Below, one piece after another: positions 1 to 64,000 of a stretch of DNA of 64,000 nucleotides; the first letter of the stretch is position 1; every line of letters starts with the position of its first letter. The DNA is taken from the NCBI RefSeq assembly GCF_014647455.2, contig NZ_BMPF01000001.1:248001-312000 (forward strand), in the 5' to 3' direction. Made by a program: the position numbers and the translations under genes. Below the pieces are notes generated by a model. That model was not told where the DNA came from and searched no databases. It saw only the letters and a list, made by a program, of their open reading frames with translations. The DNA comes from Halarchaeum grantii (GTDB lineage: Archaea > Halobacteriota > Halobacteria > Halobacteriales > Halobacteriaceae).

Positions 1-350
1 CGTACGGGAGCGACCTCGACACCGTCGAGGACTGCCTGCTCGCCGCCGCCGACGCCGTCGGTGACGTCGCCGCGAACCCCTCCCCGCGAGTGCGCTTCCG
101 GGGCTTCGGCGACTCCGGCCTCGACTACGAGCTGCTCGTCTGGGTACGCCACCCGCTCCACGACGCGAAGACCGTCCACGCGCTCAACCGCGAGGTGTAC
201 GCGCGCTTCACGGACGCGGGCGTCGAGATACCCTATCCACAGCGCGTCCTCCACGTGGCGGGCGACGCCGAGGGCGGCGTCGCGGCCGAGTCGGTTCACG
301 CGCCGGACGCCGACGCCGAGGCCGACGCGGAGCGGCCGGGCGCGGCCTGA
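1..350 (+). CDS. Mechanosensitive ion channel (MscS family), C-terminal fragment
   Basis: This is the 3' end of a gene that begins before the window. The open frame (codons from base 3) reads without interruption to TGA at 348-350. The roughly 115 residues seen match the cytoplasmic C-terminal domain of MscS channels: a conserved 'RFRGFGDSGLDYELLVWV' stretch, then 'NREVYARFTDAGVEIPYPQR'. In this family that part forms the vestibule below a tension-gated membrane pore that releases solutes after hypo-osmotic shock, a job that fits a halophile. An acidic, Ala/Asp-rich tail of about 20 residues follows. The membrane helices lie outside the window. It converges with gatA, leaving a 43-base gap. 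Confidence 0.85.
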   Translation, partial: YGSDLDTVEDCLLAAADAVGDVAANPSPRVRFRGFGDSGLDYELLVWVRHPLHDAKTVHALNREVYARFTDAGVEIPYPQRVLHVAGDAEGGVAAESVHAPDADAEADAERPGAA

Positions 351-393
351 GAAACCGGACCGGTGCGAGGAAAAGCGCGTCCGTCGCGGCGCG

Positions 394-1665
394 TCAGCCG
401 AGGAGCGCGGCGGCGTCGATGATCCGCTCCTCGCCGAACTTCGGGCCGACGAGTTGGAGGCCGACCGGGAGGCCGTCGACGTCGCCGGCGGGGACGCTGA
501 TGGCGGGGAGATTCGCGAGGTTCACGGGGACGGTGTTCGCGTCCATGAGGTACATCTGCAGGGGGTCCTCGACGCTCTCGCCGAGTTTCGGCGGGAGGAC
601 GGGCATCGTCGGCGACGCGAGGACGTCGACGGACTCGAAGGCCTCCTCGAAGTCCTGTCGGACCCACGCGCGGGCCTCCTGAGCCTGCTTGTAGTACTTG
701 TCGTGGTAGCCCGCCGAGAGCGCGTAGGTTCCCAGGAGGATGCGGCGCTTCACCTCGTCGCCGAGGTTCTCGGCGCGCGTCTCGGCGAACGACTCGTTCC
801 AGTTGCCCTCGAAGCCACCGGACTCGCCGTAGCGCACGCCGTCGAAGCGCGCGAGGTTCGAGGACGCCTCGCTCATCGCGATGACGTAGTAGGCGGCGAC
901 GCCGTACTCGACGGAGGGGAGGCTGACCGACTCGACCTCGGCACCGGCGTCGCGGTAGGCGTCCAGGGCGTCCTCGAAGGTGGCTTTCACGTCCTCGTCG
1001 GCGCCCTCGACGAGCTCGGTGGGGACGCCGATGGTGAGGCCGTCGACGTCGCCGTTCGCGGCGCCCGCGTAGTCGCTGTCGGCGCCGGCGTCGTGCGTGG
1101 TGGCGTCGTGCTCGTCGGGGCCGGCGATGACGTCGAGGAGCGCGGCGGCGTCCTCGACGCTGTTGGCCAGCGGGCCGATCTGTTCGAGGCTGTTCGCGTA
1201 CGCGACGAGGCCGTAGCGCGAGACGAGGCCGTAGGTGGGCTTGATGCCGACGACGCCGCAGAAGGCGGCGGGACAGCGCACCGACCCTCCGGTATCGCTA
1301 CCGAGTGCGAGGTCGGCTTCGCCGGCGGCGACGGCGGCGGCGGACCCGCCGGATGACCCGCCGGGGACGCGCTCGTCGTCGGCGGGGTTGGTGGTCGCGC
1401 CGAACGCCGACGTCTCGGTGGTGGTACCCATCCCGAACTCGTCCATGTTCGCCTTCCCGACGATGGTCGCGCCGGCGTCCTTCAGCCGGGAAACGACGGT
1501 GGCGTCGTAGGGCGGGACGTAGTCGGCGAGCATGTCGGAGCCGCAGGTTGTGGCGACGCCCTCGGTGGAGATGTTGTCCTTGACGGCGACCGTCCGGCCG
1601 TCGAGCGCGCCCTCGGACGCGCCCTCGATGGACGCCTCGGTGATGAAGGCGTTGTGCGCGCCCAT
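394..1665 (-). CDS. gatA: Glutamyl-tRNA(Gln)/aspartyl-tRNA(Asn) amidotransferase subunit A
   Basis: Amidase subunit of GatCAB, which frees ammonia from glutamine or asparagine and passes it to the GatB site to amidate mischarged tRNA. The amidase-signature Ser-cisSer-Lys triad is complete: Lys29 in 'AVKDN', Ser104 in 'GGSSGGSAAA' and Ser128 in 'GSDTGGSVR'. The 29-104-128 spacing equals the 75 and 24 residue steps of bacterial GatA. At 423 residues it is somewhat shorter than bacterial GatA (about 480) because the N-terminal helix region is short, which is usual in haloarchaea. The start ATG directly abuts the gatC stop, so the two are surely co-transcribed. gatB is not in the window. Confidence 0.95.
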   Translation of the reverse strand: MGAHNAFITEASIEGASEGALDGRTVAVKDNISTEGVATTCGSDMLADYVPPYDATVVSRLKDAGATIVGKANMDEFGMGTTTETSAFGATTNPADDERVPGGSSGGSAAAVAAGEADLALGSDTGGSVRCPAAFCGVVGIKPTYGLVSRYGLVAYANSLEQIGPLANSVEDAAALLDVIAGPDEHDATTHDAGADSDYAGAANGDVDGLTIGVPTELVEGADEDVKATFEDALDAYRDAGAEVESVSLPSVEYGVAAYYVIAMSEASSNLARFDGVRYGESGGFEGNWNESFAETRAENLGDEVKRRILLGTYALSAGYHDKYYKQAQEARAWVRQDFEEAFESVDVLASPTMPVLPPKLGESVEDPLQMYLMDANTVPVNLANLPAISVPAGDVDGLPVGLQLVGPKFGEERIIDAAALLG

Positions 1666-1944
1666 CTACGACACCTTCGGGCCCTTGAAGAACCCGTCCT
1701 CGGTCTCGGGGGCGTTCTCGAGCGCCTCCTCCTGGTCGAGGCTCTCCTCGACGTCGTCGGGGCGCATGACGTTCACGAGCTCCGGCTCCGCCGCCACGTC
1801 CGGAACCTCCTCGAGGGCCTCAAAGTGCTCGAGGATGCCCGCGAACTGGTCGGCGAAGCGCTCGACTTCCTCCTCGTCGAGGTCGACGCGCGCGAGGTCG
1901 GCGACGTGCCGGACCTCATCAGCGTCGACGGCCGAATCGCTCAT
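1666..1944 (-). CDS. gatC: Glutamyl-tRNA(Gln)/aspartyl-tRNA(Asn) amidotransferase subunit C
   Basis: Small (92 residues) scaffold subunit that clamps GatA to GatB. The family pattern is present: an N-terminal helix 'VRHVADLARVDLDEEEVERF', a second helix 'GILEHFEALEEVPDV', and a C-terminal 'ENAPETEDGFFKGPKV' tail. An in-frame upstream extension is Arg-rich and unlike the family, so the ATG at 1942-1944 ('MSDSAVDADEV') is preferred. A TATA-like box about 25 bases upstream supports a leaderless transcript beginning at that ATG. The stop codon touches the gatA start with no spacer. Confidence 0.93.
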   Translation of the reverse strand: MSDSAVDADEVRHVADLARVDLDEEEVERFADQFAGILEHFEALEEVPDVAAEPELVNVMRPDDVEESLDQEEALENAPETEDGFFKGPKVS

Positions 1945-1967
1945 ACTCGACTCGTCGGTCCCGCGCT

Positions 1968-1979
1968 CGTCTAAGCGTT
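1968..1979 (-). promoter_or_regulatory. Putative gatCA promoter (BRE/TATA)
   Basis: On the minus strand the sequence reads 'cgaaacgcttagacg': a purine-rich BRE-like element next to a TTA core centred 25-29 bases before the gatC ATG. This predicts initiation at, or within a few bases of, the start codon. Confidence 0.5.
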
Positions 1980-2072
1980 TCGGAACCCCGCGTCGGAGCC
2001 ATCGCCGCACGCGGCGGCGAGAGCGCCACACGAGGGCGAAAGCCGGCAGGACGCGCCTCGAACGGTCAACAG

Positions 2073-2080
2073 GCTTATCC
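2073..2080 (+). promoter_or_regulatory. Possible tfb promoter TATA element
   Basis: 'gcttatcc' is the only AT-rich haloarchaeal TATA-like octamer in the gatC-tfb gap. It predicts a start near 2101-2105 and a leader of about 55 bases before the preferred ATG at 2158. Alternatively it drives leaderless translation from the GTG at 2101, which would add 19 residues to TFB. Confidence 0.35.
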
Positions 2081-2157
2081 GGTGTCCGCCCGATACGCTA
2101 GTGAATCGTCGTTTTCCCGGCAACGGGAACGGCAATGCGGCCTACGCCTCACACAGT

Positions 2158-3135
2158 ATGAGTGACTCACGCACACGGGAGCGACGGCGGACGGAATCGG
2201 ACGAACAGGAGCGCGAGCGGTCGAGCGAGGACGAACTCGTCTGCCCCGAGTGCGGCGGCGACCTCGTCAGTGACGAACAGCACGGGGAGACGGTCTGCTC
2301 GGAGTGCGGCCTCGTCGTCGAGGAGGACGACATCGACCGCGGGCCCGAGTGGCGGGCGTTCAACTCCCAGGAGAAGGACCAGAAATCGCGCGTCGGGGCG
2401 CCGACGACGAACATGATGCACGACAAGGGCCTCTCGACGAACATCGGCTGGCAGGACAAGGACGCCTACGGCAACTCCCTCTCGAGCCGCCAACGCCAGA
2501 AGATGCAGCGCCTCCGCACCTGGAACGAGCGCTTCCGTACCCGCGACTCGAAGGAGCGGAACCTGAAGCAGGCGCTCGGCGAGATCGAGCGTATGAGCTC
2601 CGCCCTCGGCCTCCCGAAGAACGTCCGGGAGACGGCGTCGGTCATCTATCGCCGCGCGCTCGACGAGGACCTCCTCCCGGGCCGCTCCATCGAGGGCGTC
2701 GCCACCGCCGCACTCTACGCCGCCGCCCGGCAGGCGAACACGCCGCGCTCGCTCGACGAGGTGACGAACGTCTCGCGCGTCGACAAGGACGAGATCGCGC
2801 GCACCTACCGCTACGTCGTCCGCGAGCTCAAACTCGAGATCGCACCCGCCGACCCGACGAGCTACGTCCCGCGATTCGTCAGCGACCTCGACCTCGGTGA
2901 CGAGGTCGAACGCCAGGCCCGCGACCTGCTCGAGGCCGCCAAGGAGAAGGGCATCTACTCCGGGAAGTCGCCGGTCGGCCTCGCCGCCGCTGCGGTCTAC
3001 GCGGCCGGCCTCCTCACGAACGAGCGCGTGACGCAGAACCAGGTGAGCGAGGTGGCGAACATCAGCGAAGTGACCATCCGCAACCGCTATCACGAGCTCT
3101 TAGAGGCCCAAGACGACGTTCCCGTCGAAGCCTGA
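2158..3135 (+). CDS. tfb: Transcription initiation factor IIB (TFB)
   Basis: General archaeal transcription factor that joins TBP at the TATA/BRE element and recruits RNA polymerase. The 325-residue protein has an N-terminal zinc ribbon (Cys29, Cys32, Cys47, Cys50), a B-finger/linker region ('GPEWRAFNSQEKDQKSRVGAPTT') and two cyclin-fold repeats, the second ending in a BRE-binding HTH ('NQVSEVANISEVTIRNRYHEL'). The ATG at 2158 is chosen because the preceding in-frame residues from the GTG at 2101 (Asn/Gly-rich) do not look like TFB. Haloarchaea carry several TFB paralogues; which one this is cannot be read from the sequence. Confidence 0.95.
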   Translation: MSDSRTRERRRTESDEQERERSSEDELVCPECGGDLVSDEQHGETVCSECGLVVEEDDIDRGPEWRAFNSQEKDQKSRVGAPTTNMMHDKGLSTNIGWQDKDAYGNSLSSRQRQKMQRLRTWNERFRTRDSKERNLKQALGEIERMSSALGLPKNVRETASVIYRRALDEDLLPGRSIEGVATAALYAAARQANTPRSLDEVTNVSRVDKDEIARTYRYVVRELKLEIAPADPTSYVPRFVSDLDLGDEVERQARDLLEAAKEKGIYSGKSPVGLAAAAVYAAGLLTNERVTQNQVSEVANISEVTIRNRYHELLEAQDDVPVEA

Positions 3136-3190
3136 TTCTCTCCCGTTCGACTCCGACAGACGTTAGGCCCTCGTGCGTGCCCGCGTAGGT

Positions 3191-3664
3191 ATGGAGACGA
3201 CCCGACACTACACCGCCACCGCCTACATCGTCTGCGACGGGGCGACCGCGCTCCACGAGCACGACCGCCTCGGCCTCTGGTTGCCGCCCGGCGGGCACGT
3301 CGAGCGCGACGAACTCCCGCATCGCGCCGCCGAGCGCGAGGTCCGCGAGGAGACCGGCCTCGACCCGACGCTCCTCCTCGCAGAACCCGAGGTCGAGACC
3401 GGGGTCGTGCGCTCGCTCCCGAAGCCCGCGCACTTCCTCCTCGAGGACATCCACGCCTACGAGGGCGGCGAGGTCGGCCACCAGCACGTCGACTTCGTCT
3501 ACTTCGCCCGCGTGGACTCGCGCGACGTGACGCCGCGGGGCGACGAGCGCGACGCCGAGCACTGGGAGTGGTTCACGCCGGCCGAGTTGGGCGAGGCGGA
3601 CCTCGGCGAGGAGGTCGTCCGCATCGGCCGGGAGGCCATCGCGGCCGTCGAGGGCGAGGAGTAG
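3191..3664 (+). CDS. Nudix hydrolase
   Basis: The 157-residue protein has a complete Nudix box, GX5EX7REUXEEXGU, from 'GGHVERDEL' to 'REVREETGL' at about residues 34-57; its glutamates bind the metal that helps hydrolyse a nucleoside-diphosphate-linked substrate. The substrate cannot be told from sequence. The ATG at 3191 starts 'METTRHYTATAYIV', the usual first strand of the fold; an upstream GTG would add six residues. A weak TATA-like 'cgttaggcc' at 3161 would put transcription initiation almost at the ATG. It stands between tfb and a convergent PHP gene. Confidence 0.88.
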   Translation: METTRHYTATAYIVCDGATALHEHDRLGLWLPPGGHVERDELPHRAAEREVREETGLDPTLLLAEPEVETGVVRSLPKPAHFLLEDIHAYEGGEVGHQHVDFVYFARVDSRDVTPRGDERDAEHWEWFTPAELGEADLGEEVVRIGREAIAAVEGEE

Positions 3665-3676
3665 GGCAGGAGGACC

Positions 3677-4360
3677 TCAGAAGAACTCGCGCAGGCGGTT
3701 CTTCACGCGGCGTTTCGCGCCCCCGGCGGCCTGCCGGAAGCTGATGCGCCACGGCGTGCGCTGGCCCTCGACGCTCGTCCGGCCGGCGCGGACCGCATCG
3801 AGGATGCTCTCGAGGGTGCGCTCGTCGGCGTCGACGCGCGTGACCGCCTGCCCGACCATCTCGGCGATGTGGGCGTCCGAGCCGGCGGTCATCGGGAGGC
3901 CGTGGTCGCGCGCGAACGTCTCGGCCTGCCGGTTCGCGCGCCCGGTGAGGAGCCGGGAGTTGTAGACTTCGATGGCGTCCGCGGACGCGAGCGTCTCGCG
4001 CGTGACGTTCGCGGCGACGCCGCTCCGGGACTCCTGGAAGGGGTGGGGGACGACGGCGATGCCGCCCGCGTCGCGGATCGCCTCGAGCGTCTCCCCGAAG
4101 GGGCGACCCGCCGGCACGGGCTCCTCGATGCCGAGCGCGAGGACGTGGCCGGCGGCGCTCGTCACCTCCATGCCCGGGATGCCGACGAGGCCGTAGTCGG
4201 GCGCGAGTTCGGCGGCGCGGGCGCTGGCGTCGTACTCGTCGTGGTCGGTCACGGCGAGCGCGTCCAGCCCGACGGCGGCGGCCTGCTCGAGGAGCATCTC
4301 GACCGGGTCGCGGCCGTCGTAGGAGAGCGACGAGTGGGAGTGGAGCTCGACCGACAGCAC
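3677..4360 (-). CDS. PHP-domain metal-dependent phosphoesterase
   Basis: A 228-residue PHP protein of the TrpH/YciV type, probably a phosphoesterase or exonuclease acting on nucleotides or short nucleic acids. Metal ligands sit in the four expected motifs: 'ELHSHSS' (HxH), 'VTDHDEYD', 'VVPHPF' and 'GSDAHI'. The start is taken as the GTG at 4358-4360 because PHP folds begin just before the HxH strand; an upstream ATG would add 31 unrelated residues. The C-terminus is basic ('KRRVKNRLREFF'). A clear paralogue lies at 16950-17702, sharing 'AxxAPDYGLVGxPGxEV' and 'DAIEVYNS'-like segments. Divergent from the small membrane-protein cassette at 4474. Confidence 0.85.
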   Translation of the reverse strand: MLSVELHSHSSLSYDGRDPVEMLLEQAAAVGLDALAVTDHDEYDASARAAELAPDYGLVGIPGMEVTSAAGHVLALGIEEPVPAGRPFGETLEAIRDAGGIAVVPHPFQESRSGVAANVTRETLASADAIEVYNSRLLTGRANRQAETFARDHGLPMTAGSDAHIAEMVGQAVTRVDADERTLESILDAVRAGRTSVEGQRTPWRISFRQAAGGAKRRVKNRLREFF

Positions 4361-4473
4361 GGACGGCGCTTCGGTACGCGGCGGCAAAAACACGCCGGTC
4401 TCGTCGCAACAATTACGTGACCCCGACACCTCGCGGGGAATATGCATCAGCACGGAGACAGGACTGGTCGGCG

Positions 4474-4782
4474 ATGACGGCCGCCGCCACGCCGACGGCC
4501 GTCCTCGTCGGCCTCCTCCTCAACCTCCAGTTGATACTGAGCGCGGTCGCGTTCGTCCTCTCGCTGATCGCGTATCGCGGCTACGCGGGGACGCCGTGGG
4601 GGCGCGTCCTCGAACCGATTCCGGTGCTCCTCGCGAGCATCCTCGTGACGACCGGCATCGAGGGAGCCGTCCCCGAAGCGACGTACCTCCTCGTGTCGGC
4701 GGTCTGCTGGACCGTCACGACGGGCGCCGTGGTGCTCTCGACGTACCGAATCACGACGCTTCGGCGGGGGGCGAGCCGATGA
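4474..4782 (+). CDS. Small membrane protein, first gene of an overlapping three-gene cassette
   Basis: 102 residues with three hydrophobic segments (about 8-32, 45-63 and 68-90) and a basic C-terminal end ('TYRITTLRRGASR'). It resembles the short haloarchaeal membrane proteins often found beside regulators (compare 19498-19764), but I cannot assign a function. The ATG at 4474 is preferred to the GTG at 4417; a TATA-like 'aatatgca' at about 4439 would place initiation close to it. Its TGA overlaps the ATG of the next gene (ATGA), so the cassette is likely translationally coupled. Confidence 0.7.
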   Translation: MTAAATPTAVLVGLLLNLQLILSAVAFVLSLIAYRGYAGTPWGRVLEPIPVLLASILVTTGIEGAVPEATYLLVSAVCWTVTTGAVVLSTYRITTLRRGASR

Positions 4783-5147
4783 CGCTCCTCGAAACCGCCA
4801 CGTTCGCGGTGTTCGGGGTGCAGGTGGTCGTCGTGGTCGGGTGTGCGCTCGTGCTCGGCGCCGTCCTCGCGCGCTCCGCCGACACCTTCCTCTATCCGGA
4901 GGGCGTCCGGTGGCTCACCACGACGCTCGCCGCGCTCGCGCTCGGCGCCACGCTCGACCTCGCACAGATGGCCGAGGTCTGGCGCCCGCGCGCGCTGGAG
5001 ATTCTCGCGCAGTCCGGCTACGCGCTCGCCGCGACGCTCGCCGTCGGCGCGATGTGGTACTTCGCGCGCGACTTCGTCCGGACGGACGACCGATTCGAGC
5101 CGGTGGACGAGGTCGAGGACGACGCGGGAGGGTTCGAGGATGCCTGA
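4779..5147 (+). CDS. Small membrane protein, second gene of the cassette
   Basis: 122 residues, three predicted membrane segments (about 8-30, 45-62 and 77-95) and an acidic tail ('DEVEDDAGGFEDA') that should be cytoplasmic if the positive-inside rule holds. Family not recognised. It starts inside the previous stop (ATGA) and its end overlaps the next gene by eight bases, so the three genes at 4474-5661 very likely form one transcript and possibly one membrane complex. Confidence 0.72.
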   Translation: MTLLETATFAVFGVQVVVVVGCALVLGAVLARSADTFLYPEGVRWLTTTLAALALGATLDLAQMAEVWRPRALEILAQSGYALAATLAVGAMWYFARDFVRTDDRFEPVDEVEDDAGGFEDA

Positions 5148-5661
5148 CGGCCCACCCATCCACCCGCCCGAATCGGGCTCGCAGGTGCTCGCCGCGCTCC
5201 CCCCGCACGGGCGGGCGCTCGCCCACCTCCCGGAGTCGGCGTTCGAGAACCTGCTCGTCGTGCAGACGAACGGGGCGCCGGGGCGAACGGAGAGCGCCGT
5301 CAGGGAGCGCGGCTACGACCCGCGACGCGTCGGCGTCATCCCCGTCACGGGCTCGGACGTCAGCTACGACGGCCCGCTCTGGGTCGCCGACCGCGTGCGT
5401 CCGAGCGACCTGACCGGGCTCAGCATCCAGTTCTCGAACGCACTCTCGTACGTCGACTCGGGCGGGTGGGTGGTCTTCGACGACCTCAGCACGCTCTCGA
5501 TGTACACGGACGCGGAGCAGCTCTACCGGTTCGTCTCCACGCTCGTGAACGCGACCCGGGAGGCCGACGCGACCGGCCTCTACCGCGTGACGAACGGCGT
5601 GATGGACGACGGCGTCGCGGCGTCGATTCGCGGGACGATGGACGCCGCCGTCGAGCGCTGA
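5140..5661 (+). CDS. Degenerate KaiC/RecA-like protein (resembles DUF7504)
   Basis: 173 residues. The layout resembles a RecA/KaiC core that has lost its P-loop: a 'NLLVVQTNGAP' strand near residue 34, then 'RVGVIPVTG', 'DLTGLSIQFSNAL', and a Walker-B-like strand 'GGWVVFDDLSTLSMYTD' followed by 'EQLYRFVSTLV'. No GxxxxGK[ST] is present, so ATP hydrolysis is doubtful. From memory this matches the haloarchaeal DUF7504 family, whose function is unknown. Being coupled to two membrane proteins suggests a soluble partner docking on a membrane complex; that is inference. Confidence 0.65.
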   Translation: MPDGPPIHPPESGSQVLAALPPHGRALAHLPESAFENLLVVQTNGAPGRTESAVRERGYDPRRVGVIPVTGSDVSYDGPLWVADRVRPSDLTGLSIQFSNALSYVDSGGWVVFDDLSTLSMYTDAEQLYRFVSTLVNATREADATGLYRVTNGVMDDGVAASIRGTMDAAVER

Positions 5662-5691
5662 GCGCGCCCCGTCGCCCGCACGAACGTGCAT

Positions 5692-5708
5692 ATGGAAACG
5701 CATTAATG
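5692..5708 (+). promoter_or_regulatory. purL promoter (BRE + TATA)
   Basis: 'ggaaacgcattaatgg' combines a purine-rich BRE ('gaaacg') with a TATA core ('attaat') centred about 29 bases before the purL ATG, fitting a leaderless or nearly leaderless mRNA. Confidence 0.6.
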
Positions 5709-5732
5709 GCCCCTATCGGTACACGTAGTTGA

Positions 5733-7871
5733 ATGACTCTCGCCGAGTCGGACCGCGAACGCGTCGTCGGCGAACTGGGCCGGGATCCGACGCGCGCCGA
5801 GGCCGCGCTGTTCGAGAACCTCTGGAGTGAGCACTGTGCGTACCGCTCGTCGCTACCCCTGCTCTCCGCCTTCGACTCGGAGAGCGAGGAGGTCGTGATC
5901 GGGCCCGGGGACGACGCCGCCGTCGTCGAAGTGGGGGAGGACGTCTACGCCACCTTCGGCGTCGAGTCCCACAACCACCCCTCGTACGTCGACCCGTTCG
6001 ACGGCGCCGCCACCGGCGTCGGAGGCATCGTCCGGGACACCCTCTCGATGGGCGCGTACCCGGTCGCGCTCGCCGACTGCCTCTACTTCGGCGACTTCGA
6101 GCGCGAGCACTCGCGCTACCTCCTCGAGGGGGTCGTCGAGGGCATCAGCCACTACGGGAACGCCATCGGCGTCCCCACCGTCGCGGGGAGCACCTCCTTC
6201 CACGAGGGCTACGAGGGCAACCCGCTCGTGAACGTCGCCTGCGTCGGCCTCCTCAGTCCCGACCGCCTCGTCACCGCCGAAGCCCAGCGCCCCGGCAACC
6301 GACTCCTCCTCGTCGGCAACAGCACGGGCCGCGACGGCCTCGGGGGCGCGTCCTTCGCCTCCGAGGACCTCGCGGAGGACGCCGAGACCGAGGACCGCCC
6401 CGCCGTACAGGTCGGCGACCCCTACGCGGAGAAGCGCCTCATCGAGGCGAACGAGGAACTCGTCGACGCCGGCCTCGTCGTCTCCGCGCGCGACCTCGGC
6501 GCCGCCGGCTTAGGGGGTGCGTCCTGCGAGCTCGTCGCGAAGGGCCACCTCGGCTGTCGGCTCACCCTCGACGACGTCCACCAGCGCGAACCCGGGATGA
6601 ACGAGACCGAGATCCTCCTCGCCGAGTCCCAAGAGCGCATGGTCTACGAGGTCGCGCCCGGAAACGTCGAGGCCGTCGCCGAGGTCGCCGAGAAGTACGA
6701 CCTCGGCTGCTCGGACATCGGTGAAGTCACCGCCGACGGCCGCTACGTCTGCGAGTTCGACGGCGACGTCGTCGTCGACGCGCCCGCAGAGTTCCTCGCC
6801 GACGGCGCGCCCCTGAACGACCTCCCGATGACGGAGCCGGAGACGCCCGCGACCGACTACGACCTGCCCGCGCTCGCGGACGCGTTCGAGGCCGTCGTCG
6901 CCAGCCCGAACGCCGCCTCGAAGCGCTGGGTCTACCGGCAGTACGACCACGAGGTCGGTGCGCGCACCGCCGTCCGGCCCGGCGAGGACGGCGCGCTCCT
7001 CGCGCTCCACGAACTCGCCGACGCCGGCGTCGACACCGCCGACGCGCCCGGCATCGCGCTCGCTGCAGGCGCGAACCCGAACTGGACGGCCTGCGAGCCC
7101 TACGCGGGCGCCTACGCCACCGCCGTCGAGAACGCGACGAACCTCGCCGCCGTCGGCGCCACCCCGGTCGCCGCTGTCGACTGCCTCAACGGCGGGAACC
7201 CCGAGAAGGCCGACGTCTACGGCGGGTTCGGCGCGATGGTCGAGGGGCTCGCGGACGGCTGTCGCGACCTCTCCGTGCCCGTGGTCGGCGGGAACGTCTC
7301 GCTCTACAACGACTCGAACGCGGGGCCGATCCCGCCGACGCCGACGCTCGCCGTCCTCGGCACTACCGACTCGCTGGACGCGCCCGGCACCGCCTTCGCG
7401 GGCGGCGGGACGCTCCTCCTCGTCGGCGGCCACGACGAGGGACTCGGCGGCTCCGAACTCCTCGCCGAGTTCGGCGGCACCGACGCCTTCCCCGACCTCC
7501 CCGGGGACGCCGGGGCCGTCGTCGACGCGCTCGCCGCCGTCGCGGGCGACGACCACACCACGGCCGTCCACGACGTCAGCGACGGCGGCCTCGCCGTCGC
7601 GCTCGCCGAAGGCCTCACCGAGTCCGCGGGCGCGGCCGTCGCGGTGCCGTCGCTCGACGCGCTCTTCTCCGAGGCCCCGGGTCGCGCCGTCGTCGAGACG
7701 ACCGACCCCGAGGGCGTGAAAGCGGCGTTCGACGGCGTCGCAGACGTCGTCGAACTCGGCGAAAGCGACGCCTCCGGCACGCTCACGCTCGACGTGGGCG
7801 AAGAGACGGTCGCGTACGACCACGCCGACGTCGCGGCGTTCCGCGAGACCATCGCGGCGGCGATGGACTGA
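5733..7871 (+). CDS. purL: Phosphoribosylformylglycinamidine synthase subunit PurL
   Basis: 712-residue synthetase of de novo purine synthesis (FGAR + ATP + ammonia to FGAM); ammonia comes from separate PurQ with PurS, neither in the window. It has the small-PurL architecture of two AIR-synthase-like halves. The N-terminal half carries 'LWSEHCAYRSS', 'GVESHNHPSYVDPFDGAATGVGG' (part quoted) with the conserved histidines, and 'DLGAAGLGGA'; the C-terminal half has 'GGNPEKADVY', 'VVGGNVSLYND' and 'DVSDGGLAVALAE'. Length is normal for the archaeal/Gram-positive form. Single gene behind its own promoter. Confidence 0.96.
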   Translation: MTLAESDRERVVGELGRDPTRAEAALFENLWSEHCAYRSSLPLLSAFDSESEEVVIGPGDDAAVVEVGEDVYATFGVESHNHPSYVDPFDGAATGVGGIVRDTLSMGAYPVALADCLYFGDFEREHSRYLLEGVVEGISHYGNAIGVPTVAGSTSFHEGYEGNPLVNVACVGLLSPDRLVTAEAQRPGNRLLLVGNSTGRDGLGGASFASEDLAEDAETEDRPAVQVGDPYAEKRLIEANEELVDAGLVVSARDLGAAGLGGASCELVAKGHLGCRLTLDDVHQREPGMNETEILLAESQERMVYEVAPGNVEAVAEVAEKYDLGCSDIGEVTADGRYVCEFDGDVVVDAPAEFLADGAPLNDLPMTEPETPATDYDLPALADAFEAVVASPNAASKRWVYRQYDHEVGARTAVRPGEDGALLALHELADAGVDTADAPGIALAAGANPNWTACEPYAGAYATAVENATNLAAVGATPVAAVDCLNGGNPEKADVYGGFGAMVEGLADGCRDLSVPVVGGNVSLYNDSNAGPIPPTPTLAVLGTTDSLDAPGTAFAGGGTLLLVGGHDEGLGGSELLAEFGGTDAFPDLPGDAGAVVDALAAVAGDDHTTAVHDVSDGGLAVALAEGLTESAGAAVAVPSLDALFSEAPGRAVVETTDPEGVKAAFDGVADVVELGESDASGTLTLDVGEETVAYDHADVAAFRETIAAAMD

Positions 7872-7918
7872 CGGCGACGACGGCCGCCTTTTTGCCGCTC
7901 GGCGACGCGAGAGTCGGC

Positions 7919-8293
7919 ATGGCACGCTGGAGGGACACGGACTCGGCGACGCGAACGCTCGCGTGGGCCGTCGGCATCGCGCTCCTCGTCACCGGCTACG
8001 TCCACGTCGGCGTCTGGGGCGGGGCGCTCCCCGCGTTCGCGCCCGCCGACCTCGTGGGCGGCGCACTCGGCGGTCTCGCGGGCGGAATCGTCCTCGCGTT
8101 CGCGGAGGCGCGCGAGGGACTCCCCGCCGCCACGGGCGCGTGGCTCGTCCTCCTTCTCACGCTCTGCGTCGGGTACGTCGCGGGCGCCGCCCTCGCACCG
8201 TCGGCGGCGCTCGCGCTCGTCGTCGCGGCGTGGGCGACCGCGCTCGGCGGCGCGCTCCTCAGAGCCCGAACGCGAGCGGGAGGACGTACGTGA
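7919..8293 (+). CDS. Hypothetical four-helix membrane protein
   Basis: 124 residues with four hydrophobic segments (about 13-32, 43-60, 67-87 and 90-110), Ala/Gly/Leu-rich, ending in basic 'RARTRAGGRT'. Family not recognised. The ATG at 7919 is used; a T-rich 'gcctttttgcc' at 7886 lies about 28 bases before it and may serve both as a purL terminator tract and as a TATA-like element. Its last 35 bases overlap the antisense small gene at 8259-8393. Confidence 0.6.
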   Translation: MARWRDTDSATRTLAWAVGIALLVTGYVHVGVWGGALPAFAPADLVGGALGGLAGGIVLAFAEAREGLPAATGAWLVLLLTLCVGYVAGAALAPSAALALVVAAWATALGGALLRARTRAGGRT

Positions 8294-8393
8294 GGAGTGC
8301 CCCGACCGCGAGGACGACCCCTCCGTAGGCGACCTGCGTCTTCGAGTAGGACTGCATCGGCGACGTCGTCCGGCCCTCGTGTGTCGTGTCCAT
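8259..8393 (-). CDS. 44-residue single-span membrane protein
   Basis: Short gene starting 'MDTTHEGRTTSPMQSYSKTQ' and ending in one hydrophobic helix ('YGGVVLAVGALLTYVLPLAF', about residues 22-42). The charged N-terminus plus single C-terminal span is a pattern I associate with small conserved haloarchaeal membrane proteins. The ATG at 8391-8393 is chosen over a longer in-frame start because the polar segment begins there. It overlaps the 3' end of the convergent gene by 35 bases. Function unknown. Confidence 0.6.
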   Translation of the reverse strand: MDTTHEGRTTSPMQSYSKTQVAYGGVVLAVGALLTYVLPLAFGL

Positions 8394-8476
8394 ACGCGCC
8401 CACGCGGCGAGGAGGCACTTTCCGTTTTCGGAGTGGGCCACGAGACGTATGCCGGCGTCGCGCACTGGACGACACG

Positions 8477-9202
8477 ATGCCCTCCAGCAGACGACGGTAT
8501 CTCGCCGCCGCGGGCGCGTCCGCGCTCGCGGGTCTCGCCGGGTGTAGCGGACCGGACACGACCAGCACGTCGCCGACGGAGGGGGAGCCGGCCACCGACA
8601 CCTCGTCGACGACCGGGACGTCCGGGACCGCGCCCTCCACAGACGCCGCGCGGTTCGAGGCGAACCTGGTGCGGGACCTGACGGACGACCACCCGCCCCG
8701 CTTCAGCGCGACGTTGACGAACGTCTCCGACGAGCCGTTCACGCTCACCTGTGGGTTCGCGCCGCCGCTCTCCGTGACGATGATGCGCGCGGCGAAAGGC
8801 GACGCCGAACTGTTCTGCTACCCCGTCGACGGGGACGCCCGCCAGCACGTGCACGGCGTCGAGACCGACCGAACGAACGCGTCGACGACCTCCCTTCCGC
8901 CCGAGAACAGAATCGACGGCTGTTGGCGCGTCACCGGGAGTTTCGCGGTGAACGCCATCGCGTTCACGCGGACGCTCGCCCCGGGCGAGTCCGCGAACGT
9001 CGCCTACGACGCCTACACGTTGGGACGCGACGCCTGCTTCCCGGACGGGGATTACCGCGCGACGACGGAGGCGTCCGCGAGTGCGGGAGAGACGGCGGGC
9101 GCGTCCTCCGCAACGTGGACGTACGGCGTGACGCTCTCGCTCCGCGACGGATCGGTGTCGGGTGTCACCGCGAGCGACGTCACGGCAGTCACGCTCACAT
9201 AG
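8477..9202 (+). CDS. Tat-exported lipoprotein of unknown function
   Basis: 241 residues. The N-terminus has a twin-arginine motif and lipobox ('SSRRRYLAAAGASALAGLAGC', lipidated Cys at about residue 21), typical of folded lipoproteins exported by Tat in haloarchaea. A Thr/Ser-rich linker follows (residues 25-55), then a beta-rich domain with 'ATLTNVSDEPFTLTCGF' and three further cysteines that could form disulphides outside the cell. No enzymatic motif seen. Probably a cell-surface binding protein; ligand unknown. The start is fixed by the signal peptide. Confidence 0.75.
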   Translation: MPSSRRRYLAAAGASALAGLAGCSGPDTTSTSPTEGEPATDTSSTTGTSGTAPSTDAARFEANLVRDLTDDHPPRFSATLTNVSDEPFTLTCGFAPPLSVTMMRAAKGDAELFCYPVDGDARQHVHGVETDRTNASTTSLPPENRIDGCWRVTGSFAVNAIAFTRTLAPGESANVAYDAYTLGRDACFPDGDYRATTEASASAGETAGASSATWTYGVTLSLRDGSVSGVTASDVTAVTLT

Positions 9203-9271
9203 GCCGACGCCACGGGACGACACCCCGGTGAGTCAGACACCTTTTCAGGGGGTGGTTTCGTACTACTCGGT

Positions 9272-10084
9272 ATGACTCTCACGAAGCGCGTCATCCCGTG
9301 TATCGACGTGGACCTCGACGAGAACGGGGACGCGGCGGTCTACACGGGCGTGAACTTCGAGGACCTCGAGTACACGGGCGACCCCGTCGAGCTCGCGAAG
9401 AAGTACAACGAGGCGGGCGCGGACGAGTTCGTCTTCCTCGACATCACGGCGAGCGCGGAGGGCCGCGACACGATGTTGAACGTCGTGGAGAACGTCGCGG
9501 ACGAGGTGTTCATCCCCCTCACGGTCGGCGGCGGCATCCGCGATACCGACGACATCAAGGAGACGCTGCGCGCCGGCGCGGACAAGGTCTCCATCAACAC
9601 GGGCGCCCTACAGCGCCCCGAACTCATCACGGAGGGTGCGCGCGCCTTCGGCAGTCAGTGCATCGTCATCAGCGTGGACGCGCGCCGGCGCTTCGACGAC
9701 GAGGGCGAGCACTACGAGCGGGTCGACGGGGAGTCCTGCTGGTTCGAGTGCACGGTGAAAGGCGGGCGCGAGGGCACCGGCATCGACGTCGTCGAGTGGG
9801 CCGAGGAGGCCGAGGAACGCGGCGCGGGCGAGCTCTTCGTGAACTCCATCGACATGGACGGCACGAAGGACGGCTACGACCTCCCGCTCACGAGCGCGGT
9901 CTGCGACGCCGTCTCCACGCCCGTCATCGCCTCCTCCGGCTGTGGCGAACCCGAGCACATGCGCGAGGCCTTCGAGTCGGGCGCGGACGCCGCGCTCGCC
10001 GCGTCCATCTTCCACTTCGAGGAGTACACCATCGAGGAAGTCAAGCAGTACCTCGACGAACACGGGGTTCCGGTCCGGCTGTAA
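9272..10084 (+). CDS. hisF: Imidazole glycerol phosphate synthase cyclase subunit HisF
   Basis: 270-residue (beta/alpha)8 enzyme that joins PRFAR with ammonia from HisH to give imidazole-glycerol phosphate and AICAR in histidine synthesis. Both catalytic aspartates are in place: Asp12 in '[13 protein letters not shown]' and the one in '[10 protein letters not shown]'. Phosphate-binding loops 'LTVGGGIR', 'SINTGAL' and '[12 protein letters not shown]' are present. A charged insertion around residues 145-155 ('[13 protein letters not shown]') is acidic as in halophilic homologues. hisH is not adjacent. Confidence 0.96.
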
Positions 10085-10288
10085 GCCACGCCCGACACGG
10101 CGCGGCGCGCGCCGGAGACGGCGCCGCGTTCTTCGTCTACGGGTGCGTGCGCGCCGACGCCGGTAACTCACACCCGAGGCGCCCCGACCGGCTCGCGGCC
10201 CGGCCGTCGTGGCCGCGCTCGTCGCGGACGCGTCGCTCCCGAGGACGGACGAGTACGAGAGAAGCGCTCCGATTCGACGTCGCGCGGC
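10085..10288. other. Intergenic region between convergent hisF and rpoL
   Basis: 204 bases of GC-rich sequence with no convincing ORF, RNA gene or repeat. A weak GC-rich dyad ('ggcgcggcgcgcgcc' region near 10100) may act in termination, but there is no clear T-run. Confidence 0.4.
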
Positions 10289-10570
10289 CTACCGAGCCGC
10301 TTCGAACGCCGTCCGGAACTCGCTCATCTGCTCGTCGACGAGCGCCGCGCCCTGTTCGAGGCAGTCGATGGGGTCCGCGCCCTCCGTCTTCAGCGTCAGG
10401 ATGGGCTCGGTCTGGCCACCGGACTGCTCGGGGTTCTGGTCGTACGTCGCGGCGGCGACGTCGTCGAGCTCCAGCAGCGCGCCCTTCAGGACGTTCATGA
10501 AGGTGTGGTCTTCGCCCGCGATCTCGATAGTCAGCTCCGTCTCCTGCTGTTCGACGACCCGGAGATCCAT
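10289..10570 (-). CDS. rpoL: DNA-directed RNA polymerase subunit L (Rpo11)
   Basis: 93-residue homologue of eukaryotic Rpb11 and bacterial alpha NTD, pairing with Rpo3 to nucleate polymerase assembly. The diagnostic segment '[20 protein letters not shown]' (residues 13-32) matches the Rpo11 signature of forming the dimer interface. The C-terminal helix '[21 protein letters not shown]' is also typical. Divergent from the rhomboid gene with a 112-base gap. Confidence 0.94.
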
Positions 10571-10651
10571 GTCTTAGAGTTGGTTCTGCGCCGTTTCAAC
10601 ATTGCGGTCCCCCGCGACGACATCGGCGTCGCCGCGCAGGCAACTCGCGGG

Positions 10652-10660
10652 CGTTTAAGG
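10652..10660 (+). promoter_or_regulatory. Rhomboid gene promoter TATA box
   Basis: 'cgtttaagg' is centred about 27 bases before the ATG at 10683, fitting leaderless transcription of the rhomboid gene. Confidence 0.55.
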
Positions 10661-10682
10661 GCACGCGCGGCGAGACGCGGAT

Positions 10683-12482
10683 ATGGTCTCGCCCGCGTTC
10701 GTCGCCGGCGCGTCCGCCGCCGTGGCGTGCTGGGGCCTCGTCGTCGTGCTCGTCGCGTTGCGCGCCGTCCGTCCCGGAACCGCGCTGCGCGCCGGCCTCC
10801 CCGCCGGGCCGCTCGTCGGCCTCGGCGTCGCGGCCGCGCTCGGCCTCCCGCTCGACACCGCGCTCGCCGCCGCCGTCCCGCTCGTCGCGCTCTGCTCGCT
10901 CGCCCTCGTCCGCGCCCTCGACGGCGTGACGAACGCGTGGGGGAGACGCCTCCGCGCGCGCTTCCTCCTCGGCGTCCCGTGGGGCACCCTCCTCTGCGTC
11001 CTCGGCGTCGCGGGCTTCTACTGGCTCGTCCAGGGCGGATGGGCCCACCCCTACGACCCGCTCTCGCTCCCCTTCACCTCGTGGTCCTACCTCTACCCGC
11101 TCGGTGTGCTCACCGCGCCGTTCGCGCACTCCGGTCTCGGGCACGTCACCGGGAACCTCCTCGGGACGCTCGTCTACGCGCCGCTCGCCGAGTACGCGTG
11201 GAGTCACTACCCGCGCCGGCGCGGCGACACGACGTTCTCCTCGCTCCGGACGAACCCCTACGCGCGCGTCCTCGCGTTCCCGCTCGCCGTCGCCGCCGTC
11301 GCCGTCGCCACGAGCGTCCTCGCGTGGGGCCCGATAATCGGCTTTTCGGGCGTCGTCTTCGCCTTCGGCGCGTTCGCGCTCACGCGCTACCCCGTCGCCA
11401 CCGTCGCCGCCACCGCCGCGAGCGGCTTCGCCTCCACCGTCTACTACGCCCTGCGCGACCCCATCGTCGTCGCGTCCGCCGGCCCCTCCTACGGCGGCCC
11501 GTGGTGGGCGGGCGTCGCCGTCCAGGGCCACGCGACCGGCGTCTTTCTGGGGGTGCTCTGCGGCGCGCTCCTCGTCGCCGCCCGCGACGAACGCCCCGGC
11601 GCGTTCCGCCTCTGGGGCGCGACCATCGTCTACGCCGCGAGCGTCCCCCTCTACGCCATCTGGTGGTATCGCGGCCCCGCCACCTACGTCCTCTATCGCG
11701 GCCTCGGCGTCCTCTTCGTCGTCGCGCTCGGCCTCCTCGTCGCCGCCGGCGTCCGCGCGCGCGCCCGCCCGCTCTCCGCGCGCGTTGACCTCGGCGTCAC
11801 CCGCCGACAGGTCGGCGCGCTCTGCCTCCTCTTCCCGCTCCTCGTCACCGCCGTCGTCGCCGTCCCGGTCAACCTCACCACCGTCGCCGACGGCCCGCCC
11901 GCGAACGCCGACGACGCCGTCCACGTCCGCGACTACACCGTCACCTACGCCGAGGACGTCCCGAACGAGCGCGTCGGCGCCATCGACATCGAGCTCCTCA
12001 ACGAGTCCACGGGCGTCAACGCGAGCGGCGTCATCGTCTCGAACGCGGACAGACACCTCTGGACGCAGGCCATCTCGACGGGGTCGCTCGCGTTCTCCGG
12101 CTACGACACCGTCCGCGTCGGCGGCGTCGGTTGGAGCGAGCGCATCGGCGTCAGACGCACCGGTTGGACGCCCGTCGGCGCCCCCACCGTCTACCGCGTC
12201 GCGATGACGAACGCCACGGGCGCGTGGCACCCCGTCTACGCGTCCGGGAACGCCACCGCCGCGCTCACGCTCGACGGCCGAAACGTCACCGTCGGCGCGA
12301 CCCACGAGAACTTCTCGCTCGTCGTCACGCGCGCGAACGCGACGCTCGATAGGGCGGCGATACCCACGGCGAACGCGACGACGCGCGCCGGCGGCCTCAC
12401 CTTCGCGCGCGACGGCACGCGCGTCGTCGCGAGCGACGGCGCGACCCGCGTCACCGTCGCCACCAGAGAGACCTACGGGTAG
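10683..12482 (+). CDS. Rhomboid-family intramembrane serine protease with large C-terminal outer domain
   Basis: 599 residues. Rhomboid core: His/Asn helix region 'PFAHSGLGHVTGNLLGTLVYAPL' (quoted in part), catalytic Ser222 in 'GFSG' and catalytic His283 in 'VQGHATGVFLG', giving the Ser-His dyad that cuts membrane proteins within the bilayer. About nine or ten hydrophobic segments run to residue 395; the last leads into a roughly 200-residue Asn/Thr/Val-rich domain with at least eight N-x-S/T sequons, as expected outside the cell. That domain is unusual for a rhomboid. The 3' end overlaps the convergent METTL5-like gene by ten bases. Leaderless start supported by the upstream TATA. Confidence 0.88.
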   Translation: MVSPAFVAGASAAVACWGLVVVLVALRAVRPGTALRAGLPAGPLVGLGVAAALGLPLDTALAAAVPLVALCSLALVRALDGVTNAWGRRLRARFLLGVPWGTLLCVLGVAGFYWLVQGGWAHPYDPLSLPFTSWSYLYPLGVLTAPFAHSGLGHVTGNLLGTLVYAPLAEYAWSHYPRRRGDTTFSSLRTNPYARVLAFPLAVAAVAVATSVLAWGPIIGFSGVVFAFGAFALTRYPVATVAATAASGFASTVYYALRDPIVVASAGPSYGGPWWAGVAVQGHATGVFLGVLCGALLVAARDERPGAFRLWGATIVYAASVPLYAIWWYRGPATYVLYRGLGVLFVVALGLLVAAGVRARARPLSARVDLGVTRRQVGALCLLFPLLVTAVVAVPVNLTTVADGPPANADDAVHVRDYTVTYAEDVPNERVGAIDIELLNESTGVNASGVIVSNADRHLWTQAISTGSLAFSGYDTVRVGGVGWSERIGVRRTGWTPVGAPTVYRVAMTNATGAWHPVYASGNATAALTLDGRNVTVGATHENFSLVVTRANATLDRAAIPTANATTRAGGLTFARDGTRVVASDGATRVTVATRETYG

Positions 12483-13111
12483 GCCCACGTGATGCGGAAG
12501 ACCTCGACGTCGAGGGCCTCGCGCTCTGCGGTGTGGAAGTCGTACCGGTTGGCGAGGTCGAGTTCCGCCGCGAACGCGTGCGTCACCGCGCCCCCCTCGT
12601 CGGCCGCGAAGGACTCGACGAACTCGCGGCTCCCGCCGTTGTGGATCGACCACGAGACGCCGCCGAGGTCGGCGGCCGCCGCGAGGAAGCGCCGGTCCGC
12701 GTGGCGGTTCCCGTACTGCGCGCCGAACGGCGGGTTCATCACCACCGTCGGGTCAACGTCGCCGACGGCGTCGGCACCGACGGAGAGCGGGAGGCGGGTC
12801 GCGTCACCGCGCACCCACGCGACCGACTGCGGGGGGCTGAGGCGGCGTTCGTTCTCGCGCGCCACCGCGAGCGCGCCCGGGTCGACGTCGATACCGACCA
12901 CGCGTGACGGGCGGCGGAGGGCTGCGCCGAGCGCGAGCATCCCCGTTCCCGTCCCGAGGTCGACGACCGTCCCGGCGAGGTCGCCCTGCAGGTCTGCGGT
13001 GTGGAGGACGTGCGCCGCGAGGTCCGCGGGCGTCGGGTACTGCTCGCGCGTCACGTCGGGGTCGCGAAAGCCCTCGACGGCCGCGAGTCGCTGCTCGAGC
13101 GCGCGCTTCAT
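12473..13111 (-). CDS. METTL5-like N6-adenine RNA methyltransferase
   Basis: 212-residue class I SAM-dependent methyltransferase. SAM-binding motif I is 'VVDLGTGTGMLALGA' (residues 49-63), motif II 'VVGIDVDPGALAVARENE', and the N6-adenine catalytic motif is 'NPPFG' at 126-130. 'TREQYPTPADLAAHVL' near residue 21 and the 'SIHNGGSREFV' segment match the METTL5 family, whose eukaryotic member methylates one adenine of 18S rRNA with TRMT112. A 16S rRNA target here is inference. Convergent with the rhomboid gene. Confidence 0.85.
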   Translation of the reverse strand: MKRALEQRLAAVEGFRDPDVTREQYPTPADLAAHVLHTADLQGDLAGTVVDLGTGTGMLALGAALRRPSRVVGIDVDPGALAVARENERRLSPPQSVAWVRGDATRLPLSVGADAVGDVDPTVVMNPPFGAQYGNRHADRRFLAAAADLGGVSWSIHNGGSREFVESFAADEGGAVTHAFAAELDLANRYDFHTAEREALDVEVFRITWAYP

Positions 13112-13201
13112 ACCGAGTGAAAGTGGGTCCGCGTGGAAAGCCGCGTCGGTGTCGCCTACGCCGACTCGTCGTACCTGCGGTACAGCGTATGGACGCTGGC
13201 A

Positions 13202-13510
13202 TCACCGGAACGCAAAGCGTTCCGGTTGGCTAACGAGAGCTTCGCTCTCGTGAACGCCGACGCCGATACTGCTGATGACGAAGCTGATGAGGCCGCCGAC
13301 GAGCGTCCCGATGCCCCAGAGGAACGACGGGACCGGGGCGTCGTCGACGACGCCGAGCAGGCGCTCGAACCACTCCTCGACGAACGCGAGCAGGAGGGCG
13401 CCGACGATGAGCGTTCCGAGGAACGCCGCGACGGCGCGCCCGGCGACGCCGAGCGACTGCTGTACGCCGAACGGGTCGACCTGCTGGAGCGGGAGAACGA
13501 GGAGGTCCAT
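13202..13510 (-). CDS. Hypothetical membrane protein with hairpin-encoded C-terminus
   Basis: 102 residues from the ATG at 13508-13510 ('MDLLVLPLQQVDPFGVQQSL'). Two hydrophobic helices (about 24-42 and 65-86) flank a short polar loop 'EEWFERLLGVVDDAPVPSF'. Family not recognised. The last 16 or so residues after 'GVGV' are encoded by two perfect inverted repeats (13204-13226 and 13233-13251) and probably reflect a palindromic element that has invaded the 3' end and changed the native C-terminus. Confidence 0.6.
   Translation of the reverse strand: MDLLVLPLQQVDPFGVQQSLGVAGRAVAAFLGTLIVGALLLAFVEEWFERLLGVVDDAPVPSFLWGIGTLVGGLISFVISSIGVGVHESEALVSQPERFAFR
13204..13251. repeat. Two adjacent perfect hairpins
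   Basis: 'ACCGGAACG-CAAAG-CGTTCCGGT' (9-base stem, 13204-13226) is followed six bases later by 'ACGAGAGC-TTC-GCTCTCGT' (8-base stem, 13233-13251). Stem-3-base-loop hairpins of this style recur at 43274-43292. They may be REP-like elements or intrinsic termination signals. Confidence 0.7.
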
Positions 13511-13661
13511 GCCGCTATCGAGGGCGGGGGCAAAGCGATTGCGGGCGTCGCGTGCACCCGCCGCTCGCACGCACGCGCCGCGTCCGGCCCCGCGCCCGTC
13601 CCGCGATTCGTGTACCGCTTCGACGGTCGTTCGCGGTGCCGTCGGTCCTACGGACCGGCGC

Positions 13662-14696
13662 TCACCACGTCCCGTGGAAGGTGTCGAAGGAGAGCTCGTC
13701 GAGGTCCTTGTTCCCGACCGCGATCTCGTACTCGCCGGGGGTGAGCATGGGCTGCTTGAACTGCGGGCCGTCGTCGGTCGTGATGCGCGGACAGCCGGTG
13801 TTGACGTAGGCGTCGAGCCCGAAGTTCGTCAGCCGGTCGGGCGTCACCTCGTCCATCGTCAGAAGGTAGGCGTTCTCGTTGTTCTCGACGATCTCGTTCG
13901 CGGTCTCCCAGCGACCCTGCCCGATCTTCGTGCAGAAGATGACGCCCCACTCCTCGGCGTCCATCGCCTTGTGGACCGCGGCGTAGCGCTGCTTCATGAA
14001 CTTCTCCGTGTCCGCGAGCGTCACGACGTTGTTCACGGGGTCCGCGATGACGACGTCCTTGTCGGGGTGCTCCATCGCCAGCCCGAGCGGGTGGAACTTC
14101 CCGCCGCCGACGTAGAGGATCTGGTCGGCGTCGATGTCCGCCGAGGCGTAGTTACAGCCGAGGACCTGTCCCTCGTGGGTGAGGCGCTCGTCGCCCCGGC
14201 GCGTGTGGACGTCGAAGCCCCGCTCCTCTAAGTACTCGCGCATCTCGTCGAACTTGTTCATGTGCTGGGCGGTCGTGACGAGGCCGACGTCGCCCTTCTC
14301 GAGTTCTTCGAGGGACTCCTCCATGATCGGGAGGACGTCGACGTTCGAGAAGAGCGGGACGTAGATGATCTTCTCGGACTCCTTCATCGGGGAGTGGCCG
14401 AAGTGGGCGAAGACGTCCGTCCGGCGCATCATGTACGTGTCGAGGTCGCAGGCGCCGTAGCAGGGCTTCCCGGAGATCATCACGCGCGTGTCGTCCGGGA
14501 GGAGGGCCCGGAGGTCGTCGGCGACGTGCGGCGCGCGGCGCTTCAGCCCCTCGGGGAACTGCAGGCCGACCTTCTCGGCGTCGCGCTCCTCGACGGCCTC
14601 GACGATGCGGTCGAGTTCGTAGTCCCACGTTCGGTCGTGCTTGAGCGACATCCCAGTGTTCCGGAGGTCGCCCGCCGACCGCTCGTCCTGACTCAT
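13662..14696 (-). CDS. dph2: Diphthamide biosynthesis enzyme Dph2 (radical SAM, 3-amino-3-carboxypropyl transferase)
   Basis: 344 residues. Archaeal Dph2 transfers the aminocarboxypropyl group of SAM to the target histidine of elongation factor 2, using an atypical radical-SAM [4Fe-4S] cluster held by three cysteines far apart. Candidates are present: 'KPCYGACD' (Cys79/Cys83), 'LGCNYA' (Cys181) and 'NTGCPR' (Cys301), spaced as in the archaeal family. Other conserved parts are 'GLQFPEGLKRRA' and 'YVGGGKFHPLGLA'. The ATG at 14694-14696 is supported by a TATA box about 27 bases upstream. The same frame stays open a long way further, but that is a GC-rich shadow. Confidence 0.94.
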   Translation of the reverse strand: MSQDERSAGDLRNTGMSLKHDRTWDYELDRIVEAVEERDAEKVGLQFPEGLKRRAPHVADDLRALLPDDTRVMISGKPCYGACDLDTYMMRRTDVFAHFGHSPMKESEKIIYVPLFSNVDVLPIMEESLEELEKGDVGLVTTAQHMNKFDEMREYLEERGFDVHTRRGDERLTHEGQVLGCNYASADIDADQILYVGGGKFHPLGLAMEHPDKDVVIADPVNNVVTLADTEKFMKQRYAAVHKAMDAEEWGVIFCTKIGQGRWETANEIVENNENAYLLTMDEVTPDRLTNFGLDAYVNTGCPRITTDDGPQFKQPMLTPGEYEIAVGNKDLDELSFDTFHGTW

Positions 14697-14719
14697 TGCC
14701 CTCGTGTACTGCGTCGCGC

Positions 14720-14729
14720 CGTATAACCT
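14720..14729 (-). promoter_or_regulatory. dph2 promoter TATA box
   Basis: Minus strand 'aggttatac' is centred about 28 bases before the dph2 ATG, predicting a leaderless mRNA. Confidence 0.6.
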
Positions 14730-14991
14730 CGGCGTTCCGGGTGACGGCTGCCCTCGCGTGCGGCCACGCGCGAACTTGCACCCGCCCGAGTACCCGGCCA
14801 CGGCCGGGGATTCACCCGAGGGCATGGGGGCAGTCGGAGGAGACGGTGAACGAGGGCGAACGAGCGGCAATCGGTCTCGACCAGGGAGAGCGAGAGCGGC
14901 GCGTTCTCCGACGCGTTCCGCGACAGGGGCTGTCGCGACAGCGACACTCGGGCGCTCGACGCCGAGGAGTGCGGACGGGACGCTCCCGGAA

Positions 14992-15000
14992 CGCTTAGGG
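14992..15000 (+). promoter_or_regulatory. Promoter of MBL-fold gene
   Basis: 'cgcttaggg' lies about 27 bases before the ATG at 15024, fitting leaderless transcription. Confidence 0.5.
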
Positions 15001-15023
15001 CGGGCGCACGCACACGTCCGTCC

Positions 15024-15854
15024 ATGACGACGAGCGACTGGGGCGACTGGCTCCCCCGCGAGATCGCGGACGCCGACCCGGACGGCGTCGACGCGTGGTA
15101 CCTCGGCTGTAACGGCTTCGTACTGAAGGCGAGCGACGGCACCACCGTGCTCGTCGACCCGTACGTCGGCACGGGCAGTCCGCCGCGGACGATTCGGATG
15201 ATTCCGGTGCCGTTCGACCCGGACGACGTCGAGCGCGCCGACGCGGTGTTCGCGACCCACGAGCACACCGACCACGTCGACGAGGAGAGCCAGGCGCCGA
15301 TCCTCGAAGCCACGGGCGCCGACTACTACGCGCCGGACGACTCCCTCGACGTCGTCGCCGAGGAGGACTGGCAGGTCGACTACGACATCGGCGACGACCA
15401 GCTCGTCGAGGCGTCGGAGGGCGACACCTTCGACGTCGGGTCGTTCACCGTCCACGTCGTCGAGACCGCCGACGCCGACGCCACCCACCCGGTCGGCTAC
15501 GTCTTCGAGCACGACGCCGGGACGTTCTTCCACGCGGGCGACAGCAAGCCGAGCGACTCCTTCAGCGACGTGGGCGAGCGCTTCGACATCGACGCGGCCG
15601 CGCTCGCGTTCGGCACCGTCGGGAACGTCCCGGACAAGGAGACGGGCGTGCCCGCCCGCACGCGCTGGTACAACGACGAGAACCAGATCATCGAGTGCGC
15701 GAGCGACCTCCGGGTGGACCGCCTCGTCCCGACGCACTACGACATGTGGAAGGGCCTGACGGCGGACCCGACGGTCCTCCACCACCACGCGAAGAGCTTC
15801 GCGTACCCGCGCGACCTCGAAATCGTCGAGATCGGCGACCGGATCACCCTCTGA
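15024..15854 (+). CDS. MBL-fold metal-dependent hydrolase (UlaG-like)
   Basis: 276 residues. The metallo-beta-lactamase metal site is 'THEHTDHVD' (His79, His81, Asp83, His84), with further ligands in 'DADATHPVGYVF', 'FHAGDSKPSD' and 'VPTHYDMWKG'. The 'THYDMW' ending and overall length resemble the L-ascorbate-6-phosphate lactonase (UlaG) branch, but the real substrate in haloarchaea is unknown. It stands alone between dph2 and the 15981 gene. Confidence 0.82.
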   Translation: MTTSDWGDWLPREIADADPDGVDAWYLGCNGFVLKASDGTTVLVDPYVGTGSPPRTIRMIPVPFDPDDVERADAVFATHEHTDHVDEESQAPILEATGADYYAPDDSLDVVAEEDWQVDYDIGDDQLVEASEGDTFDVGSFTVHVVETADADATHPVGYVFEHDAGTFFHAGDSKPSDSFSDVGERFDIDAAALAFGTVGNVPDKETGVPARTRWYNDENQIIECASDLRVDRLVPTHYDMWKGLTADPTVLHHHAKSFAYPRDLEIVEIGDRITL

Positions 15855-15980
15855 GGCGCGCCGAGCGGCCGCGAACCCGCACGCCGTCGCGCGCTTCGTC
15901 TCGCCGCCGGGCGTGCGCCGGACAGTGTGGAGGTGTCTCACGCAATCTGTAAGCCGTCGCGTCCCGTGTGTCCGACAACG

Positions 15981-16874
15981 ATGGAGCCAGTCACCGTCGC
16001 CGTCCCGCGCAAGGGCCGCCCGCTCGAAGCCGTCTTGGACCGGCTCGCGGGCCATCCGTCCGCCCAGCGGGTCGTCGACGACGTGACCGAGACGCTCCGC
16101 CACGAGAAGGCCGTGACGAAGGGGGAGGCGACGCCGGACGCGGGCGTCTACGAGCGCCTCGCCGCGTACAGCGACCCCACGGACCCCTACAAGGCCGACT
16201 ACACGCTCCTGCGCGACGACCGGGCGGGCAAGCCCCGACGCGTCGTCTTCGACAGCCTCACGCTCGACGTCGCGGACGTCCCCGTTCGGTTGGTGGGACG
16301 CGAGGAGCCGTTCCGTGCGCTGCGCAAACACGAGTTCGCGCTCGGCTTCGACAGCGCCGACCTCGTCCTCGAGGAGGTCGTCGGCCTCCGCGAGGAGCCC
16401 CTCCAGTCGATCGCGGACGTGAACGAGCGCATCGATCCGCAGGACACGGACGTCCGCGTCGTCACCGGGCTCGGCGACACGGTCTACCACACGCTGATGG
16501 GTGACCGCGACGCGCTCGGCGTCGACGCCCTCGACCGGACGTTCCTCGACGGCTACGAGGGCGCGCTCTGCATCTCGCCGCGCTACGAGCGCCTCGTCGA
16601 GGCCGTCATCGGCCTCGACGCCCTCGACGGCGTGGAGTTCGTCTACCCCGAGGAGGGAGAGGAGGAGGAGGCCGCGATCGCCGACGCCGGCCTCGGCGTC
16701 TACCTCACCGTCACCGGCTCGACGGCGCGCGCGCACGGCCTCTCGCTCGGCGAGCGCCTCTTCCCGAGCGAGACCGTCCTCATGGAGAACGAGAGCGAGA
16801 TGCGCACGGACGCGCTCGCGGCGGTACGCGACGCGATCGCCGCCGACGTCGACACCGAGCTCCCGGTCGCCTGA
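15981..16874 (+). CDS. Conserved hypothetical protein, HisG/periplasmic-binding-fold-like
   Basis: 297 residues from the ATG at 15981. The opening 'TVAVPRKGRPLEAVLDRL' recalls the start of ATP phosphoribosyltransferase (HisG), and 'RLVGREEPFRALRKHEFALGF' followed by 'DLVLEEVVGL' resembles a two-lobed binding fold in which a sensor lobe scores a target. However, I do not see the PRPP-binding loop of HisG, and a central 'SDPTDPYKADYTLLRDD' block is foreign to it. A phosphoribosyl- or nucleotide-related role is only a guess. An upstream in-frame GTG would add 18 unconvincing residues. Confidence 0.5.
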   Translation: MEPVTVAVPRKGRPLEAVLDRLAGHPSAQRVVDDVTETLRHEKAVTKGEATPDAGVYERLAAYSDPTDPYKADYTLLRDDRAGKPRRVVFDSLTLDVADVPVRLVGREEPFRALRKHEFALGFDSADLVLEEVVGLREEPLQSIADVNERIDPQDTDVRVVTGLGDTVYHTLMGDRDALGVDALDRTFLDGYEGALCISPRYERLVEAVIGLDALDGVEFVYPEEGEEEEAAIADAGLGVYLTVTGSTARAHGLSLGERLFPSETVLMENESEMRTDALAAVRDAIAADVDTELPVA

Positions 16875-16918
16875 GCGGACTGCGGCGCCTGCAAACACGG
16901 CACGTCCTCGGGAATCAA

Positions 16919-16927
16919 GGCTATACG
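16919..16927 (+). promoter_or_regulatory. Promoter of second PHP gene
   Basis: 'ggctatacg' is centred about 27 bases before the ATG at 16950, indicating a leaderless transcript. Confidence 0.6.
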
Positions 16928-16949
16928 TCCGGCCCTCCTACTCCCGCCC

Positions 16950-17702
16950 ATGTCTACTCTCCGACTGGACCCGCACGTCCACTCGGACGCCTCCTACGAT
17001 GGCCACGAGCGCGTGGAGCTCATCCTCGAGCACGCCGCCGACATCGGTCTGGACGGCGTCGTCATCACCGACCACGACGAGATCGACGCGTCGCTCCGCG
17101 CCGCCCGCCTCGCGCCCGACTACGGGCTGGTGGGCGTCCCCGGCGTCGAGGTCTCCACGAAGCACGGCCACCTCCTCGCCATCGGCGTCACCGAGTGCCC
17201 CGACCCCGGGATGGGGTATCGCGAGACCGCCGACGCCGTCCGCGAACTGGGCGGCGTCGCGGTCGCCGCACACCCCTTCCAGCGGAGTCGTCACGGCGTC
17301 AAGCGCCGCCACCTCGTCCCGGACGAGCCCTCGGCTGACCCCGCCGTTGACGCCGTCGAGGTCTACAACTCGATGCTGTTCACGGGCTACCGGAACCGCC
17401 GCGCGCGGCGTTTCGCGCGCGCTCGCGGCCTCCCCGGTATCGGTTCGAGCGACGCCCACTACCTGATGAACGTCGGGCGCGCCTACACCGAGGTCGAGGT
17501 CCCCGGCCCGGACGCGCCCGCGAACGTCGACTACGAGGCCGTCGTCGACGCGATCCGCACCGGCGCGACCGCCGTCGACGGCGGACGCACGCCCGTCCGC
17601 CGGAGCGCCAGCCAGTACGCGAAGGGCGCCGTCAGAAAGAGCGTCTTCACGGTCACGTCGCGCGCGCCGTTCGTCCCCGCGTACCCGGTATCGATGCGCT
17701 AG
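16950..17702 (+). CDS. PHP-domain metal-dependent phosphoesterase (paralogue)
   Basis: 250 residues with the PHP metal motifs 'DPHVHSDASYDG', 'VITDHDEID', 'VAAHPFQRS' and 'GSSDAHYLM'. It is paralogous to the protein at 3677-4360: both share 'AARLAPDYGLVGVPGVEV'-like and 'VDAVEVYNS'-like stretches and a basic C-terminus. The C-terminal 'RTPVRRSASQYAKGAVRKS' mirrors 'RTPWRISFRQAAGGAKRRV' in the first copy, so the pair share a tail beyond the catalytic fold that may bind nucleic acid or membrane. The substrate is unknown. Confidence 0.87.
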   Translation: MSTLRLDPHVHSDASYDGHERVELILEHAADIGLDGVVITDHDEIDASLRAARLAPDYGLVGVPGVEVSTKHGHLLAIGVTECPDPGMGYRETADAVRELGGVAVAAHPFQRSRHGVKRRHLVPDEPSADPAVDAVEVYNSMLFTGYRNRRARRFARARGLPGIGSSDAHYLMNVGRAYTEVEVPGPDAPANVDYEAVVDAIRTGATAVDGGRTPVRRSASQYAKGAVRKSVFTVTSRAPFVPAYPVSMR

Positions 17703-17710
17703 CTCCGCGG

Positions 17711-17995
17711 TTAGTGCTCGACGCCGAGGTCCTTCGCGCGCTGGGCGGCGAGGTCGGCCACCTGCTCGACCGTGAGGTCGGACTGGTTCGCGAGCACGCG
17801 ACAGAGCATTCCGAGCTGCCGTGACGCCGTCTGCTGGAGCTCGCGCGGGTCGTCCGTGTCGTTCCCGAAGAAGAACTCGTTCTCCCCGTCGTCGGTGAGG
17901 AGCCCGAGGTAGATGGACGTCAGGTCGTCGCGCTCGAGCGCCGCCGTCGCCTGCTCGCGGACCTCCTCGAACTGCGTCGTCTCGCTCTCGCTCAT
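17711..17995 (-). CDS. Conserved hypothetical acidic protein
   Basis: 94 residues from the ATG at 17993-17995 ('MSESETTQFEEVREQATAAL'). Mostly alpha-helical by pattern, with 'FFFGNDTDDPRELQQTASRQ' in the middle and 'LTVEQVADLAAQRAKDLGVEH' at the end. No cysteines in metal-binding pairs and no HTH. I do not recognise the family beyond thinking it is restricted to haloarchaea. Convergent with the PHP gene, eight bases apart; an upstream in-frame extension is Arg-rich and rejected. Confidence 0.65.
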   Translation of the reverse strand: MSESETTQFEEVREQATAALERDDLTSIYLGLLTDDGENEFFFGNDTDDPRELQQTASRQLGMLCRVLANQSDLTVEQVADLAAQRAKDLGVEH

Positions 17996-18092
17996 ACGCA
18001 CCGATGGAGTGGCGCGCTCAAAAGCCCACGGCTCCCGGTGGCAACCGCGCGCTCGCCAGCGGCTCGCGCGCGGAGCGTGCCGCATCCAAACC

Positions 18093-18101
18093 ACTTTTAA
18101 T
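18093..18101 (+). promoter_or_regulatory. MFS transporter promoter TATA box
   Basis: 'cttttaatc' predicts initiation near 18120 and a leader of about 65 bases. The leader holds a perfect 12-base palindrome 'CTAGCCGGCTAG' (18148-18159) and a Shine-Dalgarno 'GGAGGA' at 18177-18182, five bases before the ATG. Confidence 0.55.
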
Positions 18102-18176
18102 CGCTCTTGACCGTGTGTTCAGTAAATGGGTCTCCACGTGTCCGACACTAGCCGGCTAGCGGATGCGCCGTTGCGC

Positions 18177-18182
18177 GGAGGA
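18177..18182 (+). promoter_or_regulatory. Shine-Dalgarno site of the MFS gene
   Basis: 'GGAGGA' five bases upstream of the ATG at 18188. It supports that start and contrasts with the leaderless pattern of most genes here. Confidence 0.55.
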
Positions 18183-18187
18183 AGCCG

Positions 18188-19501
18188 ATGGGCGTAGTCA
18201 GCTACGTTCGGCGGCTCTTCTCGGTCGACCGGCGCGTTCTCGTGCTCGCGCTCGCACGAGCGATGGACTCGCTCGGCAACTCCTTCCTCATCGTCGTCCT
18301 CCCGCTGTTCATCGGCGACGTCATCGCGGGCGGCGCGACCAGCGGCGTCACCGTCGGCATCGGCGGCTTCGACGTCACGCTCGCGGAGAGCCTCGCGGTC
18401 GGCGTCGTCCTCTCGATGTTCGGCTTCCTGAACAGCTTCGGCCAGCCGTTCACCGGGCGCTGGTCGGACCGGACGCAGAAGCGTCGCGCGTTCGTCCTCT
18501 TCGGCCTCGGCGTCCTCGCCGTGACGAACGTCGCGTACGCCTTCGCGGGGACCTACCTCCAGCTGTTCGTCATTCGCGCGCTCCAAGGCTTCGGCGTCGC
18601 GTTCACCGTGCCCGCCACCATCGCGCTCGTGAACGAACTCGCCACCGACGACACCCGTGGGAACAACATGGGCGTCTTCAACACCTTCCGCCTGCTCGGC
18701 TTCGGCCTCGGCCCCATCTTCGCGGGCGGCCTCGTCCACAGCGGCCCCTACTTCGGCGGCGCCCTCACCGGCTACAACGCCGCGTTCACCATCGCCGCCG
18801 CCGGCGCGCTCCTCAGCTTCGTCCTCGTCACGCTGCTCGTCGAGGACCCCGAGACCGTCGAGGCCGACGCGGGCGACGACCTCTCGATCGCCGTCCTCGA
18901 CCACGAGCGCGAGGGGAAGTTCCTCGACCCCGTCTTCACGCTCGGCGTCGCCTCGCTGTTCATGGCCATCGGCATCGCGCTCCTCGCCGCCATCGAGTCG
19001 CAGGTGAACGCCCGCCTCGACCAGACCGCGTTCCTGTTCGGCATCGAGTTCGCGGCGTTCGTCCTCGCGCAGGTCCTGCTCCAAGCCCCGATCGGTGACG
19101 CGAGCGACACCTACGGGCGCAAGCCGTTCGTCCTCGGCGGCCTCCTGTTGCTCGCGCCGGCGACGCTCGCACAGGGCTTCGTCACCGAACCGTGGATGAT
19201 GATCGTCGCGCGCTTCGTGCAGGGGATCGCCGGCGCCGCCGTCTTCGCGCCCGCGATGGCGCTCGCCGGTGACTACGCGCGCGCCGGCCAGTCCGGCACC
19301 CAACTCTCCGTGCTCACGATGGCGTTCGGCCTCGGCGTCGCCATCGGCCCGCTCGTCTCCGGCGCGCTCGCCGCCATCTCCTACGCGACGCCGTTCGTCC
19401 TCGGCGGCGCCCTCGCCCTCCTCGGCGCGATACTCGTCCACACGCAGGTCGAGGACACCGTTCGCGACGACGACGCCCCCGAGGCCGTCGCGGGCGACTA
19501 G
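18188..19501 (+). CDS. Major facilitator superfamily transporter
   Basis: 437 residues, twelve predicted membrane helices. MFS motif A occurs after helix 2 ('GRWSDRTQKRRAFV') and again in the second half ('GDASDTYGRKPFV'). 'LVNELATDDTRGNNMGVFNT' fits the drug/sugar-efflux (DHA1-like) branch. The central cytoplasmic loop ('VEDPETVEADAGDDLSIAVL') is acidic. The substrate cannot be deduced. It is preceded by a leader with a palindrome that may be a regulator site, and its stop overlaps the convergent small membrane gene by four bases. Confidence 0.87.
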   Translation: MGVVSYVRRLFSVDRRVLVLALARAMDSLGNSFLIVVLPLFIGDVIAGGATSGVTVGIGGFDVTLAESLAVGVVLSMFGFLNSFGQPFTGRWSDRTQKRRAFVLFGLGVLAVTNVAYAFAGTYLQLFVIRALQGFGVAFTVPATIALVNELATDDTRGNNMGVFNTFRLLGFGLGPIFAGGLVHSGPYFGGALTGYNAAFTIAAAGALLSFVLVTLLVEDPETVEADAGDDLSIAVLDHEREGKFLDPVFTLGVASLFMAIGIALLAAIESQVNARLDQTAFLFGIEFAAFVLAQVLLQAPIGDASDTYGRKPFVLGGLLLLAPATLAQGFVTEPWMMIVARFVQGIAGAAVFAPAMALAGDYARAGQSGTQLSVLTMAFGLGVAIGPLVSGALAAISYATPFVLGGALALLGAILVHTQVEDTVRDDDAPEAVAGD

Positions 19502-19764
19502 CGGTAGAGGGAGACGTAGAGCGTCGCGAACCCGACGATGAACGGGAGCGTCGCACCGATCTCGAAGACGGGGCCGGTCGGGAGCTGGTCGGAGAGCACG
19601 GTCAGTCCGACGCCCATGCTGACGAACGCGAAGCCGATGAAGGCGTACTCGAGGCGCGGCGTCCCGTTGCGCCGATAGGCCTGAAAGCTGATGAGCGTCA
19701 GGCCGAGCGTGAGCGCGAAGAGCACGAGGCGGAGCGCGACGAGGACGATGCTCGCGAGCGTCAT
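19498..19764 (-). CDS. Small three-helix membrane protein (resembles DUF7521)
   Basis: 88 residues with three hydrophobic segments (about 5-26, 37-55 and 65-85) and a short basic loop 'QAYRRNGTPRLEY' after the first helix. It lies 91 bases downstream of, and on the same strand as, the HTH gene at 19856-20203, so the two form a regulator/membrane-protein pair like those at 20843-21539 and 24792-25479. Function unknown; a signal-sensing or anchoring partner for the regulator is inference. Confidence 0.7.
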   Translation of the reverse strand: MTLASIVLVALRLVLFALTLGLTLISFQAYRRNGTPRLEYAFIGFAFVSMGVGLTVLSDQLPTGPVFEIGATLPFIVGFATLYVSLYR

Positions 19765-19855
19765 CGGTCGCTTCGACGTTCGTCACGGAACGCATAAACG
19801 TACCCCTTCTGTCGGGTCGGTGCGCCGCCGTGGTCCGCGTGCGCTCGCCCCCGCA

Positions 19856-20203
19856 TCACTCACCACCGAGTTCCGACCAGAGGTCGCTGAAGCGGTCCGC
19901 GAGGTCGTCCTCGCGGCGGACCTCGACGACGTACTCGTCGTCCTCGAGACGGACGGAGAGCTCCTCGAACGTCGCGGCGTAGCGCTTGTAGTGGTTACCG
20001 TCGGGCGCGACGGCGGTCCGTGCGGTGACCAGCTCGCAGGACTGCAGGTCGTCGAGGCGCCGATAGACGGTGGGGAGCGAGACGTCGAGCGCGTCCGCGA
20101 GCTCCTTCGCGGAGCGTGGCTCGTCGTTCACGGCGGCGAGCACCGCGCGGGCGCGCGGGTCGCCGAGCGCGTCGAGTAGGTCATCGGCCCCCACGAGTGA
20201 CAC
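19856..20203 (-). CDS. ArsR-like winged-helix transcriptional regulator
   Basis: 115 residues from the GTG at 20201-20203; a second GTG nine bases later is possible and no ATG fits. The HTH runs 'DDLLDALGDPRARAVLAAVN', 'RSAKELADALDVSLPTVYRR', then a wing 'VTARTAVAPDGNHYKRYAAT'. A charged C-terminal helix pair follows ('VVEVRREDDLADRFSDLWSE'). Typical of haloarchaeal one-domain regulators. Divergent from the PadR-like gene, sharing a 93-base control region; paired with the membrane gene downstream. Confidence 0.75.
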   Translation of the reverse strand: MSLVGADDLLDALGDPRARAVLAAVNDEPRSAKELADALDVSLPTVYRRLDDLQSCELVTARTAVAPDGNHYKRYAATFEELSVRLEDDEYVVEVRREDDLADRFSDLWSELGGE

Positions 20204-20265
20204 TGTTCGAGTCGTCGGTACCCCGCTAGATGAAGCTTTCTCAAACCGTGAAACCACTCTCCGTT

Positions 20266-20274
20266 CCTTAACTA
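20266..20274 (+). promoter_or_regulatory. Promoter of PadR-like gene
   Basis: 'ccttaacta' centred about 27 bases before the ATG at 20297 fits a leaderless transcript. The same 93-base gap must hold the divergent HTH promoter. Confidence 0.5.
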
Positions 20275-20296
20275 TCCGCGCGGCGTCGTACGGCGC

Positions 20297-20800
20297 ATGA
20301 AGGAGCACTGGGGAGGGACGGTGGAACCGTCCGGGTCGGCGCCCGAGGAGATTACCGTCGAGAGCCTGCTGCGCGAACTCGACGCCGACGCCTCGAGCGA
20401 CGAGGCGACCGTGCGTCCCACCGAACTGCTCGAGGACGCGCTGGTGTCGCTGGACGCGGACGCCGAGGGCTTTCGCTTCGACGAGGACATCGTCAAGCAC
20501 AGCCTCGACGAACTCCTCCTCGTCCTCATCGCCGCGCGCGCCGACGGGACGCACGGCAAGCAGCTGATGGACGACCTCGACCAGCGCTTCGACGCGCGGC
20601 TCAGCCCCGGTACCGTCTACCCGCGCCTCCACGACATGGACGCCGAGGGCACGGTCGCCGTCCGCGAGATGGTGCGCACGAAGGAGTACACGATTTCGGA
20701 CGACGCCGAAGCCGAGGCGCGCGTGCGCGAGGCGATGCTCCAGCACCTCGCGATCGGCCGCTTCCTCGAGCGCGCGCTGGCGGACGGCGACCTCTTCTAG
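20297..20800 (+). CDS. PadR-family transcriptional regulator with N-terminal extension
   Basis: 167 residues. The PadR-type winged helix spans about 68-145: 'DELLLVLIAARADGTHGKQL', 'LSPGTVYPRLHDMDAEGTVA' and wing 'REMVRTKEYTISDDAEAE'. The first 65 residues are acidic and lack the usual PadR start. Members repress detoxification or export genes; the ABC exporter at 21.8-24.8 kb and the MFS gene are candidate targets by position only. The next HTH gene follows 42 bases downstream. Confidence 0.78.
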   Translation: MKEHWGGTVEPSGSAPEEITVESLLRELDADASSDEATVRPTELLEDALVSLDADAEGFRFDEDIVKHSLDELLLVLIAARADGTHGKQLMDDLDQRFDARLSPGTVYPRLHDMDAEGTVAVREMVRTKEYTISDDAEAEARVREAMLQHLAIGRFLERALADGDLF

Positions 20801-20842
20801 ACCGGTACCTATTTCGTTCGCTCGTCGCCCATTTTCGAGGGA

Positions 20843-21136
20843 ATGCGACAGCTGCTCTGGTGGCTCATCGGCGGGTCGCGTGGCGGGAAGAACCGCCTAC
20901 GCATCGTCCGCGCCCTCCAGCGCCGACCGATGAACACGAACCAGCTGTCGAACGAACTCGAGTTGAACTACAAGACCGTCCAGCACCACCTCGAGGTGCT
21001 GGAGGAGAACGACGTCGTCACGACGCGCGGAGACAACTACGGCAAGATGTACTTCCTCACAGACGCACTGACCGAGAACCTCGACATCCTCGAGGAGATC
21101 GCCGAACAGGCCGACATCGACATCGATGACGCGTAA
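20843..21136 (+). CDS. ArsR-like HTH regulator, partner of membrane protein (cassette 1)
   Basis: 97 residues. N-terminal 'RQLLWWLIGGSRGGKNRLRI' is hydrophobic enough to touch the membrane; the winged HTH is 'RPMNTNQLSNELELNYKTVQ' then 'HHLEVLEENDVVTTRGDNYG'. It is clearly paralogous to the protein at 24792-25085, sharing RPxNTNQL, YxTxQHHL and GDxYGxxYF. It overlaps the following membrane gene by eleven bases, so regulator and membrane protein are made together. Confidence 0.8.
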   Translation: MRQLLWWLIGGSRGGKNRLRIVRALQRRPMNTNQLSNELELNYKTVQHHLEVLEENDVVTTRGDNYGKMYFLTDALTENLDILEEIAEQADIDIDDA

Positions 21137-21539
21137 CGTCACACCGCTGGCGAAGACGGCGCTCGTCGTCGCGCTCGCGGGGGTGTGCGGCGCGCTCGCG
21201 GGTCTCCTCGTCCCGAGCGTCCCGCTCCCACCGGAGCTGTCGAACTCGCTCGTGGAGACGCTCGTCCGCGTGAAGTTCGGCGTCGCGACGTTCAACCTCG
21301 CGGTACTCGTCGCGCTCGTCGCCGCGTACGTCGACGTCTACCGGGACCTCCCGAACAAGTACACGCTCAGCCTCCTCGTGACGAGTCTGGCGCTCCTGCT
21401 CTACGCGCTCTCCGCGAACCCGCTCGTCGCGCTCCTCTTCGGCTTCCCACCGCATCCGGCGCTCGGGCCGTTCGGCTTCCTCCCGGACGTCTTCGTGGCA
21501 GTCGCCATCGTCGTTCTCTTCTACCAGAGCCAGACGTAA
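21126..21539 (+). CDS. Four-helix membrane protein paired with HTH regulator (cassette 1)
   Basis: 137 residues, four hydrophobic segments (about 9-28, 48-68, 77-105 and 112-133). The second half 'LYALSANPLVALLFGFPP' and 'GFLPDVFVAVAIVVLFYQSQ' are matched by the paralogue at 25078-25479 ('LYAATSNPLLPLLFGFGP', 'FLPDLFACLAALTLYHQSAT'). Nothing catalytic is visible. Its overlap with the HTH gene and the duplication of the whole pair suggest a two-protein sensor, with the membrane part receiving a signal; that is inference. Confidence 0.75.
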   Translation: MTRNVTPLAKTALVVALAGVCGALAGLLVPSVPLPPELSNSLVETLVRVKFGVATFNLAVLVALVAAYVDVYRDLPNKYTLSLLVTSLALLLYALSANPLVALLFGFPPHPALGPFGFLPDVFVAVAIVVLFYQSQT

Positions 21540-21609
21540 GTCCGGGGATGCGTCGCGCGCTCGGCGTCGCGGCGCCGCGCGCGTCCCCGAACGCCGCGAC
21601 TTCTCCGCC

Positions 21610-21635
21610 GAATTTGTGCCTCCGTTGTGCCTAAC
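21610..21635 (+). promoter_or_regulatory. Candidate operator upstream of the exporter operon
   Basis: 'GAATTTGTGCCTC' (21610-21622) is repeated exactly at 25483-25495, just after the second cassette. Here 'TTGTGCCT' also occurs twice in direct orientation (21614 and 21625). The gap to the next gene start (21792) also contains 'ctttaggagg' near 21661, a possible TATA or SD element. Confidence 0.35.
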
Positions 21636-21791
21636 TCCGGCGTAATCTCGGAAATTTGACTTTAGGAGGCGTGTCGTTCGGGCGAGTGTGCAGACGCCAG
21701 CCATCACCCCGCCGCTCGCGACACACGACCCGAGCGGCACCGACGCATCGCATCGGACACCGACCGTCGCCCTCGCGGAGGTGACGCGGGC

Positions 21792-22997
21792 GTGAGACGG
21801 ACGTGGCGGAGTGCCGCCCTCGCCGTGCTCGTCGTCGCGAGCGCGCTCACCGGGACGGTCACGGCCGTGAGCGCCGACCAACCGGACGTACAGCTCTCCT
21901 CGGTCACCGTCTCGCCGGACGACCCCACGACCGGCGAATCGGTCACTGTCGAGACGACGATTTCGAACCTCGCGAGCACGAACGGGACCGTCGACGTGAC
22001 GGCCGTCTACCTGCGGAAGTCCGGACGCTCGACGGAGTACGGACGCACCACTGACGTCGGCTCCATCGCGCCCGGTAGCACCCTCACCGTGCCGCTGACG
22101 GCGTCCTTCGACAGCGCGGGCGAGCAGCGCCTCACCGTCCACGTCACCGTCCGCGACGCCGACGGTGAGCACACGAGCTACGAGTACCCGGTGTCGGTCG
22201 ACGTCGAGGACCCCGTCGTGAAGGCCGGCCTCTCGACGACCACGAACGACTCCGGGCAGACGACGGCGACGCTGACGAACTACGGAAACGTGAACTTCAC
22301 CGACGTCACCATCGAGACGCTCGCGGACGGTGACGTCCTCGACAGCCAGTACACCTTCGACGTCGACCCCGCCGAGAGCCGGAGCGTCGCCTTCGACACC
22401 GAGGACTACGACGCCGACACCGTCACGTTCCGCGCGAGCTACACCGCGAACGGCGAGACGCACGAGACCACGCGCACCGTCGCCCTCGAACACGAGGTCA
22501 CCGGGCGGATCCGGCTGACCGGCGTCGAGGCGACGCAGAGCGGGTCGACCGTCACGCTCGACGGCGACGCCGCGAACATCGGCGGGACGGACGTCGACTC
22601 CCTCCTCGTCAGCGTGCAGGACTCGGGGAGCGTCGCGCCGTCCGGCGGCGCCGGCGAGTACTTCGTCGGCTCCGTGGACGCGAGCGAGTTCGCGACCTTC
22701 GAGCTCGACGCCTCGGTTAGCGGGGACGTCACGTCGATTCCCGTCGAACTCACCTACCTCGTCGACGGCGAGCGCGTGACGACGACACAAAGCATCAGCG
22801 TCGCCTCGACCGGCGGCGCGTCGACGAACCAGTCCGCCGGTGCGTCGGGTGCGCCGAGCGGGATGAGCGGCCCGCCGGCGTCGAGCGGAAGCGGCGGCAT
22901 CGCCGCCACGCTCACCAGCGGCCCCGTCCTCGGCGGGCTGGTCGCCGTGCTCGTCGCGCTCGGCGGCGGCCTCTACTACCTCTGGAACCGCGAATGA
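21792..22997 (+). CDS. Secreted CARDB/COG1361-type protein of an ABC export operon
   Basis: 401 residues from a GTG start. Sec signal peptide (about 1-28, 'LAVLVVASALTGTVTAVSAD'), then repeated Ig-like beta domains with 'VTVSPDDPTTGESVTVETTI' and 'ATLTNYGNVNFTDVTIETL', a Ser/Gly-rich stalk (345-370) and a C-terminal membrane helix 'PVLGGLVAVLVALGGGLYYL'. So it is an outward-facing, membrane-anchored adhesion-like protein. In haloarchaea such proteins precede MacB-like ATPase and permease genes, as here: the next gene begins inside its last codons. Role probably as the extracytoplasmic part of the exporter. Confidence 0.82.
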   Translation: MRRTWRSAALAVLVVASALTGTVTAVSADQPDVQLSSVTVSPDDPTTGESVTVETTISNLASTNGTVDVTAVYLRKSGRSTEYGRTTDVGSIAPGSTLTVPLTASFDSAGEQRLTVHVTVRDADGEHTSYEYPVSVDVEDPVVKAGLSTTTNDSGQTTATLTNYGNVNFTDVTIETLADGDVLDSQYTFDVDPAESRSVAFDTEDYDADTVTFRASYTANGETHETTRTVALEHEVTGRIRLTGVEATQSGSTVTLDGDAANIGGTDVDSLLVSVQDSGSVAPSGGAGEYFVGSVDASEFATFELDASVSGDVTSIPVELTYLVDGERVTTTQSISVASTGGASTNQSAGASGAPSGMSGPPASSGSGGIAATLTSGPVLGGLVAVLVALGGGLYYLWNRE

Positions 22998-23656
22998 GCG
23001 TCATCGAACTCGACTCCGTGGTCAAGCGCTACGAGAGCGGCCCGGAGACCGTCGTCGCGCTGAAGGGCGTGGACTTCCACGCCGAGCGCGGCGAGATGGT
23101 CGTCGTCACCGGCCCGTCCGGGAGCGGGAAGAGCACGATGCTCAACATGATCGGCCTGCTCGACGCGCCGAGCGAGGGGACCGTCCACCTCGACGGCCGC
23201 GACGTCACGGACGCGAGCGAGGACGAACGCACCGAGGAGCGCCGCTCGGAGCTCGGGTTCGTCTTCCAGGACTTCCACCTCCTCCCGATGCTGAACGCCG
23301 TCGAGAACGTCGAACTCCCCTCGATGTGGGACACGGACGTCGACCGACACGAGCGCGCGATTGCCCTCCTGAAACGCGTCGGCCTCGGCGAGCGCCTCGA
23401 TCACACCCCGGACGAGCTCTCCGGCGGCCAACAGCAGCGCGTCGCCATCGCGCGCTCGCTCATCAACGAACCGGACGTCCTCCTCGCGGACGAACCCACC
23501 GGCAACCTCGATCAGGCGACCGGCCGCACCATCCTCGACGAGATGGCGCGACTGAAGGAGGAGGAGAACATCGCCATCGTCGCGATCACACACGACGAGC
23601 AGATGGCGGCGTACGCCGACCGCGTCGTCCGCATCGTCGACGGGGTGGTACAGTGA
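22994..23656 (+). CDS. ABC transporter ATP-binding protein (MacB/LolD type)
   Basis: 220 residues. Walker A 'GPSGSGKS' (40-47), Q-loop 'FVFQDFHLL', signature '[14 protein letters not shown]' (142 onward), Walker B 'VLLADEPTG' and switch histidine in 'AITHD'. The short length and '[10 protein letters not shown]' place it with MacB/LolD/FtsE ATPases that drive mechanotransmission rather than import. ATGA overlap with the CARDB gene upstream and GTGA overlap with the permease downstream. Confidence 0.94.
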
Positions 23657-24795
23657 GCCTCCTCTGGCGCTTCCCGAGCGTCCTGATGGCGTGGCGGAAC
23701 CTCGGACGGAACCGGATGCGGACCGTGCTCGCCGCGCTCGGCATCATCATCGGCGTCATGGCGATCGCCTCGCTCGGCATGGCGACCGTCGCGATCCAAC
23801 AGCAGGCCTCCTCACAGCTCGGCAGCCTGACGAATCAGGTGTCGGTCTCCGCCGGCGAAGACCTCGACACGGACGGCCTCACCGACGACCAGATCTCGGA
23901 GATCGAGAGCATCGCGGCGGACGCGACCGTCGTCCCGCAGAAGACGAACAACACCGAGCTCACCTCGCGGAGCGGGGCGACGGCGCGGGTGAGCGTCACG
24001 GGGGTGACGAACGCCGCCGCGCTCTACGACGTGTCTGCGGGCGAGTCGCCGAGTCGACTGACCACGGGCGCGCTCGTCACCAACAGCACCGCCCAACAGC
24101 TCGGCCTCGAACTCGGCGATCCCGTCGAGTACGACGGCCACCTCTATCGGGTTCGGGGGTTCATCGAGTCCGAGACCGGCTTCGGGCCGGGCGGCGGCCG
24201 AGGGGAACTCGTTCTCCCCGTCTCCGCGCTCTCCAACCAGCAGTACTACGACTCGGTGACGGTCATCGCCGAGGACGGTGACGCCGCGAGTGCGCTCTCC
24301 GACGACTTGGACGCGTACTTCAACACGGAGGACGAGACCACCCTCCAGATACAGAGCTACTCGGGCGTCCAGCAGAACATCGGGGGCTTCATGGACACGC
24401 TCCAGACCGCGCTCCTCGGCATCGGCGGCATCTCGCTCGTCGTCGCGAGCGTCGCCATCCTGAACGTCATGCTGATGAGCGTCATCGAGCGCCGGGGCGA
24501 GATCGGCGTCCTGCGCGCCGTCGGCATCCGGCGCGGCGAGGTGCTGCGCATGATCCTCACCGAGTCCGCCTTCCTCGGCGTGCTCGGCGGACTCGTCGGC
24601 GCGCTCGGGAGCCTCGGCGTCGGGCTGGTGCTCTTCAGCGTGCTCGCGGGCGACGCGACGGCTGTCCTCCAGTGGGCGAGCTCACAGTACCTCCTCTACG
24701 GCCTCGCGTTCGCGGTCGTCGCGAGCGTCCTCAGCGGGTTCTACCCCGCGTGGAAGGCCGCGAACGAGTCGCCGATCGACGCCCTCCGAGGATGA
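23653..24795 (+). CDS. ABC transporter permease (MacB/FtsX family)
   Basis: 380 residues from the GTG at 23653, which overlaps the ATPase stop. First helix 'RTVLAALGIIIGVMAIASLG' follows the family 'AWRNLGRNRMR' entry; a periplasmic-type MacB-PCD domain (about 50-240) is inserted; three helices end the protein ('LVVASVAILNVMLMSVIERR', 'GVLGGLVGALGSLGVGLVLF', 'LLYGLAFAVVASVLSGFYPA'). 'RRGEIGVLRAVG' is the coupling motif. With its ATPase it likely exports or handles a lipid, peptide or surface molecule. Confidence 0.92.
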   Translation: MSLLWRFPSVLMAWRNLGRNRMRTVLAALGIIIGVMAIASLGMATVAIQQQASSQLGSLTNQVSVSAGEDLDTDGLTDDQISEIESIAADATVVPQKTNNTELTSRSGATARVSVTGVTNAAALYDVSAGESPSRLTTGALVTNSTAQQLGLELGDPVEYDGHLYRVRGFIESETGFGPGGGRGELVLPVSALSNQQYYDSVTVIAEDGDAASALSDDLDAYFNTEDETTLQIQSYSGVQQNIGGFMDTLQTALLGIGGISLVVASVAILNVMLMSVIERRGEIGVLRAVGIRRGEVLRMILTESAFLGVLGGLVGALGSLGVGLVLFSVLAGDATAVLQWASSQYLLYGLAFAVVASVLSGFYPAWKAANESPIDALRG

Positions 24796-25085
24796 GCGAC
24801 CGCGCCGCCCCGGACGAGCACACCCGCCGGCTCCTCGAGTGGGTCGCGGAGAACGAGAACCGCCGCCGCGTCGTCCGCGCGCTCTGCGAGCGCCCTCGGA
24901 ACACGAACCAACTCGCCGACGCGCTCGACCTCCACTACCGGACGGCCCAACACCACCTGCGGCGTCTGTGCGAGCGCGGCGCGCTCACGTCCGTCGGTGA
25001 CGGCTACGGCGAGACGTACTTTCCGGCGGACCGCGTCGCGTCGTATGCGTACCGCCTCGGCGCCACGGAGGACGCGGATGAGTGA
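24792..25085 (+). CDS. ArsR-like HTH regulator (cassette 2)
   Basis: 97 residues, starting inside the permease stop (ATGA). The winged HTH 'RPRNTNQLADALDLHYRTAQ' / 'HHLRRLCERGALTSVGDGYG' is a paralogue of the regulator at 20843. The N-terminus differs: no Trp-rich stretch. Its direct coupling to the exporter genes makes it part of the same operon, while cassette 1 lies just upstream of that operon. Confidence 0.8.
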   Translation: MSDRAAPDEHTRRLLEWVAENENRRRVVRALCERPRNTNQLADALDLHYRTAQHHLRRLCERGALTSVGDGYGETYFPADRVASYAYRLGATEDADE

Positions 25086-25479
25086 GCGCGCACGGAGAAC
25101 GCTCACCCTCTGTGCCGTCACCGTCGCCGTCTCGGCGGCCGTCGCCTCCGCCGCGCCCACCCTGCTCGTCCCCCGCTATCCGCCGGGCGTCTTCGGCGTC
25201 CTCGTGGGGCTGAAACTGTTCTTCTCCACGGCGACGCTGACGTCGCTCTGCGCGCTCCTCGTCACGCACGCGCGACTCTACCGCGACGTCCCGACGCCGT
25301 TCGCGCGCGGCCTCCTGCTGTTCACGCTCGCGTTCCTGCTCTACGCGGCGACGTCGAACCCCCTGCTCCCCCTCCTGTTCGGCTTCGGCCCGCCCGATCC
25401 GATCGGCGCGTTCACGTTCCTCCCCGACCTGTTCGCGTGTCTCGCCGCGCTCACCCTCTACCACCAGAGCGCGACGTAG
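25078..25479 (+). CDS. Four-helix membrane protein (cassette 2)
   Basis: 133 residues with four hydrophobic segments, overlapping its HTH partner by eight bases. Paralogue of 21126-21539; the final 45 residues are the most alike, including 'LLFGFGPPDPIGAFTFLPDL' and a Gln-Ser-x-Thr ending in both. N-terminal 'SERARRTLTLCAVTVAVSAA' fits an inside-facing basic start. No known function. Confidence 0.75.
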   Translation: MSERARRTLTLCAVTVAVSAAVASAAPTLLVPRYPPGVFGVLVGLKLFFSTATLTSLCALLVTHARLYRDVPTPFARGLLLFTLAFLLYAATSNPLLPLLFGFGPPDPIGAFTFLPDLFACLAALTLYHQSAT

Positions 25480-25482
25480 GGG

Positions 25483-25495
25483 GAATTTGTGCCTC
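25483..25495 (+). promoter_or_regulatory. Second copy of GAATTTGTGCCTC motif
   Basis: Exact 13-base match to 21610-21622. It begins three bases after the stop of the second cassette and precedes the 25553 gene; it may be an operator or a transcript-end element. Confidence 0.35.
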
Positions 25496-25552
25496 AGTCG
25501 GGGCGAAACTCGGCGGCTCTACTTGTCCCCGTCGTCGCAACTGTCGCGCGTG

Positions 25553-25795
25553 ATGGACTGCGACGACCGACACGACCGGAACCCGAAAGCCCTCCGACTC
25601 GAGCGCTACCTCCGTGCGCGCGTCCGCGACGGTGCGTTCTACTGCAAGAGCAAGGACATCGCCGCCGACGTCGCGCTCACGCCGAGCGAGATCGGCCAGT
25701 TCCTCCCGCGATTCGACGGCGAGCGCGGCGTCGTCGTCGAGCGATGGGCGTACTCGGGCGGGACGCGCTGGCACGTCCGCCCCGCCGAGGAGTGA
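25553..25795 (+). CDS. Small basic-helical protein (resembles DUF7123)
   Basis: 80 residues from the ATG at 25553. 'ALRLERYLRARVRDGAFYCK' then 'SKDIAADVALTPSEIGQFLP' looks like a compact winged-helix: the second stretch reads as an HTH, and 'VVVERWAYSGGTRWHVRPAE' as the wing. From memory this resembles the haloarchaeal DUF7123 family. It probably binds DNA, but no target is evident. Confidence 0.65.
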   Translation: MDCDDRHDRNPKALRLERYLRARVRDGAFYCKSKDIAADVALTPSEIGQFLPRFDGERGVVVERWAYSGGTRWHVRPAEE

Positions 25796-25843
25796 GCCGC
25801 CCCGACCGCGCGGCATTTCACCTCCCGTCCCCAACCCCGGGGT

Positions 25844-27118
25844 ATGACCGGACGACGCGCACGCGGCATCGACCGGCGGGCGTTCGTGAAGTCCGCGCTC
25901 GCGATCGGCGGTGCGAGCGCGCTCTCGGCGTGCCTCGACCGGACGGACGACACCGACGTCCCGCAGGGGAGCGCGGAGTCGCTCCCGGAGCGCCAGCACG
26001 CGTGGGGCGCGTTCGTCGAGCGCGACGAGCACGGGAACGCCGTCCCCGTCCCGCACCGCCTCCTCCTCCTCCTCGACTACGACGGCGAGGGCACCCCCAC
26101 CGAGGACGAGCGCGAAACCGTCGAGCGCGCGCTCGCGACGCTCGAGGACGCGTACGCGTGGAGCCACGACGGCCTCCTCTCGACGATGGCGTACTCGCCG
26201 TCCTACTTCGAGCGCTTCGAGTCGTCGCTCCCCGAGCGCGTCGACCTGCCCGCGCCCGAGGCGCTCGCGTCCTTCGAGAACCCCGCCCTCGACGCGGCCG
26301 ACGCCGCCCTCCACCTCGCCAGCGACCACGGCCACGTCCTGCTCGCCGTCGAGCAGGCGCTCACAGGCGAACGAGACGCCCTCAACGGCGTCAGCGTCGA
26401 CGCCTCCTTCGATGGCGTCTTCTCGGTCGCGGAGCGCCGCACCGGGTTCACGGGCGACGGTCTCCCCGCCGAGAACCAGGACGTGCGCGGCGTCCCCGAC
26501 TCCGAGCCCGTCCCCGAGGACGCCCCGCTCTACATGGGCTTCAAGTCCACGTACGAGAAGACGCAGGCGAGCGAGGACCGCGTCACCATCGCGGAGGGCG
26601 CGTTCGCGGGCGGCACCACCCAGCACGTCTCGCACATGCTCCTCAATCTCCAGCAGTGGTACGAGCAGGACGACCGCGAGCAGCGCGTCGGCAAGATGTT
26701 CTGCCCCTATCACGCCGAGAACGACGTCGTGGAGGGCGCCGGGGACAATCTCGGGTCGGACGCGAAGATGGAGAAGGCCAAACCCGCAGAGCGGGCCGCC
26801 GACGAGGACGGCGTCGTCGGGCACAGTCAGAAGATGGTCTCGCTGCGCGAGGACGGCCGCCCCATCATCCTCCGGCGCGACTTCGACTCGACGGACGGCG
26901 GGCACGCCGGCCTCCACTTCGTCAGCTACCAGCGCGAGATCGCCGACTTCCTCGACACCCGCGACGCCATGACCGGCGCCGACCTCGCCGCCGAGACGCC
27001 GGTCGGCCAGCGCAACAACAACGGCATCCTCCAGTACATGAACGTCACGAGCCGCGGGAACTACCTCGTCCCGCCGCGCTCGAAGCGCGCCCTCCCCACG
27101 CCCGAGGGCGATGCCTAG
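25844..27118 (+). CDS. Tat-exported DyP-peroxidase-like protein
   Basis: 424 residues with a twin-arginine lipoprotein signal ('DRRAFVKSALAIGGASALSAC'). The body follows the dye-decolourising peroxidase/EfeB layout: 'LLLLLDYDGEGTPTEDERET', 'GAFAGGTTQHVSHMLLNLQQ', 'GHSQKMVSLREDGRPIILRR' with candidate proximal haem ligand His327, and 'GLHFVSYQREIADFLDTRDA'. The distal GxxDG catalytic motif of true DyPs is not recognisable, so peroxidase activity is doubtful. It overlaps the P19-like gene by eight bases, pointing to iron (or copper) handling at the cell surface, as EfeB does in EfeUOB. Confidence 0.7.
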   Translation: MTGRRARGIDRRAFVKSALAIGGASALSACLDRTDDTDVPQGSAESLPERQHAWGAFVERDEHGNAVPVPHRLLLLLDYDGEGTPTEDERETVERALATLEDAYAWSHDGLLSTMAYSPSYFERFESSLPERVDLPAPEALASFENPALDAADAALHLASDHGHVLLAVEQALTGERDALNGVSVDASFDGVFSVAERRTGFTGDGLPAENQDVRGVPDSEPVPEDAPLYMGFKSTYEKTQASEDRVTIAEGAFAGGTTQHVSHMLLNLQQWYEQDDREQRVGKMFCPYHAENDVVEGAGDNLGSDAKMEKAKPAERAADEDGVVGHSQKMVSLREDGRPIILRRDFDSTDGGHAGLHFVSYQREIADFLDTRDAMTGADLAAETPVGQRNNNGILQYMNVTSRGNYLVPPRSKRALPTPEGDA

Positions 27119-28178
27119 CCGCCGCGCCTTCCTCGCCGGCCTCGGCGCGGGCGGCCTCGGTGCCCTCGCGGGCTGTTCGGCGCTGAATCTCACGCGCGAG
27201 GAGACGCAGGACTCGCAGTCCGGCGACCCCCCGCTCCCGGACCGCCCGAGCGCCGTCTACTACCCCTCGCACGTCGACGGCATGCTGATGTCGGGGACGC
27301 AGACGCGCGGCGGGCTCGGGTGCGCGCTCACCTACACGCGCCCGCATCGCTTCTGGCTCGTCTCCGGTCGCGAGACCACGCGCGTCCCCGCGCGCGACGC
27401 CGCCGCCATCCACGTCATGCCCGTCGTCTGGCACGTCGAGACGGGCACGGTCCTCACCGACCGCACCCCCACGCTCCGCTTCCACGACGGCGACGCGCTC
27501 GTCACCGCCGACGCACCGTGGCCGATGCTCTCCCAGCGCATGGGCTTTCACTTCGGGGACAACGTCGTCCTCCCCGGCGACGGCGGCACCTACGACGTCA
27601 GCGTGCGCGTCGGCGCGCCCGCCGTCCGTCGCACCGGCGCGCTCGCCGGCGGCCCCGACGCCGTCACGTTCGACTTCTCGCTCGCCTACTCGCAGGCCGA
27701 ACTCGACGCCGTCTCCCGACGATACCGACGCGACGCCGGCGAGCGCGGCGCCGTCGACCCGATGGGGATGGAGATGCTCCCCGCCGGCGGCGTCCCCGCT
27801 CCCGCCGCCCTCCCGGGGCGCGTCCTCGGCACCGCGACGACCGGCGACGCCGCGGTCGTCGCCACCGTCCTCGACGGCGCCACGGCCTACGGCGGCGACG
27901 GCTCGCAGCGCTACCTCGCCGTCTCCATCAGGACGCCCTACAACCGCTACCCGCTCCCGATGACCGGCCTCCGAGCCGAAATCGCCGGCGAGACGCACGA
28001 CCTCACCGAGACGCTCGACCCGGAACTCGGCCACCACTACGGCGTCGCCCTCGACGAAGCGCCCGACGCCGTCGACGTCACCGTCACCACGCCCCCGCAG
28101 GTCTCGCGCCACGAAGGCTACGAGACCGCGTTCCTTGACATGCCCGCCATCACCATCGACGCGACGGACGGCGCCTGA
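27111..28178 (+). CDS. Tat lipoprotein with P19/Tpd-like metal-binding domain
   Basis: 355 residues. Signal 'PSRRAFLAGLGAGGLGALAGC' ends in a lipobox Cys. Residues about 45-175 resemble the P19 (FetP/Tpd) iron/copper-binding fold: 'GCALTYTRPHRFWLVSG', 'VMPVVWHVETGTVL', Met-rich 'PMLSQRMGFHFGDNVVLPGD' and 'GGTYDVSVRVGAP'. The conserved His and Met residues are candidate metal ligands. A second beta domain follows a linker with 'DPMGMEMLPAGGVPAP'. P19 proteins usually work beside an FTR1-type permease, absent here. Coupled to the DyP-like gene. Confidence 0.7.
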   Translation: MPSRRAFLAGLGAGGLGALAGCSALNLTREETQDSQSGDPPLPDRPSAVYYPSHVDGMLMSGTQTRGGLGCALTYTRPHRFWLVSGRETTRVPARDAAAIHVMPVVWHVETGTVLTDRTPTLRFHDGDALVTADAPWPMLSQRMGFHFGDNVVLPGDGGTYDVSVRVGAPAVRRTGALAGGPDAVTFDFSLAYSQAELDAVSRRYRRDAGERGAVDPMGMEMLPAGGVPAPAALPGRVLGTATTGDAAVVATVLDGATAYGGDGSQRYLAVSIRTPYNRYPLPMTGLRAEIAGETHDLTETLDPELGHHYGVALDEAPDAVDVTVTTPPQVSRHEGYETAFLDMPAITIDATDGA

Positions 28179-28321
28179 CGCGCAACACGAGGTACCGGCG
28201 GCGAGAACCCGCGTCGCGTGGGGCTCGCGGTGTCGCCGTTCGAGGAGAGCCATCGCCCGTGGGCGGTCCGGACGACCTACTAGAGGCGCCCGTTACCGAG
28301 GGTCGATCCCTACCCGGCAAC

Positions 28322-30697
28322 TCACCGGAGGAGGTCCCGGAGGCGCCGGAGCCGGCCGCGAACCCCCTCGGATCGCTTCGTCACGATGACGGGACTCTCC
28401 GAGCGCTTTGCGACGGATTCGGGGATCGATCCGAAGAGGAACTGCTCGACGGTTCCCTCGCGCGTCGCGCCGAGGACCGTGAGATCGGCCTCCGACGTCG
28501 CGTCGACGATGGTATCCGCGACGTCCGCACCTTCGAGGAGCGTCGTCTCGACGGTGACGTCGTCGTCGAGCGTCTCACGGGCGCTCGCGAGGCGCTCCTC
28601 GCCCTCGCGGCGGGTTGCCTCGTCCGCGTCTGCCTCGACAACGTGGACGACGCGGACGGTGGCGCCGTCGGTGCGCGCGATGGCGCTCGCGACTTCAGCG
28701 GAGAGCGCGGCGTTCACGCCGCCAGCCGCCGGGAGCAGTATTTCGTCGACATCCGCGCGATAGCCCGTCGTTTCCTCGACGAGCACGTCGCAGTCGGCCC
28801 GCTCGGCGACGTCGTCGACGGTGCTGCCGAAGACGACGTCGCGCCGACGATTGCTGTCTCCGCTCCACCCCATGAGGACGGCGTCAGCGTCGTACTGGTC
28901 GACGGTGTTCAAGATGGCTTCGGCGGGATCGTGCGCGATGCGGACGACGCCGGAGACGGGGACGTCGGCGTTCTCGGCGATGGCCATCGCGCTGTCGAGC
29001 ACGTCGCGTTTCTCGTCGACGAACTGCCGCCCCTCCGAGAGCGGCGTCTGGTCGGGGAGGACGACGGCGGACGTCACGATGACCTCGCCGTCGCGCGCCT
29101 TCGCGATGTCGTCGGCGGTGCCGACGAGCTGTTCGACGTGGTCTGGGTTCGCGATGGGGACGACGATGCGGTAGTCGCGGTCGGCGGGTTGCCGTTCGCT
29201 GACGACGGTGGGCGTCTCGCGCTCGGCGTGTTCGCCCGATTCGCCGGAGAGAACGCCAAACCAGAAGGCGACGCCGATGACTTCCGCAACGACGCCGATG
29301 AGGAAGCTCGTCGGGCTGACGTTCAACAGGAGGACGCAGTTCGCGACGATGGCGATGGCGGGCAGCCATGGGACGAACGGCACCTCGAAACCTCGGTCGA
29401 TGTCGGGGTGCTTCTGTCGCGAGCGCACGACGGCGAGATTCACGACGACGAGGCCGCCGAGCAGCATGAAGTCCGCGAAGTGCGTGAGCGCCTCGAGGCC
29501 GAGGTGGAAGGTGAGGCCGGCGAGGTGGATAGCGGAGGCGTCGCCCTCGCTGCCGGGCGGGGAGCCGAAGACGACGGTGAAGGCAACGATGTAGAAGAGG
29601 ATGAGCCCGCCGGTGAGGAGGACGGACTTGTACGGCGTGTTGAGGGAGGGGTGGAGGTCCTCGAACTGGCTGGGGAGGTGGTCGCGACGCGCCATCGCGA
29701 GCTTCACGCGCGAGCCCGCGAGGATGGTGGCGTTCGCGGCGGAGAGCATCGAGAGGAGCGCGCCGACGATGATGACGTAGAAGCCGACGTCGCCGAGATA
29801 GTACTGGGCGGCGCGGCCCATCGCAATCTCGCCGTTGTTCGCGATGAACTGCTCGGCGGCCGCCGTGCTCGAGAGGCCGGCCTTCTCCGCGAGGAAGGTG
29901 AGGAACTGCGGGTCGTGGATGGCGATGACGATGACGAGGACGACGAGCGCGTAAACAACCGTCACGAAGCCCATGCTGAAGAAGATGGCTCGCGGCACGG
30001 TCCTGCCGGGGTCCTTGATCTCCTCGGCGTTGGTGGCGATCGCCTCGAAGCCGAAGAACGTGATGAAGACGAGCGCGCTCGTCAGGCCGATGTCGCGGAC
30101 GTGCGTGATGTTCTCGGCGAGCGAGGCGGTAACGGCGGCCGCGTCGAACGCCTGCAGGCCGCCGTAGAGGAAGAGGCCGATGAGCGCGACCTTTAGACCG
30201 GTGATGAGTATCTGAACCATCCCGGTCTCCTCGGTGCCCTTGAGGTTGACGGCGACGAGGAGCGCGAGGATGAGGAGGCCGGGAATCCAGAACGGGAGCG
30301 CGTCCGGCACGGAGAGCGCGGGATACATGAAGCGGTAGAACCAGTCGGAGAAACTCGCGAGGTAGAAGGCGGCGGACGCCGGATAGCCGAGGATCATCGA
30401 CCAGCCGACGATATAGGTGAGGTCGGTGTCGAAGACGTTCGCGACGTACATGTAGCCGCCCCCGGACTCGGGGTAGATGGAGGCGAATTCCGCGTAGGCG
30501 AACGCGGTGAACGACGCGACGATGGCGGCGAGGAGGAAGGCGACGATGGCGGCCGCGCCGACGTTGGCGACGGCGAGACCGGAGAGGACGAAGATGCCCG
30601 CCGCGATCATCGTCCCGACGCCGATGGCGACGGCACCGACGATGCCGATGTCGCGGCTCAGCTCTGTCTCAACGTCGCTCGCGGTGTCGCCGCTCAC
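28322..30697 (-). CDS. APC-family permease fused to two universal stress protein domains
   Basis: 791 residues. The first 470 or so form an amino acid/polyamine/organocation transporter with about twelve helices ('GAVAIGVGTMIAAGIFVLSG' as helix 1, 'YIVGWSMILGYPASAAFYLA', 'FFGFEAIATNAEEIKDPGRT'). Then two USP domains, about 505-640 ('YRIVVPIANPDHVEQL', 'DADAVLMGWSGDSNRRRDVV') and 648-780 ('DEILLPAAGGVNAAL', 'ADLTVLGATREGTVEQFLFG'). The G2xG9G[ST]-type end in the second suggests it may bind ATP. Such fusions are common in haloarchaea and presumably gate transport by nucleotide or stress state. Substrate unknown. Confidence 0.9.
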   Translation of the reverse strand: MSGDTASDVETELSRDIGIVGAVAIGVGTMIAAGIFVLSGLAVANVGAAAIVAFLLAAIVASFTAFAYAEFASIYPESGGGYMYVANVFDTDLTYIVGWSMILGYPASAAFYLASFSDWFYRFMYPALSVPDALPFWIPGLLILALLVAVNLKGTEETGMVQILITGLKVALIGLFLYGGLQAFDAAAVTASLAENITHVRDIGLTSALVFITFFGFEAIATNAEEIKDPGRTVPRAIFFSMGFVTVVYALVVLVIVIAIHDPQFLTFLAEKAGLSSTAAAEQFIANNGEIAMGRAAQYYLGDVGFYVIIVGALLSMLSAANATILAGSRVKLAMARRDHLPSQFEDLHPSLNTPYKSVLLTGGLILFYIVAFTVVFGSPPGSEGDASAIHLAGLTFHLGLEALTHFADFMLLGGLVVVNLAVVRSRQKHPDIDRGFEVPFVPWLPAIAIVANCVLLLNVSPTSFLIGVVAEVIGVAFWFGVLSGESGEHAERETPTVVSERQPADRDYRIVVPIANPDHVEQLVGTADDIAKARDGEVIVTSAVVLPDQTPLSEGRQFVDEKRDVLDSAMAIAENADVPVSGVVRIAHDPAEAILNTVDQYDADAVLMGWSGDSNRRRDVVFGSTVDDVAERADCDVLVEETTGYRADVDEILLPAAGGVNAALSAEVASAIARTDGATVRVVHVVEADADEATRREGEERLASARETLDDDVTVETTLLEGADVADTIVDATSEADLTVLGATREGTVEQFLFGSIPESVAKRSESPVIVTKRSEGVRGRLRRLRDLLR

Positions 30698-30810
30698 AGC
30701 GATGCACCCCGTGAGAGACGTCGTGAACGCGACGACGGAGCCACCGCCCTCCGGAACCGATCCGTGAGTGTAGGTGCGGAGAGAGACATACCACTGGTTC
30801 GGGGACGAGC

Positions 30811-30820
30811 GCTAATAAAC
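30811..30820 (-). promoter_or_regulatory. Promoter of APC-USP gene
   Basis: Minus strand 'gtttattagc' is a strong TATA candidate about 118 bases before the ATG, implying a leader of about 90 bases and transcription separate from the trk genes upstream. Confidence 0.5.
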
Positions 30821-30912
30821 GTAGGCAGACCCGGTCGACGGTGACGCCGCAATGGGGGGCCGCACGTCGAAGCGGCCCGACATCGAACGGCGTCGGGGGC
30901 GCTCTCGCGGCG

Positions 30913-31593
30913 TTACCGTGCGCCGTCGGTCCCGGTAAATATCGAGATGACGTCGTCGGTCATGCCGACCCGGGAGAAGACGGTGACGACGTCGCCCGCC
31001 TGCACGTCGGTGTCGCCGCGCGGCGTGATGAGGGGGCCGTCGTCTCGCTCGATGGCGACGAGCAGGAGGTCGGTGCCGAGCAGGCCCTCGTCGCCGACGT
31101 CGCTGAGCGTCTTGCCGGCGATGGGCGCGTCGCGCGAGACGGTCACCTCGAAGATTTCGGCGTCGCCCCCGACCTCCATGAAGTCCTCGACGGACGGCCG
31201 CTCGACGGCGCGAAAGAGGTACTGGGCGATGAGGCGCTGGGGGTTCTCGAGGACGGTGGCGCCGATCCGGCGGAAGACGTTCATGTGCTCGGGGTTCTGG
31301 ACGACGGTGACGAGGGAGGGGATCTCGAACTCCTTCGCGAGCAGGAGGACCATGATGTTGGTGGCGTCCTCGTCGGTCGTGCAGATGATGGCGTCCGCGT
31401 CGGCGGCGCCCGCGTCTTCGAGCGTCTCCTTCTCCGTCGCGTCCGCGTTCAACACGAGGCAGTCGTAGGTCTGGCTCGCGGCCTCGGCGACCTCGGGGTC
31501 GCGCTCGACGACGACGACCTCGTTCTCGGAGGCGGTGGCGAGTTCGAGCACCTGCGAGCCGATCTGGCCGGCGCCGACGACGATGATGTACAC
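30913..31593 (-). CDS. trkA: TrkA-type potassium uptake regulator, single RCK unit
   Basis: 226 residues: one RCK_N Rossmann domain ('IIVVGAGQIGSQVLELA' with GxGxxG; ribose-binding acid in 'VVVVERD') and one RCK_C domain (about 140-226, 'DAPIAGKTLSDVGDEG', 'PRGDTDVQAGDVVTVF'). Binds NAD(H) or nucleotides and gates a TrkH channel. It is the last gene of the trk operon and half the size of the other TrkA at 34996-36333; it may serve the adjacent TrkH at 31837. Confidence 0.9.
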   Translation of the reverse strand: MYIIVVGAGQIGSQVLELATASENEVVVVERDPEVAEAASQTYDCLVLNADATEKETLEDAGAADADAIICTTDEDATNIMVLLLAKEFEIPSLVTVVQNPEHMNVFRRIGATVLENPQRLIAQYLFRAVERPSVEDFMEVGGDAEIFEVTVSRDAPIAGKTLSDVGDEGLLGTDLLLVAIERDDGPLITPRGDTDVQAGDVVTVFSRVGMTDDVISIFTGTDGAR

Positions 31594-31618
31594 ACCCGTG
31601 GTGGGGTCGGCCAGCCAG

Positions 31619-31840
31619 TTAATCGCTTGTGGTGCGGGCGGTACGGACGGCGATGGCCGCGACGTACGCGAGGAGCGCGAGGACGTAGCCGGCGGCGAGC
31701 GCCTCGGTGACGGGGCCCCGTCCGAGGAGCGCGAGGAGCGCGAGGACGAGTGGGCCGAGGAGGACGAAGGCGTCGAGGACGCGGTCGTTTGGTCCGGCGT
31801 CGCGGAACGCGGTGTAGAGCGCGCGGAGAACGCCGCTCAT
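31619..31840 (-). CDS. 73-residue membrane protein within the trk operon
   Basis: Two hydrophobic helices ('VLDAFVLLGPLVLALLALLG' and 'ALAAGYVLALLAYVAAIAVR') with a polar N-terminus. Its ATG overlaps the TrkH stop (ATGA), and trkA follows 25 bases later, so it is embedded in the potassium operon. I do not know a named family; a small accessory subunit of TrkH is plausible but unproven. Confidence 0.65.
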   Translation of the reverse strand: MSGVLRALYTAFRDAGPNDRVLDAFVLLGPLVLALLALLGRGPVTEALAAGYVLALLAYVAAIAVRTARTTSD

Positions 31841-33417
31841 CGCCGACGCACCCCGAAGCCGTAGAAGAGCCCGCGAAGCATGACGAGCACGGGGACGATC
31901 TCGAGGCGCCCGATCCACATGTTGAACAGGAACGCCACCTTCGCGGGCGTCGGCATCTCCGGCCCGGTGATGCCAGCCGAGAGCCCGACGTTCCCCTGCG
32001 TGCTCGCGATCTCGAAGAGGACGTTCTCGAGGGTGAACGACGAGTCGACGGTGAGCAGGAGTACGGCGGCCCCGGCGCCGAGGAAGACGACCCAGAGGAG
32101 CGTGATGATGGCGGCCTCCTCGAACTCTCGGGTGAGCTCGTCGCTCGTGAGCGTGCGGTCGTCGAGGCGGAACGACCGGACGGCCGAGCGGGGGTAGAAG
32201 ACGCCGGCGATGCGGAAGGCGGTGCCCTTCAGGAGGGTGGCGACGCGAACGAGTTTGATCCCGCCCGCCGTCGACCCGGCCGCGGCGCCGACGACCATAC
32301 CGAGCGAGACGAGGAGGTGCGCGCCCGCGCTCCACTGCGTCCCGATGGCCGCCGTCTGGAAGCCCGCACAGGAGGCCGCCGAGACGAACTGGAAGATGGC
32401 GTAGCGAAACGACTGGAAGACGGTGGCGCCCGTGCCGGTGAGGCTGACACCGAGCACGGAGACGGGGCCGGTCGCGGCGTAGACGCCGTTCGCGTAGAGG
32501 AGCGCGGTGAGCGCGAGCGTTCCGAGGCCGAAGAAGCCGACGATCCACCGCGTCTGGAGGTCGTCGAGCGCGTCGCCGAGGTGACCTTGGAGGGCGAGGT
32601 AGTGGACGGGGAACGCGATGCTCCCGAGGAGCATGATGGGGACGAGCGCGAAGTCGATAGCGACGCTGTCGTAGGTCGCGATGGAGTTGTCGGTGACGGA
32701 GAACCCGCCGGTAGCGAGCCCGGTCATCGCGTGGTTGAGCGCCTCCCAGAGCGGCATGCCGGCGAGCCAGAGGACGCAGACGGAGAGGAAGGTGAAGAGG
32801 AGGAAGATCCACCAGATAGTGCGGACCGTCGACACGATGCTCGGGTGGATCTTCTCCGAGCGCGCCTCGCTCTCGTAGAGCGTCAGGCTCCCCGAGCCGG
32901 GGCGCGCCAGAATCGCCGTCGTCAGGACGATGACGCCCACGCCGCCCACCCACTCCATGAACGAGCGCCACCACTGCAGGACGCGGGGCAGTCGGTCCTC
33001 GTGGACGGTCATGGTCAGCCCGGTGCCGGTGAAGCCGCTCATGGACTCGAAGAGCGCGTTCAGCGGGTGGCGGAACGCGGCGACGGTGTCGTTGAGCGCG
33101 GGCGCGCCGAAGAGGCCGGCGTGCATCGTCGCGGCGAGGAGGAGGAAGGGAAGCGCACCGAAGACGGCGACGAGGAACCACCCGGAGGCGGCGATGACCA
33201 TACCGTGGAGCTTCCCGGGTTCGGTGGCGTCCGCGTAGCGTTCGGAGAGGCCGTAGCCGACGGCGAGCGGGAGCGCCGCCGAGGCGAGGAGCGCGGGCGC
33301 CGCGTAGAACTCCCCCCAGACGAACGCGACGGCGATGGTGGCCGCCGGCATGACCGCGTACACCTGGAGGATCCGCCCCAGATCGCGGCCGACCACTGCG
33401 AGTCCGCGGGTAGACAT
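31837..33417 (-). CDS. trkH: TrkH-family potassium uptake membrane subunit (copy 2)
   Basis: 526 residues with the four pseudo-repeated M1-P-M2 units of the SKT superfamily. Filter-like regions: 'SMSGFTGTGLTMT', 'AMTGLATGGFSVTDN', 'SAASCAGFQTAAIG' and 'ASTQGNVGLSAGI', each placing the key Gly after a pore helix. 'GSTAGGIKLVRVATLLKGT' is the conserved loop. Moves K+ inward, which haloarchaea need for the salt-in strategy. The first pore loop differs from copy 1 (TGTG against TTTG), so ion preference or regulation may differ. Confidence 0.92.
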   Translation of the reverse strand: MSTRGLAVVGRDLGRILQVYAVMPAATIAVAFVWGEFYAAPALLASAALPLAVGYGLSERYADATEPGKLHGMVIAASGWFLVAVFGALPFLLLAATMHAGLFGAPALNDTVAAFRHPLNALFESMSGFTGTGLTMTVHEDRLPRVLQWWRSFMEWVGGVGVIVLTTAILARPGSGSLTLYESEARSEKIHPSIVSTVRTIWWIFLLFTFLSVCVLWLAGMPLWEALNHAMTGLATGGFSVTDNSIATYDSVAIDFALVPIMLLGSIAFPVHYLALQGHLGDALDDLQTRWIVGFFGLGTLALTALLYANGVYAATGPVSVLGVSLTGTGATVFQSFRYAIFQFVSAASCAGFQTAAIGTQWSAGAHLLVSLGMVVGAAAGSTAGGIKLVRVATLLKGTAFRIAGVFYPRSAVRSFRLDDRTLTSDELTREFEEAAIITLLWVVFLGAGAAVLLLTVDSSFTLENVLFEIASTQGNVGLSAGITGPEMPTPAKVAFLFNMWIGRLEIVPVLVMLRGLFYGFGVRRR

Positions 33418-33457
33418 TCGTTGGCCCTATTCGTCGCCGGAGCTAAAAGGATACGTC

Positions 33458-34999
33458 TCAGCTCCGCCAGTAGGCGTGCGTGAGGAGCACGAGCACCGGG
33501 AAGATCTCGAGGCGGCCGACCCACATGAAGAACACCATGAGGAGCTTCGAGGCCCGTGGGAACGGCAGAAAGCTGTTCATCGGGCCGACGATGCCGACAC
33601 CCGGCCCGACGTTGCCGAGGGTCGCCGCGACGGCGCTCGTCGCCTCGAACGCGGAGAGCTCTTGGCCGGGAACGCCGACGAGGAGGACGACGAGGGTTCC
33701 GAACGCGAAGATGACGAGGTAGAGGAGCGTGAAGGCGTAGATGCCGCGAATCGCGTCCTCGTCGATGACCGTCGAGCCGAGGCGGACGGGACGAACCGCT
33801 TCGGGGTGGACGGCGGTGAACAGTTCGCGACGCAGCGTCTTCAGAATCACCACCCAGCGGATGATCTTGATGCCGCCGCCGGTGCTCCCCGCCGACCCGC
33901 CGATGAACATCGCGAACAGCAGGACGTACTTGGCGTGTTGCCCCCAGTTGTTGAAGTCCATGCTCGCGTATCCGGTGGTCGTCACGATGGAGGCGATTTG
34001 GAAGGTGGCGTGGCGAAGCGACGGTTCGAGCGCGTTGGTCAGCATGTCGAAGCCCGGCGTCGTGAAGAGGAGACCGGTGGTGATCGCCGTGAGGACGCCT
34101 ATCGCGCCGAGATACGTCTTGAACTCGATGTCGTCCCAGACGACGTTGAAGTCGCGGTTCCAGACGTGCCAGAAGAGCGCGAAGTTCGTCCCGGCCGCGA
34201 CCATGAACGGAATGATGAACCACTGGACGACGGCGGTGAACGCCTCGATGGAGCGCGCTTCAGGGGAGAACCCGCCGGTCGGCATCGTCGTGAACCCGTG
34301 CGCAACGGCGTTGTAGAGCGTCATCTCGGGCGCCATCCCGAGCTGGTGGAAGCCGTAGAGGCCGACGATTTCGAGGACGGTGAGGCCGATATACATCCCC
34401 CAGAGCGCGCGCGCCGTCTCCGCGATGCGCGGCGTGAGCTTCTGGATGCCCGGTCCGGGCGCTTCCGCGTCCATCAGCTGGGCGCCGCCGACGGAGAGTT
34501 CGGGGAGGATGGCGACCGCGAGGACGACGATTCCCATTCCGCCGAGCCACTGCGTCTCCTGACGCCACATCATGAGCGCGCGCGAATGCGTCTCGAAGCT
34601 GATGTCGCCCATGACCGTCGACCCGGTGGTGGTGAACCCGCTCATCGTCTCGAAGAGGGCGTTCACGGGGAGCCGGAGCGTCGACGTCGCACCGTAGGCG
34701 GTGAGGCTCCCCTCGAAGATGTACGGGAGGGCGCCGACGACGCTGATGAGGAGCCACGTGAGCGCGACCATGAGGAAGCCCTCGCGGGCGCCGAGCGCGG
34801 CCGCCGGGTCGGAGTGGAGGCGTTCGAGCCCCCAGCCGACGACGAACGCGATGGCGATCGCGGGGAGGATCGCCTTCAGCCCGCGCCCGTAGAAGAGCGC
34901 GAGCGCGAGCGGGAACAGCATCGGGACGGTGAGCCACTTGACGACGCGACCGGTGAGGCTGACGCTCGCGCGCCAGTCGACTCGGAGCGTCGCACTCAT
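33458..34999 (-). CDS. trkH: TrkH-family potassium uptake membrane subunit (copy 1)
   Basis: 513 residues. Filter-like segments 'TMSGFTTTGSTVMG', 'AHGFTTMPTGGFSPEA', 'ASIVTTTGYASMDF' and 'AATLGNVGPGVGI'; loop 'GSAGSTGGGIKIIRWVVILK'. Its ATG overlaps the stop of the large trkA (ATGA), so the two are made together. Only about a quarter to a third of positions seem shared with copy 2, implying an old duplication. Forty bases separate the two trkH genes. Confidence 0.93.
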   Translation of the reverse strand: MSATLRVDWRASVSLTGRVVKWLTVPMLFPLALALFYGRGLKAILPAIAIAFVVGWGLERLHSDPAAALGAREGFLMVALTWLLISVVGALPYIFEGSLTAYGATSTLRLPVNALFETMSGFTTTGSTVMGDISFETHSRALMMWRQETQWLGGMGIVVLAVAILPELSVGGAQLMDAEAPGPGIQKLTPRIAETARALWGMYIGLTVLEIVGLYGFHQLGMAPEMTLYNAVAHGFTTMPTGGFSPEARSIEAFTAVVQWFIIPFMVAAGTNFALFWHVWNRDFNVVWDDIEFKTYLGAIGVLTAITTGLLFTTPGFDMLTNALEPSLRHATFQIASIVTTTGYASMDFNNWGQHAKYVLLFAMFIGGSAGSTGGGIKIIRWVVILKTLRRELFTAVHPEAVRPVRLGSTVIDEDAIRGIYAFTLLYLVIFAFGTLVVLLVGVPGQELSAFEATSAVAATLGNVGPGVGIVGPMNSFLPFPRASKLLMVFFMWVGRLEIFPVLVLLTHAYWRS

Positions 35000-36333
35000 A
35001 GTGTCGCGGTCACCGCGTCGAGTGCGTCTTCGCGGACGAACGCGACGACGTGGTCGCCGACCTGGACGACGGTGTCGCCGCGCGGCGTGACGAACTCGCC
35101 GTTGCGTGTGATGGCGCCGACGACGACGCCGTCCGGGAGGTCGGCGACCGCCTCGCGGATCGAGCGCCCGGCGAGCGCGCTTTCCTCGTCGATCTCGACT
35201 TCGAGGACCTCTGCCGCGCCCGGTTCGACGATGGCGACGTTCTCCATGCGGCGCTCGCGGGTGAAGCGCGTGATTTCCTCGGCGGTCACCTCTCGCGGGT
35301 TGATCGCGACGTCGACGCCGACGGCCTCGAAGAGGTCGACGTACGCGGGGTTGTCCACGATGGCGACGGTTCGGTTGACGCCGAGGCGCTTGGCGAGCAG
35401 GGAGACGAGGAGGTTCCGCTCGTCGCTGTCGAGCGCGGCGACGAGGAGGCCGGCCTCGCCGACGTGCTCGCGCTCGAGGAACTCGGCGTCCGTGGCGTCG
35501 TGCTCGAGGACGGTGGTCTTCGAGAGGGTCTCCGCGAGTTCGCGGGCGCGCTCGGGGTCCTGCTCGATGAGGCGTGGGACGAACCCGCGCTCGGAGAGCA
35601 GGCGGCCCGTGAGCTCGCCCACCGAGCTGCCACCGACGATGACGACGTTCCCGACTTCGTCGGCGCCTCCTTCGGGGACGACGGCGGCGGCGAACGCCTC
35701 GACGCTCCCGGGGCGGCCGATGACGACGACTTTGTCGCCCGCGTCGATGGCGGTGTCACCGCGAGCGATTTCGACGTCGTCTCCCCGGATGACGGCGGCG
35801 AACGTCAGCGCGTCGAACCGGTCGGCCTCCTGTACCGTCTGTCCGGCGAGGGGGCTCCCCTCGGTGACCTCGAACTCGGCCATCTGGACGCGCCCGCCCG
35901 CGAACGGGTCGACGTCGCGCGCCGTCGGGAGGCCGACGATGCGAACGATCGACTGGGCGGTCAACAGGTCCGTACAGACCATGAAGTCGACGCCGAAGAC
36001 CCCCTGCGAGTGCCGCCACGTCTCGAGGTAGGCCCGGTTCTGCACGCGGGCGATAGTGAACGCGCCGCTCGCGGTTTTCACCGTCCCGCAGATGGCCAGG
36101 TTCGTCTCGTCGTCGTCCGTGGACGCGATGACGATGTCGGCCTTCGAGACGTCTGCCGCTCGGAGCGTATCGAGCGACGCCCCGTCCCCCTCGACGGTCA
36201 ACACGTCGTGCTCGTAGGTCAGTCGCTCGACGCGCTCCGAGTCCACGTCGACGACGACGACGTCGTGGCTCTCCGCGAGGCTCGCGGCGATGCTGGAGCC
36301 GACTTCGCCGGCGCCGACGATTACGACTCGCAT
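34996..36333 (-). CDS. trkA: Trk system potassium transport protein TrkA (two RCK units)
   Basis: 445 residues: RCK_N1 (1-120, 'VVIVGAGEVGSSIAASL', acid at 'VVVVDVDSERV'), RCK_C1 (about 140-220), RCK_N2 (230-350, 'NVVIVGGSSVGELTGRLL') and RCK_C2 (365-445). This is the full-length TrkA layout, whose tetrameric ring gates TrkH on NADH/ATP binding. The second nucleotide site is 'GGSSVG', close to GxGxxG. The ATG at 36331-36333 is backed by an SD sequence; an in-frame extension upstream is not family-like. First gene of the trk operon. Confidence 0.94.
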   Translation of the reverse strand: MRVVIVGAGEVGSSIAASLAESHDVVVVDVDSERVERLTYEHDVLTVEGDGASLDTLRAADVSKADIVIASTDDDETNLAICGTVKTASGAFTIARVQNRAYLETWRHSQGVFGVDFMVCTDLLTAQSIVRIVGLPTARDVDPFAGGRVQMAEFEVTEGSPLAGQTVQEADRFDALTFAAVIRGDDVEIARGDTAIDAGDKVVVIGRPGSVEAFAAAVVPEGGADEVGNVVIVGGSSVGELTGRLLSERGFVPRLIEQDPERARELAETLSKTTVLEHDATDAEFLEREHVGEAGLLVAALDSDERNLLVSLLAKRLGVNRTVAIVDNPAYVDLFEAVGVDVAINPREVTAEEITRFTRERRMENVAIVEPGAAEVLEVEIDEESALAGRSIREAVADLPDGVVVGAITRNGEFVTPRGDTVVQVGDHVVAFVREDALDAVTATL

Positions 36334-36340
36334 CGTCGAG

Positions 36341-36346
36341 CCCTCC
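36341..36346 (-). promoter_or_regulatory. Shine-Dalgarno site of trkA
   Basis: Minus strand 'GGAGGG' seven bases before the ATG fixes the start of the large TrkA. Confidence 0.5.
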
Positions 36347-36438
36347 GTGCGTGCATACGCATCCCCAAGACGCGCACAGGAAAAGTCGGTTTCGACCGAC
36401 GTGTCGCGGCGCCCGCCCCCCACGGACGCCGTGCGCGC

Positions 36439-36840
36439 TCAGTCCTCGGCTGGCGCGCGCTCCGGGGTCTCGCCGTACTTCTGCTCGAACTCGCCGATGA
36501 GGGTGCCCATCTTCGCGTACCAGTCGTTGAGGGTGCGCTGTAGTTCCTGGGCGATCTCCTCGCCGTCGCGGGGCTCGTAGACGTGGTAGTAGCCGCCCTG
36601 CTCGTAGTTCACCTGCTCCTTGCGGATGAACCCCGCCTGCAGGAGGCGCTGGACCGACCGGTAGGCCGTCGAGCGTTCGCGACCCACCTCGTCGGCGATC
36701 TCATCCACCGTCAGCGACTCCCCGCGCTCACAGAGCACTTCGAAGATCTCCCGGTCGAGCGCTTTCAGGTCGTGGAAACACTCCAACAGCCCCTCACACT
36801 CCATGTCCGCCCGGAGCATCTCACTCATCGAATCGGCCAT
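36439..36840 (-). CDS. TrmB-like winged-helix transcriptional regulator
   Basis: 133 residues from the ATG at 36838-36840. HTH: 'LKALDREIFEVLCERGESLT', 'VDEIADEVGRERSTAYRSVQ', 'RLLQAGFIRKEQVNYEQGGY'. The N-terminal 'MECEGLLECFHDLKALD' with its Cys pair and C-terminal helix 'LQRTLNDWYAKMGTLIGEFE' suggest a dimer that may sense a metal or thiol state. A target is not evident; it lies next to trkA on the same strand but 106 bases upstream. Confidence 0.78.
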   Translation of the reverse strand: MADSMSEMLRADMECEGLLECFHDLKALDREIFEVLCERGESLTVDEIADEVGRERSTAYRSVQRLLQAGFIRKEQVNYEQGGYYHVYEPRDGEEIAQELQRTLNDWYAKMGTLIGEFEQKYGETPERAPAED

Positions 36841-36866
36841 TCGTCGCCCGAACGTACGACACGTGC

Positions 36867-36875
36867 GCGTAAAAG
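36867..36875 (-). promoter_or_regulatory. Promoter of TrmB-like regulator
   Basis: Minus strand 'gcttttacg' is centred about 31 bases before the ATG, consistent with a very short leader. Confidence 0.5.
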
Positions 36876-37101
36876 CGTTCGTTCGAGCCGCTGAGCGCCG
36901 ACGCCGCCGCGGCCGTCCCGCTACGGTAACGTCGCCCCCGTGCGGTGGGGATCGATCACCCGGACTCACCCCGAGAATTGTGTATATCGATATGTAGTTT
37001 ACCCGTCCGCTGGCGGACCGGAATCCGTCGCCACCGTGGCGACGGAACGCCGGTGGTGGGTCTCCGCCATCGCTATACGGTGGGCGGGCGAACACCCGAC
37101 G

Positions 37102-38805
37102 ATGGTCCGGGAACCCGGTCGGGTCCGCACCGCACTCCTCGTCTGCCGACGCTTCCTCGCCGTCGGACTCGCGCTCGCGCCGTTCGCACTCGCGCTCCTC
37201 CGCGACCGGCGGCGCTTCCTCCTCCTCGGGGGAGCGCGCTCCGTCGACGACGCCACGCACGCGCGGCGCGCGAGCGCGCTCCGCGAGACGCTCGACGACC
37301 TCGGGCCGACGTTCGTCAAACTCGGCCAGTTGCTCTCGACGCGCCCGGATGTCCTCCCGCCGACGTACACGCGCGAACTCGCGGAGCTACAGGACCGAGT
37401 GCCGCCGGCGGCGTGGGCGGACGCGCGGGCGGTGTTGGAGGCGGAGGTGGGGCCGGTCGGGGAGGCGTTCGACGAGTTCGACACGGAGGCGATCAGCGGC
37501 GCGAGCCTCGGGCAGGTCTACACCGCCCGCCTCGACGGGGAGCGCGTCGCCGTGAAGGTTCGACGTCCCGGCATCGAAGCCGCCGTCGAGGCCGACCTGC
37601 GCGTGCTCGAGGCCGTCCTCCCGCTCGCCACCCGCGTCGCCTCGCCCGGACAGCGCTTCACCATCGAGAACGTCGCCGCCGAGTTCGCACAGACCCTGCG
37701 CGAGGAGATCGACTACACGCACGAGCGCGACGCGCTCGAGACGGTGCGCGCGAACGTCGCCGACGACGAGCGCGTCGTCGTCCCGGCGTCCGTCGACTCG
37801 CACTCGGGCGAGCGCGTCCTCACCATGGAGTACGTTGATGGCACGCGCATCGACGACGTCGAGGCGTTGGACGCGATGAACGTCGATCGCGCCGCGCTCG
37901 CCGAGCGCCTCGAGCGCGTCTACATCCGGATGATCCTCGAGGACGGCGTCTTCCACGCCGACCCCCACCCGGGGAACCTCGCCGTCCGCGAGGACGGCAC
38001 CATCGTCTTCTACGACTTCGGGATGACGGGACGCCTCTCCGCGGAGCGCCGCGAGCAACTGCGCGCGTTCTACGGCGCCGCCGCGAACGACGACGCCGAG
38101 GCGATGGCGGACGTCTTCGTCGAGATGGGCGCGCTCGACCCCGCCGCCGACCGCGCGTTCGTCACGGAGGTGCTCGCGCTCGCCGTCGAGCACCTGCGGG
38201 GCGAGCACGTCGACAGCTCGCAGATCCGCGAGCTCGTCCGGGGCTTCGAGGGGACGCTCCACGAGGTCCCCTTCCGAATGCCACAGGACCTCGCGCTCGT
38301 CGTCCGCATCGCTACCGTCCTCGAGGGCGTCTGTCGAACGCTCGACTCCGACTTCGACACCGTCTCCGTCGTCGAGGAGTACGTCGCGTCGGAGCGCGAG
38401 GCGATGGTGCGCGAGCGCGTCGCGGAGACGGCGCGCGACGTCGGCGGCGACGTCACGGCCTCGGCGCGCTCGGCGCTCCGCGTCCCCCCGAAGGCCGAGC
38501 GCGCGCTCGAACGCGTCGACAAGGACGACCTCGAAGTGCGGACGGACGTCGCCGACGAGAACGGCGTCCTGCATCGACTCGCGCGCCGTCTCGTCCTCGG
38601 GGTGGCGGCGAGTGCGGGCGTCGTCACGACGACCTATCTCTACACGGCGGGGCTGACGGACGCGACGCTCGTCGTCGGCGGCGGGACGCTCTGCTGTCTC
38701 GGCGTCCTCTATCGCTCCTTCGTCTCCTCGGGCCGCCAGCGCGCCGTCCGCGAGGCGGGACAGGTCGCCCAGCGCTCCTTCGAGAACCGTGGCGGTCGCC
38801 GCTGA
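37102..38805 (+). CDS. ABC1/AarF/UbiB-family atypical kinase
   Basis: 567 residues from the ATG at 37102. Motifs of the UbiB family: 'FVKLGQLLSTRPDVLP' with the inhibitory KxGQ at 73-76, Ala-rich loop 'SGASLGQVYTARL', Lys152 in 'VAVKVRRPGI', catalytic 'FHADPHPGNL' (from His285) and 'YDFGMTG' (Asp305). Two C-terminal hydrophobic segments (about 500-520 and 525-545) anchor it in the membrane, as in ADCK3/UbiB. Members act as ATPases supporting isoprenoid-quinone or lipid metabolism; a menaquinone link here is inference. A TATA-like 'gtatatcg' at 36982 would give a leader of about 90 bases. Confidence 0.9.
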   Translation: MVREPGRVRTALLVCRRFLAVGLALAPFALALLRDRRRFLLLGGARSVDDATHARRASALRETLDDLGPTFVKLGQLLSTRPDVLPPTYTRELAELQDRVPPAAWADARAVLEAEVGPVGEAFDEFDTEAISGASLGQVYTARLDGERVAVKVRRPGIEAAVEADLRVLEAVLPLATRVASPGQRFTIENVAAEFAQTLREEIDYTHERDALETVRANVADDERVVVPASVDSHSGERVLTMEYVDGTRIDDVEALDAMNVDRAALAERLERVYIRMILEDGVFHADPHPGNLAVREDGTIVFYDFGMTGRLSAERREQLRAFYGAAANDDAEAMADVFVEMGALDPAADRAFVTEVLALAVEHLRGEHVDSSQIRELVRGFEGTLHEVPFRMPQDLALVVRIATVLEGVCRTLDSDFDTVSVVEEYVASEREAMVRERVAETARDVGGDVTASARSALRVPPKAERALERVDKDDLEVRTDVADENGVLHRLARRLVLGVAASAGVVTTTYLYTAGLTDATLVVGGGTLCCLGVLYRSFVSSGRQRAVREAGQVAQRSFENRGGRR

Positions 38806-39056
38806 CGGTTCGGGGAGCGTCGGGACCGACTCGCGGCGCACGCTCGCCTCGCGTCGCGACCGGAGTCCGCTGACGTGGCTGCGCGGTCACGCGGCTACCC
38901 GGGCGTCGCCGGGGCGGAGGCGGCCACCGCCGCGTTCACCTCCCTCTCGACGGCCGAGGAGCCGAGCGGCCTCCGAGAAAGTAATCCGGGAATGTAGTCC
39001 CACAATTCTGTGTGGATACATCCGAGAAAGTGGTTCCCCAAATATACATATACGAC

Positions 39057-39072
39057 TTTGTAGCCCTACAAA
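39057..39072. repeat. Perfect inverted repeat in AT-rich region
   Basis: 'TTTGTAG-CC-CTACAAA': seven-base arms and a two-base centre, next to the related 13-mer at 38993. Size and symmetry would suit a regulator or recombinase site. Confidence 0.6.
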
Positions 39073-39303
39073 TGATGGCTGGTGCAGGCCCACATGAACC
39101 GATAAGGTCACTTATCCACTTTCCGGGGACACCTTCTTGGTGGTGCGGCGTGACGCTCCGCGTACGACCACCGATGTACGCCACGACGATACCCCGTCGT
39201 CTTCGGCCCGTCGAGGGTGGGGTGAACGACCGCGAAACACGGTTCGACGGCATCGACGTCGAGGACCGGAACGTGATTATCGCGTTGAGTGACGAGCCAG
39301 CGC

Positions 39304-39369
39304 GTCACGGGACCGAACCCGTGAACGTGTCTGAAACCCTACTACGGGTTCGGGGGTGTCCCGCGTGAC
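39304..39369. repeat. Long imperfect inverted repeat upstream of recombinase pair
   Basis: Left arm 'GTCACGGGACCGAACCCGT' (39304-39322); the right arm (39344-39369) is its reverse complement with a seven-base insertion after 'ACGGGTTCGG', ending 'GTCCCGCGTGAC'. The centre is 21 bases. It ends 54 bases before the GTG of the DUF5805-like gene. Confidence 0.65.
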
Positions 39370-39423
39370 TCCCGCCGCAGACGCCGTCCGGCTGACCCAC
39401 GCTCGCCCCCGGAGGGACCTCGC

Positions 39424-39831
39424 GTGAGTTCCGAGGACGACGCCGAGCGGACGGCGGTGAAGACGTACGTCCCCCGCTACCAGAAGGAGTCGTGGAAAGA
39501 GCGCGCGGACGAACTCGGGATGACGCAGAGCGAGTTCGTGCGGACGATGGTGCAGGCGGGCGTGCGCGACCTCGGCCTCGACGGCGAGGGCGCGAGCGGG
39601 CCGGACGGCGTGGACGACGTCGGCGAGGACGACGGTGGGGCGGGCCTCGATGCGCGCGTCGTCGCCGAACTCCGCGAGCGCGGCGTCGCCGACTGGGAGA
39701 CGCTCCTCACCGCGCTCACCGGCGACTTCGAGGCGCGCCTCGAGGAGACGCTGGCGGCGCTCGACGACGAGGGCACCATCCGGTACAGCCCGCGTGACGG
39801 TGGCTACGTCCTCCGCGAGGCCGACGAATGA
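39424..39831 (+). CDS. DUF5805-like small regulator coupled to recombinase
   Basis: 135 residues from a GTG start. The N-terminus 'AVKTYVPRYQKESWKERADE' / 'LGMTQSEFVRTMVQAGVRDL' looks like a ribbon-helix-helix DNA-binding unit (strand then two helices). After an acidic linker comes a second domain ending 'DDEGTIRYSPRDGGYVLREA', which resembles a wing. From memory this corresponds to DUF5805, usually found before a tyrosine recombinase, as here: its TGA overlaps the next ATG. Probably an accessory or controlling protein for the recombinase. Confidence 0.7.
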   Translation: MSSEDDAERTAVKTYVPRYQKESWKERADELGMTQSEFVRTMVQAGVRDLGLDGEGASGPDGVDDVGEDDGGAGLDARVVAELRERGVADWETLLTALTGDFEARLEETLAALDDEGTIRYSPRDGGYVLREADE

Positions 39832-40865
39832 GCGCGGAGGAGGCCGTGGACGTCGAGGACCCCGTGGGGTATTTCCTCGAGGACATGGGCTATCACGGCA
39901 AGCACGAGCGGACGCGTGCGGCCTACGAGCGCGTCCTCCGTGCGTTCGAGGCGTTCCTCGATTCGCGCGGCGTCGCGGGACCGCGCGCGGCCGACAGGCG
40001 GGCGTGTCTCGCGTGGGTGGCGTCGCTGCGCGAGGAGTACGCCGAATCGACGGTCGCCACGTACGCCTCCTACTGCAACCGCTTCTACTCGTATATGACG
40101 CAGGTCGGCGCGTTCGACGCGAACCCGATGACGCTCGTCGTCGAGGAGATGGACGAGACCATCGACGCCGACCCGACGCGGCGGGAGGTGACGGTCGCGC
40201 GGATGCGCGAGTTCGTCGCGGGAATCCGCCACCCGCTCGACCGCGCGGTCGTATTGGTGCTCCTGAAGACCGGGCTCAGGGTGGGCGAGCTCTGCAACCT
40301 CGACCTCCGAGACGTCGCGCTCGCTCACGCGGGCGTCCGCGAGGCGTACCCCGACCTCGGGACGCGCGGGCGTCTCGACGGCCGCCCGGACACGCTCTTC
40401 GTCGACCCCGACGTCTCGGCGGGCGAGGCGGCGAACGGCGAGGTCCGTTCGGCGTCGAACAAGCGCAAGCGGGTGACGCTCGTGCCCGTGGACGACGAGC
40501 TTCGGCGCGCGCTCGCGCGCTGGCTGGCGATCCGGCCGGACGCGCGCTCCGAGGCGGACCCGCTCTTCTGCTCGACGAGCGGTTCGTGGGGGGCGCGACT
40601 CACGCCGGAGATGGTGCGCAAGACCGTCGAGACGTACGCGCGCGACGCCGGCTGGTACCGGACCGGCGGGGGGGCGGCGGAGAACGTCACGCCCCACTAC
40701 TTCCGGCACTTCTTCACGACGCATCTGCGGGACAGAACGGGCGATAGAGGCGTCGTGAAGTACCTCCGTGGGGACGTCGCGGACGACGTCATCGACACGT
40801 ACACGCACAACTGGGGGGACCGCGTGCGCGACGTCTACCTCGCGAACGTCTACGACCTCCTCTAG
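39828..40865 (+). CDS. Tyrosine recombinase (XerA-like integrase family)
   Basis: 345 residues. N-terminal SAM-like core-binding domain (about 12-105) and catalytic domain (115-345). Catalytic residues: Arg151 in 'TGLRVGE', Lys near 212-215 ('NKRKRVTL'), His290 and Arg293 in 'PHYFRHFFTTHL', and nucleophile Tyr325 in 'DTYTHN'. The usual second His/Trp nine residues before the Tyr is Asp316 ('LRGDV'). No phage genes surround it, so a housekeeping Xer-like role or a domesticated integrase is more likely than a live provirus. Four-base overlaps on both sides (DUF5805-like gene and convergent gfo6). Confidence 0.85.
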   Translation: MSAEEAVDVEDPVGYFLEDMGYHGKHERTRAAYERVLRAFEAFLDSRGVAGPRAADRRACLAWVASLREEYAESTVATYASYCNRFYSYMTQVGAFDANPMTLVVEEMDETIDADPTRREVTVARMREFVAGIRHPLDRAVVLVLLKTGLRVGELCNLDLRDVALAHAGVREAYPDLGTRGRLDGRPDTLFVDPDVSAGEAANGEVRSASNKRKRVTLVPVDDELRRALARWLAIRPDARSEADPLFCSTSGSWGARLTPEMVRKTVETYARDAGWYRTGGGAAENVTPHYFRHFFTTHLRDRTGDRGVVKYLRGDVADDVIDTYTHNWGDRVRDVYLANVYDLL

Positions 40866-41941
40866 AGGTCGCGCGTCGCCGTCTCGCCCTCAAGGACGGC
40901 CTCGATGGCCCGGATGTCGACGACGCCGTGCTCGCCGTCCGGGTAGATGTCGCGCCCGGTGAGGAGGCGGTCCGCGAAGTAGTCGAACTCCTCCTCCATC
41001 TGGTCGACGGCGTCGAAGTCGACGTCGACGGTTTGGGTCCCGCGCGTGAGCGTGAAGCCCGCGTCGTGGCGGTTGAAGAACGCGGGGTCGAGTTCGAGCT
41101 CGCCCTCGGTGCCGATGATGCGGAGGAAGCCGGTCTCGTGGGCCCGCTGTGAGGCCGAGAACGACGCGAGAACGCCGTCCGGGAAGCGCGCGGTGAACGC
41201 CGCGCGTTCGTCGGGAACGTCCCCGAAGGCGTCGTGCTCGCTGTAGAGCATCGACTGTACGTCGAGCGGGTCGGCGTCGACGATGAAGCGCGTCGTGTTC
41301 AGCGGGTAGACGCCGAGGTCGGTGACCGAGGCGCCGGGGCCGGCGAGGTCGGGATTGAGCCGCCACTGCTCCGGGTTCGGGTTGACGTCCGCGAGGAGAC
41401 GCTGGCTCATGTGGCCGTGGACGTGCGTCACGTCGCCGATGGCGCCCGCCTGCACGAGGTCGCGCGCGCGCCGGATCGCGGGGTCGGTCTGCATCCGGTA
41501 GGCGACCATCAGCGGGACGTCGGCCGCCTCGCAGACCTCGACCATCGCCTCGGCGCGTTCGACGTCGGCCTCCATCGGCTTCTCGCAGAGCACGGGCTTG
41601 TCGAGCCCGGCGGCGGCCTCGACGGTCTCGAGGTGCGCGGCGTTCGGCGTGCAGACGTAGACGGCGTCGTAGGCGTCGCTGGCCGCCCCGTCGCGGAACT
41701 CCTCGCTGGAGAGGCCGTGCTCGACGTCGAGGTCCTCGGCGGCCGATTCGGCCTTCTCCTTCCCGCGCGAGACGAGGACGGTGGTCTCACAGAGCTCGCT
41801 CGCGGCGACGGCGGGCGCGGCCTGCTCGGTCACCCACCAGCCGACGCCGACCATCGCGAAGCGGACCGTGCCGTCCTCGGCGCTCGCCTCCTGCCAGTCG
41901 CGCGCGCGGAACTCGTCGAGGTAGGCGTGGAGGTCGGTCAT
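40862..41941 (-). CDS. gfo6: Gfo/Idh/MocA dehydrogenase, D-xylose 1-dehydrogenase Gfo6-like
   Basis: 359 residues. NAD(P)-binding 'FAMVGVGWWVTEQAAPAV' near residue 29 and the family 'CEKPM' motif with its catalytic Lys, then a C-terminal beta-sheet domain ('DLGVYPLNTTRFIVDADP', 'FLRIIGTEGELELDP'). The N-terminal 'LDEFRARDWQEASAEDGTVR' lead is the pattern of haloarchaeal Gfo6/xylose dehydrogenases, which oxidise pentoses for the non-phosphorylating pathway. The substrate is inferred from that resemblance. Preceded by a coupled 25-residue ORF (41938-42015). Confidence 0.82.
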   Translation of the reverse strand: MTDLHAYLDEFRARDWQEASAEDGTVRFAMVGVGWWVTEQAAPAVAASELCETTVLVSRGKEKAESAAEDLDVEHGLSSEEFRDGAASDAYDAVYVCTPNAAHLETVEAAAGLDKPVLCEKPMEADVERAEAMVEVCEAADVPLMVAYRMQTDPAIRRARDLVQAGAIGDVTHVHGHMSQRLLADVNPNPEQWRLNPDLAGPGASVTDLGVYPLNTTRFIVDADPLDVQSMLYSEHDAFGDVPDERAAFTARFPDGVLASFSASQRAHETGFLRIIGTEGELELDPAFFNRHDAGFTLTRGTQTVDVDFDAVDQMEEEFDYFADRLLTGRDIYPDGEHGVVDIRAIEAVLEGETATRDL

Positions 41942-42015
41942 CGGCTCTCACCGGGTTTCGGGGGTTTCGGCGGCTGTGCGGCGGTCGTCGCGGCTGCGGT
42001 CTGTGTCTGGGCCAT
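41938..42015 (-). CDS. Leaderless 25-residue ORF coupled to gfo6
   Basis: ATG at 42013-42015 opens a 25-codon frame rich in Ala, Thr, Gln, Pro and Lys ('AQTQTAAATTAAQ' then 'PPKPPKPGESR'). Its TGA overlaps the gfo6 ATG in the ATGA pattern. A TATA box lies about 25 bases before its ATG, so the transcript should begin at this micro-ORF and gfo6 would be translated by re-initiation. No family known; it could be a real small protein or only a leader peptide. Confidence 0.4.
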   Translation of the reverse strand: MAQTQTAAATTAAQPPKPPKPGESR

Positions 42016-42033
42016 GTGTGCGTGTGTGTCTCC

Positions 42034-42043
42034 GTGTATAATG
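42034..42043 (-). promoter_or_regulatory. Promoter of the micro-ORF/gfo6 transcript
   Basis: Minus strand 'cattatacac', one of the best TATA boxes in the window, predicts a start at about 42014, the ATG of the 25-residue ORF rather than that of gfo6. Confidence 0.6.
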
Positions 42044-42108
42044 ATTACTCGGATTCGAGTATCTCCTAACGGTTTCGAATCCGGCAGGAACGAGCCGAGG
42101 GGGCGACG

Positions 42109-43215
42109 TCAGACGTCGACCCACTCGCGCTTCGCGTCGCTGCGCTCGATGGCGTCGAGGGCGCGCTGGACGCCGAGCCCCTCCACGAACCCGGGCGCGT
42201 AGTCCGTCTCGCCGGCGGCGGCCGCCGAGAGGAACTCGTAGTTCTCGTGGACGAACGTGTGCTCCCACCCGAGGACGTGGCCGGGCGGCCACCAGTGCTC
42301 GACGTAGGGGTCGTCCTCGTCGGTGACGAGCACGCGCTGGAAGCCCCGGTCGTCCTCGAGGAGGACGTCGAGCTCGTTCAGGCGCTCGAGGTCGAACTTC
42401 ACGGAGCCCTTCGAGCCGTTGATTTCGATGGTGTTCGCGTTCTTCCGGCCGTTCGCGTACCGCGTCGCCTCGAAGGTGCCCATCGCGCCGTTCGCGAACT
42501 CGACCTGCGCGCTGTAGGCGTCGTCGACGGTGACGGGCCGCGTCTCGTCCTCGCCCGGGACGGGGCGCTCGTCGACGAACGTCTGCAGGTGCCCGGAGAC
42601 GCTCGTGAGGTCGTCCACGAGGAAGCGCGCGAGGTCGATGCTGTGCGCGCCGAGGTCGCCGAGCGCGCCGCTCCCCGCCGTGTCGGCGTCCATGCGCCAC
42701 GTCCACGGCGCCTCCGGGTCGCTCAGCCAGTCCTGCAGGTAGTTCGCGCGGACGTGGCGAATCTCCCCGAGCTCGCCCGCCTCGATGAGGTTCTTCGCGT
42801 ACTGGATGGCGGGCACGAAGCGATAGTTGAACGCCGTCGCGGCGACGGCGTCGCTCTCGGCGGCGGCTTCGGCCATGCGTTCGGCGCCCTCGAGCGTCGG
42901 CGCGAGCGGCTTCTCACAGAGGACGTGCACGTCGTTCTCCAAGGCGTAGACGGACGGCTCGACGTGGACGCTGTTCGGGCCGAGGTTGTAGAAGACGTCC
43001 ACTTGGTCGATGGCGTCCGCCCAGTCCGTGACGACGCGGTCGAAGCCGAGGCGCTCGGCGGCCTCGCTCGCGGCGTCCTCGTCGCGGCCGCAGACGACGT
43101 CGAGCGACGTCTCGGGGGCGTCCGGGAAGAACGTCGGGAGGCGCTGGAGGGCGTTCGCGTGTGCCTTCCCCATGAACTTGTAGCCCAGAATCCCGACGGA
43201 GAGTTCCGCACTCAT
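42109..43215 (-). CDS. Gfo/Idh/MocA-family oxidoreductase
   Basis: 368 residues. NAD-binding 'VGILGYKFMGKAHANAL' at the start, catalytic-Lys motif 'LCEKPLAPTLEGAERM', then 'DLGAHSIDLARFLVDD' and 'IEINGSKGSVKFDLERLNEL' of the C-terminal domain; 'WWPPGHVLGWEHTFVHENY' near the end is typical of sugar- or inositol-dehydrogenase-like members. Paralogous in fold to Gfo6 but of a different subfamily. An SD-like 'GGAGGTG' eight bases upstream supports the ATG. Likely acts with the epimerase gene upstream on a sugar or polyol. Confidence 0.87.
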   Translation of the reverse strand: MSAELSVGILGYKFMGKAHANALQRLPTFFPDAPETSLDVVCGRDEDAASEAAERLGFDRVVTDWADAIDQVDVFYNLGPNSVHVEPSVYALENDVHVLCEKPLAPTLEGAERMAEAAAESDAVAATAFNYRFVPAIQYAKNLIEAGELGEIRHVRANYLQDWLSDPEAPWTWRMDADTAGSGALGDLGAHSIDLARFLVDDLTSVSGHLQTFVDERPVPGEDETRPVTVDDAYSAQVEFANGAMGTFEATRYANGRKNANTIEINGSKGSVKFDLERLNELDVLLEDDRGFQRVLVTDEDDPYVEHWWPPGHVLGWEHTFVHENYEFLSAAAAGETDYAPGFVEGLGVQRALDAIERSDAKREWVDV

Positions 43216-43364
43216 GCCGAGACACCTCCGTGCGGTCGAGAGGGCATACTCGCGCCCACGGCGCGAGTTTCACGCGAACGCTCCGCGTTCGCACCTTTTT
43301 CTCCCGTGTTTTTGCACCGAGTGTTCGGCTCCGCCGACCCGAGGTGGAAAAAGACGGCACTCAT
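43212..43364 (-). CDS. Possible 50-residue bridging ORF
   Basis: An open frame that exactly joins the two flanking genes: its ATG overlaps the epimerase stop (ATGA) and its TGA overlaps the Gfo ATG (ATGA). The product ('MSAVFFHLGSAEPNTRCKNT' at the start) is basic, unlike typical halophilic proteins, and is partly encoded by hairpin sequence at 43274-43292. It may be a real small protein, a coupling device, or chance translation of a palindromic intergenic element. Confidence 0.3.
   Translation of the reverse strand: MSAVFFHLGSAEPNTRCKNTGEKGANAERSRETRAVGASMPSRPHGGVSA
43274..43292. repeat. Perfect hairpin in epimerase-Gfo gap
   Basis: 'GCGAACGC-TCC-GCGTTCGC', an eight-base stem with a three-base loop, of the same style as 13204-13251. 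A weaker 'TCGGC-TCC-GCCGA' follows at 43325-43337. T- and A-runs nearby ('ctttttctc', 'ggaaaaaga') could terminate transcription on either strand. Confidence 0.65.
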
Positions 43365-44329
43365 GCCCAGTACGCCTCCCCGGGCTGCGTCTCGAAGACG
43401 GCGCGCTGGAGGACGTCGACGGCCTTCTCGAGGCCCTCGCGGCCGGAGGTGAGCGCGTCCTCGTGCTCGATGGAGAGCGCGCCCTCGTAGCCGACCATGC
43501 GGAGCGTGGAGACGACGTCCTTCCAGTGCTCCTCGCCGTGCCCGTATCCGATGGAGCGGAAGAGCCACGACCGGTCCGCGACGTCCGCGTAGCTCGTGGT
43601 GTCGAGGACGCCCTTCGTGCGGGCGTTGGCCTCGTAGACCTTCGTGTCCTTCGCGTGGAAGTGGTGGATGGCGTCGCGCTCGCCGAGGAAGCGGATGGCC
43701 TCAACGACGTCGATGCCCTGCCAGTAGAGGTGCGAGGGGTCGAAGTTCGCGCCGATGCGCTCGTTCGTCGCCTCGCGGAGCGCGAGCAGGCTCTCGGGCT
43801 CGTAGACGAGCATGTTCGGATGCATTTCGAGAGCGACGTTCACGCCGCGCTCGTCGGCGTACTCGGCGAGGTCGCGCCAGTAGGGTATCGCGACCTCCTC
43901 CCACTGGTAGTCGAGGGCGTCGGCGTGCTCGGGCGGCCACGGCGCCGTGATCCAGTTCGGGACGCTCGCGTCGGGGCTCCCGCCGGGGAGCCCGGAGAAC
44001 GTCGTGACGGTATCGACGTCGAGTTCGGCGGCGAGCTCGATGGCCTCGCGGAGCTCCGTGTCGGCGCGCGCGGCGCGCTCCTCGTCCGGGTGGAGCGGAT
44101 TGTTGTGCGTCGCGAGCGCGGAGATGCGGAGGTCGCGGCTCTCGACGGCCTCACGGACGTCGGCGCGTGCGTCCGCGTCGTCGAGGAGGGCCGCGCGGTC
44201 CGCGTGGTCGTCGCCGACGAACCCGCCGGTCCCGATCTCGACGGCGCCGACGCCGAGGTCGGCGAGATAGTCGAGGGCTTCTTCGAGCGGTTGGTCCCCG
44301 AGGGGGACGGTGAGTACACCGATATCCAT
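43361..44329 (-). CDS. Sugar phosphate isomerase/epimerase (xylose isomerase-like TIM barrel)
   Basis: 322 residues from the ATG at 44327-44329; an ATG 15 bases upstream is also possible. AP-endonuclease-2-type TIM barrel with metal ligands in 'VALEMHPNMLVY' (Glu), 'ANFDPSHLYWQG' (Asp, His), 'IHHFHAKDTKVY' (His) and 'LSIEHEDAL' (Glu). This family (IolE/IolH-like) epimerises, isomerises or dehydrates sugars and inositols. Upstream of a Gfo/Idh/MocA gene, so the pair probably oxidises and rearranges the same substrate. Confidence 0.85.
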   Translation of the reverse strand: MDIGVLTVPLGDQPLEEALDYLADLGVGAVEIGTGGFVGDDHADRAALLDDADARADVREAVESRDLRISALATHNNPLHPDEERAARADTELREAIELAAELDVDTVTTFSGLPGGSPDASVPNWITAPWPPEHADALDYQWEEVAIPYWRDLAEYADERGVNVALEMHPNMLVYEPESLLALREATNERIGANFDPSHLYWQGIDVVEAIRFLGERDAIHHFHAKDTKVYEANARTKGVLDTTSYADVADRSWLFRSIGYGHGEEHWKDVVSTLRMVGYEGALSIEHEDALTSGREGLEKAVDVLQRAVFETQPGEAYWA

Positions 44330-44352
44330 GGTAGAGGTATCCATGCAGTATT

Positions 44353-44362
44353 GGATAAGGAT
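44353..44362 (-). promoter_or_regulatory. Promoter of epimerase gene
   Basis: Minus strand 'aatccttatcc' gives a predicted start about 44333, a few bases before the preferred ATG. Confidence 0.5.
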
Positions 44363-44511
44363 TTTCATGACGGTTACGCTGGACCCGTATTCTCCGGCGA
44401 TGTCGGAGGACGGTTCGTCCGGACGACGACCAATATACCGTATCTCGCTATATCGAATGCCGACGCGCCAGGCGACGGCTCTCCAACGTGGCGAAACGCG
44501 AGAAACAGGCG

Positions 44512-45111
44512 TTACTCGTCGAGGAGCTCGTAGAAGAGCGTCTCGTACTCCTCGGGGTCGAGGTCGGCGAGGAGCGCGTCGAGTTCGCGCTCGTACCCCT
44601 CGAGGTCCGCGAGGAGTGCGTCGTACTTGTCGCTGTTCTCGAGCGCCGAGCGGGGTTTCTGTGACTCGAGGACGGCGCGCTTCTTCGACGCGGCGAAGTA
44701 CTCCGTGACCACGCGGTCGTACTCGTCGAGCGAGAGGAGACGCTCGACGACCGAGCGGAGGTCGTCGCGGCCGACCGGCTTCGTGAGGTAGTCGTCGAAC
44801 TCCATCTCGACGATGTCGAAGTCCGGATCGACGCCGGTGACCATCGCGACGCGGCAGTCGTAGTCGGCATCGCGGATGCGCTCGAGAACCTCGTCGCCCG
44901 ACAGCCCCGGCATGTGTCTGTCGAGGAGGACGACGTCGACGTCCCCGTCCATCTTCTCGAGGGCCTCCTCGCCGCTCGTCGCCGACCGCACCTCGTAGTC
45001 GTCGTCCAGCCAGATGGCGAACGCCTCCGGGATGCGCTCCTCGTCGTCGACGACCATGACGACCGGCTCCTCGTCGTCCGTCGAGGGGTCGGGCGCGCTC
45101 GCCGTGCTCAT
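44512..45111 (-). CDS. Response regulator with HalX domain
   Basis: 199 residues. Receiver domain (about 16-125): acidic pocket 'VVDDEER', phospho-acceptor Asp64 in 'VVLLDRHMPG', and Lys111 in 'DYLTKPVG'. The C-terminal 70 residues form a HalX domain ('LLSLDEYDRVVTEYFAASKK', 'YDALLADLEGYERELDALLA'), a haloarchaeal coiled-coil output module of unknown mechanism; there is no DNA-binding domain. Its ATG overlaps the stop of the histidine kinase gene, its obvious partner. Confidence 0.92.
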   Translation of the reverse strand: MSTASAPDPSTDDEEPVVMVVDDEERIPEAFAIWLDDDYEVRSATSGEEALEKMDGDVDVVLLDRHMPGLSGDEVLERIRDADYDCRVAMVTGVDPDFDIVEMEFDDYLTKPVGRDDLRSVVERLLSLDEYDRVVTEYFAASKKRAVLESQKPRSALENSDKYDALLADLEGYERELDALLADLDPEEYETLFYELLDE

Positions 45112-46217
45112 CGCTCCCCCACCTCGTGGCCCGCGGTAGCGCCGTGGAACTCGAAGCGCGCGCCCCCCGTCTCGCCGGCCGTCGCCGACACGGACCACCC
45201 GTGGGCGTCCGCGATCTCCGCGACGATGCTGAGGCCGAACCCGGTCCCGGACTCGTCGGTCGTGTAGCCGTACTCGAAGAGGTCCTCGGTCGTTTCCGTA
45301 CCGAACCCCGGGCCGTCGTCCGCGACGTAGAAGCCGTCGGGGAGCGTGCCGACCCGCACCGTGACGTCCGCGCCAGCGTGCTGGACGGCGTTCCGGAAGA
45401 GGTTCTGGAGGAGCGTCTCCAGCCGCTCGCGGTCGGCGCGGACGTTCCCGACGTCGGCCTCGACGTCGAGCGTCGCCGTCTCGACGCGCGCCGTCCGCCA
45501 CGCCGCCCGCGCGACGTCGGGGAGCGCGACCATCGCGGTTTCGCCGATCGTCTTCCCCTGTTTCGCGAGCGTCAACACGTCGTCGATGAGCGCGTCCATC
45601 CGGTCGAGCGTTGTGTCCAGTTCGTCGAAGAGTTCGTCGGTCCCGTACTGGGATTCGAGTATGGAGACGTCGGCCTTCGCGGTCTGGAGCGGGTCGCGCA
45701 GGTCGTGGCTCACGATGGACGCGAAGCGCTCGAGCTGCTCGTTCTGGCGCTCGAGTTCGCGCTCGCGCTCGACGCGGTCGGTGACGTCGCGCATGATCCC
45801 GGAGAAGACGCGCTCGCCGTCGTAACGGTGCTCCTCGAAGGTGATGGAGAGCTGGACCTCGTGGCCGTCGGCGTGCTTCGCGGGGAGTTCGACGTCCCGC
45901 CAGTCGAGCGTGCGCTCGCCCGTCTCGAGGTAGCGTGCGATCGCCTCGTGGTGGGCGTCCCGGAAGCGCTCGGGCATAATCGTCGTCAGCGGCTCCCCGA
46001 CGAGCTCGTCGGGCTCGTAGCCGAAGACGCGCTCGACCGAGCGGTTGGCGAAGAGGATGCGGCTGTTCTCGTCGATGGAGACGATGGCGTCGGAGCCGTT
46101 CTCGACGAGCGCCTCGAAGAACTCCTTATCGAGGACGCCGGGTTCCACGTTCCCGCTCTCGTCGAGGACGGTCGAGTCGGAATCGTCGGCGTCCGACGGC
46201 GGGCCTGAAGATGACAT
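45108..46217 (-). CDS. PAS-domain sensor histidine kinase
   Basis: 369 residues, no membrane helix, so cytoplasmic. PAS domain (about 32-145: 'SDAIVSIDENSRILFANRSV', 'GEPLTTIMPERFRDAHHEAI'), a linking coiled coil ('RERELERQNEQLERF'), the H-box 'FASIVSHDLRDPLQTAKA' with His171, and HATPase motifs 'LLQNLFRNAVQHAG' (N-box), 'VADDGPGF' (G1) and 'GTGFGLSIVAEIADAHG' (G2). Signal unknown. Co-translated with the HalX regulator; flanked by sugar genes, which hints at control by carbon or redox state but does not show it. Confidence 0.93.
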   Translation of the reverse strand: MSSSGPPSDADDSDSTVLDESGNVEPGVLDKEFFEALVENGSDAIVSIDENSRILFANRSVERVFGYEPDELVGEPLTTIMPERFRDAHHEAIARYLETGERTLDWRDVELPAKHADGHEVQLSITFEEHRYDGERVFSGIMRDVTDRVERERELERQNEQLERFASIVSHDLRDPLQTAKADVSILESQYGTDELFDELDTTLDRMDALIDDVLTLAKQGKTIGETAMVALPDVARAAWRTARVETATLDVEADVGNVRADRERLETLLQNLFRNAVQHAGADVTVRVGTLPDGFYVADDGPGFGTETTEDLFEYGYTTDESGTGFGLSIVAEIADAHGWSVSATAGETGGARFEFHGATAGHEVGER

Positions 46218-46255
46218 GCGGAGTCTAAATCGCGTGGTCGTACGACTCTCGGGAC

Positions 46256-46266
46256 GACTATAGCTA
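46256..46266 (-). promoter_or_regulatory. Promoter of histidine kinase/HalX operon
   Basis: Minus strand 'aaatagctatag', just outside the GH3 stop, predicts a start about 46235 and a short leader. Confidence 0.45.
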
Positions 46267-46276
46267 TTTCGGCACG

Positions 46277-48385
46277 TCAGCGCGTCGCCGCGAGTTCGAG
46301 GCGGGCGTCGCGCGACGACCGCCCGACGACGAGCGCGTACTCGCCCGGCGGCGTCGTCCAGCCCGCGCCCTCGTCGTAGACGTCGAAGGCGTGTTCGGCG
46401 AGGTCGACCGAGGCCTCGACGCGCTCGCCCGCGGGCACCTCGACGCTCGCGAACCCGGCGAGCTCGCGCGGCGGGCGCTCGACCTCCCCGTCCTCGGGGG
46501 GCTCGACGTACAGTTGGACGACCTCGCGGCCGTCGCACTCCGACGCGTTCTCCACGGTGACGTGGACGGTCCCGTCCGCGAGGTCGGCGTCGACGTACTC
46601 GTAGTCGGCGTAGGACTCCCCGTGCCCGAACGGGTACGTCGGCTCGACCCCCTCGCGGTCGAGGTGGCGGTAGCCGACGAAGACTCCCTCGTCGTAGTGG
46701 ACGACGCCGTCCTCGCCGGGATAGCGCCGCTCGTCCCCGCTCGTCGGATACGCCGACTCGGGCGCGAACGTCACCGGGAGGCGGCCCGACGGGTCGGCGT
46801 CGCCGTAGAGGACGGCGGCGAGCGCGTCGCCGTGCGCCTGCCCCGGATACCAGTTCTCGACGACGGCGTCGACGTCGTCGCGCCACGGGAGTTCGACCGG
46901 CCCGCTGGAGTTGACGACGACGACGGTCCTGTCGGTGGCGTCCGCCACCGCCTCGACGAGGTCGTCCTGTCGTCCCGGGAGGCGGAGGCTCTCGCGGTCC
47001 ATCGCCTCCGTCGCGGTGTCGCGCACGCAGACGACCGCGACGTCGGCCTCGGCGGCCGCCGCGAGCGCGTCCGCCATCTCGGGGTCGCGGGTCGAGGCGT
47101 CCGCCGTCTCCTCGTCGGCGCCCTCCAGCAGGTCGAACATCGAGACGGCCTCGACGGGCGGCAGACCGTACGCGACGCTGACGGGGCCGTCCGCGCGCGA
47201 CGTCACGGCGTCCGCCGGCGTGGACTGCACGACGGGGGTCGTCTCCGAGGAGCCGCCGCCCCCGAGGACGGCCGCGTCGACGTTCGGACCGACGAGCGCG
47301 ACGGCCGCGTCGTCCGCGAGCGGGAGGACGCCGTCGTTCTTCAGGAGGACGGTCGCGCGCTCGGCGACGCGCCGTGCGAGCCGGCGGTGCTCGGGCGTGT
47401 CCACCGCCCCCTCCGTTCGAGAGCCGTCGAGGCGGCCGATGTCCGCCAGCTGTCGGAGGACGCGCTCGGCCATGTCGTCGAGGCGCGCGTCGGGGACCGT
47501 GCCGTCGCGGACCCGCTCGGCGAGCACCTCGGCGAAGCGCTCACAGGACGCGGCGTCCGGCATGCCGCGCGCGAGCTCCTCGGGCATCTCCACGGGGCCG
47601 TCCTCGGCGTCCGCGTCGCCGGGCAGCATCTCGCCCATCGGGACGCCCGGCATCTCGACGTCGAGGCCGCCGTTCGCGGCGGCCGCCGCGTCCTCGGTGC
47701 CGAACCAGTCGGAGACGACGTAGCCCTCGAAGCCCCACTCGCCCTTCAGGACGTTCCGGAGGAGGCGCGCGTGGTCGCTCATCCGCGTGCCGTTCACGCC
47801 GTTGTACGCGGTCATGACCGACCCCGCGCCGGCGTCGACGGCTGCGCGAAACGACGGCAAGTAGAGTTCGCGGAGCGCGCGCTCGGAGACGTCGGCGCTG
47901 ACCGACGCCCGATAGCGCTCCTGACTGTTCGCGACGTAGTGCTTCGGCGTCGCGACGACGTCCTCGGACTCGATGCCGCGCGTGACGGCGGCGGCGAACG
48001 CCGCCGAGTGCACGGGGTCCTCGCTGAAGTACTCGAAGTTCCGGCCGTTCTGCGGGACGCGAATCAGGTTCGTCCCCGGACCGAGGAGGGCGTCGGCGTC
48101 CATGCCGTTCGTCTCACGGCCGAGCGCCGCGCCGTGCGTCTCCGCGAGGTCGGTGTCGAACGTCGCGGCGAGCGCGAGCGGCGCGGGGAACGCCGTCGCC
48201 TCCTCGCCGGGGACGCGCACGCCGAGCGGGCCGTCCACCATCCGAAGCGGGGGCACGTCGAGGCGTTCGATACCCCGAACGTAGCCCGTCGCGCGGTCCG
48301 ACGGGTCGCTCGCGCCGTGCGTCAGCGCGACTGTCTCCTCGAGCGTCAGTTCGTCGACGAGGTCGCGGACGGAGCGCTCGCTCAT
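46277..48385 (-). CDS. Glycoside hydrolase family 3 beta-glucosidase
   Basis: 702 residues in the usual GH3 order: TIM-barrel-like domain (1-290), alpha/beta sandwich (310-520) and C-terminal fibronectin III-like domain (about 590-695). Nucleophile Asp226 sits in 'GYVVSDWFGTED'; 'KHYVANSQERYR' and 'GPGTNLIRVPQNGRNFEYFS' are substrate-site segments. No signal peptide, so it works inside the cell on imported beta-glucosides or xylosides. Specificity cannot be read directly. Downstream of the alcohol dehydrogenase gene by 48 bases. Confidence 0.93.
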   Translation of the reverse strand: MSERSVRDLVDELTLEETVALTHGASDPSDRATGYVRGIERLDVPPLRMVDGPLGVRVPGEEATAFPAPLALAATFDTDLAETHGAALGRETNGMDADALLGPGTNLIRVPQNGRNFEYFSEDPVHSAAFAAAVTRGIESEDVVATPKHYVANSQERYRASVSADVSERALRELYLPSFRAAVDAGAGSVMTAYNGVNGTRMSDHARLLRNVLKGEWGFEGYVVSDWFGTEDAAAAANGGLDVEMPGVPMGEMLPGDADAEDGPVEMPEELARGMPDAASCERFAEVLAERVRDGTVPDARLDDMAERVLRQLADIGRLDGSRTEGAVDTPEHRRLARRVAERATVLLKNDGVLPLADDAAVALVGPNVDAAVLGGGGSSETTPVVQSTPADAVTSRADGPVSVAYGLPPVEAVSMFDLLEGADEETADASTRDPEMADALAAAAEADVAVVCVRDTATEAMDRESLRLPGRQDDLVEAVADATDRTVVVVNSSGPVELPWRDDVDAVVENWYPGQAHGDALAAVLYGDADPSGRLPVTFAPESAYPTSGDERRYPGEDGVVHYDEGVFVGYRHLDREGVEPTYPFGHGESYADYEYVDADLADGTVHVTVENASECDGREVVQLYVEPPEDGEVERPPRELAGFASVEVPAGERVEASVDLAEHAFDVYDEGAGWTTPPGEYALVVGRSSRDARLELAATR

Positions 48386-48433
48386 GTCGGGAGCGCGTCC
48401 GCCGACGGCAAAGCCGTTCGGGTCGCGGCGACC

Positions 48434-49471
48434 TCAGACCTTCACGAGGACCTTCACGGCGTCGCGCTCGTCCATCGCGCGATAGCCCTCGGGGATACCC
48501 TCCAAGTCGACGGTCTTCGTGAAGATGGGCGACGGGTCGAGCGTCCCCTGCAGGACGTCCGCCATGAGGTCGTCGACGTACTTTCGGACGGGGGCGACGC
48601 CGCCCTCGAGGCCGACGTTCTTCCGGAAGGCCTTCTCGAGGAACGCCGCCTCGTCGACGCCCTCGGGGACGCCGACGAACCCGACGGTCCCGCCGGGTCG
48701 CGCGACGTCGAAGGCGGTATCCATCGAGGACTCCGCGCCCACGCACTCGAGGACGTGGTTCGCGCCGCCGTACGTCAGCTCCGTCGCGCGCTCGACCGCC
48801 TCCTCGCCGCGCGCCGCGACGGTCTCCGTCGCGCCGAACTCCTCGGCGATCTCCAGCCTGTCCTCGTGGTGGCCCATCGCGACGATCCGCTCGGCGCCGA
48901 GGCGGTCCGCGGCGAGCACGCCACAGAGCCCGACCGCGCCGTCGCCGACGACGACGGCGGTGTCGCCGGGGCCGACGCCCGCGCTCACAGCCGCGTGGTG
49001 ACCCGTACACATGACGTCCGTCAGCGGGAGGAGCGACTCCAGCACGTCCTCGTCGTCCGCGTAGCGCTCGGGGACGCGCACGAGCGTGCCGTCCGCGAAC
49101 GGCGCGCGCACCTTCTCGCCCTGCGCGCCGTCGTGCTCGCCCGCCCAGCCCTTCTCCTCGACGCAGGAGGTGTAGAGGCCCTTCCGGCAGAACTCGCACT
49201 CGCCACAGGAGATGGCGAACGGCGCGAGCACGCGGTCGCCCGGGCGGACGCTCGTCACGTCGTCGCCGACCTCCTCGACGACGCCCATCGGCTCGTGGCC
49301 GGTGCGCCCGGGCGTCGGGTAGTCGCTCTCGCCGCGATAGAACCAGAGGTCGGAGCCACAGACGGCGGTGTGCGTGATGCGGACGACGGCGTCCGTCGAC
49401 TCCTCGATCTCGGGGTCGGGAACTTCCTCGACGCGGACGTCGCGTTCGCCGTGGTAGACAGCGGCCTTCAT
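48434..49471 (-). CDS. Zinc-dependent medium-chain alcohol dehydrogenase
   Basis: 345 residues from the ATG at 49469-49471. Catalytic zinc ligands Cys38 and His59 (with Glu60) in 'VCGSDLW' and 'GRTGHEPMG'; structural zinc Cys89, Cys92, Cys95 and Cys103; cofactor fold 'TAVVVGDGAVGLCGVLAADR'. The 'SCGECEFCRKGLYTSC' pattern and the absence of a membrane or export signal fit a cytosolic alcohol/sorbitol-type dehydrogenase, perhaps glutathione-independent aldehyde handling. Substrate open. Probably co-transcribed with the GH3 gene. Confidence 0.9.
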   Translation of the reverse strand: MKAAVYHGERDVRVEEVPDPEIEESTDAVVRITHTAVCGSDLWFYRGESDYPTPGRTGHEPMGVVEEVGDDVTSVRPGDRVLAPFAISCGECEFCRKGLYTSCVEEKGWAGEHDGAQGEKVRAPFADGTLVRVPERYADDEDVLESLLPLTDVMCTGHHAAVSAGVGPGDTAVVVGDGAVGLCGVLAADRLGAERIVAMGHHEDRLEIAEEFGATETVAARGEEAVERATELTYGGANHVLECVGAESSMDTAFDVARPGGTVGFVGVPEGVDEAAFLEKAFRKNVGLEGGVAPVRKYVDDLMADVLQGTLDPSPIFTKTVDLEGIPEGYRAMDERDAVKVLVKV

Positions 49472-49539
49472 ACGCGGGACTTCCACGGGCACGAGGAAAA
49501 AGCCATCCGCCCCGGCAGGGCGTTCCGTCTACGGGCGGG

Positions 49540-49727
49540 TCACTCCCGCTCGTCGTTCTGCGGCCCCTCGCCGTCGCTCGGACCCGCAAAGCTCACGGCT
49601 CACTCCCGCTCGCTCGTCCCGCGGATGCTCACTCGCGTTCGGCTCCCCGCGTCCCGCGTGTCGCTAGCGTCCGCTCACTCCCGCTCGACGTTCTGCGGCC
49701 CCTCGCTGTCGCTCGGGCCCGCAAAGG
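49540..49727. repeat. Tandem duplication of the helicase gene's 3' end
   Basis: Bases 49541-49591 match 49676-49726 at 48 of 51 positions, 135 bases apart (a multiple of three). The shorter core 'cactcccgctcg' occurs a third time at 49601. Copy 49676 encodes the helicase C-terminus and stop; the downstream copy would encode nearly the same 17 residues and a stop in the same frame. Confidence 0.8.
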
Positions 49728-51540
49728 CCTCCGCGTCGGCCTCGCGAACGCGCGCGCCCTTCTCCGCCAGGTGGCGCGTCTGGTTGCGCGCGAAGTCCTC
49801 CTCCTCGGTGCCTCTGGTGGCGAGCACGTAGACGAGCGCGCGGCCGGCGGGGCGCATCGTCCGGCCGGCGCGCTGGGCGCCCTGTCGGCGCGAGCCCCCG
49901 AGCCCGGAGGCGATGATCGCGAGTTCGGCGTCCGGGAGGTCGATGCCCTCGTCGGCGACCCGCGAGACGAGGAGGACGTCGCGCTCGCCCGCGCGGAACT
50001 CGTGGAAGAGGCGCTCGCGCCGCGAGTGGGGCGTGTCACCGCTGACGAACGGGAGGGAGAGCGCCTCGCCCAGCCGGTCGCCCTGGTCGAGGTAGTCGAC
50101 GAAGACGAGCGTCTTCGCCTCGGGGTGCTCGTCGAGTATCGACCGGACCTCGTCGATTTTCGCGGGGTTGGAGGCGGCGAGCATCCGACGCTCGTGGCCG
50201 TCCGCGCTCGCGTACTCGTAGCGGCGCTCGTCCTCCGCCCACGGGACGAAGCGTATCTCGACCTCGGGCTCCTGCACGAAGCCCGCGTCGAAGAGCGCCT
50301 CCCAGTCCGTGCCGATGGGCGGTCCGATGAGCGTGTAGATGTCCGTCTCGCGGTCGTCGCCCCGGACCGGCGTCGCGCTCAGCCCGAGGCGCGCGGAGGC
50401 CTGCAGGTCGGTGGTGCGCCGGAAGACGTCGCTCGGGATGTGGTGGGCTTCGTCGTAGACGACGAGCCCCCAGCGCTTCTCGTCGAAGAGCCGACGGTGG
50501 CGCTCCATGCCCGCCGTCGAGTAAGTCGCGATGGTGACGGGGCCGATCTCCTTCACGCCGCCGTGGTACTCCGCGACGTCCGCCTGTGTGAGGCTCGTGT
50601 ACTCGAGGATGCTGTCGCGCCACTGGGCGACGAGTTCGCGCCCCGGCGCGAGGATGAGGGTCTCGCGGCCGATCCGTTCGAGGACGCCGAGCGCGGCGAC
50701 GGTCTTCCCGCTCCCCGGCGGGCCGACGAGCACGCCCGAGCCCGACTCGACGAAGCGCTTCACCCACCCGCGCTGGTAGTCGCGAAGCGAGAGGTGTAAC
50801 TCGACGTCGAGCTCGGCGCCCTCGTCGAGCGTCCGGTCGTCCTGGACGGGGTAGCCGGCCTCGTAGAGCTCGCGCTTGACGGTGGCGACGGCTTCGGCGG
50901 CGACCCACGCTTCGGTGTCGCTGATGGGCGCGCGGATGGTCCCCTCGGAGAGATGCTGCTCGGCGACGTTCCCCATCATCTCCGGCGTGTTCGCCTCGAG
51001 GACGATGTAGCCCTCCTCGTGGGTGTAGAGGCGGAACTGGCGGGCGCGACGCCACTGGTCGGCGACGAACTGCTCGAGGGACGGGTAGCGCTCGCCGAGC
51101 GCCTGCCGGACGGTCCGGCGCAGCGCCGCCAGGTCGTCGTGGGGGGCGCCCCAGACGTCCTCCGCGCGGACCGTGTAGCGATAGGCGTTCTCGCCGGTGG
51201 TGTCGGTGAGGGTCGCGAACTGCGCGAGCTGCGCGCGCGTGAACTGCGTGGGTTGGTCGACGACGACCTCGCGGTGCTCGGGGAAGACGACGACGCGTTC
51301 GCGCTCGGTGGTCTTCGCCCAGTCGGTGGGGAACCACACCACCGGGTCGTTCGAGACGTCGACGCGCTCGACGCCGTGGTCCTCCTCCGCGAGTCGGTCG
51401 AGGGCGTCGCTCGCCTCGGCCTGCGTCCAGTCGAGGACGCCCGCGAGGCGCCCGGCGGTCACCACGGGGCGGCCGACGGACTCGAGGGCGTCGTAGAAGG
51501 CGTCGAGAGAGAGTTCGGGGCTGTCGGCTTCGTCGCTCAC
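49675..51540 (-). CDS. XPB/Rad25-like DEAD/DEAH helicase
   Basis: 621 residues from the GTG at 51538-51540 ('VSDEADSPELSLDAFYDALE'); further upstream the frame is Arg-rich and unlikely. An N-terminal region of about 240 residues resembles the XPB damage-recognition part; then helicase motifs I 'GPPGSGKTVAALG', Ia 'ILAPGRELVAQW', II 'VVYDEAHHIP', III 'LGLSATP', V 'VSRVADEGIDLPDAE' and VI 'GAQRAGRTMRP'. Archaeal XPB works with Bax1 in repair or transcription; no Bax1 is adjacent. The C-terminus ends in an acidic tail whose coding end is duplicated downstream. Confidence 0.9.
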   Translation of the reverse strand: MSDEADSPELSLDAFYDALESVGRPVVTAGRLAGVLDWTQAEASDALDRLAEEDHGVERVDVSNDPVVWFPTDWAKTTERERVVVFPEHREVVVDQPTQFTRAQLAQFATLTDTTGENAYRYTVRAEDVWGAPHDDLAALRRTVRQALGERYPSLEQFVADQWRRARQFRLYTHEEGYIVLEANTPEMMGNVAEQHLSEGTIRAPISDTEAWVAAEAVATVKRELYEAGYPVQDDRTLDEGAELDVELHLSLRDYQRGWVKRFVESGSGVLVGPPGSGKTVAALGVLERIGRETLILAPGRELVAQWRDSILEYTSLTQADVAEYHGGVKEIGPVTIATYSTAGMERHRRLFDEKRWGLVVYDEAHHIPSDVFRRTTDLQASARLGLSATPVRGDDRETDIYTLIGPPIGTDWEALFDAGFVQEPEVEIRFVPWAEDERRYEYASADGHERRMLAASNPAKIDEVRSILDEHPEAKTLVFVDYLDQGDRLGEALSLPFVSGDTPHSRRERLFHEFRAGERDVLLVSRVADEGIDLPDAELAIIASGLGGSRRQGAQRAGRTMRPAGRALVYVLATRGTEEEDFARNQTRHLAEKGARVREADAEAFAGPSDSEGPQNVERE

Positions 51541-51639
51541 TGGGTGTGCGTAGACGACTGGCGTTGAAACGGTTTGCGTCGTCGGCGGGGCGCGGCGTCC
51601 CGGGTCGCGGGCGCACCGACGCAAGAGTTATGCTGGCGT

Positions 51640-51672
51640 GTAAAACACTTTTTACTGTAAAGAGATCTTTAC
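51640..51672. promoter_or_regulatory. Two tandem operator-like dyads
   Basis: 'GTAAAACACTTTTTAC' (51640-51655) and 'GTAAAGAGATCTTTAC' (51657-51672) share the pattern GTAAA-N6-TTTAC with six-base arms. Their centres are 17 bases apart and the second ends one base before the ATG at 51674. They cover the expected TATA/start region, as repressor sites would; the Xre protein two genes on is the natural candidate. Confidence 0.65.
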
Positions 51673-51673
51673 C

Positions 51674-52069
51674 ATGTCCGTCACCGAACTCGCCCCGCGA
51701 ACGACGCGCAGGCTCGTCACCGGCTTCGGCGTCGGCGGCGGCGTCGCGCTCGGCGTCCTCGTCGCGCTCGAACGGCCGCTCGTCGGCGTCGCGCTCTACG
51801 CGCTCGCGATGCTCGCGAGCGTCGGCCTCCAGCACCGCAGCGACGCCGTCCTCTACGACGAACGCGACCGCACGCACGCCCGGAGCGCCGCGAGCCTCAC
51901 GCTCCGGCTCTTCGGCTACGCGTCCGCCGTCGTCTTCCCCGCGCTCACGCTCGCGTGGGCGTTCGGCCGCTTCGACTGGCCGCTCTGGAGCGTCGCGCTC
52001 GCGTTCGCCGTCGCCGCGCTCTACCTCACGTACGGTGGGTTCCGACTCGCACTCGCGACGAGGGCGTAA
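51674..52069 (+). CDS. Four-helix membrane protein (DUF2178-like) coupled to Xre regulator
   Basis: 131 residues with four hydrophobic segments (about 15-32, 37-53, 77-98 and 101-125). A charged cytoplasmic loop 'QHRSDAVLYDERDRTHARSA' matches the 'DER....I..KAS' style of DUF2178 membrane proteins, which are regularly paired with a small Xre regulator. Its stop overlaps the next ATG (TAATG). The transcript is probably leaderless, with the two dyads acting on it. Confidence 0.75.
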   Translation: MSVTELAPRTTRRLVTGFGVGGGVALGVLVALERPLVGVALYALAMLASVGLQHRSDAVLYDERDRTHARSAASLTLRLFGYASAVVFPALTLAWAFGRFDWPLWSVALAFAVAALYLTYGGFRLALATRA

Positions 52070-52293
52070 TGGAGAACACGCTCCGCTCCCACCGCGAGGC
52101 CCACGGCCTCAGTCAGGGCGCGCTCGCCGAGCACGTCGGCGTCACCCGACAGACCATCAACGCCATCGAGCGCGACCGCTACGACCCCTCCGCCGAGTTA
52201 GTGTTCGCGCTCGCGGCGTTCTTCGAGTGCCGGGTCGAGGAGCTCTTCGCCCCCGACATCGACCTCGACGTGACCGCGAGCGACCTGGACTAG
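52069..52293 (+). CDS. Xre-family HTH regulator
   Basis: 74 residues: 'LRSHREAHGLSQGALAEHVG' and 'VTRQTINAIERDRYDPSAEL' form the lambda-repressor-like HTH, followed by 'ALAAFFECRVEELFAPD', typical of the short Xre/YozG group. It starts on the last base of the membrane gene's stop. Probable autorepressor acting at the GTAAA-N6-TTTAC dyads; the membrane partner may titrate or sense. Converges with the next gene by four bases. Confidence 0.88.
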   Translation: MENTLRSHREAHGLSQGALAEHVGVTRQTINAIERDRYDPSAELVFALAAFFECRVEELFAPDIDLDVTASDLD

Positions 52294-53036
52294 CGCCACC
52301 GGTTCCACGCGACGAGCGCGCCGAGGACGCAGAGCCCGCCGACGAAGAACGCGACGCCGGGCTGTGAGAGGAGCGCGAGCGCGGCGTCGAGCGGGCCGGC
52401 CGCGTGGCCGCCCACCGTCGTGGTCGTGCTCACCTGCGCGGTCGTCTCCGTCGCGGTCCGCGTCGCCGACACCGTCGTCTCACCGCCCGCGTCCATCGCG
52501 CTGAACCCGCCGCTCGTCGTGGTCGTCGTTCCGGCCGCGCCGCCGCCGTCGCCGCCCGAAGACGGACTGGCGGCGGACCCCATCGCGGGCACGACGGTAC
52601 CGGGCGCGGCGAGCGCCTGTACGAGGAGCGCGCCGACGCCGATGGCGCCGACGCTCCCGAGGAAGCTCTTCAGGACGTCGAACGCGCTCGAGCGCGTCTC
52701 CTCGTCGCCCGCCATCACGACCACGGAGTCGTTGGTGGGGGCGTACACTTTCATCTCGGTACCGCGCTCGGAGTACCACGTGTCCGCGACGTCGACGAGG
52801 CCGGCGTCGCGGAGCCCGTCGAGGTGATAGCGCGCGTTCTGGAGGGACGTCTCGGCGGCATCCGCGAGGTCCGAGGCCGGCCGCGGCTCCTCGTAGACGG
52901 CGGCGAGGATGGTGCGCGCCGTCTGCGAGGAGAGCGCGTCGAACACCTCGTCCGCCGCCTCCTCCTCGATACCGAGGAGGCGCGACCCGTCGGTGTCGAC
53001 GTCGACGTCGGACTGGAACGGGAACAGACTACCCAT
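52290..53036 (-). CDS. Membrane-tethered winged-helix regulator
   Basis: 248 residues. ArsR-like winged helix at about 25-105: 'DEVFDALSSQTARTILAAVY', 'RPASDLADAAETSLQNARYH', wing 'ADTWYSERGTEMKVYAPTND'. Then a hydrophobic segment (about 120-143), a Gly/Ser/Thr low-complexity stalk (150-215) and a second membrane helix near 222-243 ending 'AWNRWR'. The HTH would sit in the cytoplasm with the stalk outside: a one-component membrane regulator. Related haloarchaeal proteins exist; ligand and targets unknown. Confidence 0.75.
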   Translation of the reverse strand: MGSLFPFQSDVDVDTDGSRLLGIEEEAADEVFDALSSQTARTILAAVYEEPRPASDLADAAETSLQNARYHLDGLRDAGLVDVADTWYSERGTEMKVYAPTNDSVVVMAGDEETRSSAFDVLKSFLGSVGAIGVGALLVQALAAPGTVVPAMGSAASPSSGGDGGGAAGTTTTTSGGFSAMDAGGETTVSATRTATETTAQVSTTTTVGGHAAGPLDAALALLSQPGVAFFVGGLCVLGALVAWNRWR

Positions 53037-53064
53037 CAGTCATGCGGATGTTCGTTCGTGCGGA

Positions 53065-53074
53065 CATATAGTTT
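53065..53074 (-). promoter_or_regulatory. Promoter of membrane-tethered regulator
   Basis: Minus strand 'aaactatatg' about 33 bases before the ATG, giving a leader of a few bases. Confidence 0.55.
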
Positions 53075-53227
53075 CGCGTCGCGCGGCGGCGCTGCGAGCC
53101 GCGCGCGAGTCGCTCGTGGAGGGCCGACTCGGGGACCGGTGAGGCGCCGCGAACGGGAGTAGTGGGGGAGGCGGCGCACACCGGGGCGCTCCGGCGGTAC
53201 CCACCAGAGCGTCGGGTCCCCGTTCAG

Positions 53228-53267
53228 TTAGCATCACTCGCTAATCGAGTGTGCACGGCGTGCACAC
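53228..53267. promoter_or_regulatory. Cluster of inverted repeats between divergent regulators
   Basis: Contains 'TTAGC-ATCACTC-GCTAA' (53228-53244), 'CACTCG-CTAAT-CGAGTG' (53235-53251) and 'GTGTGCAC-GGC-GTGCACAC' (53249-53267), overlapping one another. It sits 67 bases before the HTH gene at 53334 and upstream of its TATA, fitting an operator for one of the two divergent regulators. Confidence 0.55.
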
Positions 53268-53301
53268 GACGTCGCCCGCAGCCGATTCGCTCGCTCCGGG
53301 A

Positions 53302-53310
53302 GCTTAATTA
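53302..53310 (+). promoter_or_regulatory. Promoter of the 53334 regulator
   Basis: 'gcttaatta' about 28 bases before the ATG at 53334 supports that start and a leaderless mRNA. Confidence 0.6.
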
Positions 53311-53333
53311 TCCCCGTGCCGCTACACACCGAT

Positions 53334-54113
53334 ATGGACGCGCACGAGGCTGCGAACTTCGTCTTCGCCTCCCCGAACCGGCTCGCCGTCCTCCGTGCGC
53401 TCAGAGCCGACCCGGGCCGGCCGCGTGGCGTCGCCGACCGCGTCGACGTCTCGCGCGCCACCGCTCAGCGCTGCCTGCGAGCGTGCGCCGACGAGGGCTG
53501 GGTCGCGCGCGTCGACGGCGACTACCGACTCACCCCGACCGGCGAGCGCGTCGTCGAGCGCGCATGCGGCTTCCTCGACGACCTCCGCGTCCTCGACGAG
53601 AAGGAGGCGCTCCTCGACCGCCTGCCGACGACCGACCCGCCGCTCCCGGTCGCCGGCTTCGAGGACGCCACCGTCGTGACCACGACGCGCGAGCAACCAC
53701 ACCGCGCTGCGGAGGCGCTCACCGACCGCATCCGCGAGTGCGATGCCGACCACTACGACTGCCTCTCCCCGACGATGACGAAGCTCTACATCGACGCGTT
53801 CGGGGACTGCATCGAGGACGGCGCGAGCATCGACCTCGTCTGCCCCGACTCCGTCCTCGACGCCGAACGCGCCGTCCGCCCGGACAACGTCGCGCGCTCG
53901 CTCGCCCTCCCCGCCTTCGACCTCCACGTCCATCCCGGCGACCTCGACTACGCGCTCGTCGTCAGCGACGAGGTGGTGTTCGTCGGCGCGTACGACGACG
54001 CGAACGCGCTGAACGCCGTCGCGTGGACGGCCGACGACGCCGTCCGCGAGTGGGCCCGCGAGCGCTTCGAGGCCGAGAAGGAGGTCGCCGACGACCCGCC
54101 TCAGACGGCGTAG
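53334..54113 (+). CDS. HTH transcriptional regulator (COG4742-like)
   Basis: 259 residues. N-terminal winged helix 'FASPNRLAVLRALRADPGRP' / 'RGVADRVDVSRATAQRCLRA' (about 9-75), then a mixed alpha/beta effector domain with 'EDATVVTTTREQPHRAAEAL', 'CLSPTMTKLYIDAFGDCIED' and 'LVVSDEVVFVGAYDDANALN'. This resembles the haloarchaeal COG4742 regulators, where the C-terminal domain is phospholipase-D-like in fold and lacks catalytic residues. A GTG 18 bases upstream is the alternative start. Its 3' end overlaps the convergent ABC permease by 13 bases. Confidence 0.78.
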   Translation: MDAHEAANFVFASPNRLAVLRALRADPGRPRGVADRVDVSRATAQRCLRACADEGWVARVDGDYRLTPTGERVVERACGFLDDLRVLDEKEALLDRLPTTDPPLPVAGFEDATVVTTTREQPHRAAEALTDRIRECDADHYDCLSPTMTKLYIDAFGDCIEDGASIDLVCPDSVLDAERAVRPDNVARSLALPAFDLHVHPGDLDYALVVSDEVVFVGAYDDANALNAVAWTADDAVREWARERFEAEKEVADDPPQTA

Positions 54114-55702
54114 CCATCGAAGCACGCGGCGGCGTGGCGATAGCCGAGCACGCCGAGCACGCCGACGGCGCCGAGCGACAGCGCCGCGCCCGGGAGGAGG
54201 AGCGACACCCCGGAGACGCCGAGGAGCCCGCCGACGAACGAACTCACGCCGGGGAAGCCCGCGACCATCACGGGGAGCGCCGCGACCAGCAGGAGAAGCG
54301 AGTAGACGGCGAACGCGAGCAGGCTCGGGACCGTCGCGCGCCGACTCCGAGTGACGCGCACCGCCTCGTATCGCGGGAGCGCGCTCCCGACGCCCGCCGC
54401 GAGGCCGCCCGCGCCGACGCAGAGGCCGGCCGCGACGACCGCGAGGACGGCGACGCGAACGGGCGAGAGCGGGCTGAGGACGCCGACGACAGCCGTCCCG
54501 ACGAAGGCGACGGGGGCGCCGATGGCCGCCGTCGCGAGCAGGTGCCCGCGCGCGAACGCCCGGCCGGAGACGCCGCTCGTCGCGCTCACCGGGAGGAGCG
54601 CGCCCTCGTCGCCGAGCGGGTTGAGCGCGAGCCCCGCGCCGGCCGCCCACGCGACGTAGACGGCGACGTAGCCGACGAGCACGGTGGGGACGAGGCCGGT
54701 GGCGAACGCCTCGCCGACGGGGCCGCCGAGCGCGAAGAGGGGGTAGGCGACGTAGAGGAGTTTCACGGGCGCGCGGCGGGCGCGCACCACCGACTTGTAC
54801 GCCACCCAGCCGGCCGGTCCGGCGTCGAGGCGCGCGAACGGCCCGGGCGCGAGCGACGTCTCCGTCGCGACGGCGTCGCGCTCGGCGGGCGTCGCGCGGT
54901 CCGCGTACCAGAGCGCGGCGGTGAGCGGGAACGCCGCGAGGACGGCGCCCGCGACGAGCACGGCGACGAGGCAGAGCGCGCCGAGTGCCGCGGATGCGCT
55001 CGCGGGGACGACGGGGAGGAGCGCGAGGTCAGCGAGCCACGCGATGGGCGTCGCGGCGACGGCGCGCGCGACGGTGCCGGCGAGGTCGCCCCCGGCCTCC
55101 GTCGTCAGCAGGAGGAAGTACGCGACGACGGCGAGCGCCGCGATGAGCGTCCGATAGCGCGCGACGAGCGCCGAGCGGACGGCGAGGTTCTTCACGCCGA
55201 ACCCGAGGGTGAAGCCGACGAGCGCGGCACTCACGACGAGACACGCGAGCGCGAGGAACGCGGCGGCGCCCGCGAGCGCGGAGCCGGTGGCGAGGCCGAA
55301 CGCGAGCGGTGCGACGACGAGCAGCGGGGCGAACGGGAGGAGCGCGCCGCCGGCCTCGGTGCAGAGCATCGCGAGCGTCACCTCCCGCGAGGGAACGGTG
55401 GTGAGGAGGCCGTCCATCGCGTCGTAGGACGAGCGCTGGGAGAGGACGCCGAACGCCGTGATGCCGACGACGAGCACCCACGCGCCGCCCGCGCCGACGC
55501 GCGCCAGTGGGAGGACGCTCGCGGTGACGCCGCCCGCGAAGAGGTAGATGCCGATGCCGACGGCCACCTGCAGCAGCGCGATCAGGCCGAAGCCGAAGAC
55601 GAGGAGGAGGACGCGGAGGCCGCTCTCGGAGAGCACGCGCAGACGCCGGCGGGCCTCCGTGCGGACGATGCGCGCGACGTGCGCGAGGGTCGGCCGCCTC
55701 AT
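54101..55702 (-). CDS. ABC transporter permease, about 12 helices
   Basis: 533 residues, nearly all hydrophobic, with about twelve membrane segments. 'THVARIVRTEARRRLRVL'-like basic entry, then two halves resembling each other in layout. No MacB-type outer domain, so it is closer to ABC-2 exporters. Works with the ATPase encoded just upstream (ATGA overlap). Substrate unknown; possibly drugs, lipids or a secreted peptide. The very Ala/Val/Gly-rich composition is normal for such proteins at this GC content. Confidence 0.85.
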   Translation of the reverse strand: MRRPTLAHVARIVRTEARRRLRVLSESGLRVLLLVFGFGLIALLQVAVGIGIYLFAGGVTASVLPLARVGAGGAWVLVVGITAFGVLSQRSSYDAMDGLLTTVPSREVTLAMLCTEAGGALLPFAPLLVVAPLAFGLATGSALAGAAAFLALACLVVSAALVGFTLGFGVKNLAVRSALVARYRTLIAALAVVAYFLLLTTEAGGDLAGTVARAVAATPIAWLADLALLPVVPASASAALGALCLVAVLVAGAVLAAFPLTAALWYADRATPAERDAVATETSLAPGPFARLDAGPAGWVAYKSVVRARRAPVKLLYVAYPLFALGGPVGEAFATGLVPTVLVGYVAVYVAWAAGAGLALNPLGDEGALLPVSATSGVSGRAFARGHLLATAAIGAPVAFVGTAVVGVLSPLSPVRVAVLAVVAAGLCVGAGGLAAGVGSALPRYEAVRVTRSRRATVPSLLAFAVYSLLLLVAALPVMVAGFPGVSSFVGGLLGVSGVSLLLPGAALSLGAVGVLGVLGYRHAAACFDGYAV

Positions 55703-56499
55703 CGCTCGTCTCGCGCGGTGGCGCGCTCCGCCTCACCAGCGGCGTCGGTGGCGCCGGAGCGCTCGTCGCCAGGCCCGCCCGTGACCGCGAGGAAGGCGTC
55801 CTCGAGCGTGCCGCCCTCGCCGGCCGCGACCTGCGACTTCAGCTCGTCGGGCGTGCCCTCCGCGACGAGGCGGCCGTTCGAGAGCACGCCGACGGTGTCC
55901 GCGAGCTCGTCCACGACCGGGAGGATGTGCGTCGAGAGGAACACCGTCGCGTCGCCGGCGGCGAGTTCCGCGACGAGCTCCATCACGGTTCGGGCGGCGC
56001 GCGGGTCGAGGCCGGACGTGGGTTCGTCGAGGAAGACGACGGCGGGGTCGTGGAGGACGGCGAGCGCGATGCCGACCTTCTGCTTCATCCCCTTCGAGTA
56101 CGCGCCGATGCGCTTGTCGGCGTCCGCGAGGAGGCCGAAGCGTTCGAGGAGGTCGTCGATGCGCTCGGTGGCGTCGTCGCCGAGGTCGCGCAGGCCCGCG
56201 ACGTACTCGAGTTGCTCGCGGCCGGTGAGTTCGTCGAACACCGGGGGCTCCTCGGGGAGGTAGCCGATGTGTTCGACGACGGCGGCGCGGTCGGCGACGT
56301 CGGCGCCCGCGACGCGCGCCGACCCGGTGGTCGGCGTCGTCAGCGTCGTAAGCATCCGCATCGTGGACGTCTTCCCGGCGCCGTTCGGCCCGAGGAAGCC
56401 GTAGACGGCGCCGTCCGGGATGGAGAGCGAGAGGCCGGCGACAGCCGTCTCGTCGCCGTAGCGTTTCGTGAGGTCGGTGGCTTCGATAGCGGGAACCAT
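55699..56499 (-). CDS. ABC transporter ATP-binding protein (exporter type)
   Basis: 266 residues from the ATG at 56497-56499. Walker A 'GPNGAGKT' (37-44), signature 'YSKGMKQKVGIA' (134 onward, a common LSGGQ variant of ABC-2/CcmA-type exporters), Walker B 'AVVFLDEPTSGLDPRA', switch His in 'STHIL'. The C-terminal 40 residues are acidic and lack a known domain. First gene of a two-gene export operon with a strong TATA upstream. Confidence 0.93.
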   Translation of the reverse strand: MVPAIEATDLTKRYGDETAVAGLSLSIPDGAVYGFLGPNGAGKTSTMRMLTTLTTPTTGSARVAGADVADRAAVVEHIGYLPEEPPVFDELTGREQLEYVAGLRDLGDDATERIDDLLERFGLLADADKRIGAYSKGMKQKVGIALAVLHDPAVVFLDEPTSGLDPRAARTVMELVAELAAGDATVFLSTHILPVVDELADTVGVLSNGRLVAEGTPDELKSQVAAGEGGTLEDAFLAVTGGPGDERSGATDAAGEAERATARDER

Positions 56500-56547
56500 A
56501 CCGTCGTACTCACGAGCCGAGCGAAAAGGCGTTGCGTCGGTCACGAG

Positions 56548-56558
56548 AGATATATAGC
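56548..56558 (-). promoter_or_regulatory. Promoter of ABC export operon
   Basis: Minus strand 'ggctatatatc' is a strong TATA about 54 bases before the ATG, implying a leader of about 25 bases. Confidence 0.55.
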
Positions 56559-56580
56559 CGTATCGAGGGGTCATAGCAAG

Positions 56581-56591
56581 TCGTTTCTATC
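56581..56591 (+). promoter_or_regulatory. Promoter of PhoU-like gene
   Basis: 'cgtttctatcg' is centred about 26 bases before the ATG at 56612; leaderless start predicted. Confidence 0.45.
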
Positions 56592-56611
56592 GGTATCCGC
56601 CCGATTCGGGT

Positions 56612-57274
56612 ATGGAGGCAGATCAGGCCGCCTCGCGAATCGGGACGACGACCGCCGACTTCTGCGCGGGCGTTCGCGACTGCACCGCCCACCTCCCGGT
56701 CGCGCTCGCGGCCTACCGCGACGGCGACAGCGAGGCGTTCCACGACTCGGCCGCCGAGGCGGCCGCCGCCGAGTCCGCCTGCGACGACTACGCGCGCGAC
56801 CTGCGGACGGCCCTCGCCACCCTCGACCCGGATCTCACCGGCGTCTACCTCCGGGCGCGTGACCTGCTCGACCTCCTCTCGCGCCTCGACGACGTCGCGA
56901 ACGCCGTCGAGGACGCGCTGGCCGCGCTCGCGTCGATGGCGCCCGACCTCGACGCGTCCGGGGACGCGCTCGTCGACCTCGGGACGCTCGCCGCCCGCGC
57001 CAGCGAGCGGCTCTGCGACGCCGTCGAGGAGTACGTCGTTGCGCTCTGCGCGGACGAGTCACCGACCATCGAGCGCGAGACCATCGACGCGATTCGGGAC
57101 GTGGAACACCGCTGTGACGAGCTGAAACAGGACGCGCTCGCGGCGGCGTTCGCGCCCGGCCTCTCCGTGAACGGGCTCGCCGTCCGCGAGGTGACGCTCG
57201 CGCTCGACGGCGTCGCGAACACGGTCGAGGACGCGGCGGACCAGCTCGCGGTGGTGGCGAGCGCGACGCCGTAA
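56612..57274 (+). CDS. PhoU-like protein (DUF47 family)
   Basis: 220 residues, almost all alpha-helical, in the PhoU/DUF47 fold of two three-helix bundles. Acidic metal-binding-like patches occur in 'RLDDVANAVEDALAALASMA' and 'ALDGVANTVEDAADQLAVVA', the repeated 'D-V-A-N-x-V-E-D-A' motif that marks the two halves. Related proteins adjoin Pit phosphate transporters and modulate them, but no transporter is next to this one. Divergent from the ABC operon. Confidence 0.83.
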   Translation: MEADQAASRIGTTTADFCAGVRDCTAHLPVALAAYRDGDSEAFHDSAAEAAAAESACDDYARDLRTALATLDPDLTGVYLRARDLLDLLSRLDDVANAVEDALAALASMAPDLDASGDALVDLGTLAARASERLCDAVEEYVVALCADESPTIERETIDAIRDVEHRCDELKQDALAAAFAPGLSVNGLAVREVTLALDGVANTVEDAADQLAVVASATP

Positions 57275-57285
57275 ATTATCCGGCG

Positions 57286-57906
57286 TTAGAGCCCGGCGGA
57301 CCCCGACGCCGAGTCGGGGAGGTCGGCGCGTTCGACGGGGAGGCCGAGTTCCTCGAGCGCGGCGACCATGTGCTCCTCTTGGGCGTACTCGGCGCCGTCG
57401 GCGACGCGCTTCGCGTGGGTGCGCGCGAGCACTTCGCCGCGCCGGTCGTCGGGAATCGCGAACTTGTCGGCGGCGAGTTCGATGGTGAGGCCGTTGTGGT
57501 CGCGCGTGTAGAGCGAGTGGAAGACGCCCCGATCGAAGACGCTGTAGCGGTGGCCGTTCTCCTCTAGGCCCTCGCGGACCTCCTCGAAGTCCTCGGGGTC
57601 GAAGCTGAACGCGAGGTGGTGGACGCCGCCGACGCCGACGCGCTGGGGCTGGGGGTTCGACTCGCGAGACTCCTCGACGAAGAACGTGAGGATGCGGCCG
57701 TCGCCGGTGTCGAAGAAGAGGTGGGTGACTTCGGGGGCGTCGAGGTTCGGCTGCCGGAGGACGAGCGGCATCCCGAGGATGTCGCGGTAGAACGCGACGG
57801 TGTCCGCCTCGTTGGAGCCGATGAGGGTGATGTGGTCGACGCCGGTCATGTGCATCGCGCTGTCGGGCAGCTCGGCCGTCACGGGGATCTCCGAATCGTC
57901 GCTCAT
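57286..57906 (-). CDS. VOC-family (glyoxalase/ring-cleaving dioxygenase) protein
   Basis: 206 residues. Two beta-alpha-beta-beta-beta modules with metal ligands His25 ('GVDHITLIG'), His96 or His97 ('GVHHLAFSF') and Glu143 ('NGLTIELAAD'), the 2-His-1-carboxylate set of extradiol dioxygenases and glyoxalases. A helical tail ('EEHMVAALEELGLPVERADL') follows. Substrate unknown. The neighbouring thiolase-like/DUF35 pair could belong to the same degradative route, but strand and gap argue for a separate transcript. Confidence 0.82.
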   Translation of the reverse strand: MSDDSEIPVTAELPDSAMHMTGVDHITLIGSNEADTVAFYRDILGMPLVLRQPNLDAPEVTHLFFDTGDGRILTFFVEESRESNPQPQRVGVGGVHHLAFSFDPEDFEEVREGLEENGHRYSVFDRGVFHSLYTRDHNGLTIELAADKFAIPDDRRGEVLARTHAKRVADGAEYAQEEHMVAALEELGLPVERADLPDSASGSAGL

Positions 57907-58141
57907 GGGTATCGTCGTGTTACCTGATTCGCGACCGAACCGGATAAACCCTCGCTGACACGGGGTTAGCGGGTGACGCGCACGTCAGGGGAGAACGGCG
58001 GCACCGACCAACGGGAGGCGCCGCCGAAACGCGAGCGGGGAGGCACGACCCGCGAGCAGAACGCGACGACTAGCGGGAGGCACGGATCGACGAACGCGAC
58101 GGAACCGAACGCTCAAGGTGCGCGTCCCCGACGAGTCGGGT
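57907..58141. other. Divergent intergenic region, VOC / thiolase-like genes
   Basis: 235 bases with no recognisable RNA or repeat. Weak AT-rich spots occur near 57925 ('ttacctgattcg') and 57940 ('ggataaaccc'), the latter a TATA-like box on the minus strand for the VOC gene. Confidence 0.4.
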
Positions 58142-59296
58142 ATGGATCGGGTAGCCGTCATCGGCGCGTCGATGACCCAGTTCGGCCAGCGCGACGCCTG
58201 GGTCCGCGAGTTGCTCGCGGAGGCGGGCGAGGCGTGTCTCGCCGACGCGGACGTCGACGCCGACGAGTTGGACCACCTCTACGTCTCGAACATGGCGAGC
58301 GGCGAGTTCGAGGGGCAGACGGGGGTTCCGAACGCCCTCGCGCACGACCTCGGCGCGCTCGGCGCGTACACGCAGCGCGTCGATCAGACGAGCGCCTCGG
58401 GCGGTGCGGGCGTCTACGCGGCGTGGCAGTCGGTGGCCTCGGGCGCGAGCGACCTCACCATGCTCGTCGGCGGCGAGAAGATGACGCATCGCACGACCGC
58501 CGAAGCGACGGACGTCATCGCCTCGCTCACGCACCCCGTCGAGTACAAGCACGGCGTCACCCTCCCGAGCTTCGCGGGGATGACCGCCCGACACTACCTC
58601 GAGAAATACGACGCGCCCCGCGAGTCGCTCGCGAAGGTCGCGGTGAAGAACCACGCGAACGGCGTCGACAACCCGCACGCGCAGTTCCGGAAGGAAGTCG
58701 ACGAGGAGACCGTCCTCGAATCGCCGATCGTCGCGGACCCCCTCCGCCTCTACGATTTCTGTCCGATCACGGACGGGAGCGCCGCGCTGCTGTTCTGCCC
58801 GGAGTCGGTCGCCGCCGAGTACACGGACGACTACACCGTGGTCTCGGGCATCGGCGGTGCGACGGACACGCACGTCGTCCACGAGCGCGACGACCCGACG
58901 GTGATGGGCGGCGTCGTCGACTCCTCGGCGCAGGCCTACGAGATGGCGGGCCTCGACGCCGACGACGTCGGGGTCGCCGAACTCCACGACATGTTCACCA
59001 TCCTCGAAGTCCTCCAGTTGGAGGACCTCGGCTTCTTCGAGAAGGGCGAGGGCTGGACGGCCGCCGCCGAGGGCGTCACCGCGCGCGACGGCGCGTTGCC
59101 GGTAAACACCTCCGGCGGCCTCAAGTCGAAGGGCCACCCGCTCGGCGCGAGCGGCGTCGCACAGGTCTACGAGATCCACCAGCAGCTCACCGAGAGCGCC
59201 GGGGAGCGGCAGGTCGCGGCGGACGTCGGCCTCGCCTGTAACGTCGGCGGGTTCGGGAACTGCGTCACAACCACCATCCTGGAGGCCGCAGAATGA
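58142..59296 (+). CDS. Thiolase-like protein (SCP-x type) lacking the nucleophilic Cys
   Basis: 384 residues from the ATG at 58142. Overall fold is thiolase: 'QTSASGGAGVYAAWQSVAS' aligns with the 'xACASGxxA' nucleophile loop, but codon 84 is AGC (Ser). His332 in 'GGLKSKGHPLGASG' and Cys366/Cys374 in 'CNVGGFGNC' remain, and 'ELHDMF' (His282) matches the SCP-x group. Ser at the nucleophile position, together with a coupled DUF35 gene, recalls Ltp2-ChsH2 type aldol lyases of steroid breakdown, so the reaction may be retro-aldol rather than thiolytic. Archaeal acetoacetyl-CoA thiolases also pair with DUF35, so both readings stand. Confidence 0.8.
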   Translation: MDRVAVIGASMTQFGQRDAWVRELLAEAGEACLADADVDADELDHLYVSNMASGEFEGQTGVPNALAHDLGALGAYTQRVDQTSASGGAGVYAAWQSVASGASDLTMLVGGEKMTHRTTAEATDVIASLTHPVEYKHGVTLPSFAGMTARHYLEKYDAPRESLAKVAVKNHANGVDNPHAQFRKEVDEETVLESPIVADPLRLYDFCPITDGSAALLFCPESVAAEYTDDYTVVSGIGGATDTHVVHERDDPTVMGGVVDSSAQAYEMAGLDADDVGVAELHDMFTILEVLQLEDLGFFEKGEGWTAAAEGVTARDGALPVNTSGGLKSKGHPLGASGVAQVYEIHQQLTESAGERQVAADVGLACNVGGFGNCVTTTILEAAE

Positions 59297-59661
59297 GTTT
59301 CGAGGCATATCGCTGCGAGAACGGCCACGTCACGTATCCCGCACACACCGTCTGCCCGGAGTGCGGCGCGGAACAGCGCGAGACGGTCGACCTCACCGAG
59401 TCGGTGGGGACGGTCGTCACGTGGACGACGAGCACGGCGACGCCGCCGGGCGTCCGCGAGCCGAACCACCTCGGCATCGTCGAGTTCGACGTCGAGGGCG
59501 AGTCGGTGCGCGCGCTCGGCCAGCTCACCGAACCCGTCGAGAGCGGCGAGGAAGTGACGCCCGTCTACGTCGCGGAGCTCCGCGACCCCGACGCGGGCAT
59601 CCGCGAGAAGGAGAGCCAGTCGTGGGACGGCTACCGGTTCAGTCCCGTCTCGCGGGACTGA
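59293..59661 (+). CDS. DUF35 OB-fold protein with zinc ribbon, partner of thiolase-like gene
   Basis: 122 residues: N-terminal rubredoxin-like zinc ribbon (Cys8, Cys21, Cys24 and possibly His12, 'YRCENGHVTYPAHTVCPECG') and an OB-fold (about 35-110) ending 'DGYRFSPVS'. DUF35 proteins bridge thiolase-like enzymes and their partners and help channel acyl-CoA. The ATG overlaps the upstream TGA (ATGA), so the two proteins are very likely a complex. Confidence 0.88.
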   Translation: MSFEAYRCENGHVTYPAHTVCPECGAEQRETVDLTESVGTVVTWTTSTATPPGVREPNHLGIVEFDVEGESVRALGQLTEPVESGEEVTPVYVAELRDPDAGIREKESQSWDGYRFSPVSRD

Positions 59662-59736
59662 ATCAGCGAGGAACTCCGTTCCGACCGTGGTTCGAGCCGG
59701 TATCGCCGAGAGAGCCGAGTCGACGCCTCGCGGCGG

Positions 59737-60372
59737 TCAGCGGCCGCGGTCGTCGGGGGTGCCGTCCGACGAATCGCTCCCCGACTCCCCGTCGGCGTCG
59801 TCGCCCCCGACGTCGTACTCGTCGCGGAGCTGATCGAGTTCGTCTTCGACGCGCTCGGCGCGTTCCTCGCGTTCCGCGCGACGCTCGCGTCGGGCCGCCT
59901 CGCGTCGCTCCGCACGTTCGGCGTCGCGGTCCGCGCGCGCCGCCTCGACGTCGGCCTCGAGTTCGGCCGTGAGGGCGCGCGCGTCTTCGAGGAGGTCCCG
60001 CGCCGCCCCGTCCGGCGGGAGGGCGTCGCCGCTCGCGGCCGCGCGGAGGTCGGCGACGGCGGCGTCGAGGCGGTCGAGTGTCTCGCGGCGTGCGTCGGCG
60101 GTCGTGCCGCGCGCTCCGTCAGTATCGGCGAGGCCGGGTTCGAGGAGGCGGAGCGCGCGCCGCAGCGCTTCGAGCGCGCGGACCTGCGCGTCGAGCACCG
60201 CGACGGCCGTCGGGATGGCGTCCTCGACGGCGAACTCGGCGAACTCGCGCGGCGTCGGCGGGCGCGGCAGACCGAGCGGCCCCCGTGGCACGTCGCGCTC
60301 GCGCGTCCGCTCCTCGACGCGTTCGACGGCGCGTTCGAGCGCGGCGACGCGCGCCTCCAGGTCGTCGGCCAT
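59737..60372 (-). CDS. Coiled-coil haloarchaeal hypothetical protein (resembles DUF7547)
   Basis: 211 residues. 'ADDLEARVAALERAVERVEE' opens a coiled coil; a middle section 'PPTPREFAEFAVEDAIPTAV' is the most conserved-looking part; residues 120-190 are a long Glu/Arg/Ala-rich coil ('AERAERREAARRERRAEREE'), and the tail is acidic. Without membrane or catalytic motifs, a structural or scaffold role is likely. From memory the pattern matches DUF7547. Stands alone. Confidence 0.65.
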   Translation of the reverse strand: MADDLEARVAALERAVERVEERTRERDVPRGPLGLPRPPTPREFAEFAVEDAIPTAVAVLDAQVRALEALRRALRLLEPGLADTDGARGTTADARRETLDRLDAAVADLRAAASGDALPPDGAARDLLEDARALTAELEADVEAARADRDAERAERREAARRERRAEREERAERVEDELDQLRDEYDVGGDDADGESGSDSSDGTPDDRGR

Positions 60373-60506
60373 CGTCAGACCATCCCGGACGGAAGACGAT
60401 TCGCGGCAGTGGGGGACGCGAGGGACTCGTCGGGGCGCGGGACGGGTGACGGAAGCGGGAGCGACATATCGGGTGAAGGGGCGCCCGAGAGGAAAGCGTA
60501 CCGGCG

Positions 60507-61613
60507 CTAGAGGCGCTCGTGGAAGCCCCGGAGGTACTGGTCGGGGATCATCCCGTCCTCGAGGTCGCCGAGCTCGTCGGCGGCGTGGAGGCCGAAGTAG
60601 GGGTCGCGGAGGAACTCGCGGCCGACGATGGCGAGGTCCGCGCGGCCGTTGCGGAGGATGGCCTCGCCCTGCTCGGCGCTGGTGATGCCGCCGACGGTTC
60701 CCACCCGAATGTCGCTCTCGGCGTGCTCGCGGACGTGCTCGGCGAGCGCGAGCTGGTAGTTCGGCCCCGCCCAGTCCGGGTAGGAGTTCGGCGCGATGCC
60801 GCCCGAGGAGACGTCCACGAGGTCGGCGCCGGCCTCGTAGAGGATGTCAGCGAGCCGGGCGGACTGCTCGACCGTCCACGAGTCGCGGTCGTCGAACCAG
60901 TCGGTGCCGGAGAGCCGGACGAAGACCGGTTTCCCGTCCGGCCACACCTCGCGAACGGCCTCGGTGACCTCGCGGATGAGGCGCGCGCGGTTCTCGAAGC
61001 TCCCGCCGTATTCGTCGTCGCGGTCGTTCGTGACGGGCGAGAGGAACTCGTGGAGGAGGTAGCCGTGCGCGCCGTGGACTTCGGCGACCTCGAAGCCCGC
61101 GTCGAGGGCGTGCTCGGCGGCGTCTCGGAAGGAGTCGACGATGCCGGCGACCTCGTCGGTGTCGAGCTTCTTCGTCGGCGGCGCCTCCGCCTCGTACGGC
61201 CACGGCTCCTCGGTGGGCGCGACGACCTCGTAGCCGCCCTCGTCGGGCTGGAGGGGCTCGCTGCCCTCCCACGGCCGCGACTTCGAGGCCTTCCGGCCGG
61301 CGTGCGCGAGCTGGATGCCGGGGACGGCGCCCTGACTCTTCACGAACGCCGTGGTGTCCGTCAGGGCGTCGGCGTGCTCGGTGCTCCAGATGCCGAGGTC
61401 CTCGGGCGTGATGCGGCCGCGCGGCTCGACGGCGGTGGCTTCGGCCATGACGAGGCCGGCGCCGCCGACGGCTCGACTGCCGAGGTGGACGTGGTGCCAC
61501 GGCGTCGCGAGGCCGTCGCGGTCCTCGACGGAGTACTGACACATCGGCGAGACCATCAGACGGTTCGGGAGTTCCGTCTCCCGGAGCGTGAGCGAATCGA
61601 AGAGACCTGCCAT
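60507..61613 (-). CDS. Old Yellow Enzyme-family NADH:flavin oxidoreductase (YqjM-like)
   Basis: 368-residue FMN TIM barrel. Cys25 in 'VSPMCQYS' is the redox-tuning cysteine of the YqjM subgroup; substrate-site 'QLAHAGRKAS' and 'EVHGAHGYLLHEFLSPVTND' (His-x-x-His), FMN-binding 'VGTVGGITSAEQG' and 'RADLAIVGREFLRDPY' complete it. Reduces C=C bonds of enones or related electrophiles with NAD(P)H. 'FENRARLIREV' is also typical. Single gene. Confidence 0.94.
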   Translation of the reverse strand: MAGLFDSLTLRETELPNRLMVSPMCQYSVEDRDGLATPWHHVHLGSRAVGGAGLVMAEATAVEPRGRITPEDLGIWSTEHADALTDTTAFVKSQGAVPGIQLAHAGRKASKSRPWEGSEPLQPDEGGYEVVAPTEEPWPYEAEAPPTKKLDTDEVAGIVDSFRDAAEHALDAGFEVAEVHGAHGYLLHEFLSPVTNDRDDEYGGSFENRARLIREVTEAVREVWPDGKPVFVRLSGTDWFDDRDSWTVEQSARLADILYEAGADLVDVSSGGIAPNSYPDWAGPNYQLALAEHVREHAESDIRVGTVGGITSAEQGEAILRNGRADLAIVGREFLRDPYFGLHAADELGDLEDGMIPDQYLRGFHERL

Positions 61614-61718
61614 CGACGCCGACTACCTGCCGGCGGCGAAAATGGCTAGTGGTGGCGGGGCGGATTGCCGAGACCCGCCGCGACCCGCCGGCACGCTCGT
61701 CGGCGCGGCCGAACGACC

Positions 61719-61970
61719 TCAGTCCTCGCCCTCGTCGGGTTCGGATTCGGGTTCGTCGGGCTCGTCGGATTCGTCGGGCTCGGACTCGTGTTCGTCTCCG
61801 TCGTCAGCGTCGGGGTCGCCGTGGCGCTCGACCTCGATCTCGACTTCGACCTCCGCGCCCGCGACCTCGAGTTCGGCCTCGGCCTCGGCGGAGGAGCCGA
61901 GTTCCACTTCGAGTTCGTCGCGGTCGATTTCGACCTCCACTTCGACGTCGACGTCGATGTCGTCGGTCAT
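61719..61970 (-). CDS. Extremely acidic 83-residue protein
   Basis: From the ATG at 61968-61970. 41 of 83 residues are Asp or Glu. The first 48 alternate hydrophobic and acidic residues ('VDVEVEVEID', 'AEVEVEIEVE'), as amphipathic beta-strands would; the last 32 are a disordered Asp/Glu/Ser/Pro tail. Only one Arg pair and two His. No family recognised. It has the acidity of a halophilic gene and fills the gap between two minus-strand genes, but the low complexity lowers confidence. Confidence 0.5.
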   Translation of the reverse strand: MTDDIDVDVEVEVEIDRDELEVELGSSAEAEAELEVAGAEVEVEIEVERHGDPDADDGDEHESEPDESDEPDEPESEPDEGED

Positions 61971-62011
61971 ACCCGTGAGTGCGGGCGCGAGCAACTACAG
62001 CGTACCGGCGC

Positions 62012-62758
62012 TCAGGGGACGCCGACGAGGGCACGCTGTTCGGCGAGCACGTCGCCGTCGAGCGTCGCCACGAGGTCGCGCTCGCCGCGCCCGAGACGCG
62101 CGTGGACGGTGCCGTCCGGTCGCACGACCGCCGAGCGGCCCGCGTAGCGCGCGTCGCCGCTCTCGCCCGTCCGACCGCAGCCGACGACCCACCGCACGCC
62201 GTCGAGGGCGCGTGCCCGCAGGAGGAGGTCCCAGTTCGCGGCGTGCGCGGCCGGCCACGCGCCCGGGACGAAGAGCGCGTCGACGGCGCGCTCGGTGAAC
62301 GCCGCGCTCTCCGCGACGAAGTTCAGGTCGTAGCACGTGAGGAGGCCGGTCGCTCCGGCGGCCGTCTCGACGACGACGCGCTCGGTGCCCGGCGTGACGG
62401 CGGCCGCCTCCTCGCCCCACAGGTTGCGCTTGCGGTAGTACGTGCGCGCGCCGTCGGGCGCGACGTACGCGAGCGTGTTGTGGCGGGCGTCGCCGGCGTC
62501 CTCGAGGAAGCCGACGAGCGCGGCGACACCGTGGTTCGCGGCGGCGGCTTCCACGGCGGCGAGCTCGGGGCCGTCGCGGGAGACCGCGTACGCCTCGGGC
62601 GCGCCGGCGTCGAAGCCGGTGAGCCCGTACTCGGGGAAGACTGCGACGTCCACGCGGTCGGGGAGGCCGGCGAGGCGCTCGCGGACGACCGCGACGTTCG
62701 CGTCGGTGTCACCCTCGGCGACGGCGTGCTGGCAGGCGGCGACGGTGGCGTCGGTCAT
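62012..62758 (-). CDS. Carbon-nitrogen hydrolase (nitrilase superfamily)
   Basis: 248 residues from the ATG at 62756-62758. Catalytic Glu43 ('VFPEYGLTGF'), Lys110 ('YYRKRNLWG') and Cys142 ('LLTCYDLNF') are in place. Cleaves a non-peptide C-N bond, probably an omega-amide or ureido compound. It is divergent from the uracil/xanthine permease with a 117-base gap, so a purine or pyrimidine breakdown product such as a ureido acid is a possible substrate; that is inference from position. Confidence 0.88.
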   Translation of the reverse strand: MTDATVAACQHAVAEGDTDANVAVVRERLAGLPDRVDVAVFPEYGLTGFDAGAPEAYAVSRDGPELAAVEAAAANHGVAALVGFLEDAGDARHNTLAYVAPDGARTYYRKRNLWGEEAAAVTPGTERVVVETAAGATGLLTCYDLNFVAESAAFTERAVDALFVPGAWPAAHAANWDLLLRARALDGVRWVVGCGRTGESGDARYAGRSAVVRPDGTVHARLGRGERDLVATLDGDVLAEQRALVGVP

Positions 62759-62830
62759 CGCCACGGAGTGGCCGTGCGAGCGACAAGAGTGGTGTGGTCT
62801 CACGCGACGCGGCGGGCACGACACGAGTAG

Positions 62831-62839
62831 CCTTATGCC
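62831..62839 (+). promoter_or_regulatory. Promoter of NCS2 permease
   Basis: 'ccttatgcc' predicts a start near 62861, 15 bases before the ATG at 62876. Confidence 0.45.
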
Positions 62840-62875
62840 GCGTCGCGGGCACCCACACCGTGAACAGAGGCACGC

Positions 62876-64000
62876 ATGACAGGAGCAGAGAACCCGGACG
62901 CACCGCCGGAGGGGATCGCGGGCGAACCCGGGACCGAGTCGGTCGAACAGTCGAGCGACGTCGAGTACGGCGTCGACGAGCGCCCGCCGACGGGCGAATC
63001 GGCGTTACTGGGCCTCCAGCACTACCTCACGATGGTCGGCGCGAACATCGCGGTGCCGCTCGCGCTCGCCGCCGCGATGGGGATGCCGGACCGGTACGTC
63101 CCGCTCTACGTCGGGACGTTCTTCGTCGTCTCCGGGGTGGGGACGCTCCTCCAGACGACGGTCGGGAACCGCTATCCCATCGTGCAGGGCGCGACGTTCT
63201 CGATGCTCGCGCCCGCCATCGCCATCATCGGCTTCGTCGGCACCGGGAACTGGGAGCAGGCCATCCTCGCGCTGCAGGGCGCGATCATCGTCGGCGGTAT
63301 CGTCGAGGTCGTTCTGGGGTATCTCGGCGTCATGGGATGGCTCAAGCAGTACCTCTCGCCGGTCGTCATCGCGCCCACGATCGCGCTGATCGGCCTCTCG
63401 CTCTTCAGCGCCCCGCAGGTCACGATGGCGGGGCAGGCGTGGTGGCTCGTCGGCCTCACCGTCCTCCTCATCGTCGCGTTCAGCCAGTATCTCGACACCG
63501 CCCACCGGGTCTTCCGGCTCTACCCGGTCCTGCTGGGCATCGTCGCCGCGTGGGCGCTCGCCACCGCACTCTCCGTCGTCGGCGTGATTCCGAGCGGGTC
63601 GCCGGCGTTCGTCGACCTCGCGCCCGTCGCGAACGCCGACCTCGTGCAGGTGCCGATGCCGCTCCAGTGGGGGATGCCGACGTTCCAGACGTCCTTCGTC
63701 ATCGGGATGTTCGCGGGCGTCCTCGCCTCCATGATCGAGTCCTTCGGCGACTATCACGCCGTCGCGCGCCTCGCCGGCGAGCGCGCGCCCTCCGCGCGCC
63801 GCATCGACCACGGCATCGGCATGGAGGGGCTCGCGACCGTCTTCGCGGGCGTCATGGGCACCGGGAACGGCTCGACGTCCTACTCGGAGAACATCGGCGC
63901 CATCGGCCTCACGGGCGTCGCGAGCCGGTACGTCATCCAGATCGGCGCCGTCCTCATGCTCGTCGTCGGCTTCGTCGGGTACTTCGGCGCGCTCATCACC
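62876..64000 (+). CDS. NCS2 uracil/xanthine permease, N-terminal part
   Basis: 375 codons are seen, open to the window's edge. After an acidic cytoplasmic start (about 40 residues) come helices beginning 'LLGLQHYLTMVGANIAVPLA', with NCS2 markers 'QTTVGNRYPIVQG' (helix 3), 'GYLGVMGWLKQYLSPVVIAP', the helix 8 substrate motif 'FAGVLASMIESFGDYHAVAR' and 'GTGNGSTSYSENIGAIGLTG'. The 'ESFGDY' and 'SYSENIG' elements carry the base-binding Glu and Asn-type residues of proton-linked uracil/xanthine carriers. Uracil versus xanthine is not decided. Confidence 0.93.
   Translation, partial: MTGAENPDAPPEGIAGEPGTESVEQSSDVEYGVDERPPTGESALLGLQHYLTMVGANIAVPLALAAAMGMPDRYVPLYVGTFFVVSGVGTLLQTTVGNRYPIVQGATFSMLAPAIAIIGFVGTGNWEQAILALQGAIIVGGIVEVVLGYLGVMGWLKQYLSPVVIAPTIALIGLSLFSAPQVTMAGQAWWLVGLTVLLIVAFSQYLDTAHRVFRLYPVLLGIVAAWALATALSVVGVIPSGSPAFVDLAPVANADLVQVPMPLQWGMPTFQTSFVIGMFAGVLASMIESFGDYHAVARLAGERAPSARRIDHGIGMEGLATVFAGVMGTGNGSTSYSENIGAIGLTGVASRYVIQIGAVLMLVVGFVGYFGALIT

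Follow-up and report, generated by a model that had tools for sequence, protein, structure and literature searches.

In Bacillus subtilis, SdpR and SdpI are an ArsR-type autorepressor and a membrane receptor/immunity protein (PMC1626106). How archaea sense envelope trouble and relay it to a promoter is largely an open question. In a 64,000-nucleotide stretch of the Halarchaeum grantii genome (the window), we find two couples, each made of an ArsR-fold winged-helix regulator (H) and a four-transmembrane (4-TM) protein (M). As in SdpR/SdpI, a small ArsR-fold regulator is followed by a polytopic membrane protein in a two-gene operon that adjoins export or surface functions, and by analogy the two systems could share a membrane-sequestration logic. 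Unlike SdpR, H falls far below the NF033789 SdpR model (28.3 bits versus 100), and M, unlike SdpI, matches no Pfam family, SdpI's included, among the 15 M proteins scanned. H-M also differs from SdpR/SdpI in being archaea-wide, with a candidate operator of 11-bp repeats before the BRE/TATA element and with envelope or export operons as its apparent outputs. We found no description of the H-M couple or of DUF7521 in open-licence full texts, and the couple is not treated in PMC4158269.

H1 (20843..21136, forward strand, 97 aa) and M1 (21126..21539, forward) overlap by 11 bases, and H2 (24792..25085, forward) and M2 (25078..25479, forward) by 8 bases. H1 is 48% identical to H2 and M1 is 42-44% identical to M2, which is the sole further close relative of M1 in the genome (E=2.4e-19). 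The couples are thus paralogous. They bracket a CARDB-ATPase-MacB/FtsX operon, as the first-pass annotation had proposed, and all seven of its open reading frames are found where it placed them. Its overlap lengths were also correct, and the PadR gene and third HTH/membrane pair that it noted nearby are present, although the membrane protein of that pair belongs to a different family. Its description of "duplicated pairs" is right as to paralogy. A recent local duplication is ruled out, since the H proteins of Halopiger and Haladaptatus share about 80% identity with H1, against only 48% for H2; two old subfamilies therefore stand side by side.

H1 and H2 match HTH_5 with 45.9 and 31.0 bits (cut-off, 22). 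The H1 structure model (pLDDT 92) finds its best fold matches in SmtB and CzrA, with Z about 11, and H thus shares the winged-helix fold of the ArsR/SmtB metalloregulators CzrA, SmtB, and CadC. Unlike these proteins, H1 contains no cysteines and no ArsR-type metal site, the H proteins score 40.1 and 29.2 bits against a threshold of 55 for NF033788 (HTH_metalloreg), and H has a membrane partner and an N terminus, MRxLLWWLxGGxRGGxNR, that is conserved across Archaea. The model of M1 (pLDDT 88) has helices at residues 7-28, 41-74, 78-97, and 115-136; a Foldseek search gave no match under E=0.9, which does not in itself prove the fold novel.

The operon between the couples encodes a CARDB secreted protein (21792..22997, forward, start codon uncertain; PF07705, 27.4 bits, cut-off 22.7), a MacB/LolD-type ABC ATPase (22994..23656, forward; PF00005, 127.6 bits), and a MacB/FtsX-type permease with a GTG start (23653..24795, forward; PF12704 and PF02687). 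CARDB, ABC_tran, MacB_PCD, and FtsX are all above their Pfam cut-offs, and successive 4-base overlaps run from CARDB through the ATPase and permease into H2. An ATPase with an FtsX/MacB permease is also found in MacB/LolCDE-type systems. Unlike MacAB-TolC or LolCDE, this exporter has a CARDB protein instead of MacA and no outer-membrane partner, and its ATPase, which lies nearest the LolD, MacB, and YbbA models, stays under the equivalog cut-off of each. The CARDB-ATPase-permease order is kept in 60/60 orthologous permease loci.

Two candidate operators lie in the window, both on the forward strand. In each, GAATTTGKGYCTM is followed one turn later by another half-site, just 5' of a BRE/TATA element, with AATTTGGGT-like half-sites repeating every 11 bp. 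The 21540-21791 region, which the first-pass annotation had proposed as a binding target for the HTH proteins, holds the best of them, candidate operator 1 (21610..21631; GAATTTGTGCCTC-CG-TTGTGCC), which precedes CARDB and the exporter operon. Promoter alignment and sequence inspection place the presumed BRE/TATA-like element of that operon at 21645..21665 (forward; ATCTCGGAAATTTGACTTTAG). Candidate operator 2 (25483..25504; GAATTTGTGCCTCAGTCGGGGC) begins 4 bases past the M2 stop and precedes a small DUF7123 protein (25553..25795, forward; PF23438, 39.9 bits, cut-off 27), the first gene behind it. GAATTTG and TTGTGCC occur as half-sites of the candidate operators in the window. Conservation of candidate operator 1 extends to H. 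rubridurum, H. nitratireducens, and H. acidiphilum, and that of candidate operator 2 to three sister species; the genome contains two exact copies of GAATTTGTGCCT. A pattern set in the wrong register, TTGGGTNNRAWTYNGGG, matched nothing useful.

A motif search seeded from these two sites found 45 exact sites in 391 haloarchaeal-class genomes versus 7 for a reversed control, and 28 of the 45 lie no more than 2.5 kb from a strong M match. The association of site and M has a genome-level Fisher p of 1e-20, or 1.9e-11 with a mobile cassette collapsed. A scan of 24 non-haloarchaeal genomes gave 31 instances of the TTGGGTNNRAWTYGGG double half-site against none for the reversed control, and 23 of the 31 fall inside H-M loci; the haloarchaeal PWM alone reaches only modest significance on other archaea (combined p=2e-5). 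No candidate operator was found in the Thorarchaeota, Nanohaloarchaea, or Hydrothermarchaeota loci examined, and no good one at the Halohasta exporter. Near H-M in other families, the motif precedes genes for LTXXQ (Spy/CpxP-like), lipoprotein-hydrolase, CARDB, FAS1, and DUF7282 surface proteins, and it also precedes other ABC exporters beside H-M or, as in several Haloferax loci, H itself. Seven or so sites away from such loci (L222, L223, L225, L227, L228, L230, and L231) resemble chance matches.

Of the 8 exporters with a couple nearby, 7 have the motif 5' of CARDB, versus 1 of the 59 without one (p=7e-8). On the permease tree, operator and nearby couple each change six times; the large binomial p-values ignore relatedness, and a phylogeny-aware test with only 3 supported independent pairs places 2.6 of them in the same direction and none in the opposite one (p=0.25).

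H and M rarely part. In an Archaea-wide set of loci gathered with the H alignment, a 3-4-TM M lies directly 3' of H in 76/80 loci, and in haloarchaea alone the two are together for 68/75 M matches. Lineages with H-M include Halobacteria, Thermoplasmatota, Nanohaloarchaea, Thorarchaeota, Methanobacteriaceae, ANME-1/2, and Methanomicrobiales, among others, a distribution far wider than that of the CARDB-ABC exporter. No true H-M fusion was found among the loci examined; long open frames that resembled fusions were read-through of wrong frames, and two candidates, L296 and L299, were computational artefacts. Pairing is not absolute, however: two sister species (L018 and L019) have lost H2 and retained M2, with the permease running directly into M2, and the H2/M2 copy behind this genome's second exporter has decayed. 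The exporter trio is common in haloarchaea and has H-M nearby in only 8/67 permease loci; it is one of several apparent envelope outputs of H-M, not its fixed partner. The first-pass annotation had read the locus as a split membrane-sensing system in control of surface or export processes and proposed looking for the pair beside exporters in other genomes. The constancy of the couple, and a candidate operator that marks adjoining envelope or export genes, agree with that reading; the tie to this particular exporter does not generalize.

H-M probably serves archaea as a one-component regulator coupled to the membrane, in which H is the transcription factor for the motif and M its membrane-side controller. 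Comparison of the loci shows that H and M are coupled, that the motif recurs, that it stands before envelope genes, and that its presence depends on a nearby couple; we infer the binding of the motif by H, the control of H by M, the choice between activation and repression, and the signal. H, as a dimer-type winged-helix protein, would bind the 11-bp-repeated half-sites directly 5' of the BRE/TATA element of the adjoining operon, and often likewise before its own operon. M, translated with H, may sense the state of the membrane or of exported products and control H, in the simplest case by keeping H membrane-bound. The predicted targets in Halarchaeum are the CARDB-ABC exporter (candidate operator 1) and the DUF7123 operon (candidate operator 2). 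H1-M1 could act in trans, and H2-M2 may be a dispensable feedback copy inside the exporter operon.

Because binding by H is an inferred step, the motif might instead belong to another regulator, such as PadR, DUF7123, or an unlinked factor, with H-M a fellow member of the regulon and co-occurrence reflecting co-regulation. Some Haloferax-type H-M loci (L070, L105, and L219) do have a DUF7123 homologue alongside the couple, and a few convincing sites (L224, L226, and L218) have no H-M nearby. We regard this as unlikely: PadR and DUF7123 are not general neighbors, H-M alone is common to operator-bearing loci in three archaeal phyla, and exporters without the couple also lack the site. The PadR-family gene of the window (20297..20800, forward; PF03551, 32.4 bits) lies just 5' of H1 and stays with H1-M1 in the genus.

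Alternatively, M could serve as the effector or as the partner under protection, being a small membrane protein for immunity or repair, with H regulating the H-M operon and its neighbors via a cytoplasmic ligand. The ArsR family often binds small ligands, and the ArsR fold of H, the candidate operators before H in Haloferax, and the lack of a recognizable sensor domain or known fold in M would all fit. We nevertheless find this doubtful, given the missing metal site of H1, the retention of M without H2 in sister species, and the conservation of M far beyond any single output gene. That small autoregulated winged-helix and membrane genes simply inserted near a common exporter to which they are functionally unlinked is very unlikely: 59/67 exporter loci lack the couple and H. 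acidiphilum has H1-M1 and the exporter on different contigs, but it is specifically the exporters with a nearby couple that have the operator in front, both traits change six times on the permease tree, and MacB-type or ABC-2 exporters adjoin H-M also in Thermoplasmatota, ANME-1, and Methanobacteriaceae.

For the favored reading of H-M as a membrane-coupled regulator, a broader and more tentative extension is that the couple and its 11-bp-repeat operator may form an old archaeal transmembrane signalling module, spanning at least Methanobacteriota/Thermoplasmatota to Halobacteriota. It might couple membrane or surface state to transcription of exporter, LTXXQ/Spy-like, and other surface-protein genes, as a counterpart of sigma/anti-sigma and envelope-stress systems that uses neither kinases nor sigma factors. 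As with CpxP and Spy in the Cpx/Spy system, some H-M loci place an LTXXQ-like secreted protein (a marginal match, 24.6 versus 24.3 bits) under a putative control element by a membrane-coupled regulator; unlike Cpx, H-M has no histidine kinase or response regulator, and the likeness is an analogy only. The candidate regulator, its membrane partner, the DNA site, and the listed targets recur across several phyla of archaea and are open to experiment in genetically tractable haloarchaea, and they would join two unannotated protein families and many "hypothetical" surface proteins in one testable circuit.

The third pair in the window comprises M3, a DUF7521 membrane protein (19498..19764, reverse strand; PF24365, 41.7 bits, cut-off 27), and its winged-helix partner H3 (19856..20194, reverse). 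Haloarchaeal DUF7521 couples resemble H-M in having a winged-helix gene directly 5' of a 3-TM protein, often with a 4-base overlap. Membership of M in DUF7521 is not supported: M shows no detectable homology to it (hhalign probability 0.8%), and M1 and M2, unlike M3, do not match PF24365. An H3-like gene lies upstream in 30/30 DUF7521 loci.

The open reading frame coordinates and sequence comparison bear out the seven genes, their overlaps, and the paralogy of two gene pairs described in the first-pass annotation. Each pair couples a small winged helix-turn-helix (wHTH) regulator gene, H, to a small membrane protein gene, M. H1-M1 (20843-21539) and H2-M2 (24792-25479) bracket an exporter operon encoding a CARDB protein, a LolD/MacB-type ATPase, and a MacB/FtsX permease. 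H1 and H2 are both assigned an ArsR-type winged helix, and M1 and M2 have four transmembrane (TM) segments each and lie outside any Pfam family.

The genome containing the window is haloarchaeal (3.02 Mb), with corresponding loci in Halarchaeum nitratireducens, H. acidiphilum, and H. rubridurum, which places the window in this genus. The gene order PadR-H1-M1-CARDB-ATPase-permease-M2-DUF7123 is kept in H. rubridurum and H. nitratireducens, where H2 is missing and the permease and M2 genes overlap directly. H. acidiphilum has H1-M1 on one contig and the exporter-H2-M2 block on another, with different neighbors. The window's own genome has another exporter copy, on contig C9 (permease 85% and ATPase 89% identical), whose H2-M2 counterpart has decayed. 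Given this absence, split, and decay, the two pairs are separable modules, and the inner pair (H2-M2) is dispensable. The C9 locus (44000-60000) holds the exporter trio with H2/M2 relics and a mosaic CARDB gene, the 5' part low-GC and the 3' part high-GC and near-identical, suggesting gene conversion.

The first-pass annotation was well placed in taking the pairs for a split, membrane-coupled regulator; the exporter, however, is not its sole output but one of several. Among haloarchaea, CARDB and ATPase genes accompany the permease at 60/60 orthologue loci, and M lies within 5 kb of the exporter at only 8 of 67 loci. The association of the couple with a candidate operator and envelope genes across Archaea is the stronger finding.

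An M profile finds matches in 278 of 391 haloarchaeal genomes; about 50 are strong, and the remainder form a shorter subfamily whose H begins MEAVLWYVLTGTRGG. H stands directly upstream in 68 of the 75 M matches examined. An H query across archaeal genome contigs, many of them from MAGs, gave 80 loci, 76 with a 3-4-TM protein encoded directly downstream. The loci from outside the haloarchaea include ones from Thermoplasmatota, Nanohaloarchaea, Thorarchaeota, Methanobacteriaceae, Methanomassiliicoccales, ANME-1, ANME-2, Methanomicrobiales, and Hydrothermarchaeota. A contig labelled Proteobacteria that bears an archaeal-type couple is probably mis-binned. The separate H3-DUF7521 couple (19498-20194) is even more common, occurring in 115/116 haloarchaeal genomes with 1 to 12 DUF7521 copies each; a wHTH gene lies directly upstream in 30/30 best loci (L181-L210).

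Genes for LTDEQ-repeat secreted proteins, scoring marginally above the cut-off for the LTXXQ/Spy-CpxP family, lie upstream of the couple on the same strand in Haloferax-type loci and one genus of the window's own family. A lipoprotein alpha/beta-hydrolase gene occupies this position in a near-identical low-GC cassette that at least 13 genomes from three haloarchaeal families share, including one copy on pHLAC01 of Halorubrum lacusprofundi. This cassette is a mobile regulator-surface-enzyme unit; copies are seen on plasmids and next to IS, TnpB, or metal-ATPase genes. The shorter subfamily has DUF7282/PGF-CTERM surface proteins downstream, and fasciclin and other surface genes also recur beside H-M. 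The CARDB exporter trio adjoins H-M in Halarchaeum, Haloferax marisrubri, Halohasta, Halorubrum amylolyticum, and one further haloarchaeal genome (G341); a permease end precedes H-M in a Halodesulfurarchaeum MAG, and a different ABC exporter adjoins it in Halorubrum sp. PV6. Locus orders elsewhere are ABC-2 exporter, CARDB, LTXXQ, H, M (Saliniplasma); H, M, MacB-type permease, ATPase (Methanobacteriaceae); and H, M, ATPase, CARDB, MacB-type permease (ANME-1). Since genomes carry only 0 to 6 LolD-like ATPases, this proximity to ABC exporters exceeds chance expectation.

The candidate operator GAATTTGTGCCTC is common to the sequences 3' of M1 (21610) and M2 (25483). It is kept in sister species before both CARDB and DUF7123, and a weaker version precedes the C9 exporter. 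Behind the second site, after DUF7123, lie genes for exported DUF7405 (Dyp-peroxidase-like) and DUF7350 (iron-transport-like) proteins (25844-28178), possibly in one regulated unit with DUF7123. In several families, GAATTTGKGYCTM, followed 11 bp later by another half-site, precedes LTXXQ, hydrolase, CARDB, or H genes next to H-M. A candidate site lies upstream of CARDB in 7/8 exporters with the couple versus 1/59 without (Fisher p=7e-8), the single exception (L113) being a one-mismatch match. Across the 391 haloarchaeal genomes, GAATTTGKGYCTMA occurs 45 times versus 7 for the reversed control, with 28 sites at most 2.5 kb from a strong M match; the genome-level site/couple association has p=1.9e-11 with the mobile cassette collapsed. 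Several off-locus sites precede secreted-protein genes or additional H-M couples. Surface genes of the shorter subfamily are preceded by a related site, GAATTTGGGTGAGAGTTCGGAAA (p=3e-4 versus controls). In three related genomes (L217, L220, L221) with no H-M nearby, a conserved operator-like site stands 65 bases ahead of a gene for a small membrane protein.

At Thermoplasmatota, ANME-1, ANME-2, Methanomicrobiales, and Methanobacteriaceae loci, (A)ATTTGGGTNT forms tandem arrays of two to four copies, spaced 11 bp apart, directly upstream of a BRE/TATA-like sequence. In 24 non-haloarchaeal genomes, TTGGGTNNRAWTYGGG, a pattern refined on part of the same loci, which are related by descent, occurs 31 times (control, 0); 23 of these sites fall within H-M loci, which make up 0.5% of the DNA searched. 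The haloarchaeal matrix by itself is of modest significance on other archaea (combined p=2e-5). The ANME-1 plan of H-M, operator, exporter genes, and operator is that of Halarchaeum.

H-M belongs to a known kind, a regulator plus a membrane partner, with putative contact, operator binding, and control direction. H is the likeliest binder of the candidate operator because it is the sole DNA-binding protein common to operator-bearing loci. A wHTH dimer may sit on the tandem half-sites beside the core promoter and act on TFB/TBP recruitment; placement immediately upstream of the BRE would suit activation no less than repression. Because M is translationally coupled and almost obligately linked to H, it is the likeliest candidate for controlling H, which it would govern following the logic of SdpI, which holds its autorepressor SdpR sequestered at the membrane (PMC1626106); M nevertheless fails every test made for SdpI identity. 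The lack of cysteine in H1 speaks against a metal-sensing role for this regulator.
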